From NCBI GenBank assembly GCA_030696315.1, contig JAUYSM010000053.1, positions 1 to 40,152 of the forward strand: a stretch of DNA of 40,152 nucleotides. The letters are read 5' to 3'. How positions within the stretch are numbered: position 1 is the first letter of the stretch; each line of letters begins with the position of its first letter. Source of the DNA: Pseudohongiella sp. (GTDB lineage Bacteria; Pseudomonadota; Gammaproteobacteria; Pseudomonadales; Pseudohongiellaceae). Made by a program: the position numbers and the translations under genes. Positions 1 through 40,152 of the stretch are shown one piece after another. Under the pieces are notes generated by a model that was not told where the DNA came from, did no database searches, and saw only the letters and a list, made by a program, of their open reading frames with translations.

Positions 1-1
1 G

Positions 2-94
2 CAAGCGCTGCTTCCGCAAATGAATCGCTTGGAAGCAGCACGAGTGCTGGCAGGATTTGCATCTGCAGATAGTACCGCTTGGGATCAGGCTTAG
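2..94 (+). pseudogene. Probable detached N-terminal part of the acyl-CoA dehydrogenase, ending at an in-frame TAG
   Basis: The frame of the acyl-CoA dehydrogenase stays open from base 2 to a TAG at 92-94, then continues directly into the recognised enzyme. The 30 codons before the TAG read like an ACAD N-terminal helix: they end in FASADSTAWDQA, and the residues after the stop are KLPAAVPAVLAHAGLLG. Family members usually have about 45-55 residues before the GLLG-like motif, and including this stretch would restore much of that. The other two plus frames are closed here. It could instead be the last residues of an unrelated upstream gene. The reading as one interrupted gene is an inference from frame and length. 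Confidence 0.45.
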
Positions 95-97
95 AAA

Positions 98-1174
98 TTG
101 CCTGCCGCGGTGCCTGCAGTGCTGGCACACGCTGGATTGCTCGGCACTTTTATCAGTACTGAGCATGCAGGCAGAGGTTGGGATGCCGTATCTTTTGGCT
201 GGTTGTGCGCAGAGCTTGGGCAGTGCAGCCTGTCCTTACTCAGTATCGTCACTGTACACAGCATGGTGATGGAAGCCATCCGTTTGTCTGGTACCGAGCA
301 GCAGCGTGCCGAGTGGCTACCCGTGCTGGCACAAGGCAAAAAAATGGGTGCTTTTGCCCTCACCGAACCTGATTTCGGCAGCGACGCAACCGGCATTCAG
401 ACCTCCTTAGTTGAATGCGCTGAAGGGTACCGCGTGAGCGGCAGGAAGAAGTGGATTTCGTACGCCGCCAGAGCAGATGTATTGCTGGTGTTTGGCAAGC
501 TGGAGGATGGCAGTGCAGTTGCCTGCCTGCTGCCGACAGATGCGCCGGGTTTGCGTATCACACCGATGAAAGGCTTGTTGGGTTTTCGCGCGGCAATGCT
601 CGCCGAAATCGAGATGAATGATTGCGTGATCCCTGCTGCCAATCTGATCGGCCGCAAAGGCGCGGGCATCAATTATGTTGCAGCGGGTGCACTTGATCTG
701 GGCCGGCTTGCGATTGCGTTTGGCAGCCTTGGTGCGATGGAGGCGTGTGTCACAGATTCTGTGACCTACGCCAGACAACGCAAACAGTTCGGCCAATCAC
801 TGTCCAAACATCAACTTATTCAACAGATGCTGGCAGACATGATCACCTCATACAAAGCGGCCGAGCGGCTGTGTGTGTATGCTGCGGAGCTGCGCACCGT
901 GGGTGATCCGATGGCGGCTGTGGAAACAGCAACAGCCAAATATTTTGCATCCACACATGCTGTCACTGTGGCCAATCACGCCGTACAGATTCATGGCGCA
1001 GCGGGCTGCAGTGCCGCAGAAAGCCGCACCGAACGGTTTTATCGCGATCTGAAAATAACTGAGCTGATAGAAGGCAGTAATCAGATGCAGCAGATCATGA
1101 TTGCGCAGAATGGCATGGGTGAATTTGTACAATCCGCGCTGCGGCGCAAACGTCTGTTAACGGACAATTCATGA
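98..1174 (+). CDS. Acyl-CoA/acyl-ACP dehydrogenase, FkbI-like
   Basis: FAD-dependent acyl-thioester dehydrogenase of the ACAD family. The flavin motif GAFALTEPDFGSDA lies near residues 88-101. The C-terminal half is helical, and IEGSNQMQ holds the expected catalytic-base glutamate, about residue 325, equivalent to the Glu of the usual YEGT motif. The only available start after an in-frame TAG (92-94) is TTG at 98, which leaves about 14 residues before the GLLG motif where the family has about 45-55, so the N-terminus looks cut off. It overlaps the FkbH gene by ATGA. An ACAD beside FkbH recalls FkbI of the methoxymalonyl-ACP pathway, where glyceryl-ACP is oxidised to an unusual extender unit. 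The carrier protein, second dehydrogenase and methyltransferase of that pathway are not in the window. Whether the gene is intact is uncertain. Confidence 0.8.
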   Translation: MPAAVPAVLAHAGLLGTFISTEHAGRGWDAVSFGWLCAELGQCSLSLLSIVTVHSMVMEAIRLSGTEQQRAEWLPVLAQGKKMGAFALTEPDFGSDATGIQTSLVECAEGYRVSGRKKWISYAARADVLLVFGKLEDGSAVACLLPTDAPGLRITPMKGLLGFRAAMLAEIEMNDCVIPAANLIGRKGAGINYVAAGALDLGRLAIAFGSLGAMEACVTDSVTYARQRKQFGQSLSKHQLIQQMLADMITSYKAAERLCVYAAELRTVGDPMAAVETATAKYFASTHAVTVANHAVQIHGAAGCSAAESRTERFYRDLKITELIEGSNQMQQIMIAQNGMGEFVQSALRRKRLLTDNS

Positions 1175-2226
1175 GTGACACCAGTGCTGCCAAGACCCGC
1201 ATCAAATGTGTGGTTTGGGATCTCGACAATACTGTATGGGATGGCGTGTTGTTGGAGAGCGCCAGCGTGCCGCAATTGCGGCCGCATGTGCGTGACATCA
1301 TCGAATCATTTGATCAACGTGGCATCCTGCAGTCAGTGGCATCGAAGAATGAGCCCGGCCCGGCGATGGACGCGTTGGCAGCGCATGGGCTGGATCATTA
1401 TTTCCTGTATCCGCAGATCAGCTGGAACTCAAAGTCACAAGCCATCAGCAAGATAGCGGAAAAGCTGAATATCGGCATCGATACTTTTGCATTTATTGAT
1501 GATCAGGCCTTTGAGCGTGACGAAGTGCTGTCAGTGCACTCAATGGTCAGGACTTTTACCGAAACAGAACTTGAGCGGCTACCTGGGATTGAAGATTTTA
1601 TACCGCTGCACCTGACTGAGGATTCAAAAAATCGACGTCAGATGTATCAGAAAGAAGCGCTGCGCACCCAGGCGGAAGAAGACTTCAAAGGCCCGCAGGA
1701 TGCGTTTCTGCGCACACTTGGCCTGAAGTTGCGTCTGAAGCTTGCAAGAGAAGAGGATTTATACCGCGCCGAGGAACTCACCGTGCGTACCAATCAGCTC
1801 AACACCACGGGTGTGACCTATTCGGCTGAGCAGTTGCGCGATCTGATCGAGTCTGAGCAGCATCAGCTTATTGTTGCAGAACTGGAAGACAAATATGGTT
1901 CCTATGGGGCCATAGGACTGCTCTTGATTTCGCAAGAAACCGACCTGTGGTGTGTTGATCTTTTCCTGATGTCCTGCCGCGTCATGTCGCGCGGAGTCGG
2001 TGGCACCATTCTCACCGCCTTGCGGACAACCTGCCGCAACCGACAGATCAGGCTGGCGGCGCAGTTCAGGGAAACCGAACGCAACCGCATGATGTTTGTT
2101 ACTTACCGCTTTGCAGGCTTCAAGGAGGATGGCGCGCTGTTGGTAAACGATTTATCCAGAATTCCCGCGCTACCGGATTACATGCAACTGGACCTTGAGT
2201 CCGCAATGGGCTGGAGATTGCTGTGA
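1171..2226 (+). CDS. Stand-alone FkbH-like glyceryl transferase/phosphatase
   Basis: HAD-IIIC/FkbH family protein of 351 residues, the usual length of the short stand-alone form. FkbH-type proteins take 1,3-bisphosphoglycerate, remove phosphate and place the glyceryl group on a carrier-protein thiol. HAD motif I is DLDNT with D17 and D19, motif II is the SVASKN region, and motif III is the acidic pair D110-D111. The C-terminal part carries ELTVRTNQLNTTG, ELEDKYGSYG and SCRVMSRGVG; the cysteine in SCRV (C269) is my candidate for holding the glyceryl thioester. The start overlaps the upstream stop (ATGA) with GGA six bases before it, so translation is probably coupled. A glyceryl-ACP made here would feed an FkbI-type oxidation to a hydroxy- or methoxymalonyl extender, or start a chain. 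The partner ACP was not found in the window. Confidence 0.92.
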   Translation: MSDTSAAKTRIKCVVWDLDNTVWDGVLLESASVPQLRPHVRDIIESFDQRGILQSVASKNEPGPAMDALAAHGLDHYFLYPQISWNSKSQAISKIAEKLNIGIDTFAFIDDQAFERDEVLSVHSMVRTFTETELERLPGIEDFIPLHLTEDSKNRRQMYQKEALRTQAEEDFKGPQDAFLRTLGLKLRLKLAREEDLYRAEELTVRTNQLNTTGVTYSAEQLRDLIESEQHQLIVAELEDKYGSYGAIGLLLISQETDLWCVDLFLMSCRVMSRGVGGTILTALRTTCRNRQIRLAAQFRETERNRMMFVTYRFAGFKEDGALLVNDLSRIPALPDYMQLDLESAMGWRLL

Positions 2227-5200
2227 CTGAACCTGTAAATGCGTCAATGAACAACAGCCCAGACAACCGTGGTGACGACGATATCATTGTCAAAGCACTG
2301 GCCGAGATCCGCCGTTTAAAGGCCGAGAATGCGCAGCTGCGCGCCAGCAATACAGGCGGTGTAGCGCTGCAGAAAAATTCAGTACCAGAGCCCATTGCGG
2401 TTATTGGTTTTGCATGCCGCACACCTGGTGCCGGCGACAACCCGGAAGCGTTCTGGGACATTCTGAAACAAGGCCAGTGCACGATTACCGAGGTGCCTTC
2501 CTACCGTTGGCCGGTTGACCAATACTATGATGCCAATCCGGATGCACCCGGCAAGATGCGTTGTCGTTACGGGTCGTTTCTGGGCAGAGTGGAAGATTTT
2601 GATTGTCGTCTATTTGGTATCTCTCCCGTTGAAGCCAGTGTCATGGATCCGCAGCAGCGCCTGTTGCTGGAAATGGCGTGGGAAGCGCTGGAAGATGCCA
2701 ATATGAACATGGAGTCACTCAAAGGTTCCGCCACCGGCGTGTTTATAGGGCAAAGCGGGTTTGATTTTGCCGCGCAGCACATGACCGAAGAAAGTCTGAA
2801 CGAGATCACGCCATATGTGGGTACCGGCTGTGCAACCAGTCCGGCTGCTGGTCGCATTTCTTACACTTTCGACTTCAAGGGACCATCGTATGTGGTGGAT
2901 ACCGCTTGTTCGTCATCGCTGGTAGCGCTTCATAACGCCTGCCAGAGTCTGCGACAGGGTGAATCGACACTTGCGCTGGTTGGTGCTGCCAACCTGATTC
3001 TGGCACCGGGCATGAGTATCAACTTTGATAAAGTTGGCATGTTGTGTGAAGACGGCGTTGTCAAAACCTTCGACAAAGATGCTCACGGCGTGGTGCGTGC
3101 CGAAGGTGGTGGTATGGTGGTGCTCAAGCGTCTGGACGCAGCACTGCGCGATGGCGATCGCATCGATGGTGTGATTTTGGGTTCAGCCATCAGTCAGGAC
3201 GGTGCCAGTTCAAGTTTGATGGCGCCAAGTGGCAATTCACAGAAATCGGTGATGCAGGCAGCGCTCAAAGCCGCTGCAATTGATTCAGACAACATCGATG
3301 TTATAGAGGCGCACGGCACTGCCACGGCGCTGGGTGATCCCACCGAGTTAAACGCCTTGCTCGAAGTTTACTGCAGAACACCCCGTTCGCAGCCCCTGTT
3401 GGTTGGTTCGGTAAAAACCAATTTCGGGCACATGGAGGCCTCTGCCGGTATCGTTGGTTTTATCAAACTGCTGCTGGCAATGCGTAACGACTATATACCT
3501 CAGCACCTGAATTATTCTGAAGGCCATCCTGATGTGGACTGGGCTAATGAAGCGATTGAAGTGTGTGCGCAAGGCAGGCCTTGGCCCAGATCACCCCGCA
3601 GACGGGTGGCAGGCCTGAGTGGGTTTGGTTTCTCAGGCACAAATGCCCACGTTATTCTTGCGGAAGCGCCTGAGGTGGCAGCAGCTGCAGCAACGTCCGA
3701 ACAACATCAGCTGTTGATGTTGAGCGCTGCTACATCGGCGTCAGTGCAAGAAACTGCTGTTGCGCTGGCAGACTGGATGCAAAGCCATCCCGACGTTTCT
3801 CTGGCACAGGTTTGTCATACCTGGGCAACTCGCAGAAAGCGTCAGGTCAATCGCTTTGCACTGGTCTCAGCTGACCGCGATGAAGCTATTACCAGGCTGC
3901 GACGTTTTGCTGAAGCCGGCAAGGCAAAGGGTTGCTCCAGTGGCACAGCCCAGACCCGTTCAGGACGACTGGCAGTTGCCATGATCTGTGGTGGCCATGG
4001 TGCGCAATACCACGGTATGTCAGCCGTGTTGTATCAGGCAGAACCCGTTTTCAGAGCTGCGTTTGATCGTGCCAGCGCTATCGCCAGCCAGTACTGCGGC
4101 AGCGATTTGCGCACCCTGTTGCATGCGTTGCCAGAAGCAGACGGCAAAAATACCGGGAAATTACTGCAAGGCAATACAGTTCAGGGCGAACTTGGCAAAA
4201 CCCTGCACGCTCAACTGGGAATCTTTTGTGTTCAGTATGGCCTTGCCCAGCAATGGCAGGCCTGGGGCGTAGAGCCAAAAGCATTGTTGGGGCACAGTCT
4301 GGGTGAATACACAGCGGCTTGTCTGGCCGAGGTGTTTTCGCTGGAAGACGCCGTGATGCTGATTGCCGAACGTGCACGTTTGATGGATGCCTATACACCA
4401 CCAGGCGCAATGATCACCGCATTCCACGATGAAACAGCGGTGCAGACTATAGTTGCTGATTTCTCCGATGCCAGTATTGCGGCGGTGAATGGCCCCGGCA
4501 TTATCCTGGTAGCAGGCAACGCCGGCAGCATCGTCGACATTGCCCGGCGCATCGATGCTGACGGCGGACGTACCACTAGTGTGCCCATAGACCGCGCATT
4601 TCACTCGCCACTGGTGGATGCGGTGTTGCCGTATTTCCGTCAGGTATTGGAGAAGGTGCAATTTTCTGCGCCAACAATCCCGCTGATCTCGAATCTGACC
4701 GGCGCTGTCGCAGACCACAGTATCACCACCGTTGACTATTGGTTGCGCCATTCGCGCGAGCCCGTGCAATTTATGAAAGGCATGCACGCTTTGCACGCTG
4801 CAAAATATGACGCCTTTATCGATCTTAGTCCGGAACCGGTGATGATGGGACTGGATCTGTGTTTTCAGGAAATCCGCGATGCCGTGGGTTCCAAAGGTGT
4901 GTGGGTGCCAAGCATCAGGAACGGTACGGACGATCAGGTGCGAATGCTGGAATCGCTGGGCAAGTTGTATTGCCTTGGCCTTAATCCCGCTCGCGTAACG
5001 CAGCACGAAGCTCTGGTGCGCTTGCCAACGGTTCGTTTTGACAGGCAGCGCTGCTGGTCAGCCGCGGCAGAGCGGGGGCAGCATATAGCTGCGGCCGCGA
5101 CGCCAGCCAATCCAGCTGCCAGTCTGGCGCCCGTCGCCACATACTCCTCAGGTTCCGACGCCGATATTCATCGTGTGATGCTCGAACACATGGCCGTGGT

Positions 5201-5237
5201 GGAACAATACCTCGCCCTGACTGAAAGAAACAGGTAA
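2223..5237 (+). CDS. Type I polyketide synthase, KS-AT (no ACP)
   Basis: Chain-extending PKS protein of 1004 residues. Residues about 22-42 form a charged coiled coil (KALAEIRRLKAENAQL) typical of N-terminal docking domains, implying an upstream partner outside the window. The KS spans about 55-480 with C229 in DTACSSS, H364 in EAHGTA and H403 in NFGHMEA, so the triad is complete. The AT spans about 590-900 with S692 in GHSLGE and A-F-H at 792-794, the malonyl-type pattern (RAFH rather than HAFH). A GGHGAQ loop replaces the common GQGAQ. The post-AT linker VRLPTVRFDRQRCW is intact. There is no KR, DH, ER or ACP; the ACP begins the next protein, so this is a split module making a beta-keto chain. 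The GTG start overlaps the previous stop (GTGA) and has GGAG six bases upstream. Malonyl versus hydroxy/methoxymalonyl cannot be settled by eye. Confidence 0.95.
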   Translation: MTEPVNASMNNSPDNRGDDDIIVKALAEIRRLKAENAQLRASNTGGVALQKNSVPEPIAVIGFACRTPGAGDNPEAFWDILKQGQCTITEVPSYRWPVDQYYDANPDAPGKMRCRYGSFLGRVEDFDCRLFGISPVEASVMDPQQRLLLEMAWEALEDANMNMESLKGSATGVFIGQSGFDFAAQHMTEESLNEITPYVGTGCATSPAAGRISYTFDFKGPSYVVDTACSSSLVALHNACQSLRQGESTLALVGAANLILAPGMSINFDKVGMLCEDGVVKTFDKDAHGVVRAEGGGMVVLKRLDAALRDGDRIDGVILGSAISQDGASSSLMAPSGNSQKSVMQAALKAAAIDSDNIDVIEAHGTATALGDPTELNALLEVYCRTPRSQPLLVGSVKTNFGHMEASAGIVGFIKLLLAMRNDYIPQHLNYSEGHPDVDWANEAIEVCAQGRPWPRSPRRRVAGLSGFGFSGTNAHVILAEAPEVAAAAATSEQHQLLMLSAATSASVQETAVALADWMQSHPDVSLAQVCHTWATRRKRQVNRFALVSADRDEAITRLRRFAEAGKAKGCSSGTAQTRSGRLAVAMICGGHGAQYHGMSAVLYQAEPVFRAAFDRASAIASQYCGSDLRTLLHALPEADGKNTGKLLQGNTVQGELGKTLHAQLGIFCVQYGLAQQWQAWGVEPKALLGHSLGEYTAACLAEVFSLEDAVMLIAERARLMDAYTPPGAMITAFHDETAVQTIVADFSDASIAAVNGPGIILVAGNAGSIVDIARRIDADGGRTTSVPIDRAFHSPLVDAVLPYFRQVLEKVQFSAPTIPLISNLTGAVADHSITTVDYWLRHSREPVQFMKGMHALHAAKYDAFIDLSPEPVMMGLDLCFQEIRDAVGSKGVWVPSIRNGTDDQVRMLESLGKLYCLGLNPARVTQHEALVRLPTVRFDRQRCWSAAAERGQHIAAAATPANPAASLAPVATYSSGSDADIHRVMLEHMAVVEQYLALTERNR

Positions 5238-5244
5238 CAAAATT

Positions 5245-7130
5245 ATGTCGCAGCAACAGTCAACGCTCGATGCGGTCGTCGCGATTATCGAGTCGATCAG
5301 CGGTGTCAGCGTCAGTGATCTGAACCGGGACACCGACCTATTGGATCTGGGTCTTGATTCGCTGATGTTTGTGCGTATCGGTCGTGTGCTGGAGAGCCAA
5401 TACCGCGTCGAGATTTCAATGAAGCGTTTTTACGACGAACTCTCCAACCTGGGTGCGCTGGCTGATCACCTTGCTGCCAACGGTTCGCCCATGGTCGTCG
5501 CTCAAGAACAACCGCAGCAGGCAGCCCCAATTGCTGGCAGCGCCGCCGCTGCAGATGTCAACACAGTGATGTCAGCACACATGGCACTGATGCGGCGTTA
5601 TCTGGATGGCGTAGCCGCTGGCAGACATACAACAGTTCCCGCAAGCCCGGGCTTAAACGTTGCTTCGACCGCGATCAGCAGGCCAGCACCTGCCCCGCAG
5701 ACCGGTAATCACAACGATGCTGTAGAAACCCGTAAAAAATTCAGCGGCATCGTCACGCAGAAAGAAGAACTGAGTACCCAACAGCGCGACTTTATCGGCC
5801 AACTGACAGCGCGCCTGTCTGCGCGATGCAGACTCAGCAAACAAATGGCGGAAGAGGGCAGAGAGTATCTGTCTGACTGGAAATACTCGCTGCAGTTCAA
5901 ACAGGATCTTAAAGAGTTACGTTTTCCTGTGGTGTGCGAAACTGCCTCAGGCTCGCGTTTTACCGATGTCGATGGCAATGAGTATGTGGACATCGCCATG
6001 GGCATGGGCGTGCATTATTTCGGGCATTCCCCGCGCTTTATTGACGATGCCGTGCGTAGGCAGCTCGAAAGTAATCTTGCGTTGGGACCACAGTCCCGTC
6101 TGGCGCCAGATGTCGCACGCCGGATATGTGCGCTGACCGGTCACCAACGCGCGGCGTTTTTTGTCACCGGTTCCGACGCCGTTATGCTGGCATTGCGTCT
6201 GGTGCGTGCCGCCCGCGCCCGCGACAAAGTGGTGATGTTCGCCGGTGCCTATCATGGCATCTGCAGCGATGTGCTGGCGGGGCAGGGTGAAAGCGGCGCA
6301 GTGCCGATGTCGCCTGGTTTGCCGACCGGTATCGTTAATGACCTCATTGTGCTGGACTACGATGCCCCTGAATCCCTTGGCCGGATCCGTGAACTTGCTG
6401 ATCAACTTGCCGGTGTGCTGGTGGAACCGGTGCAGAGCCGCAATCCGGCGTTACAACCGCAACGCTTCCTGCGCCAGTTGCGAGCATTGTGTACCGAACT
6501 GAATATTCCGCTGATTTTTGACGAAATGGTTAACGGTTTCCGTCAGGCGCCGGGTGGTATGCAGGAGTGGTTTGGTGTGAAGGCCGATATGTCGACCTAC
6601 GGCAAAATTATTGGTGGTGGTTATCCACTGAGCGTGATTGCCGGCAATGCCGAACTTATGCAGTGGATAGATGGCGGCGTATGGCATTACGGCGACAACA
6701 GCGCGCCATTGACGGACTCCATAGCCACTGGTGGCACACACAACAAACACCCGGTCGCGCTTGCTGCGGCCGCCGCTGTGCTTGACCACATCGAGAATAA
6801 TCCTGGGCTGTTCCTCGCTGCCCGCATGCGCATGCATCAACTGGCCGATCGGATCAATGTCTGGTTTGAGCGCAACGCGGTGCCGCTGCGACTGACGTAT
6901 TTTGGCACGCAGTTCAAGTTCGAAAGTTTTGCGTCGGCGTTTGAAGTCGAGCTGTTTTTCTACCTGCTGCTGGAAAAAGGTATTTACACCTGGGAATTGC
7001 ATGTCGCCAATTTGTCCACGGAACATACGCAAGAAGACGCGGATCAATTATTAGCCGCAATCGTCTACGCAGTAGAGCAACTGCGCGCTGGCGGTTTTGT
7101 ATTCCGCGCGGACAGGCTGCGCCGCCAGTA
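5245..7130 (+). other. Domain block: ACP plus beta-aminotransferase
   Basis: The ACP (pantetheine site S39) is followed by a helix-rich linker with the motif VMSAHMALMRRYL near residues 110-122, then a glutamate-1-semialdehyde-aminomutase-like PLP domain. Seen motifs are TGSDAVMLALR (cofactor phosphate region), IPLIFDEMVNGF (the aspartate that contacts the pyridine nitrogen) and STYGKIIGGG with the Schiff-base lysine K454. With no ketoreductase in the module, the expected substrate is the beta-ketoacyl-ACP from the upstream KS-AT, and the expected product is a beta-aminoacyl-ACP. The beta-amine may later serve as the nucleophile for ring closure, as in the iturins. Confidence 0.88.
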
Positions 7131-10100
7131 CCTGCCCATGTCGTCGGTTCAGAAACGGCTTTATGCCATAACCCAACGTGAAGGCGCTGAGAAACCTTAC
7201 CACCTTGCCGGCGCCTGGCGCCTCAGAGGCACGGTGGATGCTGCGCGTCTGGAAGATTGTATCCATCAGGTCATTATCCGCCACGAATCACTGCGCACTG
7301 CTTTTGTTGTTGTCGACGGCGAGTTTTATCAACGCATAATAGCCGAGCCGCGCTTTTTTCTTGATCGGTTTGACGCAGGCCCGGAAGCGGTTGATGAGCT
7401 GCTGGACGCCTATATTCAGCCCTTCAATCTATTGGAGCCGCCGCTGATTCGTGTTGCTCTCGCCGCTGAAGATAACGGCACCCACCTGTTGCTGATGGAT
7501 GTGCACCATATCGTGGCCGATGGGCTGTCGATGAATGTGGTGTTACAGGAAATTCTGGCGCTATACGATGGGGAGCGACTTGAGCCCGTCCGTAGTCAGA
7601 CACGTCATGTGCAGGATGCCATCACGCAGTATCTGGCAGGCGACCGGGCCAGGGAAGATTCGCGTTACTGGCTGGAAACACTGACGCCCTTTGTTGCAAC
7701 ACAGGAGACCTTTGATCTTTCGCCAGACTTCAGCCGGCCGCCGGTGACAAGTTTTGCTGGCAGGCGTATTGCGCTCAAGCTGGACACGGAGTCCACGGCG
7801 GCGTTACATCGTTTCTGCACCAAGTCGCGTATTTCCACGTTCGGCGCTTTGTTCGCAGTGTTTGTGGCCTGGACCTGGCGCTATGCGCGACAGCGGCAGT
7901 TTGTTGTCGGTTTGCCCGGCTCAGGTCGCCCTGATGCCGCAGCCGACAATGCCGTGGGTATGTTTGTCAACACACTTGCATTTCCGGCGAGCATCAACGA
8001 GCACAGTAGTGTCAACGAGTTTCTGCAACAGATTCGCGACCAACTGTTTGAGGTACAGGCGCACAGTGATTATCCATTCAGCGCCTTGCTTGGCGCACTC
8101 AATATCAGTCACCGTGCCAATCGTAACCCGCTGTTTGACGTCATGTTCTCGTACGAGAATGCCGGCTCGCGCACCATCAAAACCAACAGCTTTGACGGAG
8201 AAACGCTGACTCAGTATGAAGGCGCTGGTATGTTTGACATCAGCCTCGATCTGATCGAGGCCGAGAACAGCGTGTTGATCAACTGCGCGTATGCAGAGAG
8301 CCTGTTCAGCGAAACCACCATGACCAGACGCATAGGTGAGTACCTGACCTTGCTTGAAACCCTGGTAGCGGGCGACACCGGAACCGTTGTTGATTGGGTG
8401 AATTCTGCATTTACCGTTCCGGAACCTACGCCGCAGGCGAACGTCGGCGCGCGTGTGGCAATGTTGCACAGTGGCTCCAGGACTGCGACCAGATCAGCGG
8501 CAAAATCAGCAAACGTTTCAAAAACAGCAAGTGCCAGAGTTGTACCCGACACAATTTACAGTCAGTGGAAGAAGCAGGTTGCCAGCGGCGCGCACACGAT
8601 TGCGTTGATCGAAGGCGATCGTCAGCTCACTTATGCGCAAGTCGATAATCTGGTCACGGAAACTGCATTCACGCTGTTTAACCTGTATGGCATCAGAGCC
8701 GGTGACAGAGTGCTTGTCAGTCTCGACTCGTCGATTGACCTCATCACGGCGATGTTCGCCTTGTTTTCGATGGGTGCAGTCTATGTACCGGTCACTCCCG
8801 ATACGCCACTGGCGCGTGTGCGTTTGATCCTGCAGCAATGTGATGCGCACTATCTGATCCATGCGACAGGACATGCCTGTGTCCCTGAGCTGACAGACTC
8901 AAAGGCTGTCGAATGTATCGCGATAGAAGTGCTAAACAAACGTGCCATTGCAACAACACGGCATCAGGCCCTGCAAGCGCCGCAAGCAGAGGATGTCGCC
9001 TATGTCATTTTCACATCTGGCAGTACCGGTGTGCCCAAGGGTGTTGAAATTCTTCATTCAGGCATTACCAACTCGGTTGCCTGGCGAATCCGGGAATATC
9101 GACTTGAGCGCGCAGATACCACATTGCAGATGCCAAGCGCGGGGTTTGACGCCTCGCTGATCGACATTCTGAGTGCGCTGCTGAGTGGCGGGCGCCTGGT
9201 GATGATTGATACCGCCTCCAAACGTTCGGTTGAGCGCATCAGGGAAAACATCGAACAGCACCAGGTCACTTCCATCCTGTTGACACCGACCTTGTACCGT
9301 GTCCTGCTCGAGCGGATACCCGCATCAGTAGCATCCTTGCGTTTTGTTACTGTGGCTGGCGAAAAGCTTGCGCCCGATCTGATGCAAGCGCATTTTGCCC
9401 GCGTTCCGATGGTTGAATTGTGGAACGAATACGGACCCACCGAATGCAGCGTCGTGGTCAGTGGCGGCCGGCTCACGCCGGACCTGGACCGCGTCACCAT
9501 AGGTTGGCCGATACCCAATACCCAGGTGTTCATCCTTGATGAACAGGAGCATCCGCTTCCGACTGGCGTCTGGGGGCGTTTGTGGGTCAGTGGTATTGGT
9601 CTGGCCAAAGCTTATGCAGGCGATGAACTGACAACAAATAACAAATTCCGCTGCCTGCCTGCGCTCGGCAATATACGTTGTTACGACACCGGCGATGTCG
9701 CCCGCCTGCTTGACACGGGCGCCCTGGAATTTAAAGGCAGAGACGATGGCCAGGTCAAAGTTAACGGTTATCGTATTGAACTTGATGACGTTGAAACGGC
9801 GCTGCGCAGTCAGCTCAAGCTGAGCGAAGTAGCAGTCAGTGTTATCGATAAAGGCAACAGTGCGAGCCTGCATGCCTGGGTCGTGGCCGATGCTGTGCCG
9901 GTCGCCTGGCGCGAAGATCTGCTGACAGTATTGCCTGCGTGGATGGTGCCTGCCGCGTTGCATTCAGTTGCCAGCTTGCCGATGCTGCCAAGCGGCAAAC
10001 TGAATCGCCGCGCGCTGGTGCCACCCGCTGACCTTGCAACAACGGGTATTGCAGCCGACATCGTGGAGTCTCTGCCAATTGATAACAACCTGGCGCTGTT

Positions 10101-13100
10101 GTTGAGTTATTGTCGGGAAATTCTGGGACGGCCTGATCTGAAACCCGGTGACAACTATTTCAGCGCCGGTGGAGATTCAATTCAGGCGATTGTGTTGGCC
10201 TCGCGTCTGAATGAAGCAGGTTATTTGCTGGACGTGAACGAGTTGTTCCGTAATCCGGTATTGTCCGACCTTGCACGTAATATAAAACTCAAGGGCAGTA
10301 AACCCGGTCGTGTATTGCCATCGTCGGCGGTACTGCTACCAACACCCATGCAGCTGTGGTTTTCCTCGACCAATAAAGGCGATCCCAATGCCTTTACTCA
10401 AGCTGCCTGGCTGCGCTTGCCATCGGGCATCACACTGGTACAGCTTACTGAGCTCTGCCGCCACTGGGCTAAGCAGCATGCGGTATTTCAGGACACCTGT
10501 GCATTGTCCATCGATAAACTTGTGCACTGTACCGAGCAGGAATCCGGGGCAGATCCGGATGCCGTTGCCCTGGCAGCACACGCCGACATAAATTTGCAGC
10601 ATGGTCCCTTGATGAGGCTTGTGCTGGTGCGCAACGGGGCACAAACGCGGGCACTGGTGGTGTTTCACCATTTTATGGTTGACGCAGTATCCTGGCAGTT
10701 ATTGCAAAGCCAATGGGCGCAACTTTGGGCAGATATCGAACAAGGCAAGCGCATGCGCGAGCTTCCTGAAGGCGCCACCATGCGCCAGTTTGCAAGTGTC
10801 TTGCACAGTGAAGAAGCGCGCCACAAAGCCTTGTCAGAAGCGCCGTTCTGGCTAGCGATGGCGGCAGCTTGCAAACCGGTGTTTGCGATTGACAACAATC
10901 GGCAAAAACAAGCGCATCAACGTCTGCGTCTTGCTACACTCTTTGACACGCAAGTGGCCGAAACCCTGCTAGCCACAGGTCACCGCGTATTCCGCAGCCG
11001 CGGCAGTGATCTTTTGCTTGCCGCGTTTACCGACGCGGTCGCCAGCGTCTGCAAAATTGATGCGGTCACCATACTGATGGAATCTAACGGCAGAGCGCAG
11101 ACTTATGCTGACGCAGATTTCTCCACAACCTTGGGTTGGATGACGTCGGCTTACCCGTTGCGTTTTGATTCACTGGGTTCCGGCAAACACACGAAAGACT
11201 GGGCAGAAAAAGTCGAACGTGTCCGTGAGCTGACCATGCGTGTACCAGAGCAGGGTGTTGGTTATGGTGTGCTCAGGCATATCATAAAACACGACGCGCT
11301 GGCTGATGCTGCACCTGAGTTTGCCTTCAACTATCTGGGACGGTTTAAACACCATGTCGATGTTGATTTTGCAATGCTCGACGAAACACCTGCGGGTGAC
11401 CGCATGGGGGAATCGGGTCTGCTGCCGGCGCTTGAGCTGGTGTGTTTTGCAGACGATGCCGGCCTGCATGTGTCGATGTCGGCAGATGCCGCGTTGGTAG
11501 ACTCAGAAATATTTGAACAGATACTGGATACATTCCGGCACCAGACGCTGGATCTTGCCGCTGCGTGTCAGGCTCTGACAGAACCGGTTCTGCCCTCACC
11601 GGTGGACTTTGTGGAAACCGACTGGCCACTGAGTGAATACTTGGGTCTGCTGGATGCCAACAGCATCAACCGCGCCGACGTTGCCAATATCGTGCCGGTG
11701 ACCGCGATGCAGAGCGGACTTATCTTTCACGCCCGCAGCAGGCCTGATGATCTGGCGTACCTCGAACAGGTAGATTTCACGCTGCATGGTGTGGAGGCAG
11801 ACAGACTTGCGCTGGCGTTCCAGCGCCTGCTTGAGGAATTTCCCCTTCTGCGCGCGGCGTTTGTGGTCGGCAGCAATGGTCGCACGGCGCAGCTGATCAG
11901 AAACTCGGTGACATTGCCTGTTGTATGTCACGATTTGAGCGGGTTGACCCCGCAGCAACAACAACGCGTGCTCGACGAGGCGCGCGAAACGGATCAGCTC
12001 ACACAGTTTGATATCTCGCAGGCACCGTTGATGCGGGTTCAGCTGTTCACCTTACAGAAGCCCGGGGAAAAGCTGAGAAACGTACCGATCAGCCGCGTGC
12101 ATGTTATCTGGACACATCATCATCTGATCATGGATGGTTGGTGTGTTGGCATATTGTTCGACCGCTTGATGCATTGTTATGACAGCGACACTTTAGGCGC
12201 GGACACTGCAGGCGCAAACACTGCCGAACGTGTTGATGTGGGCAACAACAGATTGAACTTGGATTATTTCCGCTGGCTGGCGGCGCGCGACAAGAGCCTT
12301 AGCGCCGGCTATTGGTCAACACTGCTGACCGGTGTGGAGCTTCCTACGCGCTTGCTGCCCTGGCCACGTCTGGATACAGAGCCTGTTGATCAGCGCAAGG
12401 GTTACCAGTTGCAGCGCCACACAGTGCAGCTGTCCCCGGCACTGACCGCGGGCATGCGGGCTTTTGGCGCATCAAAAAATGCAACCTTGAGCAGTGTGAT
12501 CAGGCTGGCCTGGGCTGTGTTGTTGGCAAGATTCACCAACAGTGCAGACGTTGTTTACGGCACTGTTGTCTCCGGCCGGCCAGCCGAAGTTGCCGGCATT
12601 GATAGCGCTGTCGGGCTGTTTATCAATACGGTACCTGTACGGTTTGTTCTGGATGACGTCATCACTGCAAACGATGCGCTGACGCTTGTTCAGCAGCAGG
12701 CCAATACCAGTCGTCATCATGAATATCTTAGCCTGGCGGAGATTCAGGCGGCTGCGCCGGATCTGCGAGCGCGCGAACCTCTGTTTGATCATCTGGTGGT
12801 GCTTGAAAATTATCCGATGGATGCAGCGTTGCGCGGGACGGATGCGCCAGAGAACGATGTTCATCAGAGCGCTGCGAAGAGCAGTACAGGTGCGGATAAT
12901 GCTGCGGCTGTCAGCATTTCAGATATTCGTGCCTACGAGCGCACCGACTTGCCGCTGAATCTGGTGCTGGTGCCAACGTCTGCTGGTCTCGAAGCTACTT
13001 TCCTGTTTGATGCTGCCGTGTATCCCTCCCGGCAGATTGAACATCTGGCAGAGCACTTTGTTCATGTTGTACAGGCACTGGTGCATGCCCCGGATCAGGC

Positions 13101-15093
13101 TCTGGCCTCGCTGGATCTGCTGACACCGGCAGAAAATTCCTGGCTTTTTGATCAGTGGAATCAGCGCCAGTCAGCGTATCCCACTGAAGTTACGCTATAC
13201 GACTTGTACAGTGACGCCGCCCGCCGTAATGGCGAAGGTATTGCGCTGCGCGATGAACACGGCGCGATCACGCATGTTGAATTGTATGCCCGTGTGCAAG
13301 CCGTGGCGGCCGGTTTGCTGGCCTGCGAAGATTTTGCACCCGGCGGGCGGGTGGCGTTATGGCTGCCACGCAACCGCGAGATGATTACAGGTATGTTGGC
13401 TGTGTTGGCGGCGGGTGGCAGTTATGTCGCACTTGATCCTGTTTACCCGGAAGAGCGACTGCGTTTTATCGTACAGGACAGCGCGGCGGCATTGGTATTG
13501 ACTGCTGATGCTATGCCAGCGCTGAACCTTGCTGCTCAGCAAGTTGATATCAACAGCCTGGCGAATCACGCCGCAGACCCCGGTAGCTTGCCCCGATTCC
13601 CGCAAGAATCGGCTGCCTATGTGATTTACACCTCCGGTTCCACCGGTCAGCCCAAGGGTTGCGAAATATCACATCGTAATGTCGTGCGCCTGCTGCGCAA
13701 CCAGGATCTGGATTTTGATTTTGATCACAAGGATGTCTGGATAGTTGCCCACTCGTTCTGTTTCGATTTTTCTGTGTGGGAAATGTACGGTGCGTTGCTG
13801 AACGGTGGCACGCTGGTGATTCCATCGGCGGCCGAGGTACGTAACGTCGAGACCTTTGTCGATCTCGTGGCCCGCCATCAAGTCACGGTACTGAATCAGA
13901 CACCGGCTGCGTTTTATCAATTTATCAGGGCCGCTCTAAAAAAACCTGCTACCGAACTTGCTGCCTTGCGCCTTGTTGTGTTCGGCGGTGATTCTCTTGC
14001 CTGTAACAGACTGGCACCATGGGTGGCAGCGTTTCCTGTCAGCCGTGTGAAACTGGTGAACATGTATGGCATCACAGAAACCACCGTACACGTCAGTTAC
14101 CGCGAAGTCAGCGAGGCGGATGTGCTCAATGGTTCCCATCTCAATCTGGTAGGACGGCCTTTGCCGGAAACCGGAGTATGGATTGTCGACCGCTGCGGCC
14201 AATTGCAACCACCGGGCATCGCCGGCGAGATTGTAGTCAGTGGCAGTGGTGTGGGTATGGGTTATCTGAACCGGCCGGAACTGACCGCGCGCAAATTTGC
14301 TTTGCTTGCCAGCGCCGGGAAAAACATTGCCGTAACAAACGGCGCCGACAATCAGCGCTGTTATTGGTCGGGTGATGTCGGTTATATCAGCCCGGAGCTT
14401 GGTCTGGTGTATCTGGGGCGCAACGACCATCAGGTGCAGGTGCGTGGTTTCCGCGTTGAATGTGAGGAAATCGCGCGCTGTCTTGAAAATCACCAGAGCG
14501 TCGCAGAGGCCTTGGTCATGCCGATCGAAAATACGCATGGTACAGAGCTGATTGCTTATCTGGTGGGTGATGCAACGGCTGCGCCCGCGCAGTGGCGGCC
14601 TTGGCTGTCGACACGGTTGCCGGACTACATGATTCCTGCGTATACCGTATGGCTGGATGCGCTGCCGATGACCAACAACGGAAAAATCGATCGGGCGGCA
14701 CTGCCGGATCCATTTTATCTGGTGCAAGCACCTGCAGCAGAGCCAGCAACTGACATTGAATGCATGATCATCGATGCCTGGCAGCACGTGCTGGAACATA
14801 AACAGATTGGCCCGCTGACCAACTTCTTTGAGATCGGCGGACACAGTCTGAAGGCCTTGACGCTGGTCGATGTGCTGCAGACACGTTTTGGTTTTAGCGT
14901 GAATGTAGCGGACGTTTTTGAATTCCCGACGCCACGTCAGCAAGCAGCCTTGTGTTCAAAACCCGGCTCACAGGCAAGCGCAGCAGATGACGACATTGCT
15001 GCGTTGCTGAACGCTATGGCTATTGATGATCTTGGACTCGACGCGATCGAAGCGCTGCTAGCCGATGTGTCAGACAAGCGCCGGGACAGCTGA
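5245..15093 (+). CDS. Hybrid PKS/NRPS megasynthase: ACP-aminotransferase-C-A-T-E-C-A-T
   Basis: Megasynthase of 3282 residues. Order: ACP about 6-82 (phosphopantetheine Ser S39 in LGLDSLM); class III aminotransferase about 205-625 (PLP Lys K454 in STYGK); C about 630-1043 (HH 754-755, D759); A about 1105-1590 (TSGSTG about 1257-1262, K1585); T (S1645 in GGDSI); E about 1696-2115 (H1808, H1809, D1813, then SW); C about 2150-2615 (H2292, H2293, D2297); A about 2640-3155; T (S3201 in GGHSL). The layout resembles iturin/mycosubtilin enzymes, where an aminotransferase turns the beta-ketoacyl-ACP into a beta-amino acyl group that is condensed onto the first amino acid. By-eye specificity codes are DAILTAEVVK (no confident match) and DFWNVGMVHK (threonine). 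The ACP completes the split module of the preceding KS-AT. The GTG start of the next megasynthase follows two bases after the stop. No MbtH-like gene is nearby. Confidence 0.95.
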   Translation: MSQQQSTLDAVVAIIESISGVSVSDLNRDTDLLDLGLDSLMFVRIGRVLESQYRVEISMKRFYDELSNLGALADHLAANGSPMVVAQEQPQQAAPIAGSAAAADVNTVMSAHMALMRRYLDGVAAGRHTTVPASPGLNVASTAISRPAPAPQTGNHNDAVETRKKFSGIVTQKEELSTQQRDFIGQLTARLSARCRLSKQMAEEGREYLSDWKYSLQFKQDLKELRFPVVCETASGSRFTDVDGNEYVDIAMGMGVHYFGHSPRFIDDAVRRQLESNLALGPQSRLAPDVARRICALTGHQRAAFFVTGSDAVMLALRLVRAARARDKVVMFAGAYHGICSDVLAGQGESGAVPMSPGLPTGIVNDLIVLDYDAPESLGRIRELADQLAGVLVEPVQSRNPALQPQRFLRQLRALCTELNIPLIFDEMVNGFRQAPGGMQEWFGVKADMSTYGKIIGGGYPLSVIAGNAELMQWIDGGVWHYGDNSAPLTDSIATGGTHNKHPVALAAAAAVLDHIENNPGLFLAARMRMHQLADRINVWFERNAVPLRLTYFGTQFKFESFASAFEVELFFYLLLEKGIYTWELHVANLSTEHTQEDADQLLAAIVYAVEQLRAGGFVFRADRLRRQYLPMSSVQKRLYAITQREGAEKPYHLAGAWRLRGTVDAARLEDCIHQVIIRHESLRTAFVVVDGEFYQRIIAEPRFFLDRFDAGPEAVDELLDAYIQPFNLLEPPLIRVALAAEDNGTHLLLMDVHHIVADGLSMNVVLQEILALYDGERLEPVRSQTRHVQDAITQYLAGDRAREDSRYWLETLTPFVATQETFDLSPDFSRPPVTSFAGRRIALKLDTESTAALHRFCTKSRISTFGALFAVFVAWTWRYARQRQFVVGLPGSGRPDAAADNAVGMFVNTLAFPASINEHSSVNEFLQQIRDQLFEVQAHSDYPFSALLGALNISHRANRNPLFDVMFSYENAGSRTIKTNSFDGETLTQYEGAGMFDISLDLIEAENSVLINCAYAESLFSETTMTRRIGEYLTLLETLVAGDTGTVVDWVNSAFTVPEPTPQANVGARVAMLHSGSRTATRSAAKSANVSKTASARVVPDTIYSQWKKQVASGAHTIALIEGDRQLTYAQVDNLVTETAFTLFNLYGIRAGDRVLVSLDSSIDLITAMFALFSMGAVYVPVTPDTPLARVRLILQQCDAHYLIHATGHACVPELTDSKAVECIAIEVLNKRAIATTRHQALQAPQAEDVAYVIFTSGSTGVPKGVEILHSGITNSVAWRIREYRLERADTTLQMPSAGFDASLIDILSALLSGGRLVMIDTASKRSVERIRENIEQHQVTSILLTPTLYRVLLERIPASVASLRFVTVAGEKLAPDLMQAHFARVPMVELWNEYGPTECSVVVSGGRLTPDLDRVTIGWPIPNTQVFILDEQEHPLPTGVWGRLWVSGIGLAKAYAGDELTTNNKFRCLPALGNIRCYDTGDVARLLDTGALEFKGRDDGQVKVNGYRIELDDVETALRSQLKLSEVAVSVIDKGNSASLHAWVVADAVPVAWREDLLTVLPAWMVPAALHSVASLPMLPSGKLNRRALVPPADLATTGIAADIVESLPIDNNLALLLSYCREILGRPDLKPGDNYFSAGGDSIQAIVLASRLNEAGYLLDVNELFRNPVLSDLARNIKLKGSKPGRVLPSSAVLLPTPMQLWFSSTNKGDPNAFTQAAWLRLPSGITLVQLTELCRHWAKQHAVFQDTCALSIDKLVHCTEQESGADPDAVALAAHADINLQHGPLMRLVLVRNGAQTRALVVFHHFMVDAVSWQLLQSQWAQLWADIEQGKRMRELPEGATMRQFASVLHSEEARHKALSEAPFWLAMAAACKPVFAIDNNRQKQAHQRLRLATLFDTQVAETLLATGHRVFRSRGSDLLLAAFTDAVASVCKIDAVTILMESNGRAQTYADADFSTTLGWMTSAYPLRFDSLGSGKHTKDWAEKVERVRELTMRVPEQGVGYGVLRHIIKHDALADAAPEFAFNYLGRFKHHVDVDFAMLDETPAGDRMGESGLLPALELVCFADDAGLHVSMSADAALVDSEIFEQILDTFRHQTLDLAAACQALTEPVLPSPVDFVETDWPLSEYLGLLDANSINRADVANIVPVTAMQSGLIFHARSRPDDLAYLEQVDFTLHGVEADRLALAFQRLLEEFPLLRAAFVVGSNGRTAQLIRNSVTLPVVCHDLSGLTPQQQQRVLDEARETDQLTQFDISQAPLMRVQLFTLQKPGEKLRNVPISRVHVIWTHHHLIMDGWCVGILFDRLMHCYDSDTLGADTAGANTAERVDVGNNRLNLDYFRWLAARDKSLSAGYWSTLLTGVELPTRLLPWPRLDTEPVDQRKGYQLQRHTVQLSPALTAGMRAFGASKNATLSSVIRLAWAVLLARFTNSADVVYGTVVSGRPAEVAGIDSAVGLFINTVPVRFVLDDVITANDALTLVQQQANTSRHHEYLSLAEIQAAAPDLRAREPLFDHLVVLENYPMDAALRGTDAPENDVHQSAAKSSTGADNAAAVSISDIRAYERTDLPLNLVLVPTSAGLEATFLFDAAVYPSRQIEHLAEHFVHVVQALVHAPDQALASLDLLTPAENSWLFDQWNQRQSAYPTEVTLYDLYSDAARRNGEGIALRDEHGAITHVELYARVQAVAAGLLACEDFAPGGRVALWLPRNREMITGMLAVLAAGGSYVALDPVYPEERLRFIVQDSAAALVLTADAMPALNLAAQQVDINSLANHAADPGSLPRFPQESAAYVIYTSGSTGQPKGCEISHRNVVRLLRNQDLDFDFDHKDVWIVAHSFCFDFSVWEMYGALLNGGTLVIPSAAEVRNVETFVDLVARHQVTVLNQTPAAFYQFIRAALKKPATELAALRLVVFGGDSLACNRLAPWVAAFPVSRVKLVNMYGITETTVHVSYREVSEADVLNGSHLNLVGRPLPETGVWIVDRCGQLQPPGIAGEIVVSGSGVGMGYLNRPELTARKFALLASAGKNIAVTNGADNQRCYWSGDVGYISPELGLVYLGRNDHQVQVRGFRVECEEIARCLENHQSVAEALVMPIENTHGTELIAYLVGDATAAPAQWRPWLSTRLPDYMIPAYTVWLDALPMTNNGKIDRAALPDPFYLVQAPAAEPATDIECMIIDAWQHVLEHKQIGPLTNFFEIGGHSLKALTLVDVLQTRFGFSVNVADVFEFPTPRQQAALCSKPGSQASAADDDIAALLNAMAIDDLGLDAIEALLADVSDKRRDS
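7132..11640 (+). other. NRPS module 1: C-A-T-E, D-residue of unknown identity
   Basis: The C domain has an intact HHIVADG. The A domain has IFTSGSTGVPKG, NEYGPTE, YDTGD and PSGK. My alignment to the GrsA pocket positions gives DAILTAEVVK, with the Asp that binds an alpha-amino group but no clear match to a code I know. The T domain is of the GGDSI type that usually precedes E domains. The E domain shows HHFMVDAVSW, the E4-like ESNGR with its glutamate, GWMTSAYP and FNYLG, so it is probably active and residue 1 should be D. The following C domain opens with VTAMQSGLIFH, as D-accepting C domains do. Confidence 0.85.
11680..15093 (+). other. NRPS module 2: C-A-T, threonine
   Basis: The C domain (HHLIMDG) follows an E domain and looks D-L type. 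The A domain shows YTSGSTGQPKG, NMYGITETT and NNGK. The pocket residues read DFWNVGMVHK, which matches the well-known threonine code. The T domain is GGHSL with S3201 and no E domain follows, so L-Thr is expected. A tail of about 40 residues rich in Asp and Leu after the T domain may dock to the next protein. Confidence 0.88.
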
Positions 15094-15095
15094 TC

Positions 15096-18000
15096 GTGGA
15101 CAACAAAGAGGCTTTGCGAGCGCGTCTGGAAAATCTGTCGCCTGAACAGCGCGCAGCGCTGCTGCAGCAGATTTCCCGCTTGCGTGAGCAACAGGAGCGG
15201 CAACAGGCTCCGCAGGCAATCGGGCAACAAGCACAGCCTCAGGGCCAACAGACAGATCCGCAAACGCTGCGGCAACAAGGTAGTCACGCAGCTGGATCGC
15301 CTTATCCACTGAGTCTGGCGCAGCGTCGTCTGTGGATGCTGTCCCAGATGGGCAATGACGCCAGCGCAGCCTACAACATTGCAGCCGCATTCTGTTTTGA
15401 TAACGCTCTGGAGCCTGAGCGGCTTCAGCGTGCATGGCGCAAGCTGCTTGCCAGCCATGAGGTGCTCAGATCGGCGTTTACGCACGAAGACAACGCGCTG
15501 TTGCAGATGCCGCGCGCGGCCGATGACTGGAAAATGCACACGCGTAAGCTGGCGGCGGAACACGATGTGGACACACAATTGCTGCAATTGGCCAGCGAAG
15601 AAGCCGCCATACCCTTCGACCTGCAGCAGGACTGGTTGATCAGGGTGATTTACTGCGAGAGCGCTGCCGGAGCTGCGGGTCTTGTTGTTGTGATCCATCA
15701 CATCGTCTGTGATGGTCTGTCGATTACCAGCATGATCCGCGAGCTGGCACAGTACTACGGAGAGGCCGGGGCCCTGGAAGCTGCTGCTGCCTTGCCCAGC
15801 CGCCTGCAATTCCGCGACTACGTAGAATACGAAACCCGCGCTGACAACAGCAAAGCCAGAACTTACTGGAAACACATCTTCGCAAGTCCGCCCGAGACGC
15901 TGGATGCGCTGCCGGATCTGCCAAGACCGGTATTAAAAGATTTCAGTGGCCGCTCGGTTGCGTTGACGCTGCCCACTGCAGACGCTGCTGCCTTCGAAGG
16001 TTTTTGTCATGCGCACAATGCCACCTTGTATATGGGTCTTGTGGCACTGGTACAACTGCTGCTGGCACGTTTTGCAAATGTCGGCGAAGTGACACTGGGT
16101 ACACCGGTCGCCGGCAGGCCGGGCGCACAGTTCGACAAGGTAGTCGGTCCTTTTGTAAACACCATTGCTTTGCGCCAGACCATTGATCGCACTAAAACCT
16201 TTCCGGAACTGCTGATGCAGGTACGTCGCAGCGTGCTGGAAGGTTTTCAGAACCAGGGGCTGGCATTTGATGAGGTGGTGACTGAGTTGGGTTTTGCCAA
16301 AGATCCCAGCCGATCGCCTTTATATGATGTGATGCTCGGGCTTACCTCAGCCGACGATCAGCGTCTGAGTTTCAGTGGCACTCCGGGCGCAGAAAGCACG
16401 GGTGCTGCCGTTCGGGAGGGTGACATTGTCGGCCGCGCGTTGCGAATTCCGCTGGCATTCAGCAAGGTCGATCTGACGTTCCACTTCGAGAAGGGCAGTG
16501 ACGGCAGCCTGCGCCTTGATCTGGAATACGCCAGCGGCATCCTGCTCGAAGCAACTGCGCAGCGTTTGTGTGAAGCATGGCACCTGTTGACTATTGAATT
16601 GCCACAACAGCCTTTGCGTAAACTGGGTGAGTTTGCGTTGCAGAGCGTTGAAGATCGCAGTTTATTGCTGGAGCAGGTAAATGCTACAGCGCGGCCTTAT
16701 CCACAGCACGCGACCCTTGTTGAAGAGTTCCGCAAGTCTGTGCAGAGAGCACCCGACGCCATTGCCGTTCATGCCGGCGAAGTGCAGCTGAGTTATGGTC
16801 ATCTTGATCAGTTATCCGATGAACTGGCTCAACTCATTGTGCATCAGCCTGCATACACGGCCGGTTGCCGCATTGCATTGATGCTCGAGAAGGACGAACG
16901 TGCGCTGATTGTCATTCTCGCCATTCTGAAAACACGTAGCGTTTATGTGCCACTTGCCGCCAACACACCTTTGGAACGCGTGGCAGATGTTGTTGAGGCA
17001 GGCGAAGTGCGATTGCTGTTTGCGGAAACAAACCGCATAAGAGAGTTGCACCCGTTGGGTATTGTGTTGATGGATACGGATGCGCTGTTACGTGGTAGCG
17101 CAGCAGATCGCGCTATCTCAACGGCTGCTACTGGTAAAGCGAGTAATGTGCGGCCGTTCACCCCCAAAAGTGCTGGCACTACACCTGCGCCGCCCGAACC
17201 TGCATACCTGATGTTTACGTCCGGATCGACGGGCAAACCCAAGGGCACACTGATCGATCAGCATGCTGTGCTCAGGTTGGTGTGTAATACCGATTACCAT
17301 CAGGTACAGGCTGAAGAGCGCGTATTGCTGACCGGTTCGCTTGCCTTTGATGCGGCCACATTTGAAATCTGGGGCCCTTTACTCAATGGCGGTTGTGTTT
17401 GTATTCCGGCCGGCACCACCTTGCTGGAAGTGCATGAGTTTCAGGCGCTGGTAGATCACTACCAGATAGATACTGCATTCCTCACCACGGGCCTGTTTAA
17501 CCAGCTCGTCGACAACAGTGCGGCGGCTTTTTCCAGATTACAAACCGTGCTCACCGGCGGCGAAAAAATTTCTGTCGAGCACGTCAGAAAACTGAAGCAG
17601 GCGCAGCCCGCTTTAAACGTGCTGCATGTCTACGGCCCGACCGAAAACACAACTTTTTCAACCTGGCACCGCATTACTGCGGACGACCTGGCGCAGGCTA
17701 CCATTCCGATTGGCAGGCCGATTGCCAACAGTCGTATTTATTTGCTGGATCAGAATATGCAGCCGGTACCGATTGGTGTGCCCGGCGAGATTTATTGCGG
17801 CGGTGACGGCATTGCACGTGGTTACATCAACCAACAGTCTGGTGGCCTCAACGGGCAGCGGGAGGCATTTCTGCCTGATCCGTTTGTGGACGCCGGTACC
17901 GGTCGTTTGTACAGAACCGGTGATCTCGCCAAATGGAATCAAAAACGCGAGTTGATATTTCTTGGGCGTAATGACCGGCAAGTAAAAGTGCGTGGTTTCC

Positions 18001-21000
18001 GTGTTGAACTGGGTGAAGTGGAATATCACCTGCGTACTTTGCCCGGTGTTTCTGACGCATTTGTGCAGGCGCGTGGAGAGGCGGGTATCAGTGAATTGCT
18101 CGCCTGGCTTGTTGTACCAACCGGAAGCGCTGTCAGTGTTGCTGATGTTCGCGAAGCTTTAAAAAGCAATGTACCGAATTATATGCTGCCGGCTAAAGTT
18201 GTGTGTCTGCAGCGACTGCCGTTGAATGCCAGCGGCAAAGTTGATGTCAGTGCGCTGCCGCTGCCCGAAGACGCGGACGATCAAACGGCTGGCCAACAAC
18301 ACACTCTATTGCAAACAAAACCAGAACAAGATCTGGCACGTTTGTACGCCACGGTGCTTGGTCTGGCGGGGAATGCCATACACTGCATCGATCGCGACGC
18401 CAATTTCTTTTCTTTGGGCGGCGATTCCATCCGTGCCATTCAACTGGTGTCACTGGCCCGGTCTGAGGGTTATCACTTTACGCTCAAGGATATCTTTGCT
18501 TCGGAAACTCTGGCTGGCCTGGCCGCAGCGGCAACCGTTGTGCCGCGCGTTGCAACTGAGTTTGTGCTGGGTTCCGGACCGATGAGTCCCACGCAGTTAT
18601 GGTGGCTGGATCAGACCGGCGCGCCTGCCAACCACTTTAATTTGTCCAGCGTGTTCAGAGTCGCAGAGCCTGTTGACGTAACTGTTTTGCGCGCGGCGCT
18701 CGATGACTTGCTGGCACTGCATCCGGCGCTGCGTCTGACATTGGACATGCAAACGCACCAGCAAAGTATTCGGGACAAGGGACATTATGTGCTGCGTGAA
18801 TTTGCCGCCGGGCAATCGCGACAGCAATGCTGGCAGGAACTGCAGCACGCCATTGACCTTGAATCGGGCGTTCTGCTTGCCGTGGGTGTGGCTTCGCAGG
18901 CGGAGGTAAGCTACCTGGCGATTGTGGTCCACCATATTGCGGCAGATGAAGTTTCCGGCCGCTTGTTTGCGGAAAATTTGCAGCGGCTCTATCACAAGCA
19001 CCTGACACAAAGGCTTCAGACCGCCCAGCCTGGCAGCATAAGTAATGTCATGCAACAGCCCGTGCAGGAAGCACTGGGCCTCATCAACTGGGCTGCTCAG
19101 CTGAAGGCAACGGTAGAGCGCGGGGCGATGGATAGCGATCTTACCTACTGGCAGGACGCTGTCGCACGCGGCCGTAAAATGCTTGATCAACAGCAACTTC
19201 TGTTCAGCAATCTGCAGTCAACACGCGGCGCAGCACAACAAACGCTGTCGCGCGACGAGACGCAGACACTGCTACAGTTGGGCGCTGCGCAGCTGCGCAC
19301 AACGCCGCAGGAGTTGCTGCTGTCGGCCTTTATCAGAGCATGGCAGCGCATACTGGGTGAGGCGGATTGTGTCTTTTCTCTGGAAGGCCACGGACGCGAA
19401 CCGTTCGAAGGCCTGGGTGATAGCAGCTCGACCATGGGCTGGTTCACCTCCTTGTACCCCTTTGTGTTCTCCAGCGCTTCTCTCGGCAGTTTTGTCAGCA
19501 GTTCTGTCAGCAGTTCTGAAAAAGCAACTCCGCAGTTTTTTGATCTCTACCGCGAAGTAAAAGACTGTGTCAGACGTTTGCCATTCAAAGGTTTTACCTA
19601 TCTGCCTCTGCGTTATTACAGCAGTGAACAGGTGCGGACCACGCTGATGCTCAAGCCGCAACTCAGTTTTAATTACCTCGGCGAAACGGTTGCCGATCAG
19701 GACGCATGGCTGAGTGCTGCGCTTGAGCCGGCCGGTGACGACCATGGGGTAGATGTTGCCGAACCGTTTAAACTCGACGTGCTCGCACGCATCACCGACG
19801 GTCAGTTTGAACTGACATTGCGTGGGTATGAGCCGCGCCGCCGCATTGCCGGCGATCAGGAGCCTGGCAAAACAACTGCAGGCGACATGGTAGCGCTTGA
19901 TGCCCTCGCCGCAGCGTGGCTGCAAGAACTTGCTACACTTGCGACGCGTCTGAAGGAAACCGCCGCAGGTCAGTTCACCGATGGCTACCTGTTGTCACTA
20001 TCCGATAGTCTGGTGGCTTTTGCTTCACTTGCAGAGCTCGATGCCACGCTCGCTGCGCTGCGTCTGCCAGCTGCAAGTATTGAAGAAATTCTGCCTCTGA
20101 CCGGGATGCAGTCGGGCATGTGGTTGCACTGCGCGACACATCCGACGGCGTATCAGGATCAGGTTGCGCTGCGCCTGCATCAGCCGCTTGACGCAGCACG
20201 TTTTGAGGCAGCCGCAGGTGCGCTGGTGGCGGAAACCCAGGCCCTTCGCACCGGTTTCGCACAAACACCGCATGGCGAACTGCTGCAGATTATTTTCCGT
20301 GAGCGAACGGGCAACTTTTATTACATTGATCGCTCCGACAGCGGCACGGCATCAAGTAATGAGTTTGAGCATGACCTGGCCCGGTTGCGCGTATCGCTAC
20401 GCAGTAAAGCCAGAGACCTGTTGTGCGATCCGCTGTTTAACCTGACTCTGGTACGTATCAACAACAGTTGCTTCGAACTCGTTATCGATTTCCATCATAT
20501 GGCAATTGATGGTTGGACCAGCGCACGGTTGTTGCAGAGGCTGGAAGCACTTTACTTTTTTGAAAGCAATGCAGACACCAGCCGTGGGATGCGATCGTAT
20601 TTCGAATGGATGGGCCGGCAGCCGCAAGCGAGTGCCAGAAACTATTGGCAGACCTTGTTAGGGGATTATCAAGGTCGTAGTGATATACCCACGCACCTGC
20701 CAAGAATTCCTGCTGAACAACCCGCACCGTTGTTTGTAGAGGTCCGCACAGGTGCTGCGCTGCATGGCGACCTGATTATTTGGTGTGAGCAACATGGCCT
20801 CACCATCAATGCTGTTGTGCAGGCTTTGTGGGGAGTATTTCTTGGACGTCTGACAGGCAGCGACGACATTGTGTTTGGTGCCACAGTATCCGGTCGTGAT
20901 ATCGACCTGCCAGGTGTCGGCAATATTGCAGGCATGTTGATCAACACCTTGCCCGTGCGCATCAGAGTTGGAGACGCAACAGTATTTGCTGAACTGGTGC

Positions 21001-24000
21001 GTGATACCGCGCAGCAATTTGCTGAAAGCATGAGCTTTGGTCATCTGACGCTGGCAGAAATCCAGACCTTATCGCCGGCGCGTGCCGGACTCGTCACGCA
21101 CGCGCTGGTATTTGAAAATTATCCTGCATCTGACTCGGTTTCACGCTGGCAATGGCAGCCGCAGGAAATATTTGATCCCATGCACTTTGAGTTTGGCTTG
21201 ATTGTCGCACCCTTAAGCAAGGACCTCAGTTTCCGTTTTGTAGCCGATGGCAGTCTGTATCTGCAGGACAGGCTGGAAAAAATGGGTGCGGATTTGTGCG
21301 CGCTGTTGGCCGGGTTGCTGGATACTCAGCAATCACTCAATACACTGCCCAGCACAGGTGCCAGAGCTTGGTCAGTATCGGCCAATTTCACTGCGGACAG
21401 CATGGTCGGCTTGCTGCAGTATCACGAATACATCAGCGGCAATTCAGGCGCAGTCACGTTGTTGCCCTACGACCAGACTGTGCAGGAGTTGATCAATCCG
21501 AACTCACGGCTCAGGCGCCTGCAACCACAGCATCATGTTGTGTTGTGGCGCCCGGTGACTGACGAACATGGCCGCATTATGGAGTCCGCCGCCTCCGCAC
21601 AGTTAACGGAGCTTGCTGCTGCGCTGGCGGTTTATGTCCGTGCCTGTCCGCGCAGCCATCTGTTTTTTGTGCCCTGTCCCTGGTCGGACTGCAATTGGAC
21701 CGTGTACCGTGAATTGTTGGCGTATGCCAGAGGCGCACTTGCAGGCGTTTACAACGCGGACGTGCTGGGTCTTGAGGACCTTGCCGATACCTATGCGCTG
21801 GCGGAGCCCTGTTTTCCGCCAGCGCTTGTTTTTGGTGACATCCCTTACACAGAAGCATTTTTCGCCGCTGTTGCAAACAGGCTCGTCAGACAACGCGATC
21901 TGCAAATCAGAAGACCTGTAAAAGTGTATGTTGTTGATGCAGACGACACACTGTGGGGTGGCATCGTGGGCGAGGAGGGTGTGCATGGCATCAGACTTGA
22001 TCGCGTACACATGCGCTTGCAACAACAGTTACTTGCTGCGCGCGCGGCTGGTGCGCTCATATGTCTGGCAACCAAAAACAATGAAGACGATGTGCGTGCG
22101 GTATTCGAGCAGCGTGACATGCCCTTACGCTGGAACCACCTGACGCGGGTGTGCGCCAGCTGGGGTCCAAAGTCTGCCAGTATTCTGACCCTTGCCGATG
22201 ATCTGTCGCTGGGTCTGGACAGTTTTGTGTTTATTGACGACAGCCCGCTGGAGTGCGAGCAGGTGCTGGCTGCCTGTCCGGGCGTGCTGGCCATTCAGCT
22301 GCCGCCGGCGCAGGATCGCGACGTATTTCTGAATCACCTCTGGCTGCTTGATGCCCGTGCTGCAACCCGTGAGGATGCTGCGCGCGCGCAGATGTATGCT
22401 GAGGAGCTGCAGCGAGCCAGTGCAAAAAAGGCAACCGCGAGCTATGAAGAGTTCCTGTTGTCGCTCGATATCCAAGTTGATATGCGCAAACTGACTCAGG
22501 ATGATTTGTCGCGTACGGCGCAATTGTCCCAGCGCACAAATCAGTTCAATACCACCGGCATCCGTTACCTGGAAGCAGAACTCACCAGCCTGCTCCAGGA
22601 TGCTGATACCGATATCCGCTGCATCAGTGTGACAGACAAGTACGGCGATTATGGACTGACCGGCAGTGTATTCATCCGGCGTGGTCCGCAGGCATGGACA
22701 GTATTTGGTCTGATGCTCAGTTGCCGGGTGCTGGGTCGCGGTGTTGAGCATTCCATCCTGCGGGCGCTGGCACAGGAAGCCGCAATAAGTGGCGTTGATG
22801 AGCTGCGCGTGGACTTTGTCAGACTCGCGCGTAATGCCCCCGCGCTGCAATTTCTGCAAAGCATCACAGCCACATCTTCAGCCGGGCAGCCGGGTGCTGC
22901 AGCCTGGCAATTCTGTCTGCCGGTCGCTGAGTCATCCCGGTGGTTGCCAGGCACAGATGACAGTGGCAGTGACGAGTCTCATGCAGAAAGTACGATAGGT
23001 ACTGAAGAACCCAAGCCTGTTGCTGTCGACACCCTGCACTTGTCTGCCAGAACATCACGCTACTACCGTCATCTTGCAGGTACTCTGAACTGTGGTACTG
23101 CGATATTGCAACAAATGCAGCAGCAGGGCGTTATTCAGAAGACCGGGACTGGCGAAGGCCATGCTGCACAAAAAACCAGGCCGGGCACGCCCACTGAGTT
23201 GACGCTTGCCGGTTTTTTCACTGAACTGCTGGGGCACGCGGAAATATCTAGGGAGGATACATTCTATGATCTCGGTGGTCACAGCCTTAAAGCGATGATG
23301 CTGTTTTCGCGCATTGCCGCGCGCTACGGGCTGACCCTGGACTTCCGGGATCTGCAGGCGCATCCGTCGCTGGCCGGGCTGGCTGCGCGAATCGATGCCG
23401 ATGTGTTTGTTGCTGACAATCGGGTTATTGACAACGGAGCAGCGCAAGCGCCGGTGCTGAAGGTTTTGCCAATGTCCGACAGCTATCCAGTTTCGCCCGG
23501 ACAATCGCGCTTGTGGATGGTGGAAAATATTCGCTCTGCAGGGCCTTCGCCGTTTCATATGCACGCCACGCTGACGGTGGAAGGACAGATAGACCGGCAG
23601 GCTCTGAATCTGGCGCTCATACATTTGTATCAAGGTCACGAAGCTCTGCGCACCTGCTTCCGGGAAAACGCCGACGGTGCGCTCAGACAGGTGATTGTGC
23701 CGGTCTCAACTATAAAAACCAGTGCGCGTTGGATACAAGGCGTGTTGGACGACACCAAGCTGGATGCAATGGCACAGCAAGAAAACGCCATCGCCTTTGA
23801 TCTGAGCAAAGCGCCTCTGATTCGCATTTCTGCCGGTGAATTGACGTCAGGTCGGCAGGTGCTTTTTATCACCATGCATCACATCATCAGTGATGGCTGG
23901 TCGATCGGTATTTTTTCCCGTGAGTTAAGCGATCTTTACCTGAAAGCCAGCGAAGGCCAGCTTGCGGTTCATACTGAAGATCAGGCACACATCGAGCGTC

Positions 24001-27000
24001 TGCAGTTCCGGGATTTCGCCAGTTGGCAGTTGCAATGGCTGGACTCGGAGGCGGGATCACGCGCGGCACAGTTCTGGCAAGAACACTTTGCACGTCCGCT
24101 TGAAGCGCTGCAGCTACCGGCTGCCGCACCCAGGCCGGCGCTGATGCAGAGTCAAGGCGCTTCGGTCCAGCTTGATATTGAGGCAGCAGTCTGGACACCC
24201 TTCACACAATCCCTGGCGACGCTGGGCATCGGTAATTTTGCTGGCTTGTTTGCAGCAGTGCAGCTTGTGCTTTCCCGGCTTTCCGGACAGCAGAATTTTT
24301 GTATCGGCACAGCGGTGGCGGGCAGGCAGCATCAGCAGTTGGAATCAGTGATTGGTTTTTTTGTGAACATACTGCCGCTCAGAACGACCGTGAACCCGGA
24401 TAATGACGTTGCCGCTTTTTTGCGGTCTGTGGCAACAGAGGTCAAAAACTGCCTGTCACATCAGAGTGTGCCATTTGACAGGATTGTCTCTGGTCTGAAC
24501 CTGGCCAGAGATCCTGGTCGCACGCCCTTGTTTGACGTGCTGTTAGTGCTGCAGAACACAGACATTGAAGACCTGCGATTCGGTGCACATGTCGCCGGGG
24601 TGCATGAGCTGGCATCTACTACCAGTCAGTACGACCTTACCCTGAGTGCCTTCCCTGCAGCCGACGGGACACTGAAGCTGATTGCAGAATACGACAGCGT
24701 CATTTATTCGGCTGCAAATATCAATCTGATCCTGCGTTGTGTTGATCGGGTCATTAAAGGCCTTACTGATAGTCAAAGTAAAAAACTGGTACAAGTGCCA
24801 TGGCTGCAGGAGAGCGATCTTGCACGCGTTCAGAGTTTTGAAGGTTCTGAACCTGACAAAGAAGTGGTCGACAGCAAACAGACGTGGCTACCCGCGTTGT
24901 TCAGCCATGTGGCCGCGACGGCGACAGGCAGGATCAGCGACACCGTGGTTGACTGGTCTTACGCTGAACTCGATGCGGAAATGCAGCGCATAAGTGCGCT
25001 GCTTTTTGCTGCGATACCAGACTCAAGCCATAAACAGACTCATATTGGCGTGATTGGCAAGCGCAGCGCGCGCAGTATTGCTGCGATGCTCGGTGTGATG
25101 AATGCAGGCGCAATCTACATACCACTGGATATGGGCAACCCGGTAGACAGGTTGCAAATGATCATCCTCGAAGGTGCAGTTGATATTCTGCTGAGTACAG
25201 ACGAGCCGGGGGCAGAACTTGCCAGCGTATTGACGCAAAAGCTCCATGTTCAGCTTCCTGCGTTACAACATCGGCACTATACCGATGTGCCTGACCACAC
25301 ACGCTGCGATCTGGTAAAGCGCAGCGACGCCGATATCGCCTACATGATTTTTACGTCGGGATCGACCGGCAAACCCAAAGGTGTGCAGATTTCCCATGCA
25401 GCATTTGCTGCAATGATAGAACAACAGATACCTGCATTTGATGTCAGACACGATGATGTGTGCGCACAATTTGCTGCGCTGACATTTGATGCCTCGCTGT
25501 CGGAAATATTCCTCGCATTGGGTACCGGCGCGTCGCTGGCAATCGCCCCGGATGAAACACGCAGTGACATTGAGCTGTTTATGCGTTGGTTGTGTGACAA
25601 AAAAATCAGCGTGATCACACTGCCGCCCGTATTCCTGCGCGCGCTCGACAAACGGCCACTTTGCAACCTTCGTGTACTGATCACCGCAGGGGAGGCGGCC
25701 ATTGCTGCAGATATGCGGCACTACGCGGCGTCGCTACGGGTGATAAATGCCTATGGCCCGACTGAAACGTCGGTGTGCGCCAGCACCTATGTGGTGAAGG
25801 AACAGGATGAATGGCCTTTTGGTGTGCCTATCGGCAAACCGCTGCCCGGGGTATTGCTGAGTGTGCGCGACGCCACCGGTGCGCGTGTTCCGGTGGGCAG
25901 TGCCGGTGAGTTGTACATTGGTGGTGCAACGCTGGCTGCAGGATATTATGCGGCGCCCGAGCTCAGCGCACAGAAATTTAAATCCATTCCCGGCGAGCCG
26001 GCACAAAGCCGTTGGTATCGCTCCGGAGATCTGGTGCGCTGGCGTGAAGACGGTCTGCTGGAATACCTTGGTCGCACGGATACACAAATCAAAATACGGG
26101 GATATCGTATTGAACCTGGTGAGATCGAACATGCCGCGCGTAGCGTCGACGGCGTCAGCGATGCGATTGCGCTTGTTCATCCGGAATTGGGGCTGATGTT
26201 GGTTTGCCTGGTTCCATCAGCTCAGACGGTGGGTGACACGCCATTAAAATCGAAGATTCAGGCAGAGCTTGGTAGAACCTTACCGCGCCATATGGTTCCC
26301 GGTGTTCTGTTGTTACTGGATGTCTTTCCGCTGTCCTCTGCAGGAAAGATCGATCGCGCTGCATTGCTTGAATTTGCCTCCGTACATGCCCTATCCCCGA
26401 ACGCCGGATTTGTGGCACCTGTTACAGACGCAGAACACATTCTTGCCCAAGCCTGGCAGCGTGTACTCAAGACCGAACGTGTGGGTCGCCATGATGATTT
26501 TTTTGCCTTGGGCGGCGATTCGATCAAAGCGTTGGCAGTCATCAATACACTCAGGTCAAAAGGCTATAGCTGCACATTAAAGGACTTCTTTGCCTCTGCG
26601 CTGTTAGCAGAGTTGGCGACGATGATATTGCCTTGGCGTGCGCCTGAAGAACACCACAAACCACTTGTCGGCAACATCGCTTTGCTGCCAATACAAAAAT
26701 GGTTTTTACGTTCACGCGACACGCAAACAGCTGCGCATTTCAATATTGTGACTGAACTGAAAATGCCACGCGGTGTTTCAGTCAAGTTGTTGAAGAAAGC
26801 CCTGTCTGCGCTTATACAAAATCACGATTCCCTGCGCGCGTGTTTTTACCAGCAGGACGGTAGTTGGATACAGCAAATACGGGAATCGCTCGATGTAGAT
26901 GAAGTGCTCACTTGTTATCAGCGCACATGTGCAAACATGCAGCAAGCCGATGATCTGGCAATTGAAGAACTCGCCTGTTCCCCCTTTGCACTGGCAACAG

Positions 27001-27974
27001 GGCCTTTGTTCCGCTGCGTGCTGGTACAGGGAATAAATGGCGACAGCGAGTCGCTGGTGCTGTCACTGCATCACCTGATCGCCGATTGGGTATCACTGCG
27101 TATTCTGATTGCAGACCTCAATGCACTGACACGGGCCTTGCTGGCAAGCGCAGTTGAAGACAGTGCATTTGATAATGAGGAGTTTTTGTCATCGCACCTC
27201 AGACCACAACATTTGCTTGCAGAAATCACAGCGGCGCGCTCGGCGGAACAAGTCGAAATACCGCCAGCACTGTCAGATAGTTACCAAAGAGCGGTGTGCA
27301 CCATGGATACACTGGCGCTTGATTGCGGCACGCATGGTGAATTGGAAACTCTGCATCTGCAGATTGAAGCTACTGGGCTGACGAGACTGCGAGAAGCTTT
27401 GCGCAGAATGTCAGAACAGCTGCACACCGATTTCAAACTGCAGGATCTGCTGTTGGCAACGGCTCTCAGTGAACTGGGTGACATGCTACCTATTAAGGAA
27501 ATACCGATTATGGTGGAAAGTCACGGTCGCGATGGTGATCTGGATCTGACTCATCAGGTAGCCTGGCTGACTCGCGCACGTCTGTTTAATGTTGATACCG
27601 ACGTGTTCAAGGGCTCTGATGCTCTGCTACAGGCGAGTCGTATGCTAAAGTCAGATACCCGTTTTCAGCCGGATATATTTGCCTGTGTGGCTGCTGAACC
27701 CACCTTGCGTGGGGCGCTGCCAGCGCTGTTGAGTTTCAATTATCTTGGTGAGTTTTCTGATAATCTGGACACCAATCAGTTATTCAGCCTGACCGGTAAA
27801 GTATTTGAAAAGGCCATGGCGTTGACGTCGCCCGTCGATGTTCCTCTGCATATGGAGTTTTATGTTGTAGATTACGCACTGGAAATGCACATTGCGTGGC
27901 CACCGGGTTTGTTTGAGTCGGAGACCATGCGCACTTGCTGGCAAAGGGTACGGCGCAGACTCGCTAGCTACTGA
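15096..27974 (+). CDS. NRPS megasynthase with internal FkbH domain: C-A-T-E-C-FkbH-T-C-A-T-E
   Basis: Megasynthase of 4292 residues from a GTG start two bases after the previous stop. The N-terminus (residues 1-65) is a charged helix plus a Gln-rich linker, probably for docking. Order: C about 68-500 (H201, H202, D206); A about 545-1055; T (S1111); E about 1160-1630 (H1279, H1280, D1284); C about 1660-2090 (H1800, H1801, D1805); FkbH region about 2092-2595 (motif I D2281/D2283, motif III D2381-D2382, candidate Cys C2543); T (S2730); C about 2795-3230 (H2928, H2929, D2933); A about 3265-3755; T (S3809); E about 3865-4292 (H3992, H3993, D3997). By-eye codes are DAFFLGVTFK (Ile-like) and DASTIAAVCK (Tyr-like). 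The fourth module of the line has FkbH in place of A. There is no terminal TE or reductase; the protein ends within an E domain. Release must come from another protein. Confidence 0.95.
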   Translation: MDNKEALRARLENLSPEQRAALLQQISRLREQQERQQAPQAIGQQAQPQGQQTDPQTLRQQGSHAAGSPYPLSLAQRRLWMLSQMGNDASAAYNIAAAFCFDNALEPERLQRAWRKLLASHEVLRSAFTHEDNALLQMPRAADDWKMHTRKLAAEHDVDTQLLQLASEEAAIPFDLQQDWLIRVIYCESAAGAAGLVVVIHHIVCDGLSITSMIRELAQYYGEAGALEAAAALPSRLQFRDYVEYETRADNSKARTYWKHIFASPPETLDALPDLPRPVLKDFSGRSVALTLPTADAAAFEGFCHAHNATLYMGLVALVQLLLARFANVGEVTLGTPVAGRPGAQFDKVVGPFVNTIALRQTIDRTKTFPELLMQVRRSVLEGFQNQGLAFDEVVTELGFAKDPSRSPLYDVMLGLTSADDQRLSFSGTPGAESTGAAVREGDIVGRALRIPLAFSKVDLTFHFEKGSDGSLRLDLEYASGILLEATAQRLCEAWHLLTIELPQQPLRKLGEFALQSVEDRSLLLEQVNATARPYPQHATLVEEFRKSVQRAPDAIAVHAGEVQLSYGHLDQLSDELAQLIVHQPAYTAGCRIALMLEKDERALIVILAILKTRSVYVPLAANTPLERVADVVEAGEVRLLFAETNRIRELHPLGIVLMDTDALLRGSAADRAISTAATGKASNVRPFTPKSAGTTPAPPEPAYLMFTSGSTGKPKGTLIDQHAVLRLVCNTDYHQVQAEERVLLTGSLAFDAATFEIWGPLLNGGCVCIPAGTTLLEVHEFQALVDHYQIDTAFLTTGLFNQLVDNSAAAFSRLQTVLTGGEKISVEHVRKLKQAQPALNVLHVYGPTENTTFSTWHRITADDLAQATIPIGRPIANSRIYLLDQNMQPVPIGVPGEIYCGGDGIARGYINQQSGGLNGQREAFLPDPFVDAGTGRLYRTGDLAKWNQKRELIFLGRNDRQVKVRGFRVELGEVEYHLRTLPGVSDAFVQARGEAGISELLAWLVVPTGSAVSVADVREALKSNVPNYMLPAKVVCLQRLPLNASGKVDVSALPLPEDADDQTAGQQHTLLQTKPEQDLARLYATVLGLAGNAIHCIDRDANFFSLGGDSIRAIQLVSLARSEGYHFTLKDIFASETLAGLAAAATVVPRVATEFVLGSGPMSPTQLWWLDQTGAPANHFNLSSVFRVAEPVDVTVLRAALDDLLALHPALRLTLDMQTHQQSIRDKGHYVLREFAAGQSRQQCWQELQHAIDLESGVLLAVGVASQAEVSYLAIVVHHIAADEVSGRLFAENLQRLYHKHLTQRLQTAQPGSISNVMQQPVQEALGLINWAAQLKATVERGAMDSDLTYWQDAVARGRKMLDQQQLLFSNLQSTRGAAQQTLSRDETQTLLQLGAAQLRTTPQELLLSAFIRAWQRILGEADCVFSLEGHGREPFEGLGDSSSTMGWFTSLYPFVFSSASLGSFVSSSVSSSEKATPQFFDLYREVKDCVRRLPFKGFTYLPLRYYSSEQVRTTLMLKPQLSFNYLGETVADQDAWLSAALEPAGDDHGVDVAEPFKLDVLARITDGQFELTLRGYEPRRRIAGDQEPGKTTAGDMVALDALAAAWLQELATLATRLKETAAGQFTDGYLLSLSDSLVAFASLAELDATLAALRLPAASIEEILPLTGMQSGMWLHCATHPTAYQDQVALRLHQPLDAARFEAAAGALVAETQALRTGFAQTPHGELLQIIFRERTGNFYYIDRSDSGTASSNEFEHDLARLRVSLRSKARDLLCDPLFNLTLVRINNSCFELVIDFHHMAIDGWTSARLLQRLEALYFFESNADTSRGMRSYFEWMGRQPQASARNYWQTLLGDYQGRSDIPTHLPRIPAEQPAPLFVEVRTGAALHGDLIIWCEQHGLTINAVVQALWGVFLGRLTGSDDIVFGATVSGRDIDLPGVGNIAGMLINTLPVRIRVGDATVFAELVRDTAQQFAESMSFGHLTLAEIQTLSPARAGLVTHALVFENYPASDSVSRWQWQPQEIFDPMHFEFGLIVAPLSKDLSFRFVADGSLYLQDRLEKMGADLCALLAGLLDTQQSLNTLPSTGARAWSVSANFTADSMVGLLQYHEYISGNSGAVTLLPYDQTVQELINPNSRLRRLQPQHHVVLWRPVTDEHGRIMESAASAQLTELAAALAVYVRACPRSHLFFVPCPWSDCNWTVYRELLAYARGALAGVYNADVLGLEDLADTYALAEPCFPPALVFGDIPYTEAFFAAVANRLVRQRDLQIRRPVKVYVVDADDTLWGGIVGEEGVHGIRLDRVHMRLQQQLLAARAAGALICLATKNNEDDVRAVFEQRDMPLRWNHLTRVCASWGPKSASILTLADDLSLGLDSFVFIDDSPLECEQVLAACPGVLAIQLPPAQDRDVFLNHLWLLDARAATREDAARAQMYAEELQRASAKKATASYEEFLLSLDIQVDMRKLTQDDLSRTAQLSQRTNQFNTTGIRYLEAELTSLLQDADTDIRCISVTDKYGDYGLTGSVFIRRGPQAWTVFGLMLSCRVLGRGVEHSILRALAQEAAISGVDELRVDFVRLARNAPALQFLQSITATSSAGQPGAAAWQFCLPVAESSRWLPGTDDSGSDESHAESTIGTEEPKPVAVDTLHLSARTSRYYRHLAGTLNCGTAILQQMQQQGVIQKTGTGEGHAAQKTRPGTPTELTLAGFFTELLGHAEISREDTFYDLGGHSLKAMMLFSRIAARYGLTLDFRDLQAHPSLAGLAARIDADVFVADNRVIDNGAAQAPVLKVLPMSDSYPVSPGQSRLWMVENIRSAGPSPFHMHATLTVEGQIDRQALNLALIHLYQGHEALRTCFRENADGALRQVIVPVSTIKTSARWIQGVLDDTKLDAMAQQENAIAFDLSKAPLIRISAGELTSGRQVLFITMHHIISDGWSIGIFSRELSDLYLKASEGQLAVHTEDQAHIERLQFRDFASWQLQWLDSEAGSRAAQFWQEHFARPLEALQLPAAAPRPALMQSQGASVQLDIEAAVWTPFTQSLATLGIGNFAGLFAAVQLVLSRLSGQQNFCIGTAVAGRQHQQLESVIGFFVNILPLRTTVNPDNDVAAFLRSVATEVKNCLSHQSVPFDRIVSGLNLARDPGRTPLFDVLLVLQNTDIEDLRFGAHVAGVHELASTTSQYDLTLSAFPAADGTLKLIAEYDSVIYSAANINLILRCVDRVIKGLTDSQSKKLVQVPWLQESDLARVQSFEGSEPDKEVVDSKQTWLPALFSHVAATATGRISDTVVDWSYAELDAEMQRISALLFAAIPDSSHKQTHIGVIGKRSARSIAAMLGVMNAGAIYIPLDMGNPVDRLQMIILEGAVDILLSTDEPGAELASVLTQKLHVQLPALQHRHYTDVPDHTRCDLVKRSDADIAYMIFTSGSTGKPKGVQISHAAFAAMIEQQIPAFDVRHDDVCAQFAALTFDASLSEIFLALGTGASLAIAPDETRSDIELFMRWLCDKKISVITLPPVFLRALDKRPLCNLRVLITAGEAAIAADMRHYAASLRVINAYGPTETSVCASTYVVKEQDEWPFGVPIGKPLPGVLLSVRDATGARVPVGSAGELYIGGATLAAGYYAAPELSAQKFKSIPGEPAQSRWYRSGDLVRWREDGLLEYLGRTDTQIKIRGYRIEPGEIEHAARSVDGVSDAIALVHPELGLMLVCLVPSAQTVGDTPLKSKIQAELGRTLPRHMVPGVLLLLDVFPLSSAGKIDRAALLEFASVHALSPNAGFVAPVTDAEHILAQAWQRVLKTERVGRHDDFFALGGDSIKALAVINTLRSKGYSCTLKDFFASALLAELATMILPWRAPEEHHKPLVGNIALLPIQKWFLRSRDTQTAAHFNIVTELKMPRGVSVKLLKKALSALIQNHDSLRACFYQQDGSWIQQIRESLDVDEVLTCYQRTCANMQQADDLAIEELACSPFALATGPLFRCVLVQGINGDSESLVLSLHHLIADWVSLRILIADLNALTRALLASAVEDSAFDNEEFLSSHLRPQHLLAEITAARSAEQVEIPPALSDSYQRAVCTMDTLALDCGTHGELETLHLQIEATGLTRLREALRRMSEQLHTDFKLQDLLLATALSELGDMLPIKEIPIMVESHGRDGDLDLTHQVAWLTRARLFNVDTDVFKGSDALLQASRMLKSDTRFQPDIFACVAAEPTLRGALPALLSFNYLGEFSDNLDTNQLFSLTGKVFEKAMALTSPVDVPLHMEFYVVDYALEMHIAWPPGLFESETMRTCWQRVRRRLASY
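15285..20000 (+). other. NRPS module 3: C-A-T-E, isoleucine-like D-residue
   Basis: The C domain is LCL type (SLAQRRLWML, HHIVCDG), as expected after L-Thr. The A domain reads MFTSGSTGKPKG, HVYGPTENT and NASGK. The pocket code DAFFLGVTFK is closest to isoleucine codes, and valine is possible. The T domain is GGDSI (S1111). The E domain keeps HH and D (HHIAAD), EGHGRE, GWFTSLYP and FNYLG. However, the residues after the motif are EVSG rather than the common GVSW, so activity is likely but not certain. Confidence 0.83.
20075..23400 (+). other. NRPS module 4: C-FkbH-T, predicted glyceric acid insertion
   Basis: An intact C domain (FHHMAIDGW) is followed by a region of about 500 residues with the long FkbH architecture instead of an adenylation domain. 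An N-terminal part (from SANFTAD) precedes the HAD domain (VDADDTLWGG, LATKNN, FIDDSP), then the C-terminal part (LSQRTNQFNTTG, VTDKYGDYG, LSCRVLGRG). A T domain with S2730 in GGHSLK comes next. No A-domain core motif occurs between the C and T domains. FkbH domains load glyceryl groups from 1,3-bisphosphoglycerate onto carrier domains. The expected reaction is glyceryl loading on this T domain, then attack of a glyceryl hydroxyl on the upstream D-residue thioester. The ester product is inference. Confidence 0.85.
23470..27971 (+). other. NRPS module 5: C-A-T-E, tyrosine-like D-residue, terminal E
   Basis: The C domain is intact (HHIISDGWS). The A domain shows IFTSGSTGKPKG, NAYGPTETS and SSAGK. 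The pocket code DASTIAAVCK fits tyrosine, and phenylalanine is the main alternative. The T domain is GGDSI (S3809). The final domain has E-type signatures: PIQKWF, HHLIADWVS, ESHGRD and LSFNYLG. Its E5 region reads AWLTRARLF where GWFTSxYP is usual. The polypeptide ends about 55 residues after its last core segment with no TE. Confidence 0.82.
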
Positions 27975-27995
27975 TTTATCATCCTTAATCAATTC

Positions 27996-28003
27996 AGAAA
28001 GGA
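27996..28003 (+). promoter_or_regulatory. Ribosome binding site choosing the ATG at 28010
   Basis: AGAAAGGA ends directly before an ATG at 28004 and six bases before the in-frame ATG at 28010. Only the second spacing is functional for a Shine-Dalgarno site, so the protein most likely begins MTIHLP. Either start keeps the signal peptide. Confidence 0.6.
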
Positions 28004-28009
28004 ATGCCC

Positions 28010-30121
28010 ATGACTATTCATTTGCCAACTGCAGGCCGCTGGCTGCGCTCGCAGCATTTCAATGGCAAGTCGCTGATACTGGCTATGTCGTTAATATGGA
28101 CAAGCAGTGTTGCATACAGCGCCAATGCTGGCAGTATCGACGGTAGAGAAATACCCATATACGCCAACGGCAAAATTGTGCTGCCGGTCATGGCTTTTGA
28201 GGGAAGTCTGTATCGCGTTGAGCTTTCGCTGATTTCCTCCTCCGGCGCAGAAATTCTGCAAGTCTCCGATTCCAGGCGCATAGGTGAGGCCGCCGCACCT
28301 GACAGCTACCATGATCATGCCGCGCGTTTTGCAGGTAATACTTTGACCATTCCGGTTTTTGAAATGGAAGGTGAGCATTACGCGGTAGAAATGGACGCAT
28401 TGTTTTCATTAACCGCGTCGGCACCCATGTTTCAGTTAAGGAATATATGGCCAGTGACGCCTGCAAAACTGTCTGTGCCTATTGCTGGGCTTGACTATGT
28501 GTCCGGGACTAAAAGGGCTGTAACCGACTCTCAAGGCAGATTCTATGCTGTTGACGGTAGCGCAGTTGCGTTCGGTATCGGGGCGCTTGAGCTGGGTAAT
28601 CCGATCACAAAAGACCCGGCAAGCGCAACAGCAACTGCGTATGCATCACTGTTTACACTGGGTGAAAAAGATCCTGCCTACGAGCGTTCTTTGCAGGTGC
28701 TGGGATTGCTGGATGCCGACAGCAATAGTGTCAACGGCATTCAGATCACCTCTTCAATGAAGCAGGCGCTTGCCGCGCCATTGGCAGGAACAAGCCTGAC
28801 ATCGGCCAGCTTCAGCAGCCAATACCCGGCGCTTGCCGCTTCAGCAAAAAATGTGAATGCTGGGGCAATCAGCTATAGCGTCGATGCCGCTGAAATCAAT
28901 TTCCAGAAACTGGAAATTCAGAGTTATATGATTTCACGTTTGCACGAAAAATCTATCCCGGGGGTAAGCCTGTCGATTGAGTTACCTGACGGTCAAATCT
29001 GGCACACCGCGGCGGGTGTTGCAGATACCAGCACAGGCGAGGCGATGACGCCCGCACATCAATTCAGAATCGGGAGCGCCACAAAGTCGTTTACCGGAAT
29101 GCTGATTATGCAATTGGTGGACGAGGGTAAGCTGCGCCTGGATCAAAAGCTTGATGAATTTTTCCCGGGCAAGTTTCCCAATGGCAATGTCACCACTGTC
29201 AAAATGCTGCTCAATCACACTGCTGGTATTTTCAGTTTCACTGACGAATTCCCGGATTTTGAGTGGTACTTTGGCGTCACAATGGATGCTGAGCCGAAAA
29301 TGACCGATCTTTGGTTTGTGCGTTACATCGGTATGCCAGGATTTGTTTATGCCCCTGGCGAACTGGCCAATATCGGCGCAGCAGTCAATTCATCGTTTGC
29401 AAAAAACAATGCTACTGAAGGGCGTCCCTACCTGATCAACAAGCCGGGTGAGCAATGGAACTACTCGAATACGCATTACGTGTTGCTGCAAGAAATTGCG
29501 GAAATGCTCACTCAGAATAGCTGGGAACATGAAATTCGAACCCGCTTTGTCCAGCCATTGGGGCTGACAGACACTATTGTGCCATCACCCGGTCAACTCA
29601 AACTGGAAGGCACATACGCGCGAGGTTACATCAACTGGGCTGATAATCAGGGCGAGTTTGTAGCTGACCTGTTTGGCTTTCCATATACCGATGTGGAAAG
29701 GTCAAACACTGACCCGTCATACACAATGGGTTCAGGCGCCATGATCTCGACTGCGGCTGATCTTGTGAAGTGGGCAAATGCCGTGATGGAAGGGCAGTTG
29801 TTAAGCCCAGCCACCCAGGCATTGATGCGTGAACCTTTTCAAGTTGGCAACGCCTTTGGCGAGGGCATCAACATGCTACAGGGTGTGGTGCAGGATTTAG
29901 GCATACAGGCCTTTGGTCACAGGGGTCAGATAGTGGGTTACGACGCTTCCTGGCAGTACCACTATCGCAACGCCAATGATGTGATCGGCACCGGGACAGC
30001 GATGGCTGTGCTGCTGAATCGAACGCTGTTGACGGAATTTGATGCCGAGGGCAATTTTATAATTTCCAACGTCAATGAAGTGATGCTTGAGGGCATTCTT
30101 GAAATTCTGTACGGCGAATAG
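28010..30121 (+). CDS. Secreted serine hydrolase, class C beta-lactamase / penicillin-binding-protein fold
   Basis: Protein of 703 residues. Residues 1-40 form a Sec signal peptide (basic n-region, hydrophobic core near 21-37, AxA cleavage site at 38-40). The C-terminal hydrolase domain, about 310-700, has all three active-site elements: S356-A-T-K359, Y485-S-N487 and H637-R-G639. The N-terminal 270 residues are not recognised and contain two similar segments (about 53-75 and 110-132) sharing a PV-x3-EG-x2-Y-x-VE pattern. The gene starts 35 bases after an NRPS that ends in an E domain without TE. Enzymes of this fold release and cyclise NRPS peptides ending in a D-residue (SurE type), or cleave D-residue prodrug leaders in the periplasm (ClbP type). 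The signal peptide favours the periplasm. The C-terminal membrane helices of ClbP are absent. Fold is certain; role is open. Confidence 0.85.
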   Translation: MTIHLPTAGRWLRSQHFNGKSLILAMSLIWTSSVAYSANAGSIDGREIPIYANGKIVLPVMAFEGSLYRVELSLISSSGAEILQVSDSRRIGEAAAPDSYHDHAARFAGNTLTIPVFEMEGEHYAVEMDALFSLTASAPMFQLRNIWPVTPAKLSVPIAGLDYVSGTKRAVTDSQGRFYAVDGSAVAFGIGALELGNPITKDPASATATAYASLFTLGEKDPAYERSLQVLGLLDADSNSVNGIQITSSMKQALAAPLAGTSLTSASFSSQYPALAASAKNVNAGAISYSVDAAEINFQKLEIQSYMISRLHEKSIPGVSLSIELPDGQIWHTAAGVADTSTGEAMTPAHQFRIGSATKSFTGMLIMQLVDEGKLRLDQKLDEFFPGKFPNGNVTTVKMLLNHTAGIFSFTDEFPDFEWYFGVTMDAEPKMTDLWFVRYIGMPGFVYAPGELANIGAAVNSSFAKNNATEGRPYLINKPGEQWNYSNTHYVLLQEIAEMLTQNSWEHEIRTRFVQPLGLTDTIVPSPGQLKLEGTYARGYINWADNQGEFVADLFGFPYTDVERSNTDPSYTMGSGAMISTAADLVKWANAVMEGQLLSPATQALMREPFQVGNAFGEGINMLQGVVQDLGIQAFGHRGQIVGYDASWQYHYRNANDVIGTGTAMAVLLNRTLLTEFDAEGNFIISNVNEVMLEGILEILYGE

Positions 30122-30124
30122 GTT

Positions 30125-31060
30125 ATGGAGAGTCGTTTTTTTCGAACCAGGGATGGCGTGCGGCTACACTATTTATGGCATCCTTGTTTGAGCCAGTCCG
30201 GTAAGCTTGCAGAGGCTGCGAGCTACTGCATTTTGCTGCATGGCTTTACCAATGATGCCCATGTGTGGGACGCAATGGTCGGCGCTCTGCAAGATATGTA
30301 TCACGTGATTTGTCTGGATCATCGTGGGCACGGGGACTCGGACTGGGATCCGGAGCAAAAGTATTCTCATTGGCAACTTGCAGAGGATTTGCAAGATTTT
30401 CTGCGTGATTTTGGCGATGCAAGCATTCATATCGTGGGGCATTCGCTAGGTGCCAGAGTGGCCGTATTGGCGATCGCAGCACAGCCATGTGGTGTGGCCT
30501 CGCTGACAATTGTTGATGCTGGTCCAGAGGTCAGTCCAGAAGCAGGTGAGCGACTGGTCAATGATGTGATGAATTTGCCTGCTTGTTATGCGGATGCTGA
30601 GGCTTACCACAAGAGTCTGGCGCGGATTTACATGATGGCAGATACCGCTGCATTGGCGCATATCGCGCGCTTTGGTTTGCGGATTCACCAAGGTAAATTT
30701 GTACCCAAGACAGATCCTGCGTTCACACCTGGTATCTGGCACAAAAACCCGGAATTCCGTAATCAGCACAAAGACAAAGGAGAGTTGAGTGAGCAAATCT
30801 GGCAGGCACTGGGTTCGCTCAATCTGCCTGTGCACATCGTGCGTGGTCAGGCATCATCAATTCTGGAACATGCGCTTGCGGTAAAAATGACAAAATTGTT
30901 GGGGACGCGTGGCAAGCTTTCGGTTGTTCCAAGGGCAGGGCACGCGGTTATGCTGGACAATCCCGTCAGCAGCACCAGCATGATTGTTGATTTCATTCAC
31001 GGCGTGAGTGAATTTCAAGTCTGCACGCGTACCGAGAAAGAACTTGAATCACAGGGTTAA
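30125..31060 (+). CDS. Alpha/beta hydrolase
   Basis: Cytoplasmic alpha/beta hydrolase of 311 residues. The oxyanion-loop motif is HGFTNDAHVW, the strand-loop motif LDHRGHGDSD follows, the nucleophile is S107 in GHSLGA, and the catalytic His is H273 in AGHAVMLDNP. Its ATG lies three bases after the stop of the serine hydrolase, so it belongs to the biosynthetic operon. Possible roles are release of the finished chain from the TE-less assembly line, type II thioesterase proofreading of mis-primed carrier domains, or ester hydrolysis of the product. The sequence resembles general alpha/beta hydrolases rather than the classic RedH/GrsT-like type II thioesterases, so the substrate cannot be assigned. 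It is the last gene before a 151-base gap. Confidence 0.85.
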   Translation: MESRFFRTRDGVRLHYLWHPCLSQSGKLAEAASYCILLHGFTNDAHVWDAMVGALQDMYHVICLDHRGHGDSDWDPEQKYSHWQLAEDLQDFLRDFGDASIHIVGHSLGARVAVLAIAAQPCGVASLTIVDAGPEVSPEAGERLVNDVMNLPACYADAEAYHKSLARIYMMADTAALAHIARFGLRIHQGKFVPKTDPAFTPGIWHKNPEFRNQHKDKGELSEQIWQALGSLNLPVHIVRGQASSILEHALAVKMTKLLGTRGKLSVVPRAGHAVMLDNPVSSTSMIVDFIHGVSEFQVCTRTEKELESQG

Positions 31061-31070
31061 ATTTGGGATA

Positions 31071-31099
31071 TTGACTTTGCACTAAGTGCAGTAAGAAAT
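31071..31099 (+). promoter_or_regulatory. Possible promoter with palindromic operator
   Basis: TTGACT at 31071-31076 is followed by a 17-base spacer and a weak -10 candidate AGAAAT at 31094-31099. The spacer holds a perfect 13-base palindrome, TGCACTAAGTGCA, at 31078-31090. A palindrome between -35 and -10 is a common repressor position. The -10 matches only three of six consensus bases, so the call is tentative. It would drive the gene at 31212. Confidence 0.3.
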
Positions 31100-31142
31100 T
31101 CATGCTGGACACTCTTTCTGTGGCCTGCTCCATTTTTCCTAA

Positions 31143-31170
31143 AGCGTCCGTAAAAACATCTACGGCGGCT
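31143..31170 (+). repeat. Imperfect hairpin in the gap after the biosynthetic operon
   Basis: Arms 31143-31152 and 31161-31170 pair at eight of ten positions around an eight-base loop, with the inner CCGTA/TACGG perfect. No T-tract follows, so it is not a classic terminator. It may shape the 5' leader of the gene at 31212. Confidence 0.3.
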
Positions 31171-31211
31171 AAATCTAGTTAACCAGCAGCTTATTTTGCA
31201 AGGAGTGTAAT

Positions 31212-31724
31212 ATGGATACTAAAAATCAAGCTAACAGCGAAGCCTCTATCGAAAATCAGGTAGAAATCCAGGATGTTGAAAAGTCTGAGCGACTGGATAA
31301 AGCTTCAGCGATTATTTCGAATAAATGCAAGTGGAGCGCTGCGGCAGGTTTTATTCCTGTCCCTTATCTTGATCTGGCTGGCCTTGCTGCTGTTCAGGTG
31401 AAGATGGTCAGTGATCTGTCACAGCTGTATGGCAAAACAGTACAACAGGAAGCCATCAAGACCACCGTTGCAGCGATGTTAGGCACACTTGCGACAGCGG
31501 GTCTTGCCGCGCCAGTTGCTTTTTCAACATTGAAGGTTGTGCCTGGTTTAGGTGCTGTTGCCGGTGGACTGAGCCTGGGCGCTTTGGGTGCTGCCGCGAC
31601 ATACGCTGTCGGAAAAGTATTTGTCAATCATTTCGAAGGTGGTGGCTCGCTGGCAAACTTCGATGTCGACAAAATCAAAGACGATCTGAAGAGTGCGTTT
31701 ACGTCTAAATCAGCCAAGGCGTAA
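31212..31724 (+). CDS. DUF697-like inner-membrane protein
   Basis: Protein of 170 residues. A charged N-terminus of about 40 residues is followed by a cysteine-containing segment and the pattern FIPVPYLDLAGLAAVQVKM with a downstream QLYGK, which resembles DUF697/YcjF-type domains. Two or three hydrophobic Ala/Gly-rich helices follow, about residues 75-140, then a charged tail. The ATG has a good AAGGAG site seven bases upstream. A GC-rich hairpin follows the stop. The function of this family is not established. The gap of 151 bases and a promoter-like element suggest it is not part of the biosynthetic operon. Confidence 0.75.
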   Translation: MDTKNQANSEASIENQVEIQDVEKSERLDKASAIISNKCKWSAAAGFIPVPYLDLAGLAAVQVKMVSDLSQLYGKTVQQEAIKTTVAAMLGTLATAGLAAPVAFSTLKVVPGLGAVAGGLSLGALGAAATYAVGKVFVNHFEGGGSLANFDVDKIKDDLKSAFTSKSAKA

Positions 31725-31735
31725 GTTTGGCCAGG

Positions 31736-31763
31736 GCCGCGTGCTAACAGTACAGCACGCGGC
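31736..31763 (+). terminator. GC-rich hairpin terminator after the DUF697-like gene
   Basis: A perfect ten-base-pair stem (GCCGCGTGCT, 31736-31745, with AGCACGCGGC, 31754-31763) surrounds an eight-base loop and lies 12 bases after the stop. The bases after it are only moderately T-rich, so it is a fair but not textbook Rho-independent terminator. Confidence 0.6.
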
Positions 31764-31783
31764 TCATTTAGCGTTTCGAAACT

Positions 31784-31797
31784 CACGCGGCCGCGTG
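31784..31797. repeat. Perfect 14-base palindrome CACGCGGCCGCGTG
   Basis: The palindrome sits about 50 bases before the small gene at 31846 and repeats the core of the preceding terminator stem. The 8-mer GCCGCGTG or its complement occurs at 31736, 31756, 31784 and 31790. It may be a protein-binding site or part of a second hairpin. Confidence 0.45.
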
Positions 31798-31845
31798 TGA
31801 ACAAGAGTCTGTTGTAAATCTTTTGTGCTTGTCTGGAGTTAGAGG

Positions 31846-32028
31846 ATGATGTTCGACCCGATTCTGCTCATGATCTACGTCCCTATCTGCGCACTTGTCG
31901 GCTTTTTGGGGCGTAATCGTTCGGTGGGCTTTGCCGGCGTGTTCACGTTCTCACTGATCCTCTCCCCCATTCTGGTGGCCTTGGTGCTGCTAGTGTCAGC
32001 CCCAAGCGCACCTAAAAAAAGCGCATGA
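31846..32028 (+). CDS. Small two-helix membrane protein
   Basis: Predicted protein of 60 residues with two hydrophobic segments, about residues 4-20 and 28-51, separated by the basic turn GRNRS, and a lysine-containing tail. A GGAG-type site precedes the ATG-ATG start. I do not recognise a family. Hydrophobic pattern, start signal and position between two genes on the same strand support a real gene, but short length keeps confidence moderate. It could be transcribed with the outer-membrane barrel downstream. Confidence 0.5.
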   Translation: MMFDPILLMIYVPICALVGFLGRNRSVGFAGVFTFSLILSPILVALVLLVSAPSAPKKSA

Positions 32029-32111
32029 TATTGTTTTACACGGTGGGCATTGCCGCGCCGAGTACGGCCTGCCTTCCTTAACTTAATTTGTCCCGAGAGA
32101 CTTCGCAATCC

Positions 32112-33341
32112 ATGAAAACAACCCTCAACGTTGTCGTTGTGCCACTGCTGGCTTGTCTCGCACAAAGTGTGATTGCACAAAATGTGTTATTCGAAGACAT
32201 CCCGGTTCCTGAGGGTTTTCCTCAGCCCTCAGGCAAGGCCCTTGGGTCCCTGCATCTGGACGCTGATGTGAGCGCCGGTTTGATGACAACAAACAATGTC
32301 TATCGTGATGCAAGTCATCTGGGGTCGGAATCATCACAAGTGACGCTCTCGTCAACATTGACCTCGAGCGGTGAACGTCACCTGTTGATTGGCACTCTGG
32401 AGCATTACTCACAGGATTTTCGGGACGATGCCTATCAGGACATGGATCTGGATGCGACCAGAGCAACAGTTTTTGGCCGGTTTGTTACCTCTGAGCTCAC
32501 CAATCTGCGCTTATTGCTGATTGATGAAGAGGATATATTGGGCAAAACGCAGTCTGAACAGCTCAACAGCTTTACCAGTGGTCTGGAAAAAAACCTGAGA
32601 ACTGAAGCAATATTCGAATTTGACAATACCCGATTCTTTACCAATGTCATGGCTCGCAATGACAAAATTGAATCCATCAGCTCGACCGGTTTCCAGAATG
32701 ACACGCTCGACAGATCGGAGCGGGACTATATTGTGCTGGCTGGCCAGACTGTGAGCTGGGGCAGGGTGTTTGTGTTTGGTGGCACGCAGTCGGTTCGTTA
32801 TGAATCCAGTTCAATGCCGTCTTTGGCAGAGCGAAATTCCGACGAAAACCGTTATGGCATTGGTGCCGAATATGAAGTTGGCAAATTTTCCGGCGATGTG
32901 GATGTATTCCAGTTTTCGCAACGGTTCAGAAGTGCAAGTATCCCGGATATCAAAAACGCCTGGGTCGGAAGTGCTATCGTAAATTATGCGGTGAGTGACA
33001 AGCTTGCGCTGGTGTTTGCTGCCAACCGACGATTCCACGAAACCAATATACCTGCTTCAGGTGGTATCTTTGACGAGAATATCTTTTTGGGTGGTGCGTG
33101 GTCGTTATTTCAGAATCTATACCTGAGAATGGGTCCAAGTTACAGTCGGACCAAGCTCCAGAACGCTCCATTGTTGATTGATCGTTATGAATTGGACGTA
33201 GAGCTTGCCTGGCAAATCACTGCGCATGCCGAAATGCTTTTGACGACAAATGTTTTTTCGCAGACTGAGAAAAGCTTGGCTTTTCCAATGTTTGACGCTC
33301 AACAGGCAAATTCTGTGCTCAGTCTCAGACTCTCACTTTGA
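32112..33341 (+). CDS. Outer-membrane beta-barrel protein, BBP2-like
   Basis: Protein of 409 residues from the ATG at 32112; an upstream TTG would only add eight residues in front of the signal peptide. Residues 1-22 are a Sec signal (hydrophobic VVVVPLLACLAQSVIA) cut before QN. The mature part starts with a short proline-rich segment, then alternating polar/hydrophobic strands rich in Ser, Thr, Asn and aromatic residues, and ends in the strand LSLRLSL. The TNNVYRD segment and overall layout resemble the BBP2 group of porin-like barrels often found beside exopolysaccharide genes. No polysaccharide genes are in the window, so substrate and role are unknown. It converges on panP with a gap of 35 bases. 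Confidence 0.72.
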   Translation: MKTTLNVVVVPLLACLAQSVIAQNVLFEDIPVPEGFPQPSGKALGSLHLDADVSAGLMTTNNVYRDASHLGSESSQVTLSSTLTSSGERHLLIGTLEHYSQDFRDDAYQDMDLDATRATVFGRFVTSELTNLRLLLIDEEDILGKTQSEQLNSFTSGLEKNLRTEAIFEFDNTRFFTNVMARNDKIESISSTGFQNDTLDRSERDYIVLAGQTVSWGRVFVFGGTQSVRYESSSMPSLAERNSDENRYGIGAEYEVGKFSGDVDVFQFSQRFRSASIPDIKNAWVGSAIVNYAVSDKLALVFAANRRFHETNIPASGGIFDENIFLGGAWSLFQNLYLRMGPSYSRTKLQNAPLLIDRYELDVELAWQITAHAEMLLTTNVFSQTEKSLAFPMFDAQQANSVLSLRLSL

Positions 33342-33376
33342 TAGGTTGTCCGGTACACGCCCCACCAGCGCCGTGG

Positions 33377-35020
33377 TCAGCAACCACAAAACGTATTGCG
33401 TATTTGCTTGATCAAACCTTGAATCTGCGGCTCCTTCACAATCTCCTGCTGCTCAATCAGCATGTCGCGCAGAATCTCTATGGTTGTCAGCGGGTTTGCC
33501 AGCACGGTTCTGAACACAATCACCGGATCACGCCCGTATTTAACCGGATTCAGCTTGGTGCGTGACACAAATGAACGCCCATGACCACGTTGCGTTTTCT
33601 GAATGCGCTTGGTCAGCACATTCAACTGGTCGTTGACCTCACTACGCAAACTTGGCGGTGCATCGAGCAAGGCACGTTGAATATCCGCGGGTACATAGCG
33701 GTAGGTGAGAATGTTCAGTTCCGGTTCGCTGATCAGTTCAAAGTCGGCATTGGCCTTGATCATTTCCGCAAAGCTACGGGCTTTCTGAATGCCCTGATCA
33801 ATCAATAACTCGTAACCCTGACGACCAATGATATGCAACCCGGAGTGCACCAGAATTGCCATGCCTGGGCGAGATCCCTCTACCGTATGACTGCCCAGGT
33901 CTTTGGAGCCTTTGCGAATAATGTATTCCGCGTGGTGCTCAACATTGGACAGCGTCTCAGGGCGCTTGAACACACAGATGCCTGCACCCATGGGCACATA
34001 AAGTTGTTTATGAGCATCCAGCGTAACGGAGTCCGCACGTTCGATGCCTTTTAAAAGTGGTCGGTAAGTATTTGAAAATAAAGTGGGTCCGCCCCATGCA
34101 GAGTCGACATGGAAGTGAATGTTGCGCTCCTGAGCAATGTCAGCAATAACATCCAGTGGATCAACACTGCCCGTTTCAGAGGTGCCAACGATGCCGACCA
34201 GGGCCATCACTTTGATATTTTTGGCGGCAAGTTCGTCACATTTGCGTGCCAGCAAATCTGTGCGCACCTTGTTATGCGCGTCAGTTTCCACCGGAATCAG
34301 CGAGCGCCGGCCAATACCCAGAATATCCGCGGCTTTGCCCAGCGAGTAATGACCACGCTCAGACACCACCACCGCAAGTCCGTTGTAGCCGTAGTGTTGC
34401 ATGCCAGCCATCAGGCCTTCCTGTCCGATGCCGGCAAATCCTTCGCGCGGGGCCAGGACATTGTTGCGCGCTGCCCACAGTGCGGTGAGGTTGGCGATGG
34501 TGCCACCCGAGCAGAAGCTGCCCAGTGCATAGGCCCTGTCATGCATCCATTTGCTGTAAAAGTCATCGTCCTGCTGGTAAATCAAGTGGTGGATCATGCC
34601 AATCACCTGACGCTCCATCGGCGTAAACGCCTTGGATGTTTCTACCTTAACCAGATTCTGATTCAAGGCCATCATAATGCGCGACAGCGGTAACATAAAA
34701 TATGGCAGCGCCGATGCCATATGCCCAACAAAACTGGGCGCAGAGATGTGCACAGACTGAGCGACCAGTTTGTCCAGCACAAACTGAATCTGGTCTGAGA
34801 CAAACGTGGGTTGTTCCGGGATATGCGGATCAGAAAAATCGCGCTCGATGTCGGCCAGACTGCGCTCGGCAGCAACAATATGCTCCTGCAGAAACCCGGT
34901 CAGGTTCTGGGAGATTGATTGGTCAATGCGTCCTAAAGTGGATTCCGGAGCTTCTGGTACAGTGAAAATGCGATACAGAGACTCGAGGCTGGCCTTCGCC
35001 AGTTTTTTATTCTCGCTCAT
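33377..35020 (-). CDS. panP: PLP-dependent aspartate 1-decarboxylase, PanP type
   Basis: PLP-dependent group II decarboxylase of 547 residues, matching the length of PanP. PanP replaces the pyruvoyl enzyme PanD in many gammaproteobacteria and makes beta-alanine from aspartate for pantothenate and coenzyme A. Seen elements are GSFCSGGTIANLTALW (phosphate-binding region), HVDSAWGG with D306 for the pyridine nitrogen, and LDAHKQ with the Schiff-base lysine K338. The C-terminal part (SRTKLNP, DPVIVFRTVLANPLTT) also fits the family. It is transcribed alone, divergent from mltD. Coenzyme A supplies the phosphopantetheine arms of the neighbouring megasynthases, but nothing suggests regulation together. 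A glutamate or diaminobutyrate decarboxylase is a less likely alternative. Confidence 0.85.
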   Translation of the reverse strand: MSENKKLAKASLESLYRIFTVPEAPESTLGRIDQSISQNLTGFLQEHIVAAERSLADIERDFSDPHIPEQPTFVSDQIQFVLDKLVAQSVHISAPSFVGHMASALPYFMLPLSRIMMALNQNLVKVETSKAFTPMERQVIGMIHHLIYQQDDDFYSKWMHDRAYALGSFCSGGTIANLTALWAARNNVLAPREGFAGIGQEGLMAGMQHYGYNGLAVVVSERGHYSLGKAADILGIGRRSLIPVETDAHNKVRTDLLARKCDELAAKNIKVMALVGIVGTSETGSVDPLDVIADIAQERNIHFHVDSAWGGPTLFSNTYRPLLKGIERADSVTLDAHKQLYVPMGAGICVFKRPETLSNVEHHAEYIIRKGSKDLGSHTVEGSRPGMAILVHSGLHIIGRQGYELLIDQGIQKARSFAEMIKANADFELISEPELNILTYRYVPADIQRALLDAPPSLRSEVNDQLNVLTKRIQKTQRGHGRSFVSRTKLNPVKYGRDPVIVFRTVLANPLTTIEILRDMLIEQQEIVKEPQIQGLIKQIRNTFCGC

Positions 35021-35050
35021 CAGAGATGCTCATCCGGAAACGGGGAGCGC

Positions 35051-35080
35051 AGTATAGAGTAAGTCTTTGTATGTTGTACA
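35051..35080 (-). promoter_or_regulatory. Candidate panP promoter
   Basis: On the minus strand, TGTACA (35080-35075) and TATACT (35056-35051) stand 18 bases apart, 30 bases before the panP ATG. The -10 matches five of six consensus bases and the -35 four of six. Confidence 0.4.
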
Positions 35081-35178
35081 AGCGAAATCCCGAGTCTAGT
35101 TGACACTGCGGGAGAGCAAAGGCAAGATCACTCCACAACTTTTTATTCCTCCTTTGGTTTGTCCGGATCAGTCTGACT

Positions 35179-37317
35179 ATGAGCTCAGTAAAAATAAGCC
35201 TACGTGGTGTCAGTCTCTTCTTTATCATACTGTTTTTATTCGCTTTTTTCCTCTCTTTTGGTTCAAGGTCCATCGCTCAGGATACGCCTTCGTTATACAA
35301 CACTGATCGTAATCCCTTATTTCCCCGCCCACCAGAAATCGAACCGGCTATCAAATTCTGGACGCGTGTGTATACCGAAGTTGATACCGATAGCGGGTTT
35401 TTGCACGATGCCGAGGATTTGTCGGTGATTTACCGGCGCGTTGATTTTAACCGTGAGCAGATAGAGGGGTTCCGTCGACGTATACAGGAAGACCTGCAAA
35501 TTCTGGCCAGTGGCAAGCGCACGGGGCTGACGCTGACGCAGCAGGAAGTGCTCGATGCCTGGGGTGGCCCGAGTGTCAGCAATACCCGTCTGGCGGCAGC
35601 CGTTACCAATGTGCGTTTCCAGCTCGGCCAGTCTGATCGGTTTGTAGAGGGGCTGATTCGTTCCGGCGCCTACCGTGAACATATTGAACGAGTTGCCCGT
35701 GAGCGTGGTCTGCCGGTTGAACTGGGTGCTTTGCCGCACGTTGAGTCATCTTTTCATCCGGGGGCGTATTCACACGCCAATGCCGCCGGCATGTGGCAAT
35801 TTATCCGTTCCACCGGTCAACGATTTATGCGTATTGATCATATTGTTGACGAACGTATGGATCCTTACGCCGCGACTTACGCAGCCATGAGCCTGCTGGA
35901 ATATAACTACAGTCTGCTGGGCAGTTGGCCACTGGCATTAACAGCCTACAATCACGGTGCTGGCGGTCTGGCACGCGCCAAGCGCGAATTGGGTACTGAC
36001 GATATCGGGCAGATTATTCTGCGCTACAAAGGCGCATCGTTCGGTTTCGCCGGACGCAATTTTTACCCGCAGTTTCTGGCCGTGCTGGATCTGGAGCGTC
36101 AGGCGCAGGCCTTGTTTGGTCTGCTACACCTCGATCCTGCGCCTGAGTATGAGGAAATGGAACTGCAAGCGTATGTTGAGGCCGACGTGCTGGCAGGTAG
36201 TCTGGGTGTCACCATGGAGCAGCTCAAGTTTGACAATCCAGCGCTGCGCCCAGTGGTGTGGGAGGGCGGAAAACGCATCCCTAAAGGTTACAAACTCAAA
36301 ATTCAGAAGCATTCAATCAATGGGACTTTGGCGTCACTGGTCAATCGTATCCCAAGCGGTCAACTGTATGCGTTTCAGACACCTGATGTGAATTACACCA
36401 TTCAGCGTGGTGACAGTCTGTCCGGCATTGCTACCCGTTTTAATACCTCGGTTGCCCAGTTGGTGTCACTCAATCAGTTGACCGATGCACACCGTATTCG
36501 CGTCGGCCAACAGTTGTTGCTGCCACATGATACCAATATGATTACCCAAACACTGGCGGCGGCAGAACCAGCGCCAGTGGTACCCGGTGCCGCGTATGCC
36601 GTGCGGCCGGGGGACACCATTTCCTCAATCGCGCGGCGTTATCGCGTCAGTGAGACCGATATTCTGCGAGTGAACGGTTTGAGTAATCCAGATCGCCTGG
36701 CTGTCGGGCAACAATTGCGTTTGCCTGCAGAGGGCGATGCCCGGGTGTTAGCTGCAGCCTATCGCGACGCAGTGGATGTGCCGGTGGCTACGCCTGTGCC
36801 GGAGACTGTCCCAACTGAAATTGCCGTTGAAATGGTTGAAAATGTGGGTGTCAGTAATGAGCTGGCCGCCCAGGCCTTATCGACTGACCCAGCGGATTAT
36901 GCAGTCGCCGCTGACAATACTGTCGAAATTCAGGCTTCTGAGACCCTTGGGCATCTTTCTGAATGGGCCGGCACCAGTGTGCAGGCCTTAAGGACTGCGA
37001 ATAATATGCGTGCCAGCCAGTCCCTGATTGTTGGACAGCGTTTTAAATTGCCGTCACAGGTGGTAAGTGATGAGTTTGAATTGCGTCGTCGCCAGTTTCA
37101 CCTGGCTGCGCAAGAGAGCTTTTTCCGCCAGTATCGTATTGCCGATGTAAACCGGCATCAGCTGGCCGCCAACGAAAGCATTGACGTACTCGCCCGTCAG
37201 CGCTACTCAGTGCCTTTGTGGTTGCTGCGACAATACAACCCCGATCTTGACTTCACGCGTGTGCGTGTTGGTCAAACCATTGTATTTCCAATTGTGGCGA
37301 GAGTTGACGGCGCCTGA
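35179..37317 (+). CDS. mltD: Membrane-bound lytic murein transglycosylase D with LysM repeats
   Basis: Periplasmic peptidoglycan lytic transglycosylase of 712 residues. A hydrophobic segment at about 12-32, ending in SIAQD, is a signal peptide or anchor. The family 1 SLT domain, about 165-320, has the catalytic E189 in LPHVESSFHP, then NAAGMWQF and LTAYNHG. Four LysM-like units follow: YTIQRGDSLSGIA, YAVRPGDTISSIA, VEIQASETLGHLS and a last divergent one near 660-705, each ending in a VGQ-x-LP-like strand. LysM units bind glycan. MltD with several LysM repeats is common in gammaproteobacteria; a lipobox is not visible here. The start codon has only a weak ribosome site. Confidence 0.9.
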   Translation: MSSVKISLRGVSLFFIILFLFAFFLSFGSRSIAQDTPSLYNTDRNPLFPRPPEIEPAIKFWTRVYTEVDTDSGFLHDAEDLSVIYRRVDFNREQIEGFRRRIQEDLQILASGKRTGLTLTQQEVLDAWGGPSVSNTRLAAAVTNVRFQLGQSDRFVEGLIRSGAYREHIERVARERGLPVELGALPHVESSFHPGAYSHANAAGMWQFIRSTGQRFMRIDHIVDERMDPYAATYAAMSLLEYNYSLLGSWPLALTAYNHGAGGLARAKRELGTDDIGQIILRYKGASFGFAGRNFYPQFLAVLDLERQAQALFGLLHLDPAPEYEEMELQAYVEADVLAGSLGVTMEQLKFDNPALRPVVWEGGKRIPKGYKLKIQKHSINGTLASLVNRIPSGQLYAFQTPDVNYTIQRGDSLSGIATRFNTSVAQLVSLNQLTDAHRIRVGQQLLLPHDTNMITQTLAAAEPAPVVPGAAYAVRPGDTISSIARRYRVSETDILRVNGLSNPDRLAVGQQLRLPAEGDARVLAAAYRDAVDVPVATPVPETVPTEIAVEMVENVGVSNELAAQALSTDPADYAVAADNTVEIQASETLGHLSEWAGTSVQALRTANNMRASQSLIVGQRFKLPSQVVSDEFELRRRQFHLAAQESFFRQYRIADVNRHQLAANESIDVLARQRYSVPLWLLRQYNPDLDFTRVRVGQTIVFPIVARVDGA

Positions 37318-37330
37318 GTTCGGCGCCGTC
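37306..37330. terminator. Hairpin shared by the convergent mltD- and mltB-like genes
   Basis: A perfect nine-base-pair stem (GACGGCGCC, 37306-37314, with GGCGCCGTC, 37322-37330) has a seven-base loop that holds the end of the mltD stop codon. It lies ten bases beyond the mltB-like stop on the other strand. It lacks a clear T-tract in either direction, so it is probably a weak two-way terminator. Confidence 0.5.
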
Positions 37331-37339
37331 AAATTGATG

Positions 37340-38482
37340 TCAATCCTGAATGTCATCAAGGGCATCAGCCAGCAGACTGACTGACAGCGCGTAACGGAAT
37401 GCCGGGTTGTAGCGCATGATTGAGCAGAAGTTGCGATAAACCAGATAACCCTTGTCGTCACCTTCATCACCAATCAACAGTGCCGCCGACAAATTACGTG
37501 TGGGCAAATTGCTGCCATTGGCGCGTCTGACGCCCAGGTCCTGCCAATCACTCAAGGAACGCCATGCCCCGGTGGTGGTAAACGATCGACACGCTGCGTC
37601 TGGTGTCAGCCCGGCTTCTTGCGGCGCCTGCAAAGATTGCTCTCCGCCAGATGGCAAACTGACCACACGGCCCCAAGTTTGATCCTGCTGCCAGCCATGG
37701 GACTTCAAGTAATTGGCAACTGAGGCAATAACATCGGGCCCCATGCTCCACAAATCAATTTTTCCGTCCTGATCATGATCCACCGCCAGACGTAAAAAAC
37801 TGCTGGGCGTGAACTGGATGATGCCAAGTGCGCCCGCCCATGAGCTCTTCATCATGTCCGGCGTGGCCAGCCCGCGATCAACAATTTCAAGCGCTGCAAA
37901 CAGCTCATTGCGGAATAACTCACCGCGGCGGCCGTCAAACGCCAGCGTTGCAATCACGCTGAACAGTGGCTGGGTGATCGGAAAGGCGCCGTAATTACTT
38001 TCAAGACCCATAATCGCAACCACAAAGCGCGGCTGCACACCATAATGGGCAGATACCTCGCGGATCATGCTGCCATGTTCCTGCATCAGGCGCTTGCCAG
38101 CTTCGATACGGGCGGTGTTTACCCGTTGCAGATAGTTGGCATAGGTGTTTACAAACTCAGCCTGATTGCGATCGGCTTGAACCACCTGTCGTTCCTGATT
38201 GATGGTAGGTAAGACACGGTCCAGTGTTTCAGCGCTGATACCCCGTGCCAGCGCATCGGTGCGGAACTCAGCCAACCAGCTGACAAACGCGGCGTCGTTG
38301 GGCTGTTGTGTTTCGGCAGCCTCTGTGTTGCTGTCAGGCGTGGTCTGTTGAGCATGCAATACACACTGCGACGACAGCAGGAGTACACCTGCAAGAATCG
38401 AGCGGCCGAGCACACGCTGCACTCTGTGAATGGATGCCCGCACAGAACAATTTGCTGCAGGACGTGGTGGTTGATTGAGCAT
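37340..38482 (-). CDS. Lytic murein transglycosylase, MltB family
   Basis: Periplasmic lytic transglycosylase of 380 residues, family 3. The N-terminus has a basic stretch and a hydrophobic core (about 28-42, SILAGVLLLSS) with likely cleavage after LHA, so it is a soluble exported protein rather than a lipoprotein. The catalytic glutamate is E161 in MGLESNYG, with ALGIIQFTPSSFL and DLWSMGPDVIASVANYLKSHGW further on, all typical of MltB/SltB. The ATG at 38482 has GGAG five bases upstream. It converges on mltD, so two peptidoglycan-cleaving enzymes of different families sit tail to tail. Confidence 0.88.
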   Translation of the reverse strand: MLNQPPRPAANCSVRASIHRVQRVLGRSILAGVLLLSSQCVLHAQQTTPDSNTEAAETQQPNDAAFVSWLAEFRTDALARGISAETLDRVLPTINQERQVVQADRNQAEFVNTYANYLQRVNTARIEAGKRLMQEHGSMIREVSAHYGVQPRFVVAIMGLESNYGAFPITQPLFSVIATLAFDGRRGELFRNELFAALEIVDRGLATPDMMKSSWAGALGIIQFTPSSFLRLAVDHDQDGKIDLWSMGPDVIASVANYLKSHGWQQDQTWGRVVSLPSGGEQSLQAPQEAGLTPDAACRSFTTTGAWRSLSDWQDLGVRRANGSNLPTRNLSAALLIGDEGDDKGYLVYRNFCSIMRYNPAFRYALSVSLLADALDDIQD

Positions 38483-38590
38483 ACTTACTCCATTAAGTCG
38501 GTAAAACCAAAATCATGCGCGGAACTTTAGCCGCTGGACAGTTGCAAGGACAAGCAGTTTCAGTCGTGTGGCCGCCTTGTCTGTCACAAA

Positions 38591-39724
38591 TCAGGATTTG
38601 AACAGTGCTGTGAAAGTTTGTTGCCATTTTGTCAGCAATGCACTGGCGCTTAATGCGTCAAGGCCGTGCTGATGCTGGTAATGATCCCGTTGCCTGGCGT
38701 AGGCCAGAATACAATCTGCCGCACCGCTGGCCTGCTCGGTCAACGTGAGTCCCACGACAGGATACAGGCCGGCATGCTTAAGATACTCGGGGTAAGCAAG
38801 CGCATTTGGTGCAACCGGGTAACAGCCCAGGGCGGCCGCTTCCAACATGGACAAGCCTTGGAAATCGTGCAAGGCCGTGGACAAAACAATGTCGGCCTGC
38901 AACAACAATTGCTCGTAGTCAGGACGCGCCTCAACAAAGTGGTTGATGCCAGCTTCGATTGCATTCTCCCGGTAATAGTTGCAGAGCAGTGCATCAATCT
39001 GCTCAAACGCGGGGGGGCGGCTTCGAAAGCGTTGTCCAAGCAGATGCAGTCTGAACGGTAATGCGCTCTCAATCAGTTGTGTCACGATCATCAACAAAAG
39101 ATCCGGCCCTTTGTCATATTCGTGGCGGTGGTTCCAGATAATCTGCACAGGCCCCTCGGGCCTTGGCGTGCGTGTATGCTGGCCCGCAAACAGTCGGTCA
39201 GGCAAGGGTACAGGCAGTACCGATGATCGTGTTTGAATCTGGTTCACCAACCCGGCGGGCACATGATCTGGCAATTTGGCCAACAGGTTTTGCACACCCT
39301 TTAAAAAACTGCTGCGATTCCATTCGCTGTTAAATGCCACATGATCGGCGCACAAGGCGCTGTAAAGGTTGACCATGGCTGGTTCAATGGAAGCATGCTG
39401 CTGGGCAGTCGCCGGATAAGCAAACTGATTCTCGTGGAAGTAAACCAGGGTCGGAATACGCGTCAGTTCTGGGACAAAACCGCGCAAGCTCGCCAGATCA
39501 GTAAGTGAGGTGGCGATGACCAGATCGTAGTTGTCAGTCAGCTCGCGCCGGTGGTTAAATGCCCAGCTCAGACTGTTTCCGCGCACACGCCAGGAAAAGT
39601 GTCGTGCTGGCAGGCTCAGGCAAGTCCAGTGATAGTGTGGAAACATATCGCACAGGATCTGTCGCCACTGTTGATGGCTCCCCGCATCGTAGGCACTGAG
39701 CAATAATATTCTGCGATCGGTCAT
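38591..39724 (-). CDS. GTDC1/QTMAN-type glycosyltransferase (DUF3524)
   Basis: GT-B glycosyltransferase of 377 residues. The N-terminal part (ILLLSAYDAGSH, LPARHFSWR, VYFHENQFAYP, ADHVAFNSEWN) and the C-terminal part (IWNHRHEYDKGPD, ADIVLSTALHDFQGLSMLEA, GCYPVAPNALAYPE) closely follow the family of human GTDC1, which adds mannose to queuosine in tRNA. Bacterial relatives carry the DUF3524/QTMAN N-terminal domain. The last segment contains the donor-sugar acid motif in the expected place. The bacterial substrate is not something the sequence shows; a queuosine-modified tRNA is the family-based guess. No queuosine gene is in the window. It lies 108 bases upstream of the mltB-like gene on the same strand. 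Confidence 0.8.
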   Translation of the reverse strand: MTDRRILLLSAYDAGSHQQWRQILCDMFPHYHWTCLSLPARHFSWRVRGNSLSWAFNHRRELTDNYDLVIATSLTDLASLRGFVPELTRIPTLVYFHENQFAYPATAQQHASIEPAMVNLYSALCADHVAFNSEWNRSSFLKGVQNLLAKLPDHVPAGLVNQIQTRSSVLPVPLPDRLFAGQHTRTPRPEGPVQIIWNHRHEYDKGPDLLLMIVTQLIESALPFRLHLLGQRFRSRPPAFEQIDALLCNYYRENAIEAGINHFVEARPDYEQLLLQADIVLSTALHDFQGLSMLEAAALGCYPVAPNALAYPEYLKHAGLYPVVGLTLTEQASGAADCILAYARQRDHYQHQHGLDALSASALLTKWQQTFTALFKS

Positions 39725-39805
39725 GTTGTTGCCGGAAAAACAGTTATCGGAAATAAAGTTATTAAAACAGACGAACCATGGACATTGAGGTCTTCAACAA
39801 GCGTT

Positions 39806-40152
39806 ATGCAATCTAATGATGAACTACTGCTAGGTCAATCGCCCGAAACACTGCTGGCTTCATTGCCTGCCAAAGTCAGTACACCTGTTTTTGAGCGCGC
39901 CGTCAGCGCACCGCTGTCACCTGCGGTCAGAGACCACACTGGCCGGCATCTTAATTACTCTGAATTGGCTGCGTCTGTACGCCAGACCCAGCAACAATTG
40001 CAGTTGATGGGAATTCACCCTGGCGACAGGGTGTTATTGATCAATGAAAACAGCGTGCCGTTGCTGATCAGCATTTTAGCGCTCAGCGAACTGGGCGCCT
40101 GGCCGGTTGTGGTGAATGCCCGTATGGCCGCTGCCGAGATTGATCGTATTCG
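39806..40152 (+). CDS. AMP-binding acyl-CoA ligase-like protein, N-terminal part
   Basis: The reading frame opens at ATG 39806 and runs off the window end after 115 codons without a stop. The translation contains LNYSELAASVRQTQQQL, IHPGDRVLLINENS, LLISILALSELGAWPVVVNARM and AAEID, the usual N-terminal pattern of class I adenylate-forming enzymes (acyl-CoA synthetases, aryl- or fatty-acid ligases). The AMP-binding TSGTTG motif lies beyond the window, so substrate cannot be guessed. It is divergent from the glycosyltransferase with an 81-base gap and is unlikely to share a promoter with the biosynthetic operon. Confidence 0.75.
   Translation, partial: MQSNDELLLGQSPETLLASLPAKVSTPVFERAVSAPLSPAVRDHTGRHLNYSELAASVRQTQQQLQLMGIHPGDRVLLINENSVPLLISILALSELGAWPVVVNARMAAAEIDRI

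Follow-up and report, generated by a model that had tools for sequence, protein, structure and literature searches.

The closest described system is the cystomanamide synthetase of Cystobacter fuscus (Etzbach 2014, as reviewed in PMC9581180), for which the section of the review devoted to it gives the organisation (C-A-T-E)(C-C-A-T)(C-A-T-E)(C-FkbH-T)(C-A-T-E-TE) and the sequence Asn-Asn-Phe-glycerate-Tyr. According to the same section, cystomanamide B keeps the glycerate and the Tyr, and glycerate-Tyr is missing from 3 of the 4 cystomanamides. Vioprolide provides the precedent for ester formation on an FkbH-loaded glycerate (PMC8949500, PMC10099666). In the accounts consulted, VioA of vioprolide and ComK of corramycin carry a C-FkbH-T module in second position with a fatty acid as donor, and the ester-linked fatty acid is removed during vioprolide maturation, as is also proposed for corramycin (PMC10099666). 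The malleicyprol protein BurF is described in the relevant part of PMC12304814 as containing C, NEX (the name used there for the FkbH N-terminal extension) and T domains, with an ester made by the C domain according to an active-site mutant, but the catalytic parts of its FkbH are thought to be lost and a reductase is found at its end.

We analysed a stretch of 40,152 nucleotides of Pseudohongiella DNA, hereafter the window, all the features of which discussed below lie on the forward strand. Most of a lipopeptide cluster of the cystomanamide type very probably lies in the window, and its module 4 would insert a glyceryl unit in mid-chain by means of an ester bond. A KS-AT polyketide module (2223..5234; Pfam, domain profiles) is followed by NRPS1 (5245..15090), organised as ACP-aminotransferase-C-A-T-E-C-A-T according to domain profiles and A codes; its PF00202 (aminotransferase) and PP-binding matches point to a beta-amino acyl start. 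The A-domain codes of modules 1, 2 and 3 are DAILTAEVVK, DFWNVGMVHK and DAFFLGVTFK, of which we take the second to be Thr-type and the third to be Ile/Val-like. DASTIAAVCK in module 5 is presumably Tyr-type. DASTIAAVCK or DASTVAAVCK in module 5, and DFWNVGMVHK or DFWNIGMVHK in module 2, were found in 7 of the 7 rows of the window's group. A literature search for a paper with the three A-code variants found none.

Compared with the published outline of cystomanamide, the window shows the same five modules with E in modules 1, 3 and 5, a C-FkbH-PCP as module 4, a Tyr in module 5 (as predicted from the A code) and a beta-amino fatty acyl start. It differs by Thr-type and Ile/Val-like codes at positions 2 and 3, where cystomanamide has Asn-Asn-Phe in modules 1-3, by the absence of the C-C at module 2 and of any cis TE that we could find, and by an extender-type FkbH cassette and an adjoining S12 hydrolase. 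The cluster is thus the same kind of machine, for another peptide. With VioA and ComK it shares the C-FkbH-T order, and a FAAL is present in the clusters of the window's relatives; unlike theirs, its module is the fourth, three NRPS modules stand before it and the donor is a peptide predicted to be D-ended. The sequence-only reading had held such an arrangement to be nearly unknown, with few modules of this kind. This is not supported, as the fourth of the five cystomanamide modules is already C-FkbH-PCP (PMC9581180) and, beyond the window's group, our survey found 33 more cases of an FkbH immediately preceded by a C domain, 13 of these C domains following a polyketide carrier domain. A search of overlapping myxobacterial genome sets of 310, 13, 108 and 7 did not recover the cystomanamide cluster.

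NRPS2 is encoded by a single open frame of 4292 aa (15096-27971), with the domain order C-A-T-E-C-FkbH-T-C-A-T-E and Pfam matches to Condensation (five stretches), AMP-binding (two) and PP-binding (three). The stretch 20075-23400 spans C4-FkbH-T4. C4 (aa ~1650-2100; 20043..21395) matches Pfam Condensation and carries the motif FHHMAIDG from aa 1799, with HHMAIDG intact; T4 (aa 2708-2766; 23217..23387) matches PP-binding and carries an intact LGGHSL from aa 2726, with Ser 2730. Neither Pfam nor domain profiles found an adenylation domain between the two, and the reading of a hidden one in module 4 was rejected. The FkbH region, a predicted phosphatase/glyceryl transferase (aa 2275-2592; 21918..22871), was recognised by TIGR01686 (NCBIfam FkbH) with 292.6 bits for a cut-off of 146.65. 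It is preceded by a match to the NEX (aa 2119-2265; 21450..21890), which aligns with other assembly-line FkbHs, and a structure model of NEX-FkbH (aa 2116-2610) reached a mean pLDDT of 82.8 and a pTM of 0.60. Residues D2281, D2283, D2381, D2382 and C2543 (alignment columns D10, D12, D110, D111 and C272, with an offset of 2271) are all present, in columns invariant across 6 aligned FkbHs; in a wider alignment of 9 rows, column D111 varies (N in L041). The domain search and the alignment therefore bear out the earlier claims of a module without adenylation domain, of a complete FkbH between an intact C and an intact T, and of the exact catalytic residues. The mid-chain position proposed for the module agrees with the three NRPS modules that precede it and the C-A-T-E that follows. 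The carrier motif is GGDS in a T preceding E and GGHS in T4, which precedes C. An Rfam scan returned nothing at gathering scores.

The module is also conserved. FkbH-containing frames of 4205-4329 aa were recovered in 5 more relatives, two further frames being shortened. The domain order of NRPS2 is identical in 5 of 5 full-length relatives, and all six full-length sequences, the window's among them, keep the module 4 motifs intact. Since long frames with an internal FkbH and the same domain order recur in relatives, the C-FkbH-T module is conserved and not a product of chance. In the comparison with relative G014, FkbH had the lowest dN/dS of seven segments (0.089, the others ranging from 0.15 to 0.28); in the comparisons with G013 and G053, synonymous changes approach or exceed saturation and FkbH does not clearly rank lowest. 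An inactive FkbH or C4, or one with another role, such that the chain skips module 4 or receives from FkbH something else than glyceryl, is very unlikely. C4 is unlike the known ester-forming C domains in type, which speaks for it; against it stand the motifs intact in all six sequences, the low dN/dS with G014, the same unit in other bacterial groups and the glycerate of cystomanamide B as described in PMC9581180.

The cluster contains a second, stand-alone FkbH gene (1171..2223; TIGR01686, 258.6 bits), preceded near the contig end by an acyl-CoA dehydrogenase gene (98..1171; Pfam). FkbHs occur in hydroxymalonyl- and methoxymalonyl-ACP cassettes, and the stand-alone gene is of that kind, whereas the module 4 FkbH falls in another clade. 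In a tree of 89 FkbHs, from which one duplicate was dropped, the assembly-line FkbHs (49 rows, three FkbH-T proteins being counted among them) lie on one side of a branch with support 100/97, and the extender-type FkbHs (12 rows) on one side of a branch with support 100/100. By their sequences, the two FkbHs of the cluster thus belong to two clades, that of extender-unit makers for the stand-alone gene and that of assembly-line loaders for module 4. Both genes were found together in 8 of the 144 genomes searched (own genome included). In each of 4 relatives the extender cassette includes a small ACP; Pfam detected the dehydrogenases of the cassette in the window and in G053, with a 3-hydroxyacyl-CoA dehydrogenase in the latter. 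The stand-alone FkbH would provide hydroxymalonyl-ACP for the polyketide start. The sequence-only reading was silent on this gene and on the conserved hydrolase gene described below.

In the C-domain tree, C4 groups with the window's own C2 in the after-E clade, among condensing C domains. This tree omits 26 of 102 rows (11 long branches, 5 rows of G013 and 10 near copies), and 4 of the 11 long branches are C domains before FkbH (L044, L059, L259 and L280). The nearest solved chains of C4 are McyB, bacitracin synthase 3 and tyrocidine synthase 2. Motif, tree and nearest chains rule out C4 as an E or other non-condensing domain, in line with the condensing role first assumed. Chain 4znm, which we take to be SgcC5, is absent from the 37 matches of C4 at E 1e-5 and present among those of C5 (8.8e-22). 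Characterised ester-forming C domains are said, in the part of PMC12304814 that treats them, to be mostly LCL or SgcC5-type. As judged from its clade and the missing 4znm match, C4 is of neither, and this difference in type is a point against the ester reading. The ester proposed earlier nevertheless appears the likely bond, because C-FkbH-T lies in mid-chain, its residues are intact, no A domain was found and C4 is of a condensing type. That all C domains before FkbH form a single ester-forming clade was rejected, 25 rows requiring 7 changes, at least 4 of them forced by starred branches.

These elements lead to a predicted chain. E3 (18576..19895; domain scheme, HHIAADE and NYLG motifs) would make the D residue ending the peptidyl donor. 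By analogy with its family, the HAD half of the module 4 FkbH would take D-glyceryl from 1,3-bisphosphoglycerate and pass it via Cys2543 to T4, after which C4 would join the D-ended chain to a hydroxyl of glyceryl-T4 as an ester. In module 5 (C5-A5-T5-E5, 23484..27965; Pfam, domain profiles, A code), C5 would add Tyr and E5 convert it to D. The predicted product is alpha-hydroxy-beta-amino acyl - D-X - Thr - D-(Ile/Val-like) - O-glyceryl - D-Tyr. Neither Pfam nor domain profiles revealed a TE in NRPS2, and the protein ends with E. Because of this ending, the alpha/beta hydrolase at 30125..31057 (Pfam) is a candidate trans release enzyme. The Balneolales protein has a TE in cis and the proteins of L252 and L255-L258 end with E; the terminal TE is taken as a variable feature of cystomanamide-type lines.

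A Tyr-type code was found in the next A domain in 13 of 13 rows with an after-E-type C before FkbH and a readable next A, and in 0 of 9 other rows with C before FkbH. A gene for a secreted-type S12 hydrolase, related to D-specific peptidases, is present in 12 of the 13 clusters with the Tyr-type FkbH unit (signal judged by eye) and in 1 of 24 other C-FkbH loci (L280, found by Pfam and a broader profile). In the window it is located at 28004..30118 (PF00144; SxxK, YSN and HxG; signal peptide by eye), and SxxK, YxN and HxG are present in 12 of 12 aligned S12 sequences. Its closest solved relatives are a DD-carboxypeptidase (1cef) and an alkaline D-peptidase (4y7p), D-specific S12 peptidases whose likeness to it is a kinship of sequence, D-specific action here being predicted. 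Visual inspection pointed to signal peptides or lipoboxes in the window's group and in G552/G577, G558, G318 and G512. The same FkbH unit is present in other bacterial groups, including Balneolales, where the cluster combines a cis TE and an S12 protein. Among 335 genomes of that genome's phylum (E up to 1e-100), no new positive case appeared besides it; four more contained FkbH, none with C before it, and no S12 was found in the stretches examined.

In view of the conserved hydrolase gene, the ester may be lost before the final product is reached. C4-FkbH-T-C-A(Tyr)-T-E would add a glyceryl-D-Tyr tail to the D-ended peptide via the ester, and this tail would be cut off outside the cytoplasm by the dedicated S12 enzyme, of the kind that is self-acylated by D residues (DD-carboxypeptidase, D-peptidase); alternatively, the acyl-enzyme would serve for ring closure on the beta-amine. 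That the mid-chain glyceryl is such a designed breaking point, cut or cyclised after export, is our tentative proposal, to which we give somewhat less than an even chance. Colibactin follows an N-terminal D-Asn prodrug logic with the S12 peptidase ClbP, of which the tail would be a C-terminal counterpart. If true, this logic would be common to bacteria as distant as the window's group and Balneolales.

A lasting glyceryl ester, with S12 otherwise employed and a lipodepsipeptide that is either linear or made cyclic, perhaps via the beta-amino group, is a serious possibility that we nonetheless hold to be rather less than probable. Given the architecture, such closure would be feasible with a free starting beta-amine, and cystomanamide B retains its glycerate and Tyr, but the other three cystomanamides do not (PMC9581180, as above), the vioprolide fatty acid is removed and that of corramycin proposed to be (PMC10099666), and 12 of 13 Tyr-type clusters carry the S12 gene. 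That S12 is a self-resistance enzyme destroying the product in the periplasm is unlikely: its extracytoplasmic character by eye and its D-specific kin would fit, but its pairing with the Tyr-type FkbH unit and its absence, L280 excepted, from other FkbH lines would be left unexplained. PBP-type thioesterases share a Pfam family with the S12 protein and use D-ended chains as substrates. Chain 6ksu, presumably SurE, matches the S12 protein at 9.6e-16, and the E ending of NRPS2 without TE would suit a trans-acting, SurE-like S12 releasing the D-Tyr-ended chain from T5. We find this role very unlikely, because the signal peptide or lipobox read by eye would place the enzyme away from the cytoplasmic T5; its nearest kin are moreover DD-carboxypeptidase and D-peptidases, not SurE, and the Balneolales cluster has S12 in addition to its cis TE.

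Mid-chain FkbH modules recur as a means of building esters into peptides, and one form, glyceryl followed by a Tyr-type module ending in E, is kept in distant bacteria. If the partner hydrolase removes the tail, this would explain why most cystomanamides are without glycerate-Tyr. It would also offer a handle for genome mining, consisting of the FkbH module, the Tyr code and the secreted S12, and, for engineering purposes, a peptide tail both cleavable and genetically encoded.

The frame at 15096-27971 encodes one protein of 4292 residues, whose domain order was read with Pfam, NCBIfam and our own profiles as C-A-T-E-C-FkbH-T-C-A-T-E. The FkbH domain of module 4 covers residues 2275-2592 (292.6 bits for a cut-off of 146.65) and follows an N-terminal extension at residues 2119-2265; the predicted structure of residues 2116-2610 has a mean pLDDT of 82.8 and a pTM of 0.60. 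The sequence-only reading had described a module lacking an adenylation domain, and indeed none was found by Pfam or our own profiles between C4 and T4, its condensation and carrier domains. The FkbH residues that it named (D2281/D2283, D2381-D2382 and C2543) proved exact and are invariant across 6 aligned FkbHs, and the HH...DG motif of C4 and the LGGHSL motif of T4 are complete in all six full-length sequences, window included. Module 4 very probably loads a glyceryl unit and forms an ester.

That few such modules are known could not be upheld. The architecture itself is already published, for the lipopeptide cystomanamide, and we counted 33 C domains immediately before FkbH outside the window's group (the relatives carrying the same cluster), near copies among them. 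Within the best 80 of at least 558 confirmed FkbH loci, a C domain stood immediately upstream of FkbH in five: Latescibacterota L041, Cohnella L043, betaproteobacterium L044, Balneolales L045 and Motilimonas L059. Whole-genome surveys of partly overlapping sets detected FkbH in 25 of 369, 58 of 398, 40 of 310 and 34 of 296 genomes with E limits of 1e-20, 1e-20, 1e-60 and 1e-60, respectively, and 40 stretches were taken from them, chiefly ones with large frames. The donor to C-FkbH varies, being a polyketide in most Paenibacillales loci and a peptide in L267 (A-T-C-A-T-C-A-T-C-A-T-C-FkbH-T-C-A-T-E), L041 and L045, the last two having a T-E end directly upstream.

Other layouts were also encountered. 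In five Paenibacillales loci (L274-L277, L279), C-FkbH-T forms the final domains after a polyketide module and an extender-type FkbH gene adjoins; release there is perhaps tetronate-like. In two Myxococcota loci (L264, L265), FkbH-T precedes a reductase-type NAD_binding_4 domain. L249 and L250 have a polyketide synthase upstream of C-FkbH-T-C-A-T-E, with five tandem T domains in the L250 synthase and the A codes DVENVGVITK and DVENVGGITK, respectively.

In the C-domain tree, the window's C4 falls in a set of 13 rows (support 100/99), comprising C4 and C2 of three window-group genomes, L041, L045, L252, L255, L257, L258 and one L273 domain that does not precede FkbH; C2 comes after the epimerisation domain E1. 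Among solved chains, C4 is nearest to those of McyB, bacitracin synthase 3 and tyrocidine synthase 2. Unlike C4, the C5 domain of the next module matched chain 4znm, which we take to be SgcC5, at 8.8e-22. According to PMC12304814, the ester-forming C domains known so far are mostly of LCL or SgcC5 type. Set against these, the after-E grouping of C4 suggests that the type of C tracks the donor rather than the acceptor hydroxyl; on that reading, C4 would form esters as a domain of after-E type.

Wherever an after-E-type C before FkbH was followed by a readable A domain, the code was DAST(I/V/L)AAVCK (13 of 13 rows: seven from the window's group plus L045, L252, L255, L256, L257 and L258), after-E status being assigned by orthology, not by tree, in G011, G014 and G039, and by a quick tree in L256 and G013. 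L041, L284 and L285 also place their C on the after-E side, and their sequences end before the A domain. None of nine other A domains downstream of FkbH-T-C had a DAST-type code (L043, L249, L250, L260, L267, L269, L278, L280, L281; L260 has no C before FkbH), the nearest being DAWTIAAICK in L281. L280 is a possible exception to the pairing: its C, excluded from the main tree, lies on the after-E side of a quick tree (support 88, drawn open, long branch), and its A code is DGTISAEVLK. We take the DAST code to specify Tyr; a literature text search found no papers on these codes. E lies downstream of the Tyr-type module in all 13 clusters (the Balneolales cluster has a TE after it), so this Tyr should be D judging from domain order. 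Cystomanamide has Tyr at the same place, after the FkbH module, according to the review PMC9581180.

The Balneolales locus (L045/G512; proteins of 2086 and 3843 aa) has modules 1 and 3 of C-T-E form without A domain. The sole amino-acid A domain seen upstream of its FkbH module has the code DLTKIGEVGK, presumably Asn-like, and may load three T domains.

Because the window is an entire contig, the cluster is truncated at left. The related genome G053 supplies an ABC exporter, an SPFH protein, FAAL-ACP-KS-AT-DH-KR-ACP, a 3-hydroxyacyl-CoA dehydrogenase, a small ACP and an acyl-CoA dehydrogenase, and continues as the window does: stand-alone FkbH, KS-AT, ACP-aminotransferase-C-A-T-E-C-A-T, the module 4 NRPS, an S12 hydrolase, an alpha/beta hydrolase, DUF697 and a porin-like gene. 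G006, G013 and G014 have similar-sized frames in the same order. FkbH was present in 12 of 144 genomes searched, source genome included, and both FkbHs in 8 of those 12; the second match of a ninth candidate, G121, was below cut-off. DUF697 (window 31212-31721) and SPFH genes again adjoin the FkbH NRPS in L255 and L256, from another bacterial family. On L252 (G318 C75), S12 and C-FkbH-T-C-A(Tyr)-T-E adjoin a gene for outer-membrane efflux, beyond which come UvrD and AAA genes; our own profiles found no further NRPS/PKS genes on that contig.

In a tree of 89 FkbHs, the 49 assembly-line rows fall together on the same side of a branch supported at 100/97, as do the 12 rows of short stand-alone FkbHs, window 1171-2223 included, at a different branch (100/100). 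The neighbours of the short FkbH resemble a hydroxymalonyl/methoxymalonyl-ACP cassette; O-methyltransferase is absent from the Pfam matches of the window and G053 cluster genes. With separate clades and cassette-like neighbours, glycerate would be used twice by the cluster, once for an extender unit and once for residue 4 of the chain. Acyl-CoA dehydrogenase, small ACP, 3-hydroxyacyl-CoA dehydrogenase and second FkbH form this extender-unit cassette (window 98-2223; L031:14782-17120) in the same cluster as an assembly-line FkbH, and in G552 and G577 the FkbH NRPS is also flanked by a stand-alone FkbH and both dehydrogenases.

An S12 (PF00144) gene, at 28004..30118 in the window, was found in 12 of the 13 Tyr-type clusters. 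It adjoins the NRPS gene in 7 of 7 window-group clusters (stop-to-stop frames, at most 100 bases), lies within 300 bases, on varying sides, in G318a, G552, G577 and G558, and stands 21.3 kb upstream, ahead of the first synthetase gene, in the Balneolales genome; G635 has none within the 423 bases covered after its NRPS gene. None occurred on the short or cut stretches of L041, L284 and L285, nor, with our own profile, around L249 and L250. Among 24 other C-FkbH loci (three on contigs below 4.3 kb, the rest with roughly 1-21 kb of flanking sequence on each side, several near copies), our own profile alone found none; Pfam and a broader profile found one, at L280:4153-5733 in a Paenibacillales genome (96.8 bits), lying 4.6 kb upstream of the gene for a C-FkbH-T-C-A-T protein and with no visible signal peptide. 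Control FkbH loci gave 0 of 74 with either of two profiles (the second with E up to 0.01). Eleven of the 12 proteins went into the first profile, so that their own scores are circular; the Balneolales protein, outside that input, scored 193.7 bits, and Pfam matched PF00144 in it and in the window, L252, L255, L256 and L258 proteins. All 12 have SxxK, YSN and HxG motifs, and their N-termini, read by eye, look like signal peptides or lipoboxes. The closest solved relatives of the window protein are a D-Ala-D-Ala carboxypeptidase (2.1e-39) and alkaline D-peptidase (5.8e-33), ClbP being far more distant (1e-11); alkaline D-peptidase is also closest to the G318a protein (1e-59).

No paper linking a glyceryl-Tyr unit to an S12 hydrolase was found in the literature searched, most subscription journals lying outside it. 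Only cystomanamide B contains glycerate and Tyr, A, C and D lacking both, according to the review PMC9581180. Vioprolide maturation removes an ester-linked fatty acid, and a periplasmic hydrolase is proposed to do likewise in corramycin (PMC10099666). Together with the partner S12 gene, these cases suggest a tail that is cut off. We tentatively infer that D-X-O-glyceryl-D-Tyr might be such a tail, built for cleavage beyond the cytoplasm by a D-specific enzyme.
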